From positions 6,783,001 through 6,847,000 of the forward strand of contig NC_092670.1 of NCBI RefSeq assembly GCF_964355755.1: a DNA stretch of 64,000 nucleotides, in the 5' to 3' direction. The notes under the pieces were generated by a model. That model was given only the letters and a program-made list of their open reading frames with translations, was not told where the DNA came from and ran no database searches. The position numbers were made by a program, and so were the translations under genes. This document shows positions 1 through 64,000 of the stretch, piece by piece. Origin of the DNA: Antedon mediterranea (taxonomy: Eukaryota; Echinodermata; Crinoidea; Comatulida; Antedonidae). The number at the start of each line of letters is the position of its first letter. Position 1 is the first letter of the stretch.

Positions 1-65
1 TTGAAACCAATATATATGACCAATTTTCAAATACAACTAGTATACATTTATTACATAATATTTAG

Positions 66-332
66 GTGAGCCAACAGCAGAAATTCAACCTTTATCGAAG
101 AGTGTTAATTTGCAAAGTACAGTCACTTTTGAATGTATTATAACTTACTCAATTGATTGGCGTTGGTATAAAGACGACGTTGAACTCTCATCTGAAACAC
201 AAAGTCTAAAGTTCCTCACAATTAATGAAGTTGGTCTGGAAAATCAAGGCTATTATTACTGCAAAGCGTTTGGAGTATCACCACATGATGGCGTAACAGA
301 TAATTCAATGAAAGCAGTTCTTGTTGTTAAAG
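66..332 (+). CDS. Gene 1 exon: Ig-like domain
   Basis: A 267-nt phase 1-1 exon preceded by TTTAG and followed by GTACAC. The translation has the Ig signature: Cys in TFEC, Trp in DWRWYKDD, then GYYYCKA as the F-strand Tyr-x-Cys. A whole Ig module in a symmetric exon is the usual arrangement of extracellular Ig domains. It lies N-terminal to the GAIN region and would be a ligand or adhesion module. Confidence 0.85.
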
Positions 333-3300
333 GTACACGTATTACAGTACTTACTTCAAAGCTACTAGAAAATAGACACAAATTGTAATTTAAGAAGGGA
401 TCATTATAAAGATACTGTCTGTTCAGAGGTGCATTATGAAATAATTTGATATCCTCATAAGGAATATTTTCTATTAGTTTATATTTTCAAAAAAATAGTC
501 CAGAGAAAAAAAATAGATATAGATATAAACTTGTAACTCTAAAAAAGGGAATAACACTCAGACATACGTGTTGATGCCATGTAATAACACTCAGATATAC
601 GTGTTAATGCCATATAATAACACTCAGACATACGTGTTAATGCCATGTATACACTCAGACATACGTGTTAATGCCATGTAATAGCACTCAGACATACGTG
701 TTAATGCCATGTAATAACACTCAGACATACGTGTTAATGCCATTTAATAACACTCAGACATACGTGTTAATGCCATGTAATAACACTCAGACATACGTGT
801 TAATGCCATGTAATAACACTCAGACATACGTGTTAATGCCATGTAATAACACTCAGACATACGTGTTAATGCTACGTAATAACACACAGACATACGTGTT
901 AATGCCATGTAATAACACTCAGACATACTTGTTAATGCCATCTAATAACACTCAGACATACGTGTTAATGCCATGTAATAACACTCAGACATACGTGTTA
1001 ATGCCATGTAATAACACTCAGACATACGTGTTAATGCCATGTAATAACACTCAGACATACGTGTTAAGCCTGGTTTCCATTAAAATCGCTACAGCGTTTC
1101 CATTAAAATCGCTACACGCGCGGATGTCGCCGACGCAATCGGGAATGCTCCCCGATTCATCGCAGTCAAATCGGCAAAGTTCAACCATGTTCAACTTTGC
1201 CGATTTTGTCGGCGATGAATAGTATACGCGTACCAAAGAATATTTAGCGCTCGCGTACTAGATCCCCGATAAATTCTAGCGTTTCCACAGAATCGCTACG
1301 CTCTGTCGTGTAGCGATTTTATGGAAACCAGGCTTTAAGGCCATGTAATAACACTCAGACATACGTGTTAATGCCATGTAATAACACTCAGACATACGTG
1401 TTAACGCCATGTAATAACACTCAGACATACGTGTTAATGCCATGTCGACCAATCAAGTTCTGGTATTTAATACCTTAATATAATACTTAGCGCTGTAATA
1501 AAACATTTGAGATCCACCGAGGGGTTTTCTTTGTCTTGGGTATCAAACTGTACAACGATAGAAAAGGCAGTATGTGTTATATTACATTTTCCCAGTTGTT
1601 TAGTCCTACTTTAGGTAAAAAAAGACTGTTTCCAGTTACTTAGATCAAATACGCACTGGAAACTTACCCCTATGCCTTTGTATTAACATAGAATGTGTAG
1701 TATTAGAAAACATATAAACTTATGTTAAGTAACATCAATTGAAGTTTATTTATGCATTCAACGAAAGGGTATAATTAAAATCTGTTTTCACATGTTATAG
1801 ATTATAACATTCATTATCAATATAGATTGCATTATATGAATATGATGTTTAGTATTCTTTAGAAATAGCTATTGCTATTGAATAATATGGTGCAGTACAA
1901 TTCTTACTAACTTTGTATCTATTATTATACAGATGCTATTGCTGTGCCAACAGTGTTAACTTTCCTAAATTTTCAATTTACTTCGGCAATGAACAACCCT
2001 TCCTCTGAAGAATTCAAAAACACTTCTACTATAATTGCAAATTTGGTAGGTTTTTATTAGTTTATTCTTTTTGAAAATGGTTAAAACATTATTTATTATA
2101 GCCTGAGCATATTATCGCCTTCTATGATTATTTTACATCTACAGTTTTCACATTATTTTAGGTTGTCAGTTTATTCATCTCTATTGATTGATTTTTATTG
2201 GATATTCAATCAAAATGGTAATGGATACAACATATACATAATAAAAAAAATAGACTGTTATTATCTTTTGATATAATTATACGCTTGAAAGAAAAGTTCA
2301 TGTCCGTGTCTTCCTAAATGTCCTGATGTCATACTTCCTTTTATGTTTACAGTTAACTGAGAGCATAAGTATAAGTGATATATTTGTTCAAGTTCGTACT
2401 CTAAGATCTGGAAGCGTGATTGCAAATATCAATATATACACACCAAGTTCGGATGTATCGTATGACAATTTCAGCAAAAGTTTATCAGAAGAGTTTACCA
2501 AGTTAGGAAATGAAGGAACTATAGATGCTGATAATATTGCCATATTTAGCACAGGTAAGAACTTGCATTTAGATTTTTGTTTTACGTTTTGTATAAAAAT
2601 GCATTTGAAATGAGAAAAATCATGGACCGTTATGTTGTTGTGTTTATATAATCCATTAAAAAAAAATGGGTTCATTTATTTATTTATTTATTAAAGAGAG
2701 TTGTGAAAAGGAGATAATAGATTACTTAACATTCGAAACTACGGATGCTGGTCAAAATGCATCCTCCAAGGAAGTTTGTCCAGAATCTAAAATTAATTGT
2801 AAGTTTGAATTTTCTATTATTTATAGAATATTATGTTTGGTAGAATAATTGCATGGATAAATGATTTTAACTAATGCATTATTTTCCTAATCTAAAAATC
2901 AAGTAAATTGTATCGTTTGTGTAAAGCAGCACATTAAATGATTGACTAAAGGACTGAGCACCAAACGCTTGGAATTAGTGATCAACTACTCACTTATTAC
3001 AAGACTGTAGTGAGTCTATTTCTTTTCACACCCGGAAGAGCCCATTGTAGTGATCATTAATTATAAGACTAAAATAATCTATCTTATTTCCCCAAATAGA
3101 TGGTACGTCACTTGGTTTGTGTACATGCTATAGTGATGGCCTGTCAGCTGCTGTTTGGCAAGATGTAATTTTACAAGACTGTGGTCGAGATGCTACAGCC
3201 GATGAACTTTTGGAAAGGTTAACTATGGTGAGTTACACATTTGTAGTGGAGTTAGATTGAATCAAAGAAAAGATAAAATAGTTTGCAATATTAACTACTT

Positions 3301-6300
3301 AATAATCTATTGAAACAAGTGCATGGAGTAAGAATAATGTTTACCATTTCTCTTACCTACTAACATCTGTTGTATTAGCAGGAATGATATTTCAACTTTA
3401 ATGTTCTGATATTAGAGATATTTCAAGTTCACTGCTCTGATATTATAAATATTAGTACAAATTCACTATTATTTTAATATTGATTAATAATTGATGTTAC
3501 TGTTACTGTTTTGTGTATTACAAATTAATTTATAATTTTTGTTTCTAATTATAATTATATCTGAAAAATGTTTAGTAGTCCCTTGAAACATACTTACATT
3601 CCATTATTTATCAACACCTTTTTCATACTATTATTTTTCTTTCGTGTATTATTGTTTACTTTATTTTGTGATTCTACTACAGCTCTTTGGTTTTTATTCG
3701 CGTGATTAACAGTAGCGTGTTAGCATGTAGCCCAGCCAGTGGCTAAAATCACAATATAAATGCAGGAACCCAATATGTATTTTATATTTGTGCAGGTGAC
3801 AGTTACTGAAGAAAATGCAGAGAAAGTAATTACAGCAGTCAACAACATTACAACAAGTGAATCAGACACTATTACACCAGATGGTTTGGAAGCAACTGCA
3901 GAAATTATTGAAAGTGTTACTTCTGTAAATTCAACATCTGCTGAAGTGAGTTTATTCACACTTAAAGAAAATATATTCTTCTACGATTTAAATTGTTGAT
4001 TAGAGTAGGGATAATAGTTTAAAAACACAAATTGTTATTTAATTTTAAAATTCCATTACAGGTGACATCAACTTTAGTTGACACTGTTGCTAGTCTTTTT
4101 AAAGTGGATGAGGAGGTTCTTTTAGAGAGTCAGATGGAAACACAAGCTCCAAGTAGAATTGTTGAATCTCTTGAAGAACAATTAGCAGTTGTTGATCTTG
4201 AAAATGATAAATATGAATTTGTAACGAGCAGTGTAGCAGTACAAGCTCAGAATGTAAAAACCAATGAACTCGAAAACACTGGGATTGGATTTGCATCTTA
4301 TCAATCGGCAGATACTAGTGTAATAGTAAATGTGACAGGATTTAGTGAGGAGGATGAACTAGATAATTCCGCATCTGTCAGTATCTACATTCCTTCGACA
4401 ATTACTGAAATGTTTGCAACATCTAATGGTATGTTGTTAACAGTCTAGTAATATTTCTTTTGTGACCGTGTAAATGTCATTATAATTATCTTATCAACAT
4501 CATTGGTTTTCGAAAATAGGAGTGTACTGTACATTAAAGCCCAATGCAAAATTATGTCAATTGAACAACGTGAGTTTATAAAAGAACAGAAAATATATTT
4601 ATTTAGTATTACTCGCCAGAAAATGTATCTTTTTTTTAACAGGATCAAGAGCTGCTTTTCGTATTGTTACAGTAGTATATAATGATAGTTCACTCTTTCC
4701 GACAAACCAGTTTAATACTGACAGGCGACCCAATGGTCAAGTAATTTCATTGTCAATACCTGGAGTAGAATTGAACAATTTATCAGATCCAATTATTACA
4801 ACATTTATACCTGCTGAGGTAAGTAGACAACCTGTTTCTAGAGTCTAGTATTTTACATTTAAATTACAGAATACATAAAGCATGATATTCTTCCTTATCT
4901 TCTATACATATCTTGAATAGAAATATTACTTAGGAACGTCATAAATTTAAGATCATAATAGTTAACTTCTCTAATTAGACTATGAATTTATTGTTTTAGA
5001 AATGTTACATTTAAGATACACACATATTGTTAATCTCCCAATAAACACTCTAGTTGTAATAAGTACTTTGTGTATAGAGATGTTACATTTAAGATCCTAA
5101 TAAATATAATGGAATATGAATATTATTTGTGGGGATATTACATATCCTATTGAATGTAAACTTCTCTCACTTGACTAATGCATATCATGTAATGTTACAT
5201 TGAAAATCATAATGATACAATTTTATAACTGGAAGTATCTCTTCTGAAAGAATCACAAACTGGTACAGAGGTATTTTAATATTATACCATATACAAAAAA
5301 ACATCGCAGTACATGTAATAAGGTTAGACAAACTAATGTATAATGACAGTAACGTGTGATGTCTGGTTTACCTTTCATGTATATACAGTTTGTATAATTT
5401 GATTTTCCTACTTCTAGATATCCGCAAATAATAACGAGACAGCCTGTGTGTTCTGGGATTTTGATCTTGATGGTAATGGTGGATGGTCAAGTGCTGGATG
5501 TTACTTAGCTAATGGATCATTGGATGGCAGTGACAGACAAATTTGTCATTGCGACCATTTAACCAATTTTGCAATTCTTATGGTAAGTTATGGGAGGATA
5601 TAAATTCTTATAGCATAACACTCAATTTGTTTTATTACTTAGTATGTGACACATTTTTTATTAAATAATTATGCACCAGCATGGCAAACATTTTAAAATA
5701 ATAGCATCTTGATTTGAATTGACCTTTTATTCCACGCTCATTTATATAGCACACACTCTTTGGGAAATATGAGTAAACCAACTGATAACTACAAAAACGT
5801 ATTAGGCCTACGTATTGGAAAAGAAGAGAATTGTAAACAAAAACACATTTTATTTTCATTTAGAATTTTTATGGAGATGATAAGCTTCCTTCACCGGACT
5901 TAGCAAAGTACATAACATACATTGGTCTTGGTGTTTCAATTGTTTGTTTAATTGCAACCATATTTACCTTTACAACAAACAGGTAAGGCTTAGTTCATAG
6001 CAACATGTTATTACTACAAGTTTGAGTTTGTATACAAATGTACTTTATTTCTAAAAATTCAAATTTGCTCAATTGAGCTCAGATCTTAACACTGGTCATC
6101 AGACACAATTTTGATTACCTATATGTATGATCCTAGTGATCATTGTATCACCAGGAGTATTCAGTAATGTATTGCTGCAATACAAGTTTACTGCAAACAT
6201 TTATTGCTGCAATACAAATTTACTTATAACAATACAGTATAAACAGTATAGCATTTCTTTTATTAAGAATAAATTGTGTATTCCAAAAATCAGAATTTTG

Positions 6301-8522
6301 ATGATTTGTATTATTAATTAATTATGAAAAAAATGATGCATTGTTTTGTTTCAAAACAACTGAAATTCCAAAGCTCTAATAATGAATTGACCGAGTTCTA
6401 TCATCTACAGAGTCTTGTAACAAGTCTTTTGATTTTTTTTGTCAAAAGGAAAATCCTGAAATCTATTAAGCATCAACCTACAACTCTACTCTCCAAATGC
6501 TTAATTCAATTTTGTGATGTTCCTTTTAAATTTCCAGGAAGCTACGAAGGAGTAAACCACAGCAGATCTTATGCCACTTATGTGTATCATTACTCTTCTT
6601 GTATTTTATCTTTCTTTTTGGAATTGACAAAACAAAAAAAGAGAGCACTTGTACGGCCATCGCTGGACTGATTCACTATTTTTTGCTCACATCTATCTTT
6701 TGGATGTCTGTGCAGGCAATTAATATGTATTATTCATTTGTTAAAGTTTATAACACACATGTTTCTAGATTTTTTGTGAAAGCCTGTCTTTTTGCTTGGG
6801 GTAAGTAGCTCATCACCCTTACTGTGTTATTAACTTACTAATGCCACATTTATTAATGTACACACACATTATAAGCATGCTTAAAGATCAATTACATACT
6901 TCTTATTTTCTTTCAGATATATTATAATACAGTGATTTAAAATTTACACGACAAAGAAACACACATGTTTCTTAAAATGTTCAAACAAAATGCTATGAAC
7001 AATATTAAAGTAGTTAGGTAGTTCAACCTTATGTTAACATATTTTGTGACTACCAAAACAATGAACATTAAACGTTCAATAAACGTTGGTGGATAATTTA
7101 TGGTATACTGTAGCATGAAATAAAATCTGGAAGTCAATGTATACATCAAAAACATACATAATGTTTAATGCCTAATACAAAGTTATGAAATTATTAGATC
7201 AATAATTATTTTAACGTATAATGATATAGAAATGCTTTACTCTTGCACCTTTTATTTAAATTCTAGGGAAAATTAGTTTAGGCAATGCTTCATCTGTTAC
7301 ATTTTGAAACCATCATTATACCAATATTTAATCATTGGGCCGCATCTTTGTACGCAGTGGGAAATGATAAATATATGCTTTATTTATTACTACTTTAAAC
7401 CACAGGACATATCAAACCATTAAAATTAATATTCAAAGAAGGGAAAAAGGGGTGAAAAAAAAATTATGAAAAAAATGATGCAAAATTCTCGTAGTAATAC
7501 AGTTGGTTTTTAATATGTAATGCAGACTGTTTGTTAATTATAGTTTATATAGCTTTTAAAATGTATTGATTACAGGTTTACCATCGGTGATTGTTGCGGT
7601 AACTGTTGGTGTTGACGTCGACAATTATGCCAATACAAAGCATTAGTAAGTGACAAGACCATTTAAAAAAGAATCCCTCTTTATTCTTCTTAACTCAAGC
7701 TTCTAACTGTGCTTATTCATGCTTTGCATCTCTAGTATTCATTATGATCGAGGCTCATTTGACGGATTTCCTTTACGGTTTTATATTATATATGTTTTCA
7801 TTGTCTTATATTGTAACTTTATAGTTGCCTCCAAATAAATATTGTTGTTTGTAGGCATATGCAGTACTATATTCTTTAATGTACAGTACTACAATACAGA
7901 ATAAACCACTTTTATTTATATCCACAATTTTTTTTTCAGTTGCTTTCTTGTTGTAACCCGTATGTATTATAGCGTAGCATTACCTATTGCCATCTTATTA
8001 CTCTTCAACGTGGTTGTATTTATTATGGTAATGTACAGTCTAAGTAAACTTGGTAACGTTGCAAAACAAGCTCACCGAATTCGGAAAAAAAACAAAGGCA
8101 TGCATTTACTACAGAATGCTGTGTGTATATCGGTAGTGATGGGAATGACGTGGCTTATTGGATTCTTTGCAATTGGTAGTGCCTCCGAGATGATCCAGAT
8201 ACTCTTTTGTATTTTGAATTCCTTTCAAGGATTTTTTATATTTCTTATGTATTGTTTAAGAAGTAAAGATATTCGTAAATTTTGGGTGGAAAAAACTCGT
8301 AATAGATTGAAATCAATGTCGTCAACTTTTAAAGGAACAAAAAACAGCACTCTGTATTCCAGTGGACGTAAAAGTAATTCAACGGGTTTGAACACATCTA
8401 AAAAAGTTCCCGAGTTTTCATCGAACCAAACAAGTTCAGATTTTAGAAATTATACAAATAGCAACCAGGTATCCTTTGCCAAATCTTCAAATGTTTCTAA
8501 TGACTTAAGTTATCGGAGATAA
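66..8522 (+). CDS. Adhesion G protein-coupled receptor, 3' thirteen exons (5' end outside window)
   Basis: Exons read from GT-AG sites with matching phases: 66-332, 1933-2045, 2353-2554, 2697-2798, 3100-3227, 3796-3945, 4062-4428, 4643-4818, 5418-5582, 5864-5982, 6538-6800, 7576-7645, 7940-8522. Together they give one open frame of about 901 codons ending in TAA. Domain order is Ig, SEA-like, cysteine-rich HRM-like, GAIN, GPS, seven TM and tail. By family knowledge this is a surface receptor that cleaves itself at the GPS and signals through G proteins via a tethered agonist. Ig plus SEA plus GAIN recalls the ADGRF (Ig-hepta) group, but the order here differs from ADGRF5, so no symbol is given. 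The first exon starts with a split codon, so at least one exon lies to the left. The ligand cannot be told. Confidence 0.88.
549..1443. repeat. 33-bp minisatellite in gene 1 intron
   Basis: About 16 copies lie at 549-1067 and about 3 more at 1335-1443. The unit is 33 bp and carries CAGACATACGTGTTAATG and CCATGTAATAACACT. Because 33 is a multiple of 3, frames stay open on both strands (for example 665-1222), but the array sits between the Ig and SEA-like exons without splice-site support and is not coding. A short TIR element interrupts it. Confidence 0.9.
1068..1334. mobile_element. Short TIR element (MITE) inserted in the minisatellite
   Basis: The ends are inverted copies of each other: AGCCTGGTTTCCA at the left and TGGAAACCAGGCT at the right, followed inward by TAAAATCGCTACA and its complement. 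The repeat unit normally reads GTGTTAATG; here TTA occurs on both sides, a 3-bp TTA (or 4-bp TTAA) target duplication. TTA fits PIF/Harbinger and TTAA fits piggyBac; the TIRs are more symmetric with TTA. No coding capacity. Confidence 0.75.
1933..2554 (+). CDS. Gene 1 exons: SEA-like domain
   Basis: Two exons (1933-2045, phase 1 to 0; 2353-2554, phase 0 to 1). The first has the hydrophobic strand with [20 protein letters not shown]; the second has [21 protein letters not shown], which matches the SEA pattern of a helix followed by an R-x-GSV-x-A strand. I see no GSVVV autoproteolysis site, only GSVIA, so cleavage is uncertain. Confidence 0.6.
2697..3227 (+). CDS. Gene 1 exons: cysteine-rich HRM-like module
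   Basis: Two exons (2697-2798, phase 1-1; 3100-3227, phase 1 to 0). They carry Cys in [21 protein letters not shown] and LQDCGRD plus a Trp in AVWQDV. Cysteine spacing and the place just before GAIN-A resemble the hormone-receptor motif of adhesion GPCRs. The match is from position and pattern only and is weaker than for the other domains. Confidence 0.5.
3796..4818 (+). CDS. Gene 1 exons: GAIN domain body
   Basis: Three exons (3796-3945 phase 0-0; 4062-4428 phase 0 to 1; 4643-4818 phase 1 to 0). The first is helical and polar, as in GAIN subdomain A. The next two are strand-rich, ending in [18 protein letters not shown] and the strand that leads into the GPS, as in GAIN subdomain B. No stop or frame break. 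Confidence 0.75.
5418..5582 (+). CDS. Gene 1 exon: GPS autoproteolysis motif
   Basis: A phase 0-0 exon with the full GPS pattern: [14 protein letters not shown], then [14 protein letters not shown]. Two disulfide pairs and the HLT tripeptide, where GPCR autoproteolysis cuts between Leu and Thr, are intact, so the receptor is expected to split into N- and C-terminal fragments. The Stachel would start at TNFAILM, whose last residues reach the splice site. Confidence 0.92.
5864..8522 (+). CDS. Gene 1 exons: seven-TM region and cytoplasmic tail
   Basis: Exon 5864-5982 carries TM1 ([20 protein letters not shown]). Exon 6538-6800 carries the first intracellular loop, TM2, and TM3 with the class B2 hallmark [10 protein letters not shown]. 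Exon 7576-7645 carries [13 protein letters not shown] of TM4. Exon 7940-8522 carries TM5, TM6 ([14 protein letters not shown]), TM7 ([20 protein letters not shown]) and a Ser/Asn-rich tail ending at TAA 8520-8522. The intron donor at 7646 splits a Tyr codon completed by the next exon. Confidence 0.88.
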
Positions 8523-9395
8523 CAATTCAACACATGGTTACAAAAAACCTGTTTTCACCGCTTCCTTTCCTTCAGATACCTTATAACTGCAATTTTACTC
8601 CTTTTAAAGTATTGTTAATGTTTTTATAAAGCCGTTTTTATTTTAATAGCCTCCATTCTTTCTCCGTAATAATTTTAATGATATTTATAATTGAAAATTC
8701 CTCATTTTCTTCCTCAAATATTCCTCATTAATTATAATAGATAATAATCAATGTGTTTAGCTTTTCTAAAAAATATAATGAACATTTGTATAATATGTGC
8801 ACTTATTACGTTATTATTACTATTGTAATGTATTATGATATAAATATATAAACATTATCTTCCAATATATAATATTTTAGTTAAATTATATATTGGTATC
8901 ATTATTATGTCTTATTTTAATAGTGCTTTTGCGCTTCACATTATTACTCGGAATTACATAATGTATATTGACATGCTCCTAAGTATAATTATATATCTGT
9001 ATATACAATTACTATAAAACGATATTTTACCAAAAATGTTACATTATTCAGATTTGATAATTATTATATTTTACTAACATTTTATTAATAACTTATTATT
9101 CTGTATTACATATACGCTGTTTTTGATAATCAATTTTAATTAGAATTATAGAATGCTGTTTCACCCGATAACACACCTCCTAAAGACCACATGATAACAA
9201 AACCTCCTAAAGACATGTTTGTTGATTTTGCTTTTTTAATGAATTGTAAGATATTATGAGATATTAAGACATGGATTAGACAGACATGTAAAAGGAAATA
9301 CTGTATAACAATGTACTATACAACAATGTACTGTATAGCAATGTACCGTAATAATCTATTTTTGTTCGACACAAAATATATGCTCCAGTTTGATA
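8523..9395. other. 3' UTR/flank of gene 1, duplicated downstream of gene 2
   Basis: AT-rich and without genes. Blocks such as ATTATTACTATTGTAATG, TATAATATTTTAG and the run of 'AACAATGTACTATA' words recur in the same order at about 62480-63190. This marks the two loci as tandem duplicates. It ends at the TA target site of the large insertion. Confidence 0.7.
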
Positions 9396-10260
9396 CACTG
9401 TAAAAACAGTGTTTAGCTGTTAAACATAAAATACACGTATCAACCCTAAACATGTTTAGCATTGTGTTTAATTTTAAAACACATAAACACATTTCTAAAC
9501 ATTTCATGTGTTTAGATTCTAAACACAGCCGTTTATACAACAATATTTCAATGTGTTTAGCTTTTTTAGAATAGGATATTGCAACGTTAACATTTTTTCT
9601 AAACACATTTCTAAGCACGTCCTAAACACCAGTGTTTAAGTTGTATACGCCTCTTGTGTTTAATATTTGTTCGTGCTTAGTATATATTATGTTTAGAAAA
9701 ATTAACGTTTGAATCTTAAACATGATTGTGTTTAATAAAACAAACTTACATGTTTAATATTTGTTTGTGCTTATTAAAATTGGTGTTTAGAAATGAAAGT
9801 GTTTCTTTAAATTATGTTTAGAGAATTTACGTTTCAAATCTAAACACCACTGTGTTTAATAACACACTTATTGTGTTTAATATTTGTTTGTGCTTACTAA
9901 AATTGGTGTTTAGAAGTGAAAGTGTTTGTTTAAATTATGTTTAGAGAATTTACGTTTCAAATCTAAACACTACTGTGTTTAATAACACACTTATTGTGTT
10001 TAATATTAATTGTTTGTGCTTACTAAAATTGGTGTTTAGAAGTGAAAGTGTTTGTTTAAATTATGTTTAGAGAATTTACGTTTCAAATCTAAACACCACT
10101 GTGTTTAATAACACACTTATTGTGTTTAATTTTGTTTGTGCTTACTAAAATTTGTGTTTAGAAGTGGGAGCGTTTGTTTAAATTATTCTTAGAGAATTTA
10201 CGTTTAAAATCTGAACACCACTGTGTTTCATAACATTACTTATTGTATTTAATATTTTTA
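9396..10260. repeat. Left subterminal array of the CACTG-ended element
   Basis: Dense TAAACAC/GTGTTTA words. From about 9660 they form roughly four tandem units of about 124 bp, with TGTGTTTAATAACACAC at 9851, 9974 and 10100. Probably transposase-binding repeats by analogy with CACTA elements. Confidence 0.8.
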
Positions 10261-10506
10261 TTATGCTGGCATGCATTTGGAAATGTGTATTGGATTGAAT
10301 AGATCCATTTAGTTTGGTAAATTGTTTGTTGGATTGATAAGTTCTGCTATTTCGATTTACGGTACCAACATGTTGTTTTGGAAAGTTAATAGATCCATTT
10401 AGATACGTTTTATTATATTATAATTTGATTAATAGAGTAAATTGATGCATCGGTTTCGACCAAAATACACCACATTTCCCATCCTTTTACCACACGCCGT
10501 GCATCA

Positions 10507-10543
10507 CCCCCCCCCCCCCCCCCACCACACACACACACACACT
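10507..10543. repeat. Poly-C run and CA microsatellite
   Basis: A run of about 16 C followed by CACCA and an ACACAC tract. Simple sequence only. Confidence 0.9.
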
Positions 10544-10601
10544 GAAAATGATTGATCATGATGCATCAAAATACAGTTGATACCATTGATTCTCATGGTA
10601 T

Positions 10602-11579
10602 TAGACTTGCCCCAAGTCTGTATTGTTTTTTATTTTTATTTATTTGTTTTTATTTCGACCGCGATTTTTGTCTGAAAATACAGACTTGTGAAACACGTAT
10701 AGAAATCGATTTGCAGACCGCAAACATCAAATAAGAATGACGTAGGTTATCATACCGTATTTGGCTATATGGGGCGGGCGGTATGTAAATATGGATTTCG
10801 AATCAACCAATGATCATTTTGTTTCAAAATGAAAAAGATCGAGTACGTACAGTGCTGAATGTACGATCGAGACTGTTGAAATATGAAATCGTGTTGCCAA
10901 GTTGTTTTGTTTATTAATTGTTTAGTCCTTAGCCTAGGCCTCCTTCGTAGGTCCTACTCAACTCGCACGTATGACCTGCCAAATAAAACACCAATAAGGT
11001 AGGCCTACATACCACCACCGACACACAACAGGATTCACACACAACAGACAGGGCTACACCAGTCCAGGGAGTTGTACACCACTACACAGAACAGGACAGG
11101 GTCTGGGTGGGAATTAAATCAAATTATCTCCGCGTAATAATGATCCATTCAATGTTTGATTTGCGGAGAAGCAAGACGAGTTTTCTTGGGAAAAATCCCA
11201 TCAAATGTTTACCAGACTACTACTAGGCATACGGTATAAAATCATTTCTAGCCTTCAGAAACTTTCATTAATGTACCCAAGTACACATTGTCTAAACGTA
11301 ACATAGCACATGCGTACCTTCTTAGTTGTTGAGTCTTTGAAATTCTGAAACATGAATATTAAAACAGTGTACGAGTGAGTAGCCAATCGCATGCAGCTGA
11401 AACTAGTCAACCGGATAATCTATGCACCAAGAATTCTTGGTGTCAAACCACGTGACTTTTGCGTGTTTCCCCAGACGGAGTATCCAAACTCAAGTAATAC
11501 ACGTATGAAACGCCATATGTGCAAAAATATTTATATTTTTACTAATATTAAGAAAAAACTCCGTCTGGAGCCCAGACTA
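10602..11579. mobile_element. MULE-like non-autonomous element, copy 1 (9-bp TSD)
   Basis: Flanked by the 9-bp direct repeat TCATGGTAT (10593-10601 and 11580-11588). It starts TAGACTTGCCCC and ends GGAGCCCAGACTA, short imperfect TIRs. It is closely similar over its whole length to 23276-24201, which has a different 9-bp duplication, so both edges are secure. A 9-bp TSD is typical of Mutator-like elements. No transposase; the small ORFs inside are not conserved. Confidence 0.85.
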
Positions 11580-13160
11580 TCATGGTATATGATGATTTTG
11601 GCATGACCAATTTACAATTAAAAATATTAATTATTTACATAAACACATATTTCATAACTAATATAAACACTTTATGGCATTAAGATTATAATTTACGCTA
11701 TAAATGTTTATAAAATAATAAAATACTGTCTATATATACATACAATAGCAACACCCCAAGGAACGACTGATTATGATTGATGAGGAGAAAAACCCGCGAA
11801 TCTAGTGCGCGCCCTTTTAGCAGAAGCCGTTGAGTTGGATGGGAGTGGTGTCGGGAAGGTGAAACAAAAACCTTTCTAATTCTTAGCTTTACGTTGATTG
11901 AAGTAATCATATATTGCAGGTAAGTTATTTCACATTGTTTGTATTGGTAATATGTATATAGTGATTATATTAAATTTGCCTTTTAGAATAATAGAGTTGC
12001 TTGCCGATGTCTTGTATAGCCGGCCTAGTTTTGGCCAACGGTCGACAACAGCAGCAACGAGAGTATACGGTAGGTGAAAAGCAAAGAAATCGGCAAACCT
12101 AGAAATCGCCCATCCCACTATCGATAATACAATCTTTCTTAGTTTTAATACAGTTAATAATAGTCGAGAGGAAAAATTGAAAACAGCACTATGGTCATGT
12201 TACTTGAGTTGTCAAAACAATATATCCTAACCCTGTAGATTATTTGATAAAAATCATAGAAAGTACTAAGTAGGAAACGGGGTAGGAAACCTTTCCATTT
12301 CTTCCCTGAGTGAATATTAGGAACTGGACTCAAAAAGTATTTACTTATTTTTCTAGACTAGGCCATAGCTCCTTCATAGGCTATGATCATGTTAATGTCA
12401 TTTAATGTATTACTGTTATAATTTTATAGGAAAAAAGAAAGGAAATTAAATATTTTCATTTAGAATGAGGACAAGAATTAGGAGAGAGAAATCACTCAAG
12501 CATTACTATCCTCAATTTGCTAGAGTAAGCTGAATTCTTTGAGAATGAATCAGCTGAATGATTGATCACTAAAAGGTCAAGGGTTGTTGCCACAAAATAT
12601 CTAGTGTATAGTATTGTGTAAAAATAGATTGCAAATATACTGTATTTGTGAGGTAGGCCTATGGGCCTGTTTCTGCTGCATAAAAAATAACCGATTAAAA
12701 TCGGTGTGAATAAATTAACTCCATTTTCTTGGCAGCAGAAACAGGACACATTTGTGGTAACCGGTTAAAAGGCAGCGCAAAATAACCGGTTAAAAACACC
12801 AATTTAAATTGGTGTTAGAACGCCGTTTAACCGGTTATCGCTGAGCAATTCTTAGCTGCAACACGAAATAACGGTTATTTGATTGACAGTTGTGACCCCG
12901 GGTCAGATACCGTCGCATACGATGTGTGTTTTCCTCGTGGTTTTGACAGTCGAACGAAGAAGTGAACATGTATGTGGATGAATGAAATCACAAGATATGT
13001 TATTCAGTTGAGAGAAAGTACGGGGAAGGATGGCAGGCAATAGAAAAGAATCACAGATAATAAATAAGAGCATTTTTGCGAAAGTAAAAGAGGAGTTTGG
13101 GGTGGAGTTCCGGGGACTACCCAAGCTAAGCAATTTGAGGCGTTAGTACACGCTCGCGAA

Positions 13161-16124
13161 GGGTATGGATGGTCCTATATAAACACCAAAACGGAAACAA
13201 AAGGAACTCACACACTTAAAACTAAAGGTGCAATAAAAGGTGCAAACCTATAAAAGGGTGCTAATTTGCGCCTTTTTCTCATAAAATGGTGCAGAGTTCA
13301 TAAAAGGTTTATTTTTGCACCTTTTATATCGAAAAATGCAGACAAGTATAAAAAGGTGCAGAACTGCACCGCAAAGGCCCAAGTAGGCCATGGTGACTGT
13401 GTGACAAATAAGACCTATTAGATTAATGAACGCTTCTTGATATGTTTAACTTAGGGCTTCTAAAAGCTTAAAAGGTGATGATAAGGACAATTTTTTTAGA
13501 ATGACATTATTGTGGTAAGTTAAAACAAAAATAAGAAAGATTAATAATAATATAGATAGGTTTGTGGGGACAGCTATCGGAATTCGAACAAATCTTTTTT
13601 TTACGGAACATTAGAAAGTCGCTGGCTTGTAACTGAAAATTAAAGTTTAATACCTTTAACATGATAAATTCAAAGGTTCAACTGGGCACCCTATAAGGTT
13701 TAACATCAGTTAAAAGGTGCATAATAGCACCTTTTTGTACAATTTTTGTACAATTTTCGTACCGTATGCGCACGCAAGATGTCTGTAAACAATTGTTAAA
13801 ATATTGAATTTCAGAGGTTATTTACTCTGGTTTGCTTAAGTCTAGAATAAGTAAACTTTTCTTTCATATTTAACAATATTATTAGAATATCTAATATCAT
13901 AATGTAGGCATCTGTTCTAAATTTATTTGAAACAGGAATTGAACAATAATTTTAAGCGCGTGCGGTTGTTAAACATGCAGTTTCAATTGAGTTTGCGCCC
14001 AAAAAATCAGGCTATAAAATTAAACTAGGGCCTAGGCTAGGCCTAGCTCCCACACCTCTCCAGTGTAGGATAGCTGTTAAAAGTAAGTAACGAAGCTTTA
14101 TAGGCATGTAGTTTGGTTGTTTTTATTAGATTAATTATTGTATAGGCCTATAAGCCTAGGCTAGGCCTAAAACTTAAAAATGATAGCTAAATAAATAAAT
14201 ATGGCTAGCTAGAGGCCTCCTACCTAGCCTATCTAGGCGGCCTCTATTAGGCCTAGGCTAGGTTAAGCCTAAAGTAGGCAGTCTAGAGGCCTACTTAGCC
14301 TACAGTAGCCTTTCGGGCGGGGGCTAGTCCTAGACCAGGCCTAGCTAGCCTACTTACCTGGGTCTAGCTAGTAGGTTAGGCATAATAGGCTAGCTATGCC
14401 TAGGTTACTAGGTAGGCCTAGACCTTAAACTTAATTAAAAGCAGTCCTAGGCCTAGCTAGCCGGCTAGGCCTATAATTAATAATAGGCCTAGCTAGGCAG
14501 GCCAGGGGCCTAGTTATTAATATTAGTTATTACAGTAGCTGGGTATTATTAGGTCTAGGCCTATATTAAATTCTTATACACATTATCATTATTTTTAATT
14601 ATAGTTACAGCCTACATGATGTCATGGAGGGATAAAATAAGTTTAAAACATGAAAGAGCACCTCTGCTCTAATCAGCAGCAAAAAAGATGTTCAGAAAAG
14701 GAGAAAGAAATGTGACCACATGTACTCTAATACTCTAGTATATAGGGCCTACTATACTACGAGCTGAGGAAAGGGAGAGGAACATACTTTAAAGTATGTG
14801 AAGCATGTGGTCAAGGTAATTTTACTTTAAAAATCAGAACAATGTCAATAATGTATTGTATGATGTTGTCATATTAATGATAATATTAATATAATAGTTT
14901 CCCTTCCTATTTCATGCTTTTTAGGAAAGTACATAATCAGGTGAAAATGTTCGGAAAAGGTGAACCAGACATCAAGAACACTGTTTCAGATATATGGGGA
15001 TACGAAGAGAATACTGCCAAAGATGTCATCATTAGATAATTTTAACAATAGGCCTATTGTTGGTTTGAGAAGAGATGGCCACACTCTATTTAAGGTGCAG
15101 AGACTGGTAATTGCCATCCATTAATTCAGCAGTTGAATTGAATAATGTAATGTTTTAAAGTTGAATAAAATTATACAAAGCTTAATCAATATTTTTTGTA
15201 TTTTAGTGATTTTTATTTGTGCACCTTTTTAACAGAAATTGGAATCTTAGAGGAGCATTATTGAACCTTTTATTAGGGTGTAAAGTTGCACCTTTATTTA
15301 GAGGTTGAATTTTGCTCCTTTGGGGAGCTGCTATTGTTGCATTTAGTTTGCACCTTTTAGGGTAGAAAATTACACCTTATATGGTGCAAATGTGAACTCC
15401 AAAGGAGCATTATAGCACCCTTTATCAGGGTTCAAAATTGCACCTTCCGTCAAAGGTGCAGTTGTGCACCTTAAAGGGAGCTGCTATTGTTGCATCGGTT
15501 TGCACCTTTTTAGGTAGAGATTTGCACCTTTTTTTTTAGTGTGCAGAATGTTGCAAATACCTACCAAACGATAGTAGATAATGGTTAATTAATTATGAAA
15601 ACCCAAATTTGATAGCAAAAATCATCCGAATTTATGTTATAAACGATGAATTTAGCAACAAAAACTTAATCCAAACGAGCGTATTTATGGCACGCCCTTA
15701 GTGCCTTTAATAGGAGAACAATGAACATTCTTACTTTGATCGTTTTACATAATATAATTTTTTAGAAAAACATCACATCAACCGAAAACAAAGGTAATCA
15801 GAGCTTTTGATAATATATTAAATATGATTTTATTAAGCATAGAAATGTGTTATTATTTATGTTAGTACATAAATATACGAAATAATGTTCAATACTCATT
15901 ATTTTATTAAAGGCACTATATGCGTGCGATATTCTATGACTTGGATACTCTCGTTTGATTTAAGTTTTTGTGGCTAAACTCATCGTTTTTAACATAAATT
16001 CGGACAATTTTTGCTATAAAAGTTGGGTTTTCATAATTAATTAACAATTATCTACTCTCGTTTGGTAAGTATTGCAACATTCTGAGTCTCGTTTTTGTTT
16101 CCGTTTTGGTGTTTTGTAGGACCG
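13161..16124. mobile_element. Foldback element with long arms inside the PIF-like element
   Basis: The left arm (about 13171-13210 continued at 15546-15710) and right arm (about 15908-16123) are inverted copies of roughly 210 bp. Both contain GGTCCTA, AACACCAAAACGGAAACAAA and CAGAATGTTGCAA, and the arms are split by a shorter spacer (15711-15907). CGCTCGCGAA flanks both sides (13151-13160, 16125-16134), a likely 9-10-bp target duplication. Ten unmatched bases (13161-13170) precede the left arm. The TSD length suggests a Mutator-like origin. Confidence 0.65.
13211..15543. mobile_element. CACACT/AGTGTG-ended element with GGTGCAAA subterminal repeats
   Basis: Starts CACACTTAAAACTAAAGGTGC and ends GCACCTTTTTTTTTAGTGTG, with CA on both sides (13209-13210, 15544-15545). 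Many AAAGGTGCA words lie in both orientations within about 350 bp of each end. The right arm of the surrounding foldback element shows the uninterrupted sequence, which confirms the insertion point. The middle (13900-14600) is rich in TAGGCCTAGGC words. CACT-type ends and a 2-bp TSD fit a CACTA-like family; no transposase recognised. Confidence 0.7.
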
Positions 16125-16125
16125 C

Positions 16126-16278
16126 GCTCGCGAAAGACAACAGTCGTTCACGTGGGAAGGGCCGTATGTCATCGCCTTTGTTGAGGATAAAAATTATCCT
16201 AGTTTAGGCGATCGGGCGCTGCACGACCCTCCCCATCATGTTCTTGAAGGCGCCATGAGAATTAATTTTATTAGCGAT
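16126..16278 (+). pseudogene. Coding-like exon fragment of the PIF-like element, cut by the foldback insertion
   Basis: A frame of 51 codons open up to GTAAGT at 16279, including WEGPYVIAFVEDKNY. The first codons (Ala-Arg-Glu) repeat the end of an open stretch at 13160 on the other side of the foldback element, so this was probably one exon before insertion. The family is not recognised; it may be an accessory ORF of the host element. ATG and upstream exons are unknown. Confidence 0.3.
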
Positions 16279-16988
16279 GTAAGTAGGCTTTACAAAAAAC
16301 AAAACTTGTAGACATGGAGACAACATTTTATTTTTTTAACATGTTTGAGTGAGATGTTCGGCGATATAATACACACGTGTGTACTCACGACGTCGATGTA
16401 AACAAACAGCCAACTTCTACTTCCGTCTGAGTGTATTGCATTTTGGGTAATGATGACGTTTTGCTCGACGACCACCCATAGATTTAACCGGTTATTTCGG
16501 AGCACAAATTGAGCAGAAACGCGGTCTTGTTATTGTTATCTATTTTTAATCTATTTTAAAATAACCGGTTAAATTGCGTTATGCAGCAGAAACAGACCCT
16601 ATATGTTTATATTGGTTCTTTTTTTTCAGCATGGATTTAATAGATGATAACAGTTCAGCAGTTCTGCTGAAGAAATCAAAACTTGTTTGATTGAGTGTGC
16701 GGGAATCCCAATCTAGTTTTATTTTTAGATATTCACTAAGCTATTATATTTTGCTCTTTTATTCTTTATTTTAAAAAAAAATGGAATGTTATAATTGTTT
16801 TAACATAGTCTGGTAAATTTCTTGTATATTTTTCAGAATCTGACCACATATTATAATGGTAATAGGCCTAACCTATATTTAAAAAAAATTAAATAATGCA
16901 TTGGAAAACAATTATTGTTGTTATATTATTATAGGCCTATAGTAAAACTAACACTTAAAACAAATAGACTATTGTTATTATCTATTAT

Positions 16989-19851
16989 TGTTTCAATATG
17001 TCTTTTTAAAATAAAAAATAAATAATGTATGTTTATTTAAAAACAACAAAATTATACAATTAATAAAACATCAATAATAACAGTACACTCCAAATAAAAA
17101 GACCATTGTCTCAATGAAGTTCTACCTAGTCAGCCTCATGAGGTCTTAGGGCAACTGAAGGCTTCTAGTGGAGTGTAGTTGTTTCAATATGTCTTTTAAA
17201 ATACTACAAATTAATAATGTATGTTTATTTAAAAACAACAAAATTATACAATTAATAAAAGATCAATAATAACAGTACACTCTAAATAAATAGACTATTG
17301 TCTCAATGAAGTTCTACCTAGTCAGCCTCATGAGGTCTTAAGGCAACTGCATGCTTCTAGTGGAGTGTAGTTGTTTCAATATGTCTTTTAAAATACTACA
17401 AATTAATAATGTATGTTTATTTAAAAACAACAAAATTATACAATTAATAAAAGATCAATAATAACAGTACACTCTAAATAAATAGACTATTGTCTCAATG
17501 AAGTTCTACCTAGTCAGCCTCATGAGGTCTTAAGGCAACTGCATGCTTCTAGTGGAGTGTAGTTGTTTCAATATGTCTTTTAAAATACTACAAATTAATA
17601 ATGTATGTTTATTTAAAAACAACAAAATTATACAATTAATAAAAGATCAATAATAACAGTACACTCTAAATAAATAGACTTGTCTCAATGAAGTTCTACC
17701 TAGTCAGCCTCATGAGGTCTTAAGGCAACTGCATGCTTCTAGTGGAGTGTAGTTGTTTCAATATGTCTTTTAAAATACTACAAATTAATAATGTATGTTT
17801 ATTTAAAAACAACAAAATTATACAATTATTAAAATATCAATAATAACAGTACACTCCAAATAAAAAGACTATTGTCTCAATGAAGTTCTAACTAGTCAGC
17901 CTCATTAGGTCTTAGGGCAACTGAAGGCTTCTAGTGGAGTGTAGTTGTTTCAATATGTCTTTTTAAAATAAAAAATAAATAATGTATGTTTATTTAAAAA
18001 CAACAAAATTATACAATTAATAAAACATCAATAATAACAGTACACTCCAAATAAATAGACTATTGTCTCAATGAAGTTCTAACTAGTCAGCCTCATGAGG
18101 TCTTAGGGCAACTGAAGGCTTTTAGTGGAGTGTAGTTGTTTCAATATGTCTTTTTAAAATAAAAAATAAATAATGTATGTTTATTTAAAAACAACAAAAT
18201 TATACAATTAATAAAACATCAATAATAACAGTACACTCCAAATAAATAGACTATTGTCTCAATGAAGTTCTAACTAGTCAGCCTCATGAGGTCTTATGGC
18301 AACTGAAGGCTTCTAGTGGAGTGTAGTTGTTTCAATATGTCTTTTTAAAATAAATAATGTATGTTTATTTAAAAACAACAAAATTATACAATTATTAAAA
18401 TATCAATGATAACAGTACACTCTTATAAATAGACGATTGTCTCAATGAAGTTCTAACTAGTCAGCCTCATGAGGTCTTAGGGCAACTGCAGGCTTCTAGT
18501 GGAGTGTAGTTGTTTCAATATGTCTTTAAATTTAAAAATAAATAATGTATATTTATTTAAAAACAACAAAATTATACAATTATTAAAATATCAATAAAAA
18601 CAGTACACTCTAAATAAATAGACTATTGTCTCAATGAAGTTCTAACTAGTCAGCCTCATGAGGTCTTAGGGCAACTGCGGGCTTTTAGTGGAGTGTAGTT
18701 GTTTCAATATGTCTTAAAATTTAAAATAAACAATGCTTCATTTAAAATCAACAAAAGTATACAATTATTAAAAGATCAATAATAACAGTACACTCCAAAT
18801 AAATAGACTATTGTCTCAATGAAGTTCTACCTAGTCAGCCTCATGAGGTCTTATGGCAACTGAAGGCTTCTAGTGGAGTGTAGTTGTTTCAATATGTCTT
18901 TAAATTTAAAAATAAATAATGTATGTTTATTTAAAAACAACAAAATTATAAAATTATTGAAATATCAATAATAACAGTACACTCTAAATAAATAGACTAT
19001 TGTCTCAATGAAGTTCTAACTAGACAGCCTCATGAGGTCTTAGGGCAACTGAAGGCTTCTAGTGGAGTGTAGTTGTTTCAATATGTCTTTAAATTTAAAA
19101 ATAAATAATGTATGTTTATTTAAAAACAACAAAATTATACAATTATTAAAATATCAATAATAACAGTACACTCTAAATAAATAGACTATTGTCTCAATGA
19201 AGTTCTAACTAGTCAGCCTCATGAGGTCTTAGGGCAACTGCATGCTTCTAGTGGAGTGTAGTTGTTTCAATATGTCTTTAAATTAAAAAATAAATAATGT
19301 ATGTTTTTTTAAAAACAACAAAATTATAAAATTATTAAAATATCAATAATAACAGTACACTCTAAATAAATAGACTATTGTCTCAATGAAGTTCTAACTA
19401 GTCAGCCTCATGAGGTCTTAGGGCAACTGCAGGCTTTTAGTGGAGTGTGGTTGTTTCAATATTATGTCTTTTTAAAATAAAAAATAAATAATGTATGTTT
19501 ATTTAAAGAATTATTAAAATATCAATAATAACAGTACACTCCAAATAAATAGACTATTTTCTTAATGAAGTTCTAACTAGACAGCCTCATGAGGTCTTAG
19601 GGTAACTGCAGGCTTCTAGTGGAGTGTAGTTGTTTCAATATGTCTTTTTAAAATAAAAAATAAATAATGTATGTTTATTTAAAAACAACAAATTTATACA
19701 ATTATTAAAATATCAATAATAACAGCACACTCCAAATAAATAGACTATTGTCTCAATGAAGTTCTAACTAGTCAGCCTCATGAGGTCTTAGGGCAACTGC
19801 GGGCTTTTAGTGGAGTGTAGTTGTTTCAATAAATATGTCTTTTTAAAATAA
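16989..19851. repeat. 190-bp satellite array, about 15 units
   Basis: CAGTACACTC recurs at 17081, 17273, 17465, 17657, 17847, 18038, 18229, 18413, 18601, 18785, 18975, 19164, 19353, 19532 and 19723 (once as CAGCACACTC), spaced 179-192 bp. Each unit holds TACACTCCA and, about 90 bp on, its complement TGGAGTGTA around the palindrome CCTCATGAGG. Units 2-4 are nearly identical, indicating recent local amplification. It lies inside the CACTG-ended element. Confidence 0.95.
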
Positions 19852-20379
19852 AAATTAGTCAAAAAAAATCATATCAGGGATCTAAATTCAGGGATTCGTA
19901 TACAGTAACTGTTTCATGTCAATAAACCTTGGAACAAGGCCTACCTCAATGGAAATAAGACTACAATGGTTATTAAGCTATCGTGACTGATAATGGCATA
20001 AACAATTCAATATGCAATTTTATTGTTTCAAAATAATATTTCTTATATTCTTCTTAGACATCTGATATGAATATTGAGCAACCATCTTTCTTTCTCTAGT
20101 GGAGAAGGAGAAGATGAACATAATTTGTCCACTTTTAGAACTGAAACTGAATGTCCCCTTCCAATATATTCATCTAGAGTCCGTGTATGGCTTGGTAACC
20201 GTATAGAAGATGCTTAGACAAAATTATAGAGGAAACATTAGAACTAAAATTTTTTTTTTATTTTATCCCATTATTTATTGCAGGTAATTGCAGAATTTGA
20301 ACAATGCTGTTTTGTATACGGTTGTCAATAAATTAATAAACCAGATTATGTTTAATATTCATTACTTTTTCTCTTGCAG

Positions 20380-20682
20380 GAGGACATTGATCAAGACATA
20401 GAACCACCAAGGCAGAATACCACAGGGAAACGGATAGAATCATGCATTCTCTGCAATGACATTTTTTTTTTAAAGTCAAAGGGCAGTTATCTGATGCTAT
20501 ATGTTGATTGGCAATTTATTATGTTTTCGATTACATTATCCGACACAGTATCTCAAATATTAGGTATTTTTCAATACTGGATTTTAAAGGATAAAAAAAT
20601 ACATTATTTCAATTCACAGCTTTCCATAATGTCAACACAATGTTGGAAGCTGTATATTAAACTCAACTGCCTTATTAATTGA
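20380..20682 (+). pseudogene. Possible terminal exon of a transposon gene
   Basis: CTCTTGCAG at 20371-20379 is a good acceptor, followed by an open frame with DIDQDIEPPRQNTTGKR that later becomes low-complexity and stops at 20682. The GKR-x5-C-x3-D-x-FF pattern is loosely like the C-terminus of Harbinger nucleases, but this is weak. No upstream exon could be joined. Confidence 0.2.
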
Positions 20683-20959
20683 ATTTATAGTTAATATAAT
20701 ATACAGTTGTATTATCATACAATGTATCTTTCATGTTATTATCAAAAGGTAATATTTCAGTTTATATTGGTAGACATGAATAAATAATTTAAATATTTTG
20801 ATTAAAATATCATATTCGTCCGTTGTGTTTTTAATTAATGATGTCAATCTGATACGCATAAAGGCCAATAGGAGTTTAAGGTAACAACAAAATAAGTGAT
20901 TATTGGCTATGAAAAAGTGTTAATGCAGAGCATGAAAACCCAGAGATATAAAGAATACA

Positions 20960-21579
20960 GTATATTCTTATAAACACCACAGCAAAAAACACCACATTTG
21001 TAAGCCCATGTTTGCTAAATATTTCAAGTAAGCATGTATTCTTAATTGTATACCACAGGAAATACATTGCTAAGCTCGTCTATGCTAAACGCAAAACGGT
21101 CTAAACACTTGCATTTAAGCACAAATGATATTCCAAACACTTTAGAGTTAAAACACTATACTTTTTCCAAGCACTTCTGTGCTAAACGCAAAACGGGCTA
21201 AACACTTGAAAGATAAGCATATTTTTCTTCTAAACACTACATCAAAAACACTACCATTTTCTAAACACAGAACGAGCTAAACACAGAAAAGGCTAAACAC
21301 TTGAAAGATAAGCATATTTTTCTTCTAAACACTACATCAAAAACACTAAGATTTTCTAAACACAGAACGAGCTAAACACAGAAAAGGCTAAACACTTGAA
21401 AGATAAGCATATTTTTCTTCTAAACACCAAAGTTAAAACACAAAACGAAACTAAACACATTAGTGCTAAACACTAAATAAGCCTAAGCACATAGAATGCT
21501 AAACATGTTTAGCATTCTATGTGTCTCCAAAGTGACTACAAGAATTGTGTTTAGCATTGTGTTTATAGTTTTTACAGTG
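20960..21579. repeat. Right subterminal array of the CACTG-ended element
   Basis: TAAACAC words in the orientation opposite to the left end, including about three tandem units of 95 bp at 21190-21440 with GATAAGCATATTTTTCTTCT. A near-perfect palindrome around AAACATGTTTAGCATTC lies at about 21500-21522. Confidence 0.8.
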
Positions 21580-22345
21580 TATATTCTAAAATACACCGTA
21601 CAATCACCTTCCCCTTCATAATACGTCATTAAAATATCTAAAGCAATTTAACTTCGAATTTCAGTGTATGATTTTGTTTTAATTTTAAGAATTGCATACT
21701 CGGATCGTTTGCATTTTGTAGTAATCGCGTGAACGTTGTTTTTATGTTGGTTTTTTTAATAATTATTATTCGATTTATGCTGGTACCGTTTCGTACTTTT
21801 GTTATTTTTGTAATCGTTTACGTTGCTGTTTTTGTGCTGTTGATATTTCCGATTTTGTTTTGTAGTCATTTTGTACTTGTCTCGTTTGTTACACCTGAAA
21901 TAAATTTAGCGCCGCGGGTAACTAACCAATCGTTGCATTGTATGTAAATGATCACGTATTAAGCCAGCTACACTGCACGTGAAACATGTCACCGTACATG
22001 TACGCAAATTACAGACACGAATCTTCTTTTTTCGTATTGGAAACGAAACATTATAAGAAGTTTACATCTACTGAAGGTGAGAGTTCATGATTTGTTTGTG
22101 CAATGATGTGATGTTGCAATCAATCGTAGGGTGATGATTAGGGATACATTACCAGTGTCTAAATCGTACTCGACTTGTTAACCTTGTATCTCCTAAATCG
22201 CCTACAACTAATAAACCAGTTCAGCGGTGAGCGAATTAAGCGAGTGGTCTCCATCGTCAAACCGGGAAGGGTTCGAGGTCCACTCGCTTGCTTCATGGTT
22301 CTGGTAGTAAAGTTTTCTCGGACAAGGACTAAACTATAGGTCTCT
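21580..22345. repeat. Duplicated flank block, copy 1 (matches 63205-64000)
   Basis: Shared in order with the end of the window, including CGTTTCGTACTTTTGTTA, TACGTCATTAAA, GATCACGTATTAAGCCAGC and the tRNA-like stretch CCAGTTCAGCGGTGAGCG. That stretch (about 22215-22290) has box B-like GGGTTCGAGGTCC. It is probably the upstream flank of each gene unit in the tandem array, with a small SINE-like part. No convincing ORF. Confidence 0.75.
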
Positions 22346-23266
22346 ATTTGCACGCACAATGTTCGCTGCACAAAATAACATAGTACATTTTTCAAAACGA
22401 GTATTTAACTAGCTACTGTAGTGCTAGTCTACATGCAGCCACTGTCGTGGACAGAGGCAATGATGTCATAAGGACAGCATAAATAAAGAAAAACACACCC
22501 TAAGGCTATATAGAGTTTGCTTTGGTGGAGTAATAGAAAAACTTTAAATTGGAAGAAAATTGATAATTTAAATTGATAATAATAAATAAGAAAGCTCTTC
22601 CTGGTCTTCATTAAATAAAGAATAAATTGTATCATTATCTAAATGCAAACAATCAATTATGTGTATAAATACATAATTGCTCCCCTTTGATTATTATAAT
22701 GTTGTAAGTAACCAAACATTTTAGAAAATGGATGTGTTAGAATCACAGAAATTAAGATATGATTCAAATTAAATAGCAATCGGGTAAAAACTAAACTGGA
22801 TCTATTTCAACACAAAATTACTTTGGCAGGTCTACTGATATTCTTCAGGTTTGAAGAAAATACTGACTAAAAACAGATTTGTGGAATAAATTTAATGTTT
22901 TTTTATTACGTCGTAATTGTACTGCATACGGCAGACACAGTAAACTTTTAAATTATCTTATTGGAGAAATGGTAACAAAATATCAAACAGAATGTGCAAA
23001 GGTATAAAACTACATAATAATGTTCAGACATCAATATCTCAATCATTTGAGGTACTGTATAGTGAACTATGAACCACGATGAAAGCTACTTTAAAAACAA
23101 ACAATTCTCGGTACAGTATCTAGATTTCTCCAGTATTATAGAAGGTTTTTTGTAATACAACATCACATTTGTTTTATATGTGTCTCCTAGTATCCTACCA
23201 TGACCTTACCATTTTCATGACACTGAGCATCGAGTATTTAAAAAAGGCATTTGGTAGAATACGTAC
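22346..23266. other. Intergenic, no gene seen
   Basis: AT-rich sequence with no supported exon. The last part (about 23100-23240) is similar to 26640-26770, so it belongs to a local duplication upstream of gene 2. Confidence 0.5.
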
Positions 23267-23275
23267 CTATCGACC

Positions 23276-24201
23276 TAGACTTGCCCCAAGTCTGTATTTA
23301 TTGTCTTTTTTTTATTTATTTGTTTTTATTTCGACCGCGATTTTTGTCTGAAAATACAGACTTGTGAAACACGTATAGAAATCGATTTGAATCCGATAAG
23401 AATGACGTAGGTTATCATACCGTATTTGGCTATATGGGGCGGGCGGTATGTAAATATGGATTTCGAATCAACCAATGATCATTTTGTTTCAAAATGAAAA
23501 AGATCGAGTACGTACGTACAGTGTGCTGAATGTACGATCGAGACTGAACAACTGTTGAAATATAAAATCGTGTTGCCAAGTTGTTTTGTTTATTAATTGT
23601 TCTGGCCTAGGCCTCCTTCGTAGGCGGGTTCGTAGGGCTACTCAACTCGTACTATGACCTTCCAAATAAAACGCCGACCGGCACACAACAGGGCTACACC
23701 ACCACACAGGACAGGACAGGGTCTGGGTGGGAATTAAATAAAATTTTCTCCGCATAATAAATGATCCATTCAATGTTTGATTTGGCGGAGAAGCTAGCCT
23801 ATCATATCACAACGAGTTTTCATGTTCTTGGGAAAAATCTCATCAAATGTTTACCAGACTACTAGGCATATAAAATCATTTTTAGCCTTCAGAAACTTTC
23901 ATCAATGTACCCAAGTACACATTGTCTAAACGTAACATAGCGCATGCGCATCGTCTTAGACGTTGAGTCTTTGAAATTCTGAAATATGAATATTAAAACG
24001 ACGTACGAGTGAGTAGCCAATGGCATGCGGCTGAAACTAGTCAACTGGATAATTTATGCACCAAGAATTCTTGGTGTCAAACCACGTGACTTATGCGTGT
24101 TTCCCCAGACGGAGTATCCAAACTCAAGTAATACACGTATGAAACGCCATATGTGCAAAAATATTTATATTTTTACAAAACTCCGTCTGGAGCCCAGACT
24201 A
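23276..24201. mobile_element. MULE-like non-autonomous element, copy 2 (9-bp TSD)
   Basis: Flanked by CTATCGACC at 23267-23275 and 24202-24210. Same ends and interior as 10602-11579, with small indels. Inside, CCCAGACGGAGT (about 24107) and ACTCCGTCTGG near the right end form an internal inverted repeat shared by both copies. No transposase. Confidence 0.85.
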
Positions 24202-24267
24202 CTATCGACCTTGTATTTTCTATTTTATGAAGTTTTCTACAGAATATTCAAAAGAAACTCATTCTAG

Positions 24268-26304
24268 TGTTACGTGTGACGAGAGTCAGGTGTCACATGC
24301 AAATGAATCCAGTCGCGCGCCGGTGGTCAAATAGACCAGGGGTGGCGCCAGGATCTTCCCGACGCGGGGCTACATTCCTCGACGAGGGGGCTATGCGAGC
24401 GAAGCGAGCATCACGAGGCTGGGGGCCAGGGGGCCGCCAAGGGCCCCCGGTGGGGGTCCAGGGGGCTTCGCCCCCGGAAGCAACGCGTTCTAGCGTCATT
24501 TGAGGTCATTTTAATCAGATTTAGGGTAGCCATTTTTTCCATTTTTTATAATGCATAAATAAAATACTGCGTGCAAAAAAACGATGCGCGATGACTGTTT
24601 CATTCAATCCATATTTTTCAATTTAAAAAATAAAAGTTCAAAGAAAATTTAGAAAAATAGAGTTGGAGGTCCCGGAAATTGGACTTATTATACTTCAAAA
24701 CATGAAACAAAATATATAAGTCCCTATCATGGTTGTGACTGAGCTAAGAAATGTTCGAAAAATAGAGATGTTAGGTCCCGGAAAATGCACTTCTTGTACT
24801 TCGAAATATGACCAGCTTTATTGTTGGGGCTGAGCTAAGAAAATGTTTAAAACTAGAGCAGCAGTTCTTCAAAAAATTGCATTTTATACTTTGGAAACAT
24901 CAGGCCTAGAGGCTTAAAAAACGCAAGCGTAGACATTTTTCAGTCGGGGAAATAAGTTTATTCCTCCCAAGTGTATGCGTGCGTACCATCTGGACTTCCG
25001 GGTGGTGAGAAATTCATGACATACAGGACATTGAAAATGTAATAACTTAGCTATAATAAGATGTTGGCTAAGCGAAAATGGCATGTTTTTTTATTTAGTA
25101 ATGGATGAAAAATTTATTTTAGGTGCCCCACGGTACAGAAGGTTACTTGTAAATTAAACAATTGGTGAACATACGAACAATTAACATAATTTGTTTTTGC
25201 TGTAGTGTAGCGTACGTCGACGCAGTACACGACGTAACCGTCAGTAAACTTCGCCTGGAAAATAACTACAGTACACATTTTGGTCGCTGGATGGAACATG
25301 ATATCACGCGTCTCGACCCAACGTTGAACGATTCGTACAAATAGATACCGCCAGACAAGTGCGAACCTAGCTATTGTTTTCTATAGTAAGTTAGATCGCT
25401 GGCAATAATGAATGCATATAAAGTGCTTAATATCACTCTGACGTACTCTCACGGTCAATGAAACGTCGCGCGGTTTTCTAGGCGCTGAAACTAGCTACGA
25501 AGTGAACGCGAACGTTTTTTACTGTATATTATATTCCCCGACAAAAAGTACCCGTGTTCCCTTCGGTAACCGTCGGTAAACTTCGCCTGGAAAAAAACTA
25601 CATTACACATTTTGGTCCCTGGATGGAACTTGATATCACGCGTCTCGACCCAACGTTGAACGATTCGTACAAAGGGATACCGCCAGACAAGTGCGTACCT
25701 AGCTAATGTTTAGTAGTAAGTTAGATCGCTGGCAATAAATGAATGCATAAAAGTGCATAATAGCCCTCTGACGTACTCTCACGGTCAATGGAACGTCGTG
25801 GTTTTCTAGGCACTGAAGCTATGAAGTGAACGTGAACGTTTTTTACTGTATATTATATTCCCCGGCAAAAAGTACCCGTGTTCCCCGACGGGGGGGCTAG
25901 GCTCCCCGACGAGGGGGCTAGAGCCCCCGTAGCCCCCCCGCTGGCGCCACCACTGAAGTGGACGAATCAGAATGGAGCGTTGTGGTGCGCGGTATTTTGG
26001 AAAGCTGTGTTGGGTGTGTGATACAAAGAAGGGACTGACTCACGAGACGGGACAGGTCGGAGACGCTGGCAGTGAACTGTGTTCAAGACGGGAAGCGAGG
26101 TAGGATGATAAGAATGGAGAAGTTTGTGATTCAAACCAACCACTCGGTATCATACCTATCTATAGTTGTGTCATGTATTTTGTGCACCGTGAAAGGAAAT
26201 AAATGGAGCTCGTGCTTCTTGCATAATACTCTGAGTCTCGGTTATTGTTTGTTCCAAACCTCGTTGTTGCTATTTAGGTATTTCGGCCAAAACTGGTCGT
26301 AACA
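24268..26304. mobile_element. Solo LTR (TG...CA, 4-bp TSD), split by a hAT-like element
   Basis: Starts TGTTACG and ends CGTAACA with CTAG on both sides (24264-24267, 26305-26308). Removing the nested element leaves about 410 bp. The similar flank at about 26950-27020 lacks it, an empty-site paralogue. TG/CA ends with a 4-bp TSD point to a Ty3/Gypsy-type LTR; no internal region or second LTR is present. Confidence 0.75.
24337..25955. mobile_element. hAT-like non-autonomous element
   Basis: TIRs CAGGGGTGGCGCCAG and CTGGCGCCACCACTG, flanked by imperfect 8-bp copies AAATAGAC (24329-24336) and AAGTGGAC (25956-25963). CAG/CTG ends with an 8-bp TSD fit hAT. Both ends are very GC-rich with GGGGGCT words and hairpins. 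An internal tandem duplication of about 332 bp (from 25235 and from 25567) is present. No transposase frame. Confidence 0.75.
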
Positions 26305-27471
26305 CTAGAATAAACAAGGAAGTAATAGGTTTATATTTATTTAGTATTTCTTGGTTCATATCTAATAAGTACTATGCGCTTTTTCTTTGTACCTTCACAA
26401 TTTGCAACCTTCAAAAGAGAAACTTCTTATGTTAAATCAAATTTAGTAAAACCAATTTTGTGTTTATATTATGGTATCACTCACAGAATACTATACTCGT
26501 CTTGGCAGTTTTGATAAATTTGCGGTGGTATAGTTCACATTTAAAACATTCAACTTTGCTTATTGTCATGGTAAATTGAAATAGTGGCAGTGTATTGTAG
26601 TTTATTACACCGCTACTACTTGTAATATATATTTTCCAACTGCAGTAATATTTTTAAATATTATCGGTACAGTATCTATATATTCCTCCAGTATCATGAT
26701 CAAGTTTTGATAATACAAAATCACTTTTGTTTCACTTGTGTCTTCTAGAATCATGCCATAACCTATCTCTTAACTTAACCTTACAAGATACAGACAAAAC
26801 ACACACACACTAAAAATAAGTTACTGTATCACTAGGCATATATTTGAGTGTGTGGGGATACAGCACTGAGTATCTAGTATTAAAATCATAGAATGTAACT
26901 CCAAGTAACCCTTCCACACAATTGTTGCATGACTTCCTTATACATATCGACTTTCTATTTTATGACGTTTTCTACAGAATATTCAAAAGAAAGTCACAGA
27001 ATAAACAAGGAACCTACAAGTTCATAAAGCAGTAATAGGTTTATAATTATTTAGTATTTCTCGGTTCAAATAGAATCCTACATTATTCAAAAGTGTTTTG
27101 AAAGGCTACGATTCAAAATAATGTACAATGTATTGTAAACTATAATGCATTATTCTTTATTACTCTTTTGAACCTCCTAGTACCTATTTAAACATAAGAT
27201 CAAGCTAAACGTATATAAAGCACTATTTATACATGTATTTATTAGTTTCTTGTCCAAACAAACAACTAGTTTTATATTTATTTAGTATTTCTTGGTTCAA
27301 ATAGAATTCTATATATCCAAAAAGTTTTTTGAAAGGCTACGATTCAAAATAAACACGTCACAACTGTCTACGTTCGTCTACAAAAATATAAACACCAATA
27401 TAAAACCATTTGAGCATCTTAATCCTTTGAACCCCACGGTACTATTTAAACATATCAGATCAAGATAAACG
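26305..27471. other. Upstream flank of gene 2 with local duplications
   Basis: Repeated blocks: TTCTACAGAATATTCAAAAG (24232 and 26970), ATTTAGTATTTCT-x-GGTTCA (26340, 27050, 27285), GAAAGGCTACGATTCAAAAT (27099 and 27331) and the TATA block (27188 and 27445). About 250 bp just upstream of the gene is thus tandemly duplicated. No exon seen. Confidence 0.6.
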
Positions 27472-27480
27472 TATATAAAG
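27472..27480 (+). promoter_or_regulatory. Candidate TATA box of gene 2
   Basis: TATATAAAG lies about 150 bp upstream of the start codon, inside a duplicated block whose other copy has the same TATATAAAG at 27212-27220. Position and sequence suit a core promoter; no transcript evidence. Confidence 0.45.
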
Positions 27481-27626
27481 AACTATTTCTACATTCATTT
27501 ATTGATACTGTTCCATTCAACTTTGTGTACATTTCACATGTTTACACCATTTTAAAGATATTATTTTGAGTGAAACTTTTTAGTTGTATCAGACGATACC
27601 TACCTCGTGTTTACATTTATAGGAAA

Positions 27627-27684
27627 ATGTTACTAACATTTCTGATTTTGATACTTCGAATATCTAATCTTGTCAATTCACAAA
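27627..27684 (+). CDS. Gene 2 exon 1: signal peptide
   Basis: ATG followed by [19 protein letters not shown], a hydrophobic leader ending near a cleavable Ser-Gln. Ends in phase 1 at GTGAGT. No upstream in-frame alternative with a better leader was seen. Confidence 0.75.
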
Positions 27685-30600
27685 GTGAGTATTTTTGTCC
27701 AAATTAGCTTTATAACTGACAGTTGTTTCGCAATGGTTTGTATTGATTGATAATTACAAATACTATAAACGTTTTAAGTAGTGTATCGTCACATGCTAAT
27801 GTACTATTAATAATGTACTAAAATCGAATGTTAATACCATGCTCATAAATATTTTCCACAGATTATTCTGAAAATAAGTTCTAACGCAAAGATTGGCAAT
27901 GTCAAAGTAATTTATTTTTGTATATCCGCTTATACGTTTAAATTTTACTTTAGCATTTTGTTTTTCCTTCACCAACACATAAATTGACAAGATGATACAA
28001 TGTTAAAAATGTAATTGTTAGGTCACATATATATTTTACATATTATAATATTATTATTAGGTAGGCCGAATAAAAAATAATTCGTCTTTGCGTATTCTAG
28101 GATATATACGATTTATGATCCTCGCAGCGGTAGTTATGTGATGCAATTTCAACCAATCACGTTCACGTATTTACATAGGCTATGTAATATATATAATTTA
28201 TATATTTCATTTATATTTATAATAATGTTGACAATAATTTGTTCTTGAGCTATGGAAAATGTTGTACTCTGTATTATTTTTGCGATATAAAATATGAAAT
28301 GAATAATTAATTAGTTGTTAGTGAAAAAAAGTTCTTAATTGTATTTTTTTCACAGTCACATTTGATAATTGTCCAGGAGATGAGACAATAAACAACACCG
28401 GGGCATTTCCATATGCATACACTATCCCAGTGATTACAGCAACCGTGAATTCAAGTGGTTTAGCTGCAGATGTCCAGATTACATCAACACCTGCATATTT
28501 TCCAGGTATTGTTGTAAACTTTGGAGTAAATTACGTTATTATTCTTCAATATACAGCGTTTGCCAATGGTGAAACGGGCGTTATATGTGAATTTTCTGTA
28601 ACATTTCTCGGTAAGTATCTCATAATGTTTGTCATATGCAGCAATGTCAATAAATAATAATAATAATATAATAAATCACCATCAACAAAATTATAATAGT
28701 CTTTGTCAGCAAATGATTGTGATAATTAGAAATAAGTATCATTTGTCATATGAGTATTTAGTAAATTATTTTTTCTAACAGTAACTTATTAATTTATCCT
28801 ATACCATTTTAAGTAAAATAATTCTAATATCCTAAATTAAAAGAGTTCAGTTCAGTTCAATAACGTTTATTCCATAATGGTAAACATTATAACAGTAAAA
28901 CAATATATAATACAAATCGTCCAATTTAACCCATTTCCCGAACACCGTTCAAGAAAATAAAATCATGTACCTTTAATAATTTCGAACCCTATCTGACTCA
29001 ATATTTAACAAATTAAAATATTATTGTATATATATAGTGTTTAGATAGTGAGTCGGATAGGGTTCGAAATTCGAAATTATTATAGCAGACTGTTATTATT
29101 TTGTTATTGAAGTTTGTCGAGCAGTCGAATGCCCAAATGACATTGCAGTAATGTAAATATGGTACAATTGCAGTGAATTTTCACTCTTATCTTGTAAAAT
29201 TAAAGAGTTATAAAGGATGAGCAAAGTACATCTAGGGAAAATTGCTTTTGCTATTTGTGTACATATAAAATTATTGTGACTGATTTTTCTAATTTTCTTG
29301 AATAAAGAATAAAAACACATGGGAATAGTGTTTTTCTTTGCCTTGTGACTCTAAATCCAAGATGGTCGCACACATCCAAATCGGTTGCCAAATTGATTTA
29401 AATGTTATTTTATACTTTAAATCTAATTACATAGATTTAGGCCTATTGATTTATTTAATTCAATATTATTCAAAAGATACTGGTGATCCCTACTACCCAG
29501 ATTGTCCCACTGAACCTTTAGTGTTTAATACAAGTGACTCTAATACGACTGAGACAACATGGAATGAACCAACACCTACAGATGCATCCTCTGGTATAAT
29601 ATCCGAGTCAGCGCAGACTAACCCAGCTGAAACATCACCGACTAACTTTCCCATAGGAGAGACTAATCTTTCATACACAGCTACTGATGGAAGTGGTAAC
29701 ATTGGATTTTGTATTATAACAGTTCATGTAATTGGTAGGTAAAATTTATTAAGATATTTGTTTTTAAAAGCTAAATTTTTATGTGGCATCATTTGATTTA
29801 ATTGCGTAATCCTCTTCGGATCCTTGCACACGTCATGTTGTTTTCACCGCGCCAGCGGTCTCTTTGTAGCGCGTTCCGTTCTGATATTAGTAGAGGTAGG
29901 CCGGTATGTCGCGGCCGGTATCATCTTTTAGTTGATCTTTCCATCTCTTTGGCGGACGCCCTCTTGGTCTTTTGTTTTTACATCTAGGTGTAAACAGTTG
30001 TAAAAGGAACTACTGTAGTTATTCTGACTTACCATCTAGTAAGCGCACACATATCGTTCGAAAAACCAATAATGATGTGTCCGTGTTAGGGTTTGAACAT
30101 CAGAAATGTATGTAAGTGATAATTATAGGACGTGTACACAAATCACACTCATTCTCAGGCAAAATGTTCATCTTAAGTGTATTTTGTTACAAAAATTGAA
30201 CAAAAAATGATGTAGAATCTGTCGGTCTAATTATATTAACTACATTCGTTATATCATCACTATTACAACTAGATTTGAACTCGTCACGGTGACGAGTTAG
30301 GCTATCGCGCAACCCATCGTAACATGCACATGTTTTTTATTAATTGCACTTTGCACAATTGCACTACAACAATTGTAACGAACAGCTGGAATGGATCAAA
30401 ATCGTTCAATAAGCGTCAACAGTTGACAGTATCTGAACTGTAAACGGTTTAGTTGACGGTTAGTTTTGATTTTACACCACGCATGTTTATTTTATTGTTA
30501 TAATATGATGACCTTTTCAAATTAAAAAAAAAGTTCATAAGTCTAAAAAGCAATTGTTTTAGTAATAGAATATTGTAAATTTGAAGAAATATTGATGACG

Positions 30601-33600
30601 TTTACGCAGTATGCGCTCTATTGAATATGATGAACTGTGTCGAAAGAGACAACATTCCTATATTTTACATTCGTGTGGCCATATGATGACGTCACAATCC
30701 CCGAGAGGGAAAAAGTTCTGAATGAATTCATATCTATAACATATCTGCTTAGATATTAAATTTAAAACATCGGGGGTCACCAGCCATTCCGGAAAGCTAT
30801 AATCGAATCAAAATAGGCATATTTTTGCACAAATTTGCTTAAAATTACAAATTGAAAAAGGCTGTTAGTTTTGAATTATTTATAGTCAATTTAAGAATTT
30901 CAGAAAATCGCGCGTAGTTACGCTGCGCAACCATATTTTCATTAAACCAAAACTTGTTGCACAACTACATATATACGTGCATCTGCTGGCCAAGTTACAA
31001 CATAACTGCTACGCCCTTTTTTAGATCTGCTACGGACAAAAAATGAGCAGAAAAATGACATTTTTGACAATAACAATAGGCTATCGTTCTACAGAGAGCA
31101 ATAGCGTAATTATTGATAGCGTGATTATTGATAGTCCACATTGTTTCTAATTGCAGAAAGTGATGATAAATCGGGTTTTGATTTTATACTAGTTGTACTT
31201 GAATCTTAACTACTGTACAATTTTCCATTACTGGTTTTGAGAAGTACATATGAAGAATCTAGTATTATGTTATTTCTTAACTCATATGGAGGCAACGTGA
31301 TTTTTAAAAACTTAATACATTTTACAATTCATATTTGCAAAATCTGATTACTTATGATTAATTAGTATTATTGATATACATTGCACTCCTAATTACCATA
31401 GATATCGGAGACCCTATTGTGACAGAGTATCCTAATGATACAACAATTGATACAGACTCTGGACAGCCAACAGCTTTATATAACTGGACAGCTCCCGTTG
31501 CTACAGACAATTCTGGTACAGTGGTCATCTTTTACAAAACTTATGGAGTGACCTTTAGCAGTCCATCTTACAACTTTCCCATTGGAGCTAGTGGGGTAAC
31601 AGTCAATGTGACAGACCTATCTGGAAACAGCGTTTCAGGGACGTTCACCGTCACTGTTAAAGGTATAAAACAACTTAGTATTTCTACTGCACAAACAAAA
31701 AATAAGAGATTGTTATTAATATTACCTATTCCTACCTTTTCCTAAATAATTGATCAGTTCACTTGAATTATATTTTGTAACAACAATCTTCTTTTTTTTT
31801 TGGCGTAAATAAACAAATTATCTGGAACTAAAACAAATAATCCAAATGCTCAATTAACCATGGAATACCCGATTCTGCTACTGTCAATAGGTATGTATCT
31901 GTATAACTATCAGCGTATGCTGTCTGCATAATGGTGTACTTTTAACGTACATATATTATAGAGGGCACTATATAGAGTAAATACAAACATGTACAGCGTT
32001 TGCCAACCGAAATGTTTGGTTAGTGGCAAAGGCTTTAACGTTGCACACTGGAGCCCTCGGTTCAAGGTCCACCTTGGGACAGTAGCAGAATCGGCTGGAA
32101 GTATAATATAACTGATTTAGTAGGGTCGATTAGCACTTTTTGTGTGCACTTTGTGACAAAAGCACTAAACTTGGCAGAAACATTCGTTAGGAACTAACAA
32201 TTCTAGAAGGGGTACCCAAAATTTAATTTAATGATATTTAATATATATTCTCACAGATTTCCACATCTTTATCGTTTCAAATTAATTAATTAAATTTCAG
32301 TATATCACCGGGCGGGTTAGAATTAATGTTCTTTGCCTGCTATATATATATATATATATAAATAAATGTTCGGTTCAATGTAACCGTCTAGAAAGTGCTC
32401 AATACGGTAAAGTAGAGCTAAAATATACGTTAAGTCTGGAAAAGAAGTAAAAACTACAGTTTGGTCTCTACAGGCTTGTTTCGTGAGTCGTGCAACTCAC
32501 TCATCAGGAGACTATAATGAGAAGAATCAATTACAACGCTGCTTATAAGCACATTTACTTGTAGAATTAGCATTTACAGGTGATATGTTTTGGAATGTCA
32601 GCTGTTATGTAACAATGCTTTCTTTCTGTGCCGGCAGGCGGACACAAGTTCGTTACGTTTGTTTAATGTCGATAATTCAGGGTGGCGGATGATAAATAAT
32701 TTCTCTTTGAGGCAGAGATTGCATTTTTTGTTTGCGCTACTATATGCTTTAGTAGATGTCAAGATGCGCCATGAGATTGTATAGTCTGTGTTATTGTCCT
32801 TGAGTGTCCAAATATGTTTACTGAGTTCAGTTGAGTTTCTAGAACGTGAATTACGGAATGATGAGGTGTGATTTCTGTATCGTGTTTTAAAATCATTTTC
32901 AGTAAGTCCGATATAAGTTTCCGAGGTGGATTTGTCTTTGCGTGTAACTGTGGCTTGGTATATTACAGATGATTGTAAGCAATTTCCGTTTAGCGGGCAT
33001 GTGTTTTTCTGTCGGCAGTTGCATGTTTTGTTTTCTTGCGTGTTTTCCACGGATGTTGTTTCGGGCTGGTTGAGTATTCTCTTGTTGTGACTGTCTATTA
33101 TCTGTTTCATATTGTTCATACAACTGTAGCTAATCTTGATAGTTTCTCGTACGAGCCGGTAACCCAGACAAGACAAAAAAAAACAGACAACGAAAAGACA
33201 TTCTGTGGTACAACCCACCGTTCAGCAAAAACGTCAGCACAAACATTGGACAGAAATTCCTATCCCTAGTAGACAAACATTTTCCAAAAGATAACAAACT
33301 AAGAAAAATCTTACCACTAGACCACAGAGCCATGTATGGTATTATCACAGATTTTCACCCACCAGATACATTCTCTCATACAACAGGTTGGTATGATGCT
33401 CGCCCTGTAAGCGAGAGGTTGCAGGTTCGAATCCAGCCAGAGACATTTTTTCATACAACTAAAAAATACGGAACTTTCGCCAATGAGCTATGCTCGACGC
33501 GATTATGAGATCATGTTCCAAATATGAGCACTGTTTCTATAATTTACAGTATGATTTATATATAATTTACACAGTGCTACGCAACATCATTGATTTACAT

Positions 33601-33922
33601 ATACACAATATTATTTAAAAAAACCGTTGCGAATTAAAGTTGGAATTTATTCTGACTTGTTAAGCCTCCACTGATTGTGAGGGCGTTTGTTGTATGAGAG
33701 AATGTATCTGGTGGGTGAAAATCTGTGATAATACCATACATGGCTCTGTGGTCTAGTGGTATGATACTCGCCCTGTAAGCGAGAGGTTGCAGGTTCGAAT
33801 CCAGCCAGAGACATTTTTTCATACAACTAAAAAATACGGAACTTTCACCAATGAGCTATGCTCGACGCGATTATGAGATCATGTTCCGAATATGAGCACT
33901 GTTTCTATAATTTACCGTATGA

Positions 33923-33961
<39 letters not shown>

Positions 33962-34568
33962 TATCCGCCGTACCACGCCGAGAATGTTAAAGAGTCGTTA
34001 TCCAATCGAGTTCGAACAATACCATGAAAGCCCCAGTGGTCTAATGGTTAGGACATCTGCATATCAAGCAGGCGGTCCGAGTTCGAGTCTCGGTTGGGGC
34101 GACTTTTTCTCATTCTCACAGATTTCCTCATCTTTATCGATTCAAATTAATTAATTAAATTTCAGTATATCACCGGAAGGTTTAGAATTAATGTTCTTTG
34201 CCTCTTGTGTTTATATATATTTAAAAGTATCTCTTCGGAGATCCCGCCTCGTGAATAAAAATACTGAAAGATGAGGGCGTATCAATTTGATCTCTGTTGC
34301 GCGTGCGTACAACTGAGGACTAGTGCTGTTCCACCGTACCACGCCGAGAATGTTAAAGAGTCGTTATCCAATCGAGTTCGAACAATACCATGAAAGCCCC
34401 AGTGGTCTAATGGTTAGGACATCTGCATATCAAGCAGGCGGTCCGAGTCTCGGTTGGGGCGACTTTTTCTCATTCTCACAGATTTCCTCATCTTTATCGT
34501 TTCAAATTAATTAATTAAATTTCAGTATATCACCGGGCGGTTTGGAATTAATGTTCTTTGCCTCTTGT

Positions 34569-34656
<88 letters not shown>

Positions 34657-37600
34657 CCAAAGGTAAATTACTGAAAAAAATGACAATGCTGTGGGTATCA
34701 GTGGCTGGATCTCAATGGAGATACAAAAATAAAAAGCGAAAAGCTAAATCAAAACGATAAAGTAAACAGCCAGAAAAGTTAGCAGAGCTTTCGGGCAACA
34801 CTAGCCCTTCATCAGTGCAAGTGAAGGAATTTGGATAACGTCATAGTATAAAGCTGTATATATATATAAATCAATGATGTTGCGTAGCACTGTGTAAATT
34901 ATATATAAATCATACTGTAAATTATATGTAATTATAAATATAAATTACATAAATATGTCAAGTTTGGTATCAAATTATAGCTTATGACATTACAATACCT
35001 CTAACATGAGAAAAAAATAACTTCACAATATAATGACGTCATCAAAACCACACCCATTATATATTACATATTTAAATAATTAATATTTTTTAATTGGATT
35101 AATAAATACAACTGTAGAGTAACCGTTTCTCTAAAAACCGTGCTGGTAATCTCACAGCTCTGCCACATCTTGTGTTTTTAGAAATAGATTTTTGGTATGT
35201 TTATTGTTGGTCTGTTGTATCTTGTTTAATATTTCGGTTGCTGGATATATCGTTAAGACGGTTAAAATTCACTTGCGCGGGTACATAATAATACTCTGGA
35301 GATGTGACTTTAGCAATAACTGTCAACTAATTGATTGACTAATTGACTGTCAAATACCACCTGCTGAACAATTAAATCTCTACGTAAAAGAACATTAGGC
35401 CAACAATTATGTAAAGCAATTTGGCTATGCGTTTTAAATCCCATCCTAAGATTTGGGGTCTGTTTATGCTCTTTGTCACATGAACATTATGGTATAATGG
35501 GTTTCTCCAATGTAAAAATTAATTAATTAATCTAAAATATCTAGTAGACTTCCATTAACTGCCTTTGTTTGTCCAAGTACCTTTTCTATACTTCTTGATA
35601 TCAGAAACTTTATTTAATGACATATGAGCACCATATACAATAGTAGAATACAACACAATACTAGAAACATTATCAGAAAGACTATCAGTAAAATCGCCTA
35701 CTATAGACATCCATGAGGTCTTCAAAATCGATATTAGCCCCTTCAGAAGCTGGAAATTGACCCTCATTTCCAGCTACAGTAGTTCTAGTTTTCCGGATGA
35801 TTATGTTTAGGTGAAGACTCGTTCCTGTTGTGTCTTCGTTCAGTTCTTCACTAAGTGAAGATCGTCTGAAGTAATCATACTTCTTTACAGAAGTAGTACC
35901 TCTTTTCACGGTCACCACTACTCTGAATGTGTGTGAATGATCTCTGTATCTACCAGATCGAAAGTTTCATTCGCACTTTCGACTTGCTTTGCAATTTTTA
36001 AATACGCTGTATAAGGTTTGTGCACCATATTCATAACATATCAATTGCAATGCTGGTTGTAACCCATCAAGAAATCGTAGGAAAGCTCCACCGTCTTGCG
36101 CAACAAACCCATAATCAGGAAATGCCTCGAGAACAAAATTTCTCAAATATGCAGCGGACACTTGTAAGGATTCATTCGGCTGACGTGGTCTAGTGTTTAC
36201 CATACGTTTGAATGCATCAATTTAATGTGGCCTTGCTTATAGGCCATAAGCAGTAGCTCAAAAGAAAATGAATTTCGTTGATATTGTGAAATGAATATGT
36301 TACCCACAATATATAAAAAGTTTTCCACGAAATATTTGGTCGATTTTGAGCAATGGCCTCTCAAACGTACCCAACTACTGCAAAAGCGGCACTTTTTACA
36401 CTTTTATGGGCCAATATCTTTAAGGATCCTTGTTCAAATGTTATTATACTTCTCTGTGAATAGTCTAGTATATTTTGAACACCAACAATTTAAAATTTTG
36501 AAAATAAGTATTTCGTATGTCAGGAAAACTGAAAAATTACAATTATTTAGTTGTAATTGTACTTTTCAAGATTTCTTAGACACAATTTCTTTTTAACTAA
36601 TTGACATACCCTATTTATATTTTTTCCCCCAACTATTTGAGAGGATTGTTAACCAACATTTAAAGTTTCAACTTAAAGTTGCTATTTATGAAGCTGCAAA
36701 AACTGTGATTTGGCCAATTTGATAGATAATTTTAATATATTTAGTCGTTTTTTGAGCAGTTATATCTTTATAATCATCTCTCACTATGTATTTATGTTCA
36801 CGCAATGGGTATGCTAGTGAGTTAGTGACACACAAGTGAAGTTTCAACTCAATTTTATAGTTAATTTTGATGTTTTTTTGTTTTAGAGGAGTACGTAGGC
36901 CTACATGATTTCTCTTTTTTATTTCATACTCATCCAACAGCGAGTAACCCGCCAATTACAGGATGGATAAACTATTTAAAATTTCACAAGACAAACATAT
37001 ACACAAGATGCTCTACATAAAAATTGTACATGAGAAAAAACCCTGACATATGACAGGACTTGAACCCAGGACCCTTAGATTGGTAGCCAAGCATCATAAC
37101 CACCAAGCCACAGCTCCACTCCCTTAGAAAGTGACTTGCCATAATACGAATACGAATAGAACTTACGAATATAACTTTATTGCAATCAAACGAAAGATTT
37201 AAGTTTAACAAAAGCGTTTCACTCAGAACAATAAAATGCAATATAAAAATATAAAAGACATTTAGAAAGGTAGAACATACAATCAAAATATTAAAACAAA
37301 ATTACAATAAAATATCACTTAATATATCTTACTTGAATATCTTACTTGAATCTTCGGGCTCTTGATTAAGGCAAATGCCTTTTAAACGCCCTCCATTTCT
37401 TCTGTATTTATCTAGAATTGGTAGCAAAATTTATCTCCCATTGCTCTGTCTTTGTTTAGTTGATCCTTGAATGCATTTATGTTTTCTGCTTGTACTGTAG
37501 TGTGGTATAGATTGTTCCATGTGTTGACGATTCTACATGAAAAGGAGTGGCTTCTGATTTTCAGTCGGGCTCTTGGCTTTCTTAATTTGAATTGATGGCC

Positions 37601-40600
37601 CCTTGTTCTACTGTCCTCTCTAAAGTCAAAAAAGGTTTCGGCTTCAATATCATCCAAGCCCTTGATAATTTTAAACACTTGTATAATGTCCGCTCTCCTT
37701 CTTCTGTAATTCAGTGAAGGTAATCCAAGCTCTTTTAATCTGTGATCGTAAGATTTATCTCTTAACTTTTTGACAATTTTAGTGGCCCTACGCTGCACTC
37801 TTTCAAGCTTATCCAAATCACCTTTTAGGAGAGGGTACCATATACAGCTTGCGTATTCCAGATGAGGTCGAATTATACTTTTATAAAGGGGCAGGAACAT
37901 ATCCTTATCCATGTAAGCAAAAGATCGCCTTACCAATCCAATGAGTCTATTTGCTTTATTTACAGCTTCATTCGTATGTAGTGAAAATTTTAAAGACTGA
38001 TCAAAAGTAACTCCAAGGTCCTTTTCAGTATTGGCATTTGGCAGATCCTCGTCACCTTCCTCTGTTGGCATAGTGAATTGCATTTGTGGATTTGAATTTC
38101 CATAATGTATTACTTTACATTTATTAATGTTGAATTTCAGCTGCCATCTTTTAGACCAATCGGATAATGCCTTGAGATCATTTTGAACAGTATCATTTCT
38201 GTTTTCATACACAACATTAAACATCTTAGTGTCATCTGCAAACATCCATACTTTAGATTTAACTGCATCAGGTAGGTCGTTTATGAAAATTATAAATAAT
38301 AAAGGGCCTAACACGCTGCCTTGAGGGACTCCGCTTTTAACCGTAGACCATTCAGAAAATGCTGCGGCCACTCTAACTCTTTGTCTCCTCCCTGTCAAAA
38401 ATTGATGTATCCATCTCAGTAGGTTTCCTTTTATTCCGTACGCTTCCAATTTTGTTATTAATCTCTGGTGGGGGATAGAATCGAATGCCTTACTAAAATC
38501 CAAATATACAGCATCAAAGTTTTCCCCCGCATCCAGCAATTTCGTCCATTCTTCCATCACCTCCAGCAATTGTGTGACGCAAGATCTACCTTTCCGAAAC
38601 CCATGCTGTGCTTTTATAATAAGGTTTCTATCATTTAGAAACTGTATAATTTTGTCTCTCACAATTGATTCCAAAAGTTTGCATACGACAGATGTCAAAC
38701 TTACTGGCCTGTAGTTTCCAACCTCCGTCTTGTCCCCTTTCTTAAAAATTGGTACTACATTTGCACATTTCCAGCACTCCGGTAACTGTCCAGTCGATAG
38801 TGATTTGTTGTATATTGACGTCAATGGAGTTGCAACAATTTCTTTAAGTTCCTTCAGTACTCTTGGATGCACGTCATCTGGTCCAGCTGATTTATTTGAG
38901 TTCATCTGCTGAAGGCATGTAAGCACTTCCTCCTTTGTCACTTCAATTGACTCCAAATGGTCATCCACGTCAACTCTTGGTGTAACTTCTGGCAATGACT
39001 CGAGGTCTTCATTCGTGAATACACTTGTGAAAAATGCGTTGAAAATTTCCGCTTTATGCTGATTGTCATCAGCCATATTACCCTTTCCATCCTTCACCAA
39101 TCCAATAGATTGAGTTGTTTTGGTTTTCTCTCTTACATATTTCCAGAAACTTTTAGGATTTGTTTTTACTTCATTGCATATTTTCCGCTCCAGTGCAATC
39201 TTTGCTGCCCTTTTTTCACCTGTTACTATATTTCTTGCCTTTTTGTAACTGTCATAATCCTTCTGTTGTCGAGACCTTGTAAACTTTTTCCATGCATTAT
39301 GTTTTATTTTAATTTTCCTCTGAACGTCACCAGTCATCCAGATAGGTTTATTTTCTTTTTTTATGTTTGACTTGGGAATACAGATCTGAACAGCATTTCT
39401 TGATTTATTTAAAGCTTCACAGGCCTCTTCGACATTTGTATTTTCAAATTGGTAGTCCACCTCAGTAATCAGTTCTTTCATTTTAATATAGTCACCCTTG
39501 TTGAAATTTAGCTTGTATTCCATTTTCTCTTGTATTTTAGTTACACAGTCATATGAAAACAAGATTGTTACGTGGTCGCTTTTTCCTAATGGTGGACCTA
39601 TCTCAATTTCACTTATTTTGGTTTCATCCATGGTGATTACTAAGTCGAGTATGTTAGGTGTTTGACCATCTCGAAATCGTGTTGGTTGCTGTATACACTG
39701 GCATAGAAAATTATCTCTAAGGCATTCTATAAACCGATTACTTTTATGTGTTTCATTTTTATTTGTACTCCAAGAAATCCAATCAATTTCAGGAAAATTG
39801 AAATCTCCTAACATGATGAAATCAGAAATACCATTTAGTTCACTTGCTTTGTTGATAGCAGATAGTAACGCTTGATTATTTTCGTCAATACTGTTAGGAC
39901 TTCTGTAAATACATCCGCATAATAGTTGTTGCCTTTTATTTATTTCAATTTTGATCCATAGTGCTTCCACAAAATTTAAATTCAGTAATTCGTTACAGAT
40001 ACTGGCATTCAGCTCTTCCTTCGCAAAAATAACCACACCTCTACCACTTCTGCCAGAATCAAATTTTGTGTATCCCTTGATGCTTAACTCAACTTCCAAT
40101 ATGTCTGTACAAGTTTTGTTATTTACTTCAGTTATTGCAACCACATCAGGTTTCCTTTGATTTATAATATCACGTAACTCACCCATTTTATTTCTCAGGG
40201 CATCTGCGTTTGTGTAAAGAAATTTCAACGACTTCTCATGAAAATCAACAATATCATCGTTTCTTAATCTAGATTTCTTCTGCTTTAATCCTTCTATAAA
40301 AGTTTTAAATTTTTTCTTGTCCTCTGAACATTTTTTTTTTCTTATAAATTTTTGTTTCACTTTTCTTTCTAAGTTAAAATAATTTTCTTCAAAACAAAAA
40401 GATTCTATATTTGAAAATTCTTTATGATGATGAACTAGGGCCTCGAAAACGATCAAACGCCAGTTCGCTATCCCGCTTCATAATTTTACCTCTTCTTATA
40501 ACAAGATCAATCTCGCCGTTATCTTTCCTTGATCTTAGTTCCTGTCTTAACTCATAGTTCATTTGCCTCTCTTTTTTTGATCTATCAGGATTAATATATA

Positions 40601-43600
40601 TGTTCTTTAGAAATGCGTGATCCGTGCTTCTAAGTTTTTTTGCATTTACCATCACTTCCCTTTTACTTTTCAGGCTATCCAAAGAAACTCTTGCCATTCT
40701 ACACCCGTCTTCCGTGTATTTCCCAAGCCTGATCACTTCTGTTATTTCAACTCCCTCTATCTCTAGACACTCATTGAATAATTTCTCAATAGCAACCCTG
40801 TCTTCCTTCAGTCTCTGCTGAGAACTTTGGTTATCAGATTCAGGTAGATTTTCGATCACAATATTTAATTTACGAGATTCTCTATCTCTATATTCTTCAA
40901 TGCCTTCCTGAACACTCTCTTTAATTTTCCCATCCATTAGATCGTAGCTCTCTTTTAATTCTATCAAATTATTTCTTGTGTCGACCTGGATTTTTTCAAT
41001 GACTTCAATGTTTTTATTGGTTAGTGATGCTCTAAGCGCCTGATCTTTTTGCGTTTTTTCCACAATATTTAATCTTGCATTCATATTTTCCTGCAATTCA
41101 TTTATCTCCGCAATTTTCTTCAACAAAGGTAACTGTACAAGGCATGTATCACATGACCATAAAACATTCTTTATTTCGCTGTCGGAGAGGAGAGCATACA
41201 TTTTATTTGAGAGTTTTGAACATTTCAGGCAGAAACACCTCTTACAAATGTCACAATTTACGCCCTTATCCTTTTCGCCTATGATGGTTTTACAGATAGC
41301 ACAAGCTCCCTCAACTGACTGTGGAGTTGCTTCCTGTTCAGGTTGGCTAGGCCTAGGCCTAGCATCTGCAGGCCTAAATCTAGGTTCCAGTTCCATATCC
41401 TTTCTATCCCTTGCCTTCCCTCTAGTAGTAGGCCTACCTTCAGCCATGGTTGTTAAGTTCAAGGAACACTAGGCCTAGCCCCTACACCCTGCTTCCAGGA
41501 CTCTATGCTCCTCTGTATGGATACTGTAGGCTTCACATGGGTCCAGTTGACTTACCCCGACTTAGCAAAGACGCTTCCAGAATATCGAAAAATATATCCT
41601 TTTTGATACAAATTTCTTGGTACTAGTACTTATTATCAATTAATATATCATATCATCCACTTTGAAGAACAATTTAAATCCCGGTTTCAAAGATTTTAGC
41701 AGATTTAATTCATAAGGTTCAGAGCAAAATAAAACTACATGTTGCATTATCGAATAGCGCCAATGTTATAAAAACAATAAATATATATTCAAAATGTTAA
41801 AAACAAGTTTAACTGAAAACATCAGAATATTGATATAGGCCTGCATTATAAAAATTTAAAAGTTTTAAAAAATGTTGACAAATTGAAAAAATGTTAAAAA
41901 ATTCAAAAATGTTCTAAAATATTTATACACAATGGTACGGAAGGTCGCGGAAACATAACACTTGTCCCGGCTTAGCGCACCTGCCGCCGTAAAGCGTGGC
42001 TCATTTGAATAGTATTTAGCACACGAATGACTCGTTAGGTATACATAGTTCTAGTGGACGAATAACTATACATTTGTCATATCATGCAAGGGATTGTATC
42101 GTGCGATGCTGGTGCATTTACAGTTGTTGTAAGTAGCTAAGTTTATAATAATGTATTACGATATACCGACTTAACTTAACCTAAAATTGATCTTGATAGA
42201 TTACTACTGTACGTTGTTATCTTAGTACATATAGGCCTATTATTTATGATAGCTTTCTCGCCGACATTGGCTGGTTTGGTACTGTTTGTAGGTAACACTT
42301 CACATAGCCGGGATTTGCGTATTGTGTGCCCGATGGGCTTGGCTCCCCCCGTGCTCTATTATTATTATTGTTATTGTTATTGTTTCAGTTACCATATAAC
42401 TGCTTTACATATTAAATTGTACGGATCCAAAGTGCTGTGTTCGTGTTGTATTGTAACCGGTGTGGTTATCTGTCTGGATAGCGGGCAGCCGGTATCCGTG
42501 AGGCCAGAACAGTAAAACAACTATTTGTACATCGCATGAGAACCTCAGTGGAGATGTCTTCGAAACAAAGCAGTAGAGTAAGTTCACGACGCTCATCCGT
42601 GTATTCGCAGCTCGCATTGACAGCCGCAGAGGCTCGGGCAGACGCTGCAATGAAGAAGGCACGCCTAAACTATACAAAAAAAAAAAGCAAAGCAGCGAAG
42701 GCCAAGGCGGCATACCAATCGTTGCTGGATGAAGAGGCTGCTGCAGCTGCAGAGGCTAGGTCAAAGGTGCTTGACCAAGAGCTTCTCGAACTCAATGTGG
42801 ATGACTTCAGTGACGATTCCTTGGATGGTGTTCCTGCAGTTGAGCGTAACCGTCTCGTAGAACAATACTTAGAAAGCCTTCCTAGCCAGACCAAACCGAC
42901 TCATTCGACACCTAAGATGGCAGAGCCAAAAGCAGTTATGGGAGAAACTAAACTCGACTCATCAAAGGGGAACGTTTCTGACTTTCTTCAAGGCATGATG
43001 CGTATATACGCTCGTCGGGATCTCGTCACGGCTTGTATACCAAACTTCGACGACCAACCTGAAAGTTTCCAGGCATGGAAATTATCGTTCCAGAACGCAA
43101 TCCAGGATATTCCTGTGACGCCATTGAAACAGATTGACCTCATTCTAAAGTATACTGGACCTGAATCAACCGAGATCGTACGGAGTGCAAGGGCTGTTCA
43201 CATTTCCAACCCAGCTAAGGGATTGTCTGTTGTATGGGATCGGCTAGAAGAAAAGTATGGTACTCCCGAAATAGTAACTACAGCTCTAATTAATAAGCTG
43301 CTTAATTTTCCAGATATACCGAAAAGTCAGTACGAGCAGCTGAGGAGGTTTGGAGATGCTATCCAAATGGTACAGCAAGCAAGAATTGATGGTGGTCTTC
43401 CCGGACTTGACTATTTAGATACATTTCTAGGCGTCAATCCTCTGGTGTCAAAGATGTCACGAGATCTTCAGGAGAAGTGGCGTTCTCGAGCCTTCCGTTA
43501 CAAGCAAGACTCGGATGGTAAATTCCCACCATTTTCATTTTTCTCAAAGTTTGTTACAGAAATGGCAAAAGAACGAAACGACAAGAGCCTGATGGTATCC

Positions 43601-46600
43601 GATGCCGTGGAACAGGGGAAACAGAGTAACCCGAAAAGATCGACCACGCCCAAAGCTAGCTACCTACCATGCTAATATCTTGGCTAAGTTGACAGGTGTT
43701 GACAAAACCAACGATACCGACGTCGATGTCGAGACGAAGTGTCCCATTCACAAGACTCCTCATCATCTGTTGCGTGATTGTAGAGCATTCCTCAAGATGT
43801 CTACCGATGCGAAACGAGCACTACTGAGAGAATTGGGGTATTGCTTCCGGTGCATCGCATCCACTTCACACGTAGCTAGGCAGTGTAAAGCCGACATCGA
43901 ATGTTTATTGTGTGGTAGCAAACGGCACCTGGACGCCCTGCATGTAGATAAGCCGAATACAGAAACCAGCCAGCAAAGCGGGGAGCATGTCAACGTTCCT
44001 ACTGATGATAAAGGCGCCCAAGGCAACGTTTTCGCTAATAAGTGCACCAAGATATGCCACAACGTGCCGACAGCAAGGTCCTGTTCCAAGATATGTTTGG
44101 CTCGTGTGTATTTGAAGGGCATGCCTGAGACGGCTATTACCACTTATATTGTCTTGGACGAGCAGAGTAACAGGTCACTCGCTAGATCTAAGCTGTTGGA
44201 CTTGATGAAGATTGAAGGAGCGCCAGTTCCATACATACTTAAGACTTGTTCGGGCGTTACAAGCACATCTGGTCGTCGTCTCACTGGACTCGTCATCGAA
44301 TCGAATAGTGGTGTATGTATACCTGCTCCGCCGTTAATCGAATGCAACGCCATTCCTGATTGTAAGACGGAGATACCTACTCCAGAGGTAGCTGAATGTC
44401 ATCCGCATCTGAAGTCCATTGCTAAGGAAATCCCGAATCTCGACCCTGACGCAGACATATTAATCCTCCTGGGACGTGACATACCGCAAGTTCATAAAGT
44501 GCGTGAAGTGCGTAATGGCCGAGATGCTGCTCCGTGGGGCCAGCGATTGGACCTCGGATGGGTGGTAATGGGAGAATTCTGCGTAGGGAAATCACATCAT
44601 AGCACCAATATTAACACGTTTCACACCCACATCATGCCTACTGGACGACCTTCATGTTTCAACCCTTGTACTAACCTCTTCGGAATCTCTCATCATCCAC
44701 CTGTATATTCAGACCATGTAGGGTGCGACGTCTTCAATCTGTCAAAACATGACAATAAGATTGGTAGCTCTACGGAAGATAGGCAGTTCTTGAAGGTAAT
44801 AGAATCTGGGTTTGTGAAAGGCGTTACAGGCAACTGGGTAGCACCACTTCCATTCCGTTCGTCAAGGCCTACGTTACCAGACAACCGACACGAAGCGATG
44901 AAGCGGTTTCGTACCTTGCTGAAGTCCTTTTCAAGAAAGCCTAAGATGAAACAGCAATATCTTCAGTTTATGACTACTATGTTGGCAAAGGGTCATGCGG
45001 AGCAAGTTACTACAGGTTGCTTACCCAAAGAATGATGGTACCTCCCACATTTCGGAGTGTACCACCCGAAAAAGCCGGACAAAATCCGCGTCGTGTTCAA
45101 CTCAAGTGCTAAATATCGGGGTGTATCGCTAAACAGTGTGCTGATAACCGGACCCGACCTCGTCAACAGCCTAATCGGCGTTCTAATTAGGTTTCGAGAA
45201 GATACAGTTGCCTTTATGGCAGATATAGAGCAAATGTTTCATTCTTTCCAAGTGAAGTAACAGCATCGTGATTACTTGAGATTCCTGTGGTTTAGGAATA
45301 ACGACCCGGAAAGTGATATTGTGGATTACAGAATGAAGGTTCATATATTTGGAAACGCACCGTCGCCTGCTGTTGCCACATTCGGATTGCGCAAAACTGC
45401 TCAAGTTCCGTCAGAAAGGTTTGGCGAAGATGCCCGAAAGTTTGTGGAACACAATTTCTACGTTGATGACGGCCTGAAGTCCCTCCCAACTCCAACAGAT
45501 GCTATCGACTTGTTGAAACGTACACAGTCGATGTTGTTAACCCGTCAGTTGAGACTCCACAAAATTGCATCTAATAGCCTCGAGGTGATGAATGCGTTTC
45601 CAGGTGAAGACCACGCTGGAGATCTACGGGATCTCGACTTTACATCACAAGAACCTCCCATTCAAAGGTCACTGGGAGTGTATTGGGACATTAAGCGTGA
45701 TGACTTCACCTTCAAGATTAGTCCAGTCGAGCGACCCTTCACCAAACGAGGAGCATTAGCCGAAATCAACAGCATCTACGACCCTTTTGGCATTGCCGCA
45801 CCAGTTTTAATTGAGGGTAAACGGCTGTTGCGTGAGATGACAAGGGATAGTTCACTTGATTGGGATGATCCTTACCAGAGCAAACACTATCTACATGGCG
45901 CAACTGGCGGCTTTTGTTACCTACCCTGTCGGAGGTGCGCCTCCCTCGTGCATATACACCTGTTCCTACTACTGAAGCGACCAGGCGGGAACTACACACG
46001 TTCGTTTATGCTTCCACCCAAGCTATCGGTGCTGTCAGCTATCTCCGGGTTTCCGACAAAAGTGGAAACGTCTACGTAAGCTTTGTTCTCGGGAAGGCGA
46101 AGTTAGAACTCAAACAAGCAACAACGGTGCCGAGACTCGAACTATGCGCCGCAGTGTTAGGTGCTGGCATAGCAGAGCTCATTGCAGACGAACTAGACCT
46201 GAAACTGGACAGGATGGTTTTTTACTCGGACAGCCGTGTGGTACTTGGATATATTTCAAATCAAACAAGAAGATTTTATGTATATGTTAGCAACAGAATA
46301 GAACGTATTCTCAGAACCACACAACCAGCCCAATGGCGATACATCGAATCCGGGAAAAATCCAGCCGATCTTGCTACGAGAGGCATTTCTGCCTCAGATC
46401 CGACGTTGTCGGAATGGATGATTGGTCCTGCGTTTCTCCGTAACCAGTATCTTCACTTGAATTCAGCCGAAGAATATCCAGTCCAAGAAGAAGATCCCGA
46501 AGTTCGGCCAGTGGTTCACACGTACGCTATGGTGGCCAAACATAAAGTCACCACCATTGGATCGGAGCGATTTCAAAGGTTCTCTGATTGGTTCAGACTT

Positions 46601-49600
46601 TTTCATATAACACGTTCATTTTCCCACAGACATACCAAACCAGATGGGTGCAAAGGTTGGGACATATGTGCATCATCTACGACACTGGATGACTCAAGTC
46701 GAATTGTTATAGGCGCCACCCAACGCGCTGTCTTTGCAGATGAGCTGGAGTTTCGGGAGAGTGCTAATTCGCTTCCTAAGTCAAGTGCGCTCATCAAGTT
46801 GGACCCTTTCATAGACGGAAATGGACTTCTCCGAGTTGGCGGTCGTCTTAAGAACGCTGGGATGGCAGAGCTGGACACACACCCGATAATTATACCAGGG
46901 TCACATCACGTGTCCGACTTAATCATTCAATATTACCATGCACAAGTCCAACATCAGGGAAAGCATTTTACGCTAGGAGCTATTAGAAGTGCTGGATACT
47001 GGATGGTGGCGGAGAAACGAAGGGTCGACAGTATCATTAGCAAGTGTATCCAGTGCCGGAAGCGTAGAGGCAAGGAACTGGGTCAAAGGATGGCGGACTT
47101 GCCAGCTGAGCGCTTGTCCATGGCCCCTCCTTTTACGTACGTTGGCCTAGATGTATTTGGACCATGGATAGTGTCATCACGTAAAACGAGAGGAAGTATG
47201 GCGAGAGCAAAACGTTGGGCTGTACTGTTTACGTGTATGTCTTGCCGCGCCATTCATATTGAGATTACAGAGTCTATGGACACGTCAAGCTTCATCAACG
47301 CCTTGCGGAGATTCCTTGCCATTTGAGGATCAGTAAGTCAGATTCTATCAGACTGTGGCACAAACTTCATGGGAGCGTGTAACGAGATTGGTATACTTAG
47401 CACCGATGGTGGAGTCAAGAAATACCTTTTAGAGAATAACAGTTATTCTCTAAACTGTTACTGTGAGTGGTTGTTTAATCCTCCCCATTCCTCCCATATG
47501 GGCGGAACATGGGAAAGGATGATTGGCATATGCAGACGCATCCTAGATTCTATGTTTGCCAACTTAGGACCTATCCAGCTGTCACATGAGGTTCTGACGA
47601 CACTTATGGCAGAAGTTACGGCGATTGTGAACTCAAGACCGCTTACGCCGATACCAAGTGATCCACAATCTCCTGATGTGCTAACACCAAATATGATTTT
47701 GACTCAAAAGTTTTTTAACGAAAAAATCCTTGCACAGTCGAACACGGCGGTCTTCTAAAGTAGAAAAACCAAGGAAGCTGCGGGCATCGGAATAATTAGC
47801 ATGCGGAAAAATACATTTAAAGGCCCTTCTCTGAATTTGTTCAAGTTGTTGACTCTGTTGTTTCGTAATATTTGATCCCCAAACTGGGGCCGCATATTCT
47901 AATATTGGTCTAATGATACTATTATAAAATTGGACAAGTGCGGGGGCATCCAGGCCTGCCCTCCGCACCTGTTTGAGAAAGTACATTCTAGAATTACATT
48001 TACTAATCATTATGAGAAATAATTACACCAAGGAGTTTAAATTCGTCAACACGTTCCAGATTACAATCTCCAACATGAAGTGGCTCAAAAGCAGTCTTTG
48101 ACCTTTTACAACTAATTCTCATCTCTTTCGTTTTCTTAATATTAAGGGACATATTGTTATCCTTAGCCCACTGGAAACTTTCGTCAAAAGTGGTTTGGAG
48201 TACAGTTGCCCCATCTTTGCCGACGCGTTCATGGATGGAGGTGTCGTCCATGTATTTCATGCACGGCACCCCATCCAGAAGATCGTCGACAAAGATGATA
48301 AACAACATGGGCCCCAACCAGGATCCCTGGGGGATACCGCCCTTAACGACTGTCCAAGGGGACAATTCATCGCCTAGTTTAACACGTTGTTTTCTATCAC
48401 ATAGAAAAGCATAGATCCAAGAGATTAGATGGTCTTCGACCCCTAAATTATACAACTTATCAATTAATATATTATGGTCAATTAAATCATAAGCCTTTTT
48501 GAAATCAAGCAGTAATAATCTCATTTCATCTCCTTGGTCAGTAGCAGTAAAGCATTCGGTTAAAAAATTCATAAGAGCGTCAGTGGTAGACATACCCTTA
48601 GAGCAACCAAATTGATTCAACTTGATTTTATCTTTTATTTGGACCCAAATCATTTCCCTTACGATCCCTTCAATAACTTTCATGGTGGTGGAAGTCAGCG
48701 AAATAGGACGCAAGTCATTCTCAAGAACCTTAGGTGGATTAACCTTCGGAATGGGGATTATATCGGCTGACTTCCAAAGCATGGGGAGAACCCCTTCCCT
48801 TAAACTGGAGTTAACTATTGCACTTATTGGCTTGGAAAGGACATTGGCAAAATCACGTAGTACCCACGGAGGGATTCCGTCCGGGCCTGGGGCTTTATTA
48901 CATTTCACAAGTTTAAACTTAGACTCAATTGTCTCTGGCGTGATAATTAAATAGGGTGGAACTACAGTGTAACTAGCATTGGTTGTTGGTTCAAGGGTTT
49001 GAACTTAGAAGTAAGGGACTGGAAAAAACCACTAACTTTCGTGGTAAGCTCGTATACGTTACCGTTACATAAGTCATTAGCCATAGTTTTAAAGTACTTA
49101 GTACCCTTGCCGAGATTTTTTAAATTGTTTAATACCCCTCCACCAAGATTTAGAATCGGACGAGAATAACTGGGCAATACTATTACGATAAAAATCACCT
49201 CTCAAAGATTTAGCCATTCGGTTAGATAAATGTCTAAGTTTCTTATATTCGGCAGACATGGGGTCAATTGCAAAAGCTGCTTGCCGTCTAGAAACGATAC
49301 CTTTAAACGCATTATTTACCCATGGCTTATCTTCTTTAAGAAGTCTTTTAATCGTTACTTGGGGGAAGTGTAAATTTAAGAGTTCAGAAATGTTCTTATG
49401 ATACAGTTCAAACTGGTTACAGCACCCATCCATTCGATATAGATCTTGCCATCTAATGTCATTAATGTCGCGTTCGAAGTTTTCCTTGGCACCCGGTTTA
49501 CAGCTACGTTTTGTATGGTAAGCGAAGACGTTAAATGTTCCTACGATTGGGGTGCATACGATGACGTTGTGATCAGACAGTCCTAAAGGTGATTCTTTAG

Positions 49601-52600
49601 TAGGTGCATTAAAAACATCGCTCATATTAGTATATATTAAATCAAGTGATGCGCGATCCCTAGTTGAAACTTTAACGATCTGTTTTAAGGGATACTTAAC
49701 AATAATGTTGTCTCTCATTCGGTTGAAGTCTCCTGTGACGATTAATCCTGATTGCGGATTTTTACTACAAATATAATCTAAACTCTGTGTAATGTGAGAC
49801 GCCATTTCCCAATCATTATTTTACAGAACTCTCCGGGTGATAGATAAGGCCGTAAGAGATGTTCGAATATTGACGTGGCAAACGTTTTTGTCGGGTTGTT
49901 ATCCACACACTTTCCAGTGATTCGTTATTAAGTTCAGACCAAACTCGATAAGATAGGTCTTCACGAACATACATGATGATCCCTCCGCCGCTGCGATTTT
50001 GCCTATCACGTCGCACCATCGAGTATCCCTCTAACTCTCTCAACTTGTCAGGAAACGCGGGATTTAAGTGAGTCTCAGTAATAGCAATCACGACAGGTTT
50101 AAATTTCCTAACGCGTGTAGCCAATTCATCCATTTTATTATTTAGAGATTGAGCATTTGTCATAAAGATGGAAGAGTCCATTTCCCATTAGAGAGTTCAA
50201 CTAGATTATCTTGCTTAATCGTTCTACAATGACTTTGCGACGATAGGTGTTCTACGTTTCTAGTTCTACGTGGTGTAATTCTAACCTTTATTTCTCTTTG
50301 TTTTCTTTTTCCGGCTCGACATCCGCGGGGCTTGGTTGATGCTATTCCAAGCTCATTGATTCTCATAAAAACATCTTTGGTAGGAACTGCTAAGTTCAGT
50401 TGTCCAATTCTATAAAACTCGCTTCTAGTGAGACACATGTTGATAAACGCTATGTCGACTCAAACTTCCGTACCACAAATAATATCAATCAACGGAAAAA
50501 GACCGCAGTATAATCCAAAGAAACACACTAAGATTAATACAGTACTAATAATACAGACGATTCACCAAATGGTTCTAGGACACCTACCCCCTACACAGTT
50601 ACCCCCCGGATGTTTACCACCCGGACAACTACCCCCTTAGGACAACTACCCCCTTAGGACAACTACCCCCCGGACAACTACTCCCCGGACAACTACCCCC
50701 TTAGGATAACAACCCCCCGGACAACTATCCCTTAGGACAACTACCCCTTTAGGATAACTACCCCCAGTCAACTACCCCCCGGTCAACTACCACCCGGTCA
50801 ACTACCCCAACCACCCCCCCCCCCAATCCAAAAATAGACAAATATATAGGACCGGTTTCTGTAAAAATGAAATCATCTGTTTTTAACGGGTGTTTCGAAA
50901 CAAGAGACCCGAGACCAGAGACCTGACACGAGGCCCAATACGAAAAGAGAGACCTATATTTGGGTCTCCCTTTTCGTATATTAGGGTCTTCTTTTTCGTA
51001 TAGTGTGGTGGTCTCTCTTTTCGTATAGTGGGGTCTCCCTTTTATTATAGTGGGTCTCCCTTTTCGTATATTTGAGTCTCCCATTTTGTATATTTGGGTC
51101 TCCCTTTTCGTATATTTGGGTCTCCCTTTTCGTATATTTAGGTCTCCCTTTTCGTATATTTAGGTCTCCCTTTTCGTATATTAGGGTCTCCCTTTTCGTA
51201 TAGTGGGGTCTCCCTTTTCGTACGTGGGTCTCCCTTTTCGTATATTTAGGTCTCCCTTTTCGTATTGGGTCTCGGGTCTCTGGTCTCCGGTCTCGGGTCT
51301 CTAGTTTCGAAACACCCGTTTTTAACCGATTATTCTGTTTAACAGCACGCTAGACCCTAGATGTGCTAGATTTAAAGTAACGGATTTATTGAAAAAACGG
51401 CCTGGGCTGTTTATTGTTCAGGTGGTTTTTAGGTGGACATTTATTGGAAGAAAGTTGTTTATTCAATGGGAGGGGGTATAATCTAATGGAAATAGACGCC
51501 GATTATTCCATATGATGTTTCATGGGAGTGACATGGTCACCGTTTATTTAAGAGAAATTTATTTAAAGATCGCCGTTTATTCGGTGAGTGAAGATTGAGG
51601 TCAAATATCAAAAGTGATATTATTCATCAAGTGTACAAAAATACATATATGACAAATTTGAGACAAAAATTAATTCTTTTAAGACCAGTGGTTATCGAAG
51701 CATTGTCCCGACGTAAAAATTATTATTATTATTAGCGAACCCAGTCTTTACAGTAAATACAGGGAGTACTATATAATACGTTCGACTATCCTATGATCAT
51801 GTGTGACAATCTTCAGTTTATACCAGGCTATATTTATCTTCAATCTTTTACTTTTGTTTACAATAATGAATAGTAATTCGTCGAAGTAACGAATTAAAAT
51901 ATAGTTATTAATTCCAATTATACACTGTTGCAGAGTCAGGTTGTTGAATGGTCTGGGTGGTAGTTGTCCGTCCGGGGGGTAGTTGTTCTAAAGGGATAGT
52001 TGTCTGGGTGGTAGTTGTCCAGGGGTTAGTTGTCCTATGGAGGTAGTTGTCCTAAAAGATTATTTGCCCTCGGAGTATTGTCCAGGTCCAAGAGATAGTT
52101 GTCCTACGGGGAGTATTGTGCCAGAGGTAGTTGTCCGCGGGGTAATTACCCGGGGGGATAATTGTCCGGGGGTAGTTGTCCAGGGTGTAGTTGTCCTAAG
52201 GGGGGTTGTTGTCCGGGGGGTATTTGTCCTAAAGGGGTAGTTGTCCTAAGGGGGTAGTTGTCCAGGTGGTGGTTGTCCGAGGAGTAGTTTTCCGGGGGTT
52301 AATGTCCAGGGGGTGAATATCCGGATACGCACCAAACACCGTCACGAAACCAATCACCAAACAACACCGTACCGGGAACACTGACCTACAATAGACTGGA
52401 TACAGACAGTTCAGCATCGCATAATATAAACAGCAGATCCGCTCCGACATGCAAATTAGATGTTGCTGAATTACAATCGCTCTGGAATGTTGGTTACGTA
52501 ATACCTCAGGCGAGTCGATTAGTGAACTGCTTAGGCCGAGTATGTGAATTTTGCTGGAACAACAATACGGTACCGAGAACTGTCCTATTTTCCCCTGCTT

Positions 52601-55600
52601 TGCTGTTGAGCGGAGCGAGTCAGGGCTAGGTACCGGCTCGGGATAATTATACCAGAATGCCAATAATAATTCAAAATTAACACAAATGGTACGCCATTTA
52701 TTTATATTCATGCAATGGGTATTCTAGTAGGTTAGTGGTGACACCCGAGTAAATTTTCAACACAAAATTAAGTGATTATGCAATAATTTATTTATTGTAA
52801 CTTAAATATTGCATTTTTTGGGGGAGGGGGTGGCCAGGAGCTTCTATAAAAAACTTTAACTGGCCAGTTTAGTTATAGTTTAGTAGCAGGCCTACTGTAC
52901 TGTGTTGCTGCTGGGCCTACCTAGCCTATGCCATGGGGTCTTGAGTGTAGCCTAGAAAATCCTCCAGACCTAGGTTAGTGTAGCCTTAGGCTGGAGCCTA
53001 AAGTAGCTAGCCTTCTGTACGAATATTATAACACACTGGTTTAAGTGGTAACATTCTAAAAATCCCGTTTCCTATATAAGCAGGAGACTTTTTCAATAGG
53101 ATGATCATAAAATGCATCATTTCTTTGTTTACCATGTTTGGTGAGGAAATCAAACAAATTTTTCTCCACGTCTGTACTCCATCCATGATTGAATATTGTT
53201 GTACACGTGTGACGTTGCCGTGTGTGAGTTTTGGGGATTCCCTCATCTGTAACCAGAGCATGATTGGTAAAAATACGTTCACGTGGTATAGTTTTTAAAG
53301 GGGGATTCTGGGTTTAAAATTGCTTTTAAATATCGTTTATTTATTAAATAAAAAATATTATAACAATATAGACATGTCAGAATGAAGAAGTAATAACGAG
53401 AAATTAAAAAAATTAAATTTCATATACATTTTAGGGTAAATTCATGAAAAGTCTGTTTTTCAGCAGCTTAGGGAAGCTCATTAATATTCATGAGATATTC
53501 ACAAAATCACGTCATCAGTGGATTCCAAACTCGCGACGTCAAGCTTGTACGTTGTGTTCTCTCTCCCCTGTCAAACGATGACCACCCGATTATTGTGAAA
53601 TACATTTTGTGTAGATTTTCTAAGCTAGGCCTAAAGTGTAATAATAACAGTAGTAGTATATTTATTTGACATTTAATGAAATAAAAAATTTAGTACAGAT
53701 TACGGAGTCATAAATTATACTATTTTTATACCTCGAATAGTACAGATCATATATCGGCATCACGTGCTAGGCTAGGCCTAGCCTAAATCATTTTATTCAT
53801 GGGTGAGAGCCATTTCTGACTAGGGATTCCATGCCACGATGGCTACGTTAAAACATTGGGGCCATCATGGGCCAAGCTAGCCTACTACTAAACTATTGGC
53901 CCATAAATAACAAAACTCAGTGGATTCCACACCCATCCTATCAACCAAACTCCTAAACAATCTAAACCTAAAACGTTCTACAAAAATCGGCTGTAAATAT
54001 TGAGGCAAAACAAGGTCCGATTTCCGTCCGCACGTATGGTGTCCCGATCGTCTAATAAGTAGGCCTAAAATAGGCCTAGTTTACTCTCCAAAAAAGCGGA
54101 TACTGCATCAAGCAAGTAGACCGGTAGTAGGAAGGAGACCTATCCGATCCGGTCCAGTTAAAAATTGAGCTAGCTAGTGTAGTAGACCCTATGCGAATTG
54201 ATACTACCAGGCCTTTTACTATAGGCTACACTTGTTAAAATTAGCAATACTTATGTTTACAAATATTCCAACTATCTCATTCGAGCTATATTATCTATAC
54301 CATTCCGGTAGGTCGAGTCGACCTTCAATCAATACTGTACATCGTTCATGTTGTGATTATAGACGGGGTATACTCTCGACCCGACCAGTTTGGTATTGTA
54401 TACTGTATCTGCTTATCACGTAACAATGCCAGGCATCGGGCAGAGAGAGCACGTGTATCGTCGTCTCGCTCTCCTCGCTCAGCAGGAAGCGAGCAGGAAT
54501 GTATACGTTACGCTTCATTGATTTTGAAGTCTTTCCCTAAGTCAGTGCGAAAATCGGCAAACGTAGAGTGCAAACATATCTAATTTTTCACTGTTTTGAT
54601 GGATTTTCATAGAAAATTGACTTTATAAATGGGAAGACCGACTAAAATTACATCAGATAAGTATAATTTTACAAAAGTAATTGATATGATTAATGATAAC
54701 GAGTCGTCGGAAGATTGACCATTTCACGAATTTCCTATTCTGTAACCACAGAGTGATTTTGCCGTAGCTGCACTTGTAATTTGGCCTCATTTCACAGCCT
54801 TCGTTCTGCTTCACTGGGCGCTTATATAAATTGAAACTTTTACCGTTTAAGAGACAAACAAATATATTTTACATTTTTTACTATTCATTTTAAACCCGGA
54901 ACCCTCCTTTTAGACGTTGCGGATAATTTGAACGTGTAACGTTCCCCCGACCAAATCACTCACGCGGTGTATATTAAAATAAAGTACCAAATTAAAACAG
55001 TAATTTCTCAAAAATTTCCCAACACAATTATGGAGAACTCATAATAATGAACAATATCAGAAACTTAATTTTTACACACTTATACCTGAATAATTTGTCA
55101 ATTCGCCTTTTTTAACATGGTATCATTTTAATTTGTTTTTGTATGTACTAAATTAAGATTTTACAATTATAAATTGTAATATGATTTTAGCGTTAGTTAT
55201 CCTTGTTTATTCCTGTTGTATAATTAAATAGATAATGAGGATCCAGTCTTGGTTTGTCCGCCTAATATTACAACTACTACAGCAGATGGTTTAGATCAAG
55301 CAGTCAATGTCACCTGGACTGATCCAATAGTAATTGACAATTCTGATGAAGATATAACACCAACGTCCAAGAACAACCCTGGAAATAATGAATTTGATAT
55401 TGGTAGAACTGATGTGTTATATGATGCAGTTGACAGTTCAGGCAATGCAGGAACATGTACCTTTACAGTTACTGTTACTGGTAAGCATAGATGGCTTTCA
55501 TTCTTTCCTCCTCTAACGTATTTTAATTAATTAATATAGAATTGTTTGCATAAATGCTTTTTTTACCCGAACTTTTTATCTAGTATTATTACTATTTTAT

Positions 55601-58600
55601 TATAAGTTATAATTACTTCATGTTTTAGATCCAGAAGCTCCAGATATTATAGATTGTCCAATTGATATAATTGTTAACACAACAACTGGTGAGGCATTTG
55701 CCATCAATGTTACATGGATGGAACCGACAGCTACTGATAACTCTGGAGAGACTCCTGTACCAGTAGCAGACTACACTTCTGGTGAAAATATGTTTGCAAT
55801 TGGCAACACAACAGTTCAGTACAATGTATCAGATTCAGCTGGTAACTTTAATGATAGCTGCAGTTTTGGTATCACTGTTGAAGGTAAGACAACTGTACTT
55901 CGTTGGAGGAAATTAAAATTGAGCTACAGTAATGTGGTAATATCAAATGTAATTTATTTATTTATGTTATTTATGTCGTGAATAGATAATGAAAGTCCAA
56001 TAATTGCCTGCCCAACAAATGTCACTTCAAACAATTACATCGGAGAAGGGTATGGACTATTAAATGTCAGCACAGATATAGGAAGTCCAAATGCCACTGT
56101 CACCTGGGATCCTCCGGTGACAAGTGACAATAGTGGTGGACTTGTGACTGTAATGTCATCACCTTTCGAGTCTGGTGACATGATACCATATGGTACTCAC
56201 ACAATCACTTTTACAGCAACTGATCCTTATGGCAATAGCGACACCTGTGTATTTGATATCGAAGTTGAAGGTAAAGTAAGAATCTCTTATTCTGAATTTT
56301 CACCAATATTTAAAAGCACTATAATAGTAATAAGTACCATTTATTATTTTATCGATATTCTTTGCATAATGGTAATTATGTTTTTTAACGGCTTGTTTAT
56401 TATTTGTTTATACGGTAAGTTTGACAAAAATAATACACTGTACTGTAAGAATTAAAATGTTATTTCGTAACTATGAATCAAGTCTTATGTGGAAATAAGA
56501 AAATTAATTGTTCCACTCTACCATTACAAAATGTAATAGGATTTTAGCGTTATTCATTCTTGTTTCTTCCTTTTATATTATTAGATAATGAGGATCCAGT
56601 CTTGGTTTGTCCACTAAATATTATAACTACTACAGCAGAGGGTTCAGATCAAGTAGCCAATGTCAACTGGACTGATCCAATAGTAATTGACAATTCTAAT
56701 GAAGATATAACACCAACGTCCAAGTACAATCCTGGACTTAATGAATTTGATATTGGTAGAACTGATGTTATATATGATGCAGTTGATAGTTCAGGCAATG
56801 CAGGAACATGTACATTTACAGTTACTGTTACTGGTAATCATAGATGGCTTTCACTCTTTCCTCTGTAGTATTTAAATTAATTAGTATAGAAATGTTTGCA
56901 CAAATTCATTTTACCCTGATCTTCTTTCCTGAGTATTATTACTGTTATTTATTATAAGTTATAATTACCTCATGTTTTAGATCCAGAAGCTCCAGATATT
57001 ATAGATTGTCCAATGGATATAATTGTTAATACAACAACTGGTGAGGCATTTGTCATCAATGTTACATGGATGAAACCGACAGCTACTGAAAACTCTGGAG
57101 AGACTCCTGTACCAGTAGCAGACTACACTTCTGGTGATAATATGTTTGCAATTGGCAACACAACAGTTCAGTACAATGTCTCAGATTCAGCTGGTAACTT
57201 TAATGATAGCTGCAGTTTTGGTATCACTGTTGAAGGTAAGACTGTTTGCTATAGGTGGAAATGAAATTTGAGTTATAGTTTTAATAATGTGGTTTTGTCA
57301 AATTCTATTTTTTTGTATTGCTGTTATTTTTTTTTATAGATAATGAAAGTCCAATGATTGACTGCCCGACAAATGTCACTTCAAACAATTACATCGGAGA
57401 AGGTTATGGATCAGTAGATGTCAGCACAGATATAGGAAGTCAAAATGCCACTGTTACCTGGGATCCTCCAGTGACAAGTGACAATAATGGTGGACCTGTG
57501 ACTGTAATGTCATCATCTTTCGAGTCTGGTGACATGATACCAATTGGTACTCACACAATCACTTTTACAGCAACTGATCCTTATGGCAATATTGACACCT
57601 GTGACTTTGGCCTCAATGTTGAAGGTAAATGAAAACCTCTTTTTAAATAGCATAGATGGCTTTCATTCTTTCCTCTGGAGTATTTAAATTAATTAATATA
57701 GAAATGTTTGCATAAATGCATTTTTACCCTGATCTTCGTTTCTGAGTATTATTACTGTTTTACTAGCACATTCATTATTTTTAAACCTCACCCTAGTGGG
57801 AAGTAACAGAGTCAAAATCGTAGCCCTTTTAAACACATTGTTAAATATGACATTGTAATGTATTACATGGATGAGACAAAAATGTTTAGCTGAATAAACT
57901 GTAATTACAAGCAAACAAAGGTCAAATTTTTGTGGATTTTTACTTTTATGTTAAACCAAAACAACGAAAAGGAATAAAATTACCTTCGTGACGTTTCGCC
58001 GACAATCTGTCAGCTGCTTCAGACTAATGCCTGGGTTGGAATTGTCTGGTTTTTTGTAAATGACGCTGAACAGCGCCACCAGCCGTCTGGTTGGTATTGA
58101 CGGTAGAGCGTCTCCGCTGGCCCCCCTCCTGCTTCAACTTTTTCCAGCAAACTATCATATGTATGTGGGAGGTCATACCCACCAATGTCTCTGTTGATAT
58201 TATGTGGTCTTTTTCTTATGCAGATAGATTCTTTTATCTTTCTTTTGTCTGTCTGTGCTTCTTTTTCAATAACTCTCGCATTCCAATTTGGAATATGGTC
58301 ATTCCCTATAGCGTAGTCAGTTATGGCTGACTTATGTAAAACCTGGGACGAAGAATTTCTATTTGCACGTGTTCTAACTACTTGGTTGTGTGTTGATACC
58401 TCTTTTTTATGTTCCCCAATTCTTGTATTCAGTGCCCTTCCGGTCTCTCCTATATATACTTTCTCACAGTTTAGACAGTTCACTTCGTAAATAACCCCGC
58501 ACATGTCTTCCGTTTTTATTCTATCTTTTGGGTGGACCAGTCCATTCTTTAATTTATTACTTGGAATGAAGAAAGTTAGTTAGTGAATAGAGCAGACACA

Positions 58601-61600
58601 ATTGTTAGTGAAGAGAAAGATAAAAAACATGAGTTGGAACACATTAGAAAAGCATTGAAAATTTGTAACTATCCAAAATGGTCAGTAGACAGAGTCGTAA
58701 ACAAGAGGAAAGAACAAAAGTCAAAAAACAAACCAGAAGAACGCCAAAGAAAGGAAATGGAGAAGATGAAAGCTCACATAGGTATCCCATACATACACGG
58801 AATTTCTGAAAAGATTCGACGCACTTTTGCTAAGCACAAAGTGAACACTTTCTACATTCCAAGTAATAAATTAAAGAATGGACTGGTCCACCCAAAAGAT
58901 AGAATAAAAACGGAAGACATGTGTGGGGTTATATACGAAGTGAACTGTCTAAACTGTGAGAAAGTATATATAGGAGAGACCGGAAGGGCACTGAATACAA
59001 GAATTGGGGAACATAAAAAAGACGTATCAACACACAACCAAGTAGTTAGAACACGTGCAAATAGAAATTCTTCGTCCCAGGTTTTACATAAGTCAGCCAT
59101 AACTGACCACGCTATAGGGAATGACCATATTCCAAATTGGAATGCGAGAGTTATTGAAAAAGAAGCACAGACAGACAAAAGAAAGATAAAAGAATCTATC
59201 TGCATAAGAAAAAGACCACATAATATCAACAGAGACATTGGTGGGTATGACCTCCCACATACATATGATAGTTTGCTGGAAAAAGTTGAAGCAGGAGGGG
59301 GCCAGCGGAGACGCTCTACCGTCAATACCAACCAGACGGCTGGTGGCGCTGTTCAGCGTCACTTACAAAAAACCAGACCATTCCAACCCAGGCATTAGTC
59401 TGAAGCAGCTGACAGATTGTCGGCGAAACGTCACGAAGGTAATTTTATTCCTTTTCGTTGTTTTGGTTTAACATAAAAGTAAAAATCCACAAAAATATTA
59501 TTTGGAACCAGAGGAATTTATTCAATGTAAAGGTCAAATTGTATATCAGAAAATGGGGTCATTGTTAAATTTAAACGTGTATTTAATGTTTTCTTTTTAC
59601 AAGTAAAATCATTACCTTTGTTCTTGTTTTTTCTACGTAAGCAAATAGCTTTGGAAATAATAAAATGGCATATTAAAAATCTGATTGTATTAGTCTTTAC
59701 TTATTTTTGGGTGACAATACATCTTTAAATCGATTCTACCTATGAATTTCACTGGGTGATCGGTTAAAATACGAAATATGCTATAGTTTAATTAACTATA
59801 ATGACTAAAACAGTAGAACGAATTTTAAATTATGCTTAGAAACGATATGATCTTGATATTTAGACATTTTTATAATAGATAATCAGGATCCAGGTTTGTT
59901 TTGTCCACCTGCTATTGCAACTACAACAGATGGCTCAGATAAATCAGTGAATGTCATCTGGACTGATCCAATAGTAATTGACAATTCTGGTGAAGATATA
60001 ACACCAACGTCCAAGTACAATCCTGGGAATAATGAATTTGTTATTGGAAGCACTGATGTCATATATGATGCGGTTGATAGTTCAGGAAACTCAGCAACAT
60101 GTACATTTACAATTACTGTTACTGGTGGTGAGTATAGAAATGCTTATAGAATCATGTTAACATGTATTAGCATAGCAGCATGACATGGCAATGTCTCCGT
60201 TCAATTCAACAAGCGTGAATTGTTGAAAAAGACTGTATTGTCACTGTAAACAGTTATTTTTTATTGTATGGCATTCACGTTTATTCATTTGATTGAATAT
60301 GATGACTTTTTCAAAAATAAAAAAATATAAATCCATATTTCTGAAAGAGAAATTGTTTGAATAATAACATATTGAAAATTGGAAGAAAAGTGATAACGTT
60401 TACGCGATATGTGTCGAAAGAGATACAATTTTTAAAAATTCAGATGGCCATATATGACATTATAAAATAATGACAGCCTAAATTTTACATGAATCTATAT
60501 CTACAACTCATTCGCTTTTAAAATAAGTCTTAAAAAATAAGGGTCACCAGCTATGCTGAAGAGTATATTTATATAATCAATTTGCATACATTATACGCCT
60601 TTAAAACGCACGGTTTTTAAAGCTAGACATGTACATGTGTCATTATTTTAGATTTATAATTCATAAATGAAATAAAAGGAATTTATCATAAAACGTATAC
60701 AAAATAATAATCAAGATACAACTAATAAGTTAAAAAATCAAAGAAACTGTCGACAATTTTGATTTCTTGCATTCTACAAAAATGATCGTTGTAATAATTA
60801 TATATATTTTTTCAAGGCAATAGCATGAACCAAGTACAGGGTTATCTGATTGCAGTAATAATCGTTCTTGTTATAATAATTATGGTGATGTCTCCAACTT
60901 TTTTCTTTTATTGCAGGTATTTTTCTGTTTTACATATTTATTCCTATCTAGCTTGACATTTTTTAAAGTGTAATACATTAGGCCTAACAGATTTACAAAA
61001 TCGAGCTATTCTTAAAAATGAATTTGAATAAAATATTCAATTTAATTATTCTATTAAAATATGCAGTTATTTGTTTAAATGCATTTTATTCAACAGAAGA
61101 TATATTTTTACATTGTTTAGAATAATAACGTGATCAGTAAAGAACTTCCCGTGGCCAAAATTCTCAAAAGCGCGTTAATTAACACCATTAGATACCACTT
61201 TTCATTAGGTAGAGTTAATTCTAAATAACCAAACAAATAAGTGCTACTATCAATCCTAACCAGCAGTAAATGGCAATAAATCATTCAGGCAGCTACAGGC
61301 ATTAAATATGTTGTTAGACATAATATGCTTCAAGTAACCATTGAAATAATTATCTTAATTCATAGTTGCCTTATAAGTCTCTGTTATTACATTTATCTTA
61401 GGTCCCACTACAAGAATAACAATACTATTGTCAATAGAGTGGATGGTAATATCTTAGACATGAACATGACTGTGACTAACGACATGTACACGCCAACAAC
61501 AAATCAACCGGCAAACGTAGTATATGAGGCGAGCCTATCAACAATTGGCACTGGCAATTTTGCAGCTGAGCCAACTCTGGCAGTATTACCAGAAAGTGTT

Positions 61601-61660
61601 AATTCTGAATATCAGGATCATACATATTTATCAATAGAATCATGTAAACCCTTACAATGA
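27627..61660 (+). CDS. Type I membrane protein with ten HYR-type modules, about 1005 aa
   Basis: Exons: 27627-27684, 28356-28610, 29477-29734, 31402-31662, 55232-55480, 55629-55883, 55986-56270, 56585-56833, 56981-57235, 57340-57624, 59879-60127, 60817-60916, 61402-61660. Phases agree throughout and the sum is a whole number of codons. Order: signal peptide, ten HYR-like modules, one TM segment, tail of about 85 aa. HYR is an Ig-like extracellular fold found in adhesion and complement-related proteins and expanded in echinoderms, so a surface recognition or adhesion role is likely; the ligand is unknown. An exon might be missed in the 23.6-kb repeat-filled intron. The short tail lacks any kinase or GPCR part. 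Confidence 0.8.
28356..28610 (+). CDS. Gene 2 exon 2: divergent HYR-like module
   Basis: Phase 1-1, 255 nt, acceptor TTTTTTTCACAG, donor GTAAGT. It has the DNCPGDE opening and the late CEFSVTF strand of HYR modules but lacks the usual W-x-P and DNSG core, so it is a diverged first module. Confidence 0.65.
28845..29340 (-). mobile_element. LINE 3' end fragment (CR1/L2-like)
   Basis: On the minus strand it ends with ATAAACGTTATTGAACTGAA, the short-repeat tail typical of CR1-like elements. It also holds the inverted repeat TTCGAACCCTATCTGACTCA (28979) / TGAGTCGGATAGGGTTCGAA (about 29050). No coding part left. Confidence 0.4.
29477..29734 (+). CDS. Gene 2 exon 3: HYR module
   Basis: Phase 1-1, 258 nt. 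Shows [44 protein letters not shown] and CIITVHV, the HYR order (opening Cys-Pro, W-x-x-P, G-x-T-x-x-x-Y-x-A-x-D-x-S-G-N, closing C-x-x-x-V-x-V). The acceptor polypyrimidine tract is weak. Confidence 0.8.
29810..29985 (-). pseudogene. LINE reverse transcriptase C-terminal remnant
   Basis: The minus strand reads [18 protein letters not shown] followed by stops, the arginine-rich R-G-R-P-x-x-R-W motif found at the C-terminus of many LINE polyproteins. Short and decayed. Confidence 0.5.
30235..30330 (-). repeat. tRNA-like SINE head (tentative)
   Basis: The minus strand carries GAGTTCAAATC as a box B-like word and a preceding box A-like stretch, with CTCGTCACCGTGACGAG as a hairpin. No full cloverleaf. 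Confidence 0.3.
30370..30790. repeat. Intron repeat, copy 1 (matches 60190-60560)
   Basis: Shared words in order include GATGACGTTTACGC / GATAACGTTTACGC, GTGTCGAAAGAGA, ATGGCCATAT and GGGTCACCAGC. Similarity is partial, so it is either an old dispersed element or a trace of the intron duplication. 30791-31401 shows nothing further. Confidence 0.55.
31402..31662 (+). CDS. Gene 2 exon 4: HYR module
   Basis: Phase 1-1, 261 nt, acceptor TTACCATAG. Shows [42 protein letters not shown] and GTFTVTVK. The usual disulfide Cys residues are absent here. Confidence 0.78.
31858..32100 (+). repeat. Small foldback with tRNA-like SINE portion
   Basis: CCGATTCTGCTACTGTC (31869) and GACAGTAGCAGAATCGG (32079) are inverted. 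Between them, near 32020-32090, box A-like GTTAGTGGCAAAGG and box B-like GGTTCAAGGTCC suggest a tRNA-derived SINE. Confidence 0.45.
32258..32347 (+). repeat. SINE tail fragment
   Basis: TCTCACAGATTTCCACATCT, AATTAATTAATTAAATTTCA and TTAGAATTAATGTTCTTTGC match the tails of the SINE copies at about 34105-34215 and 34465-34573. The tRNA head is missing; a TA run follows. Confidence 0.75.
32464..32512 (-). ncRNA. Type I hammerhead self-cleaving ribozyme of a Penelope-like element
   Basis: Read on the minus strand: stem I GTCTC, core CTGATGA, stem II GTGAGT-(TGCACG)-ACTCAC, core GAAA, stem III CA-(AGCC)-TG, cleavage dinucleotide TA, stem I GAGAC. Stems I and II pair perfectly and every conserved core base is present. 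Penelope-like elements are known to carry type I hammerheads with a very short stem III, and a GIY-YIG fragment of such an element on the same strand ends about 85 nt upstream. Cleavage would fall after the A of TA (32469). Confidence 0.85.
32598..33150 (-). pseudogene. Penelope-like element, GIY-YIG endonuclease fragment
   Basis: The minus frame gives [15 protein letters not shown] followed by VIYQATV and [17 protein letters not shown], then helices with KHIWTLKD and a basic C-terminus. The C-x-C-x5-C linker before a GIY-YIG nuclease is characteristic of Penelope-like retroelements. The reverse transcriptase is missing; the in-frame extension above about 33150 is not part of the protein, because the neighbouring piece is inverted. 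Confidence 0.75.
33190..33312 (+). pseudogene. Penelope-like fragment in inverted orientation
   Basis: The + frame reads [20 protein letters not shown] and then [15 protein letters not shown]. In Penelope-like proteins this stretch lies just before the KISYSCMNN segment found on the minus strand next door, so the two pieces were once contiguous and are now head-to-head. It ends abruptly at tRNA-like sequence. Confidence 0.6.
33386..33444 (+). pseudogene. tRNA-Thr(TGT)-like, 5'-truncated copy
   Basis: Identical over the anticodon, variable and T arms to 33742-33812 except one base. The 5' part (acceptor and D arm) is present next door at 33312-33385 but inverted. Confidence 0.5.
33742..33812 (+). 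tRNA. tRNA-Thr(TGT)-like gene or SINE head
   Basis: Acceptor GGCTCTG/CAGAGAC (one mismatch), anticodon stem CTCGC/GCGAG with loop CCTGTAA (anticodon TGT), T arm GCAGG-TTCGAAT-CCAGC (one mismatch), run of T after it. Position 33 is C rather than U, and a second broken copy sits 350 bp away, so a tRNA-derived repeat is more likely than a working gene. Confidence 0.5.
33921..33962. repeat. TA microsatellite
   Basis: Alternating TA interrupted by one TGTA. It precedes the first SINE copy. Confidence 0.95.
33966..34215 (+). mobile_element. tRNA-derived SINE, copy 1
   Basis: About 65 bp of leader (CGTACCACGCCGAGAATG), an intact tRNA-like head (34030-34101), then the tail with AATTAATTAATTAAATTTCA and TTAGAATTAATGTTCTTTGC, ending in TA repeats. 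The same order recurs at 34333-34573, and the tail alone at 32258-32347. Confidence 0.7.
34030..34101 (+). tRNA. tRNA-like head, anticodon ATC
   Basis: Acceptor GCCCCAG/TTGGGGC pairs fully, with G as discriminator. Anticodon stem CTGC/GCAG with loop ATATCAA (anticodon ATC). T arm CCGAG-TTCGAGT-CTCGG is perfect, and TTTTT follows as a Pol III terminator. The fold is complete, but ATC is an unusual anticodon and the sequence is part of a repeated SINE unit. Confidence 0.55.
34333..34573 (+). mobile_element. tRNA-derived SINE, copy 2
   Basis: Same leader, head and tail as copy 1. The tRNA head (34396-34461) has lost 6 bp of the T arm including box B, so it is probably transcriptionally dead. 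Confidence 0.7.
34571..34653. repeat. TA microsatellite
   Basis: About 80 bp of TA with a single TACATA break, directly after SINE copy 2. Confidence 0.95.
34777..34820 (-). ncRNA. Hammerhead-like motif, probably decayed
   Basis: The minus strand has CTGATGA, stem II AGGGC-(TAGTGTT)-GCCC, GAAA, stem III GC-(TCT)-GC and TA. The core matches a hammerhead, but the bases that would close stem I do not pair (A opposite A next to the core). It is likely a Penelope-like tail; activity doubtful. Confidence 0.4.
34857..34925. repeat. Inverted partner of 33541-33605
   Basis: TCAATGATGTTGCGTAGCAC and the following AT-rich bases are the reverse complement of sequence at 33541-33605, bracketing the SINE cluster. 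34930-35680 beyond it shows no gene. Confidence 0.7.
35685..36203 (-). pseudogene. Retrotransposon Gag-like fragment
   Basis: The minus frame 35967-36203 reads [17 protein letters not shown] and [20 protein letters not shown], the helical pattern of LTR-retrotransposon Gag (Y-A-x-x-L-R-x-L then F-x-x-G-L). A second frame (35685-35918) may continue it after a frameshift. No pol nearby. 36204-36780 shows nothing further. Confidence 0.45.
36786..36860. repeat. Short dispersed repeat (also at 52697-52770)
   Basis: CGCAATGGGTATGCTAGT and GTTAGTG...AGT...TTTCAACTCAATTTTAT match the 52697 copy (ATGCAATGGGTATTCTAGT) in the same orientation. Origin unknown. Confidence 0.55.
36965..37135 (-). mobile_element. 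tRNA-derived SINE
   Basis: The minus strand has box A-like GTGGCTTGGTGGTTATGATG, GGCTACCAATCTAAGGG, and box B GGGTTCAAGTCC, then a T run. It abuts the 3' end of the CR1-like LINE. Confidence 0.6.
37412..40456 (-). CDS. LINE ORF2: endonuclease and reverse transcriptase, 1014 aa
   Basis: An EEP endonuclease lies at about residues 85-310, with [37 protein letters not shown] and GKSDHV. The reverse transcriptase at about 480-790 has [52 protein letters not shown] and the catalytic FADD. The thumb/C-terminal region has [13 protein letters not shown] and [10 protein letters not shown]. Length and motifs fit CR1/L2-group ORF2. No stops or shifts, so it may encode active enzyme for target-primed reverse transcription. 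It overlaps ORF1 by 35 nt in another frame, suggesting reinitiation or frameshifting. Confidence 0.9.
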   Translation of the reverse strand: MIVFEALVHHHKEFSNIESFCFEENYFNLERKVKQKFIRKKKCSEDKKKFKTFIEGLKQKKSRLRNDDIVDFHEKSLKFLYTNADALRNKMGELRDIINQRKPDVVAITEVNNKTCTDILEVELSIKGYTKFDSGRSGRGVVIFAKEELNASICNELLNLNFVEALWIKIEINKRQQLLCGCIYRSPNSIDENNQALLSAINKASELNGISDFIMLGDFNFPEIDWISWSTNKNETHKSNRFIECLRDNFLCQCIQQPTRFRDGQTPNILDLVITMDETKISEIEIGPPLGKSDHVTILFSYDCVTKIQEKMEYKLNFNKGDYIKMKELITEVDYQFENTNVEEACEALNKSRNAVQICIPKSNIKKENKPIWMTGDVQRKIKIKHNAWKKFTRSRQQKDYDSYKKARNIVTGEKRAAKIALERKICNEVKTNPKSFWKYVREKTKTTQSIGLVKDGKGNMADDNQHKAEIFNAFFTSVFTNEDLESLPEVTPRVDVDDHLESIEVTKEEVLTCLQQMNSNKSAGPDDVHPRVLKELKEIVATPLTSIYNKSLSTGQLPECWKCANVVPIFKKGDKTEVGNYRPVSLTSVVCKLLESIVRDKIIQFLNDRNLIIKAQHGFRKGRSCVTQLLEVMEEWTKLLDAGENFDAVYLDFSKAFDSIPHQRLITKLEAYGIKGNLLRWIHQFLTGRRQRVRVAAAFSEWSTVKSGVPQGSVLGPLLFIIFINDLPDAVKSKVWMFADDTKMFNVVYENRNDTVQNDLKALSDWSKRWQLKFNINKCKVIHYGNSNPQMQFTMPTEEGDEDLPNANTEKDLGVTFDQSLKFSLHTNEAVNKANRLIGLVRRSFAYMDKDMFLPLYKSIIRPHLEYASCIWYPLLKGDLDKLERVQRRATKIVKKLRDKSYDHRLKELGLPSLNYRRRRADIIQVFKIIKGLDDIEAETFFDFREDSRTRGHQFKLRKPRARLKIRSHSFSCRIVNTWNNLYHTTVQAENINAFKDQLNKDRAMGDKFCYQF
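40422..41462 (-). CDS. LINE ORF1: PHD-like zinc finger and coiled-coil RNA-binding protein, 346 aa
   Basis: The N-terminus is Arg/Pro-rich. A PHD-like finger follows at about residues 54-108 ([24 protein letters not shown]), then a long helical coiled-coil stretch and an RRM-like part opening with [15 protein letters not shown]1-type ORF1 proteins bind element RNA and often carry a PHD finger. The start is taken at the first Met (41462), and the frame is intact. Confidence 0.8.
   Translation of the reverse strand: MNLTTMAEGRPTTRGKARDRKDMELEPRFRPADARPRPSQPEQEATPQSVEGACAICKTIIGEKDKGVNCDICKRCFCLKCSKLSNKMYALLSDSEIKNVLWSCDTCLVQLPLLKKIAEINELQENMNARLNIVEKTQKDQALRASLTNKNIEVIEKIQVDTRNNLIELKESYDLMDGKIKESVQEGIEEYRDRESRKLNIVIENLPESDNQSSQQRLKEDRVAIEKLFNECLEIEGVEITEVIRLGKYTEDGCRMARVSLDSLKSKREVMVNAKKLRSTDHAFLKNIYINPDRSKKERQMNYELRQELRSRKDNGEIDLVIRRGKIMKRDSELAFDRFRGPSSSS
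41571..42535. other. Leader region before the BEL/Pao frames
   Basis: No gene. A 5' LTR of the BEL/Pao element is expected here, but without a second copy its edges cannot be set. A short ATT/GTT run lies at about 42356-42388. Confidence 0.3.
42536..43675 (+). pseudogene. BEL/Pao Gag-like region
   Basis: 379 codons: a coiled, Ala/Lys-rich N-terminus, then a DUF1759-like capsid part with [14 protein letters not shown] and [12 protein letters not shown]. It ends in a stop where the following part continues in another frame, so the Gag-Pol joint is broken by an indel in the overlap. Confidence 0.8.
43602..45900 (+). pseudogene. BEL/Pao zinc knuckle, protease and reverse transcriptase
   Basis: Cys/His fingers at about 43740-43960 ([29 protein letters not shown]), then a DUF1758-type protease with VLDEQSNRS and, further on, ILLGRD. 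RT starts near 44890 and has [19 protein letters not shown] and the catalytic YVDDG. Two in-frame stops (45033, 45258) interrupt the RT; both are single-codon lesions. Confidence 0.8.
45914..47705 (+). pseudogene. BEL/Pao RNase H and integrase
   Basis: RNase H region with [11 protein letters not shown] and [12 protein letters not shown]. Integrase has an HHCC finger ([11 protein letters not shown]... with CIQCRK in the source frame), the first catalytic Asp in [10 protein letters not shown], the second in SDCGTNF and Glu in GGTWERM. A TGA at 47324 breaks it between the first and second Asp. The end is lost at the LINE junction. Confidence 0.78.
48003..48908 (-). pseudogene. Decayed LINE: reverse transcriptase
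   Basis: Motifs [58 protein letters not shown] and the catalytic YMDD. Open for 301 codons, then shifted; the frame 47712-48010 continues with [13 protein letters not shown]. Confidence 0.85.
49098..50438 (-). pseudogene. Decayed LINE: leader and EEP endonuclease
   Basis: The leader has [15 protein letters not shown]. The endonuclease has [26 protein letters not shown] and [10 protein letters not shown] (49816-50181), then, after a frameshift, GDFNRMRDN and GLSDHNVIV (49098-49805). Confidence 0.8.
50575..50812. repeat. C-rich degenerate array (left arm)
   Basis: About a dozen degenerate units of 15-18 bp around GGACAACTACCCCCTTA. Its complement forms the array at 51945-52310, so the two are inverted arms. 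The G strand has repeated runs of 4-6 G and could form G-quadruplexes. Confidence 0.9.
50887..51318. mobile_element. Foldback element carrying a 22-bp repeat array
   Basis: Inverted ends CGGGTGTTTCGAAAC and GTTTCGAAACACCCG, each followed by GAGACCCGAGACCAGAGACC or its near-complement. TTTTTAA is duplicated on both sides (50880-50886, 51319-51325). The middle (about 50950-51265) holds about 14 units of GGTCTCCCTTTTCGTATATT. No coding capacity. Confidence 0.75.
51326..51944. other. Spacer between the foldback element and the right G-rich arm
   Basis: AT-rich, no ORF of note, a short ATT microsatellite near 51719. Confidence 0.5.
51945..52310. repeat. G-rich degenerate array (right arm)
   Basis: Units around GGGGGTAGTTGTCCTAA, the inverse of the left array at 50575-50812. 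Together they bracket the foldback element, suggesting one larger inverted-repeat structure of about 1.7 kb. Confidence 0.9.
52311..53296. other. No supported gene; dispersed repeat at 52697-52770
   Basis: A minus frame near 53040-53210 contains [20 protein letters not shown], which looks coding but matches nothing I know. The block 52697-52770 repeats 36786-36860. AGGCCTA words cluster at 52880-52990. Confidence 0.35.
53297..54911. mobile_element. TIR element without coding capacity
   Basis: Left AAAGGGGGATTCTGGGTTTA and right TAAACCCGGAACCCTCCTTT are inverted with a few mismatches and extend inward by AAAT. The target duplication is not clear (TTAA-like remnants at the left edge). The interior is AT-rich with AGGCCTA words and no conserved frame. 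54912-55231 is plain intron. Confidence 0.6.
55232..55480 (+). CDS. Gene 2 exon 5: HYR module, type A
   Basis: Phase 1-1, 249 nt. [44 protein letters not shown] and CTFTVTVTG carry all HYR landmarks including both Cys. First member of the A-B-C cassette. Confidence 0.88.
55629..55883 (+). CDS. Gene 2 exon 6: HYR module, type B
   Basis: Phase 1-1, 255 nt. [46 protein letters not shown] and CSFGITVEG. Acceptor CATGTTTTAG is identical in the second B exon. Confidence 0.88.
55986..56270 (+). CDS. Gene 2 exon 7: HYR module, type C
   Basis: Phase 1-1, 285 nt, longer by an insert around NNYIGEGYG. Also has [34 protein letters not shown] and CVFDIEVEG. Confidence 0.88.
56585..56833 (+). CDS. Gene 2 exon 8: HYR module, type A (second copy)
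   Basis: Nearly identical in length and sequence to exon 5 ([31 protein letters not shown]). The introns before and after also match those around exon 5, showing duplication of the cassette with its introns. Confidence 0.88.
56981..57235 (+). CDS. Gene 2 exon 9: HYR module, type B (second copy)
   Basis: 255 nt like exon 6, with only a few substitutions ([10 protein letters not shown] instead of [10 protein letters not shown]). Confidence 0.88.
57340..57624 (+). CDS. Gene 2 exon 10: HYR module, type C (second copy)
   Basis: 285 nt like exon 7. Ends at GTAAAT. Shortly after it the intron changes to sequence that normally follows an A exon. Confidence 0.87.
57640..57775 (+). other. Relic of an A-type intron after exon 10
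   Basis: CATAGATGGCTTTCATTCTT, AATATAGAAATGTTTGCATA and GAGTATTATTACTG match the introns after exons 5 and 8, yet no A exon precedes them here. This is a trace of a third cassette lost by recombination. Confidence 0.7.
58019..58570 (-). pseudogene. Penelope-like GIY-YIG domain, left arm
   Basis: The minus frame has [20 protein letters not shown] followed by [14 protein letters not shown], the GIY-YIG core with Arg and His. It lacks the RT part and is almost identical to the right arm, with a changed frame near the C-terminal end. Confidence 0.8.
58583..59398 (+). pseudogene. Penelope-like RT C-terminus plus GIY-YIG endonuclease, right arm
   Basis: 271 codons: the first part ([18 protein letters not shown]) is the region after the RT palm, then [20 protein letters not shown], the C-x2-C linker VNCLNCEK, and the GIY-YIG nuclease [19 protein letters not shown]. 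The upstream RT with its catalytic motif is missing, so it is 5'-truncated, although the remaining frame is open. Confidence 0.82.
59879..60127 (+). CDS. Gene 2 exon 11: HYR module, type A (third copy)
   Basis: Same class as exons 5 and 8 ([43 protein letters not shown]) but more diverged, and the opening reads [11 protein letters not shown]. The donor is taken as GTGAGT at 60128; GTGGTG three bases earlier would also keep the frame. Confidence 0.83.
60190..60560. repeat. Intron repeat, copy 2 (matches 30370-30790)
   Basis: Same ordered words as copy 1 and same orientation. Lies in the intron between the last HYR exon and the TM exon. Confidence 0.55.
60817..60916 (+). CDS. Gene 2 exon 12: transmembrane segment
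   Basis: Phase 1 to 2, 100 nt. [20 protein letters not shown] followed by FFFYC is one strongly hydrophobic helix, then a split Arg codon as stop-transfer. Confidence 0.8.
61402..61660 (+). CDS. Gene 2 exon 13: cytoplasmic tail
   Basis: Begins with the last base of an Arg codon and reads [15 protein letters not shown]. It then carries Tyr in [21 protein letters not shown] and HTYLSI, ending IESCKPLQ and TGA. Acidic and polar residues around the Tyr suggest phosphotyrosine docking sites; none is a strict ITIM. Confidence 0.78.
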
Positions 61661-61742
61661 TAAGGTAATCAAAAAGGTATGAACAATGTATTATAATATA
61701 TAAAAAAGTCAAATAATTGTTTTATGAAGGCATAATAATATA

Positions 61743-61748
61743 AATAAA
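61743..61748 (+). terminator. Candidate polyadenylation signal of gene 2
   Basis: AATAAA 83 nt after the stop codon. It would end the transcript before the receptor-tail relic at 62240. Confidence 0.45.
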
Positions 61749-62239
61749 GCAGAAACGTCTTTCCATTGTTCAATTAATAACGTGGTGACAATGCCTATGG
61801 GGCGACACAATTTATTACATAATGTAAGTCAAATTGTCTACCTAGATGTTCATAAGAATTTAGATTCCATAATTCAGTTACATGGAAAGGCATAACGAAG
61901 ATGGGTGTGTTTAAAACTACTGCAACAGTAGCCTACATGTTAGATCAATCGAAGGCTTTATTTAACACAATCTTTGGTTAGCTTTTTACTTAGGCCTGCA
62001 TAGATTAAAGGTGATAATTTCAATAGCACAATTAATCTTGTCAACATGTTATATATGTGGACATAAATACAAGTGTTAACAATTAGGTAAAATGGTACGA
62101 AAATTAACAAAAAGTGGTGGTAGGCTAGAGGGTTAGGTTTAGTACATTTAAGAAGTAGATCAGCTATCTTGCAATTCTTTATAATAGAAAATAATTAAGG
62201 TAGGTCTAATGAATTATTTATGATTTCTGCCCACGTTCG

Positions 62240-62480
62240 TCCTGGAAAAAAATACGCTTTCAGTTAACGTAAGTAATCATCTAAAACATGGACCTCTCCA
62301 ATTAGGAACCAAAGAAGTTTAGATTTTACGAACTATTCAAATAGAAACTTAGTCTAGGTTCTGGACCGAAATTAGTAAAAAGATAAATAGTTTGGCACAT
62401 ATGGCGTTTCATAGCAACCAACTTTCTTTTTGCCAAATCTTTACATGTATCTAATGTTCTTTAGATAATTTATAGCCGCT
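62240..62480 (+). pseudogene. Relic of the adhesion-GPCR C-terminal tail exon
   Basis: 62305-62346 (GAACCAAAGAAGTTTAGATT onward) aligns with 8423-8465 of the gene 1 last exon with about eight mismatches in 43 bases. After an insertion of some 70 bp, TTTTGCCAAATCTTTACATG aligns with the last codons of gene 1, and the 3' flanks then continue to match. Frame is lost. No TM exons could be found between 61661 and 62240. Confidence 0.7.
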
Positions 62481-63204
62481 CTTTTACTCCTTCTTAAATT
62501 ACTTTGGGTACATGTAATTTAAGCCTTCCTTCCCTCTCCATAATAATTTGAATTATATTAAATAGCCTTAATTAACAATTCCTTCTTTCCGCTTAAACTA
62601 TCCATTTTACGGAAAATTATTAATTGATTTGTATATATAGACAATATGTTATTTTTGTTACCTTATGGTATATTTTATTGTAAATATAATAAAAACTGTT
62701 TTACTTTTTTAATAATAACATTATATTTACTATTGTAATAGTGAATCAATTGGGATATAAATAAAGTAATTATGTACGTATACAATTTAAATTAATATTT
62801 TTTTTATAATATATAATATTTTAGGTAATTTATAATAACAACCTCTAAGCGTTTAACATTATTACTCCGGTCACATAATATAAATATGGGCCGACTTACA
62901 TACAATTAACAAGAACATTATTTTGCCAATAATGTTTACGTTACATTGGTAAGATTTTTATAATAAGATTATTATAATATTGTAAACAAATTATTGATCG
63001 TTTTGTGTTTACAGTTAAATGGCTATAAGATAATATGATATATTAAGACAGCGATCAACATACATACATGTAATCACTAACAATACTGCATAACAATGTA
63101 CTATATGGCAATAGTAATAACATTATTGAATTTAAATGAATCTATTTCATTTGTTTTTACAAAAAAGGTACGGTACTATGCAATAGATGTTTTACCCCTT
63201 ATAA

Positions 63205-64000
63205 AATACACCATACATCTTATCCCACGCATACCGTTGGTTTGAAATCACCTCCCCTCTCATAGTACGTCATTAAATATCTCAAGTAATTTAACTTCAG
63301 TGTATTTCTTGTTTTGAGAATTACATACACGGATCGTATGCATTTTTTAGCACTAGGCTGTTTAGCTGTTGCATCGAACGTTGTTTTTGTGTTGTTTTGT
63401 AAATAATTATTATTCGATTTATGCTGGTACCGTTTCGTACTTTTGTTAATTTTGTAACCGTTTACGTTGCTGTTTTTGTGCTGTTTGATATTTTCGATTT
63501 TGTAGTCATTTTGTACTCGTTCGTTACACCTGAAATAAAATTAGCGCCAATCGTGGCATTGTATGTAAATGATCACGTATTAAGCCAGCTACACTGAACG
63601 TGAAACATGTCACCGTAAGTATGTCAAAGTACGCAGATTACAGACACACGAAGGGTGTTACATCTTCTTTTTTTCGTATTGGAAACGAAACCTTATAAGG
63701 ATTTTACATTTACTGAAGGTGGGAAATAATGATTTATTTGTGCAATGTGATGTTGCAATCAATCAATCGTAGGGTGACGATTAGGGGATTAGGGAGACAT
63801 TTCCAGTGTCCAAATCGTACTAGACTTGCATGTCATGTTTAATTTTATATCTCATAAGTCGCCTACAACTAATAAACCAGTTCAGCGGTGAGCGAATTAA
63901 GACAGTGGACTTCATCGTCATCAAACCGGAAAGGGATCAAGGTCCACTCGCTTGCTTCATGGTTCTGGTAGTAAAGTTTTCTCGGATAAGGACAAAACCA
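63205..64000. repeat. Duplicated flank block, copy 2 (matches 21580-22345)
   Basis: Same blocks as copy 1, including TACGTCATTAAATATCT, TTTATGCTGGTACCGTTTCG, GATCACGTATTAAGCCAGC and the tRNA-like CCAGTTCAGCGGTGAGCG. It follows the gene 2 flank without the 12-kb insertion and runs off the window, so another paralogous gene may lie to the right. Confidence 0.8.

Follow-up and report, generated by a model that had tools for sequence, protein, structure and literature searches.

A HYR receptor gene of the crinoid Antedon mediterranea that probably exchanged a seven-transmembrane end for a single-pass tyrosine tail

Introduction

How does a gene that lies in an array of adhesion G-protein-coupled receptor (GPCR) genes come to end in a single transmembrane (TM) helix and a tyrosine-bearing tail, with what looks like the tail of a seven-transmembrane (7TM) receptor lying behind its stop codon? 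The question is raised by gene 2 of the window, the whole stretch of 64,000 nucleotides analysed here (C1:6783001-6847000), which belongs to a genome of 354 Mb in 18 contigs in Antedon mediterranea. A first, sequence-only reading had proposed that the ancestor of gene 2 ended in a 7TM receptor and was cut short by other exons. The features of the window are collected in Table 1, and the evidence on this proposal is considered below from the neighbouring receptor genes to the relic and its surroundings.

Table 1. Features of genes 1 and 2 and of the relic, in positions of the window
Feature	Position	Strand	Evidence and remarks
Gene 1 Ig, GAIN region, GPS and 7tm_2 exons (reference copy)	59..8522	+	Pfam Ig, GPS, 7tm_2
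Gene 1 3' end and flank homologous to the relic	8394..9395	+	Alignment, profile search
Intergenic block behind gene 1, homologous to 63246-64459	21602..22789	+	Alignment
Gene 2 signal-peptide exon region	27571..27712	+	ORF 27570-27704; limits uncertain
Gene 2 N-terminal divergent HYR-like exon	28325..28610 (ends approximate)	+	8 matches including itself
Gene 2 HYR exons 1-2	29435..31700 (approximate)	+	Inside ORFs 29329-29739 and 31362-31742; Pfam HYR
Gene 2 HYR exons 3-8	55228..57629 (ORF limits)	+	Pfam HYR in 6 of 6 ORFs
Gene 2 last HYR exon (HYR9), cluster type, phase 1-1	59879..60127 (ends by splice consensus)	+	Pfam HYR
Gene 2 transmembrane exon, C6-type	60817..60916	+	78-83% DNA identity to C6 and C3 TM exons; phase-1 acceptor
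Gene 2 cytoplasmic tyrosine-tail exon with stop, C6-type	61402..61660	+	Homology to C6 tails
Dispersed repeat before the relic, outside it	62126..62258	+	At least 39 other places, 89-92% (40 of 258 candidates scored)
Relic of 7TM last coding exon, piece 1	62278..62349	+	nhmmer 62278-62354, E 8.7e-8
Dispersed repeat inserted in the relic	62350..62413	-	At least 39 other places (40 of 1074 candidates scored)
Relic of 7TM last coding exon, piece 2	62411..62464	+	nhmmer E 4.5e-6; 80-83% over 46 nt
Relic of 7TM gene 3' flank	62459..63225	+	Collinear with 8570-9320 and with genes A and E
Intergenic block common to 7TM gene ends	63246..64000 (to 64459 past the window)	+	79% to C1:6804602 and 7122334

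The receptor array and its reference gene

Gene 1, which carries HYR, EGF and Ig modules, belongs to the adhesion GPCRs. This class name, which we take to apply to genes with GAIN/GPS plus 7tm_2 domains, is given on the basis of Pfam matches to GPS (E 3.4e-15) and 7tm_2 (E 1.1e-12 and 5.5e-11); the gene 1 ORFs tested between Ig and GPS are without a Pfam match. HYR modules had been predicted upstream of the Ig domain, outside the window, and they are present there: all ten ORFs tested in the 9 kb to the left of the window (picked by eye from 28 listed) are HYR by Pfam, and the HYR exons are followed by an EGF exon (L011:8627-8746).

Paralogues of the final 7TM exon of gene 1 occur on its own strand of C1 at 6599, 6663, 6925, 7121, 7189, 7245 and 7298 kb, and more on C1 (39 Mb), C2, C3, C4 and C8. 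The genes of the C1 array are referred to as A, B, C (gene 1), D, E, F, G and H. Gene E is a paralogue 95% identical to gene 1, and in B, D, F and G the match to this exon contains one or two stops, which are probably marks of shorter tails. The neighbours of gene 2 are a tandem array of adhesion-GPCR genes with HYR, EGF, Ig, GPS and 7tm_2 modules. Starts and ends on C1 do not pair one to one, since ten start blocks (about 370 bp or more) stand against eight 7TM last exons of the array plus the relic. HYR exons as such are plentiful genome-wide, with at least 150 above the cut-off (150 of 1417 candidates scored, all 150 listed passing). Between gene 1 and gene 2, the window also contains a tandem array with a period of about 190 bp (16988-19857).

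Start and ectodomain of gene 2

The start of gene 2 is of the same type as that of its neighbours: 27267-27712 matches start blocks at 11 places over about 370 bp or more, itself included, ten of them on C1 and one on C8. The N-terminal exon that follows belongs to no Pfam family at E 0.001, and its matches, itself included, lie on C1 (seven, at 6.69, 6.81, 7.21, 7.22, 14.28, 14.36 and 34.0 Mb) and on C3 (one). Nine HYR ORFs of gene 2 pass Pfam in total. Among the 40 of 96 candidates that were scored, the counterparts of exons 3-8 are 75-95% identical and fall into two regions of C1 (6.5-7.2 and 14.3-14.4 Mb), apart from two on C8 and one on C3; the last HYR exon shares 77.7% identity with a HYR exon of gene 1. 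Gene 2 thus has the start block, the HYR exons and the 3' end of an array member, the last of these fitting A, gene 1 and E. Taken alone, the HYR and N-terminal exons are no proof of 7TM ancestry, because genes at C1:14.3 Mb without a 7TM match carry them too. Compared with relatives, the HYR, TM and tail exons of gene 2 gave dN/dS values of 0.35-0.63 in six pairs, which on such short exons is weakly compatible with constraint on a working gene.

Some observations concern the surroundings of these exons. The HYR cluster at C1:14.3-14.4 Mb (L034, C1:14440801-14449800) gave no 7TM match, and its ORFs, read by eye, look like HYR, EGF and SEA-type modules, reminiscent of egg bindin receptor-like proteins. 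The large intron of gene 2 between HYR2 and HYR3 contains several retroelement-like ORFs on both strands (37412-50187, up to 1021 aa, by eye). Additionally, an inverted pair of 651 bp with 98.8% identity lies in a gene 2 intron (57926-58576 and 59496-58847); its ORF presumably resembles a GIY-YIG endonuclease, and the pair suggests a recent mobile element.

The transmembrane and tyrosine-tail exons

The two exons that now end the protein have their homologues elsewhere in the genome. The TM exon has five on C6 and one on C3, and the tail exon shows 37-39% amino acid identity to three of the four C6 tail exons compared (E 5e-8 to 6e-7); the fourth (L001) gave no direct match to the gene 2 tail at E 0.05 and matches the other C6 tails. 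A phase-2 intron separates TM and tail in gene 2, as it does in the two C6 genes inspected. An alignment of TM plus tail in five rows, the last of which is an assumed pairing of two loci, has 29 invariant columns that include tyrosines 36, 74 and 108 (gene 2 query numbering). A new TM plus tyrosine tail had been held to end the protein earlier; the pair is indeed new to gene 2, but the exons themselves are not, given that C6 has homologues divided by the same phase-2 intron and C3 a homologous TM exon. Gene 2 therefore has the TM exon, tail exon and phase-2 intron of a C6-type receptor, whereas its last HYR exon matches none of the C6 loci compared at the DNA level and is not the C6-type HYR exon that could be expected before the TM. 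In the one C6 gene that was read upstream, HYR and EGF exons precede the TM exon.

On C1, gene 2 is the sole clear copy of the pair, a weak match at C1:38844458 (E 0.09) containing a stop. An origin of the pair in gene 2, followed by export to C6 and C3, is quite improbable: six TM homologues (five on C6, one on C3) and four C6 tails lie off C1, and gene 2 sits on a gene that seemingly ended otherwise before. On the other hand, the gene 2 tail is the most divergent of those compared, so that the direction is not fixed by distance alone. Arrival of the pair in gene 2 from elsewhere, which is the preferred direction, is unlikely to have been by retroposition, since the intron between TM and tail is at the same place. 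The introns and flanks of the pair show no match to the C6 loci compared beyond the exons and splice borders, and for this reason the donor and the breakpoints are untraceable.

In the loci searched, no tail exon was found near the C6 TM exons at 309 and 440 kb or near the C3 TM exon. The latter (L013:7565-7680, C3:38047565-38047680) is 94% identical in amino acids to a C6 TM exon, has no tail match in its locus and lies about 4 kb from exons for a C8 protein domain and an EGF-like module (by eye) on the same strand.

ITIM and ITAM motifs are defined by [SIVL]xYxx[ILV] or paired YxxL/I. The gene 2 tail has five tyrosines, read by eye from the translation (SHYKNN, DMYTPT, VVYEAS, SEYQDH and HTYLSI); by eye, none of the five fits an ITIM, and one fits YxxI, so the tail shows neither a canonical ITIM nor a canonical ITAM. 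These tyrosines may nevertheless be phosphorylated.

A receptor-tail relic behind the stop codon

Downstream of the gene 2 stop, 62278-62464 aligns with the last 42 or so codons of the final 7TM exon of gene 1. When 8300-9395 was compared with 61660-63200, the local score was 156, where 200 dinucleotide shuffles reached at most 62 and the reverse strand 51; the alignment of the gene 1 3' end and flank in the same order and orientation, noticed in the sequence-only reading, is therefore real. The segment 62278-63245 scored 185 against gene E, and chance similarity is excluded because this is far above the maxima of 82 (500 shuffles) and 49 (49 control segments of the window). The relic had been placed at 62240-62480; homology in that span is real, but its coding part starts at 62278 rather than at 62240, and it runs far past 62480. 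A profile search (nhmmer with the last 7TM exon from five genes) recovered the coding part in two pieces, which are short, with 77 and 54 nt by profile and 43 and 46 nt in direct alignment, where piece 1 is 84-88% identical to genes 1, E and A.

The two pieces are separated by a dispersed repeat of 64 bp (62350-62413), copies of which lie in the window at 24138-24201 and 11504-11546 in the opposite orientation. The other dispersed repeat, at 62126-62258, had no further copy among the loci examined; it is possible that it had a role in the rearrangement.

Among the array genes, the relic best matches the ends of A, gene 1 and E, and that of H over 57 nt only; against the ends of B, D, F and G the scores were no better than background. 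Genome-wide, with a query that started at 62414 and left out the inserted repeat, the flank is low-copy and was found in the 3' flanks of gene A and gene 1 and at one 61-bp place on C5, counts that are not exhaustive in a DNA search that skips very common words. It is barely credible that the flank similarity reflects a dispersed repeat or AT-rich chance: the region is AT-rich and has the two true dispersed repeats, but outside these the flank is low-copy and tied to the 7TM family, the C5 piece being the exception and the sole copy of 62414-63225 found away from 7TM gene ends, and the shuffles and the 49 control segments stayed far below the observed score.

Homology continues into an intergenic block. 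The stretch 63246-64459 is 80% identical to the block behind gene 1 over 1269 columns, and 63246-64000 has long matches genome-wide behind gene 1, gene A, gene E and a C8 copy of gene 1; its other matches are short and fall on the last 130 bp or so, apart from one 48-bp piece behind gene A. In genes A and E the 7TM end is followed by flank, block and next start block, and gene 1 has the same arrangement with an insertion: about 12 kb lie between the gene 1 flank (9395) and block (21602), which adjoin in gene E. From the stop, or its equivalent, to the next start block the distance is 2795 bp for the relic, 3123 bp for A, 3287 bp for E and 18748 bp for gene 1 (with the insertion). As order and spacing fit the neighbours, the relic sits where a 7TM end is expected. 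The proposal that the gene 2 ancestor ended in a 7TM receptor with this tail is thus upheld, relic, flank, block and spacing matching A, E and, given the insertion of about 12 kb, gene 1; judged from these comparisons, it very probably did.

The relic could also be what is left of a separate, otherwise deleted 7TM gene, with gene 2 single-pass from the start and placed upstream of it. The TM and tail exons do come from another family, the interval from gene 2 to the relic has no EGF, Ig or other exon of a 7TM gene, and the HYR and N-terminal exon types also occur in the C1:14.3 Mb genes. This is nevertheless unlikely, given that the start block of gene 2 is of the array type, that the spacing to the next start fits A and E, and that from the end of gene 1 to the start of gene D there is one full-length start block (6810267) for one end relic. 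Two partial start-block pieces lie just before 6810267.

Alternatively, gene 2 and gene D (7TM at C1:6924838) would be one transcription unit, with TM and tail as an alternative last exon. HYR exons run on between gene 2 and the gene D 7TM, and an N-terminal exon of the 28325 type was not found between 6811612 and 7211067. However, signal-peptide matches for gene D lie directly behind the relic at 6847934 and 6848655, the second of them in a start-type block (6848254-6848741). A single gene spanning both is weakened by this start of gene D's own, and we consider it highly improbable.

The age of the change is a separate matter. The last 7TM exons of gene 1 and gene A (L003) differ by a dS of 0.06, yet their flanks are just 71% identical, which suggests gene conversion confined to the exon; the loss of the 7TM part in gene 2 is for this reason not datable from the relic.

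The missing GAIN/7TM half

If the relic is the former end of gene 2, the remainder of the GAIN/7TM half has to be accounted for. A test for further 7TM-exon relics upstream of the relic had been proposed; no convincing 7TM, GAIN, GPS, Ig, EGF or HYR remnant was found from the last HYR exon to the relic. When the ORFs of nine gene 1 exons were searched against 60101-63300 with tblastn, the tail alone fell below E 0.05 (residues 174-189, E 0.009), and the remaining matches were at E 0.2-1. The profile search by nhmmer gave the two tail pieces, three matches with negative scores and no other 7TM relic. No GPS, GAIN or 7tm_2 domain was found in 25001-64000 at E 0.01, and the present gene 2 lacks in these searches the GPS/GAIN plus 7tm_2 of an adhesion GPCR. 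A 14-residue match to TM1-3 (E 0.011; 60127-62300 searched with seven EGF, Ig, HYR, GPS and TM1-3 queries) was taken as chance.

A decay control indicated what these searches could have detected. It covered the two 7TM exons only, with 30 simulations per level at E 0.001. At 80, 75, 70 and 65% identity, nhmmer recovered TM5-7 in 30 of 30 cases throughout and tblastn in 30, 30, 30 and 27; for TM1-3, tblastn recovered 30, 30, 29 and 25 of 30. Decayed 7TM exons being detectable at 65-80% identity, the 7TM part would have been removed and not merely decayed, unless decay went beyond that level.

A copy of gene 1 on C8 (L012 and L010, C8:18586634-18593898) is 91-95% identical to it up to the equivalent of 3592 and resumes 2.8 kb later at the equivalent of 9010, with no N between. 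Equivalents of 3593-9009 of the window (GPS, 7TM and tail) are absent from it, and the gap gave no match to 7TM or to the gene 2 TM and tail exons. This copy appears to be a second loss of the 7TM half, so that in the gene 1-type family such a loss would have occurred at least twice, with different breakpoints.

A probable origin of gene 2

Gene 2 is probably a chimera: an adhesion GPCR of the array in which a captured single-pass tail took the place of the transducing half. What the DNA shows directly is the set of homologies with its order, the exon phases and the absence of detectable 7TM exons. The segment from the last HYR exon to the last 42 or so codons of the 7TM tail would have been removed, and two exons of single-pass type, one for the TM helix and one for a tail of about 85 residues with tyrosines, would close the frame through a phase-1 intron. 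The leftover tail codons, the 3' flank and the intergenic block would then have become an untranslated relic past the new stop, split by the dispersed repeat. The TM/tail pair would have entered the array, not left it, and removal and capture may have been one event or near in time, either order being possible. Expression and signalling of gene 2 are inferred. The product would be a type I receptor with a HYR ectodomain of the array on a tyrosine-phosphorylatable tail in place of the GAIN/7TM module.

Whether the TM/tail pair is a shuffling cassette, used in the C6 HYR/EGF receptors, present as the TM exon on C3 and responsible in gene 2 for turning a GPCR into a phosphotyrosine receptor, is more tentative, and the balance tips slightly against it. 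If true, a G-protein receptor would have become a phosphotyrosine receptor with an ectodomain of the same kind.

Comparison with known systems

Chimeric genes and exon shuffling are well known. Two groups of genes within this genome offer the nearest comparisons. With the HYR/EGF/Ig adhesion GPCRs of the array, gene 2 shares the start block, the HYR exons, the remaining tail codons, the 3' flank and the intergenic block, but it is without a detectable EGF, Ig, GAIN, GPS or 7TM exon. With the HYR/EGF genes of C6, which are presumably single-pass, it shares the TM exon, the tail exon, the phase-2 intron and HYR before the TM, whereas the C6 loci compared carry an EGF exon and exons without a Pfam match.

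In the literature consulted, HYR does not occur in the main text of PMC12716839, and neither HYR nor hyalin in the portion of PMC13197933 that was searched. The putative egg receptor EBR1_5 of sea urchin has a TM, a SEA domain and seven HYR (PMC5521101). EBR1_5 and gene 2 thus have in common a HYR array with a transmembrane domain; on the other hand, EBR1_5 has a SEA domain, and the passage of PMC5521101 that describes it gives no link to a 7TM gene.

A discarded GPCR end behind a new stop, with the neighbouring genes as references, would in our general judgement be unusually direct evidence of the conversion of one receptor class into another. Paired activating and inhibitory immune receptors likewise combine ectodomains of the same kind with differing tails, both partners being single-pass. 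Gene 2 differs from them in that a canonical ITIM or ITAM is absent and that it was a 7TM end which would have been replaced, and it leads to a testable arrangement in which HYR ectodomains of one kind would signal by way of G proteins in one gene and by tyrosine phosphorylation in the gene that follows.
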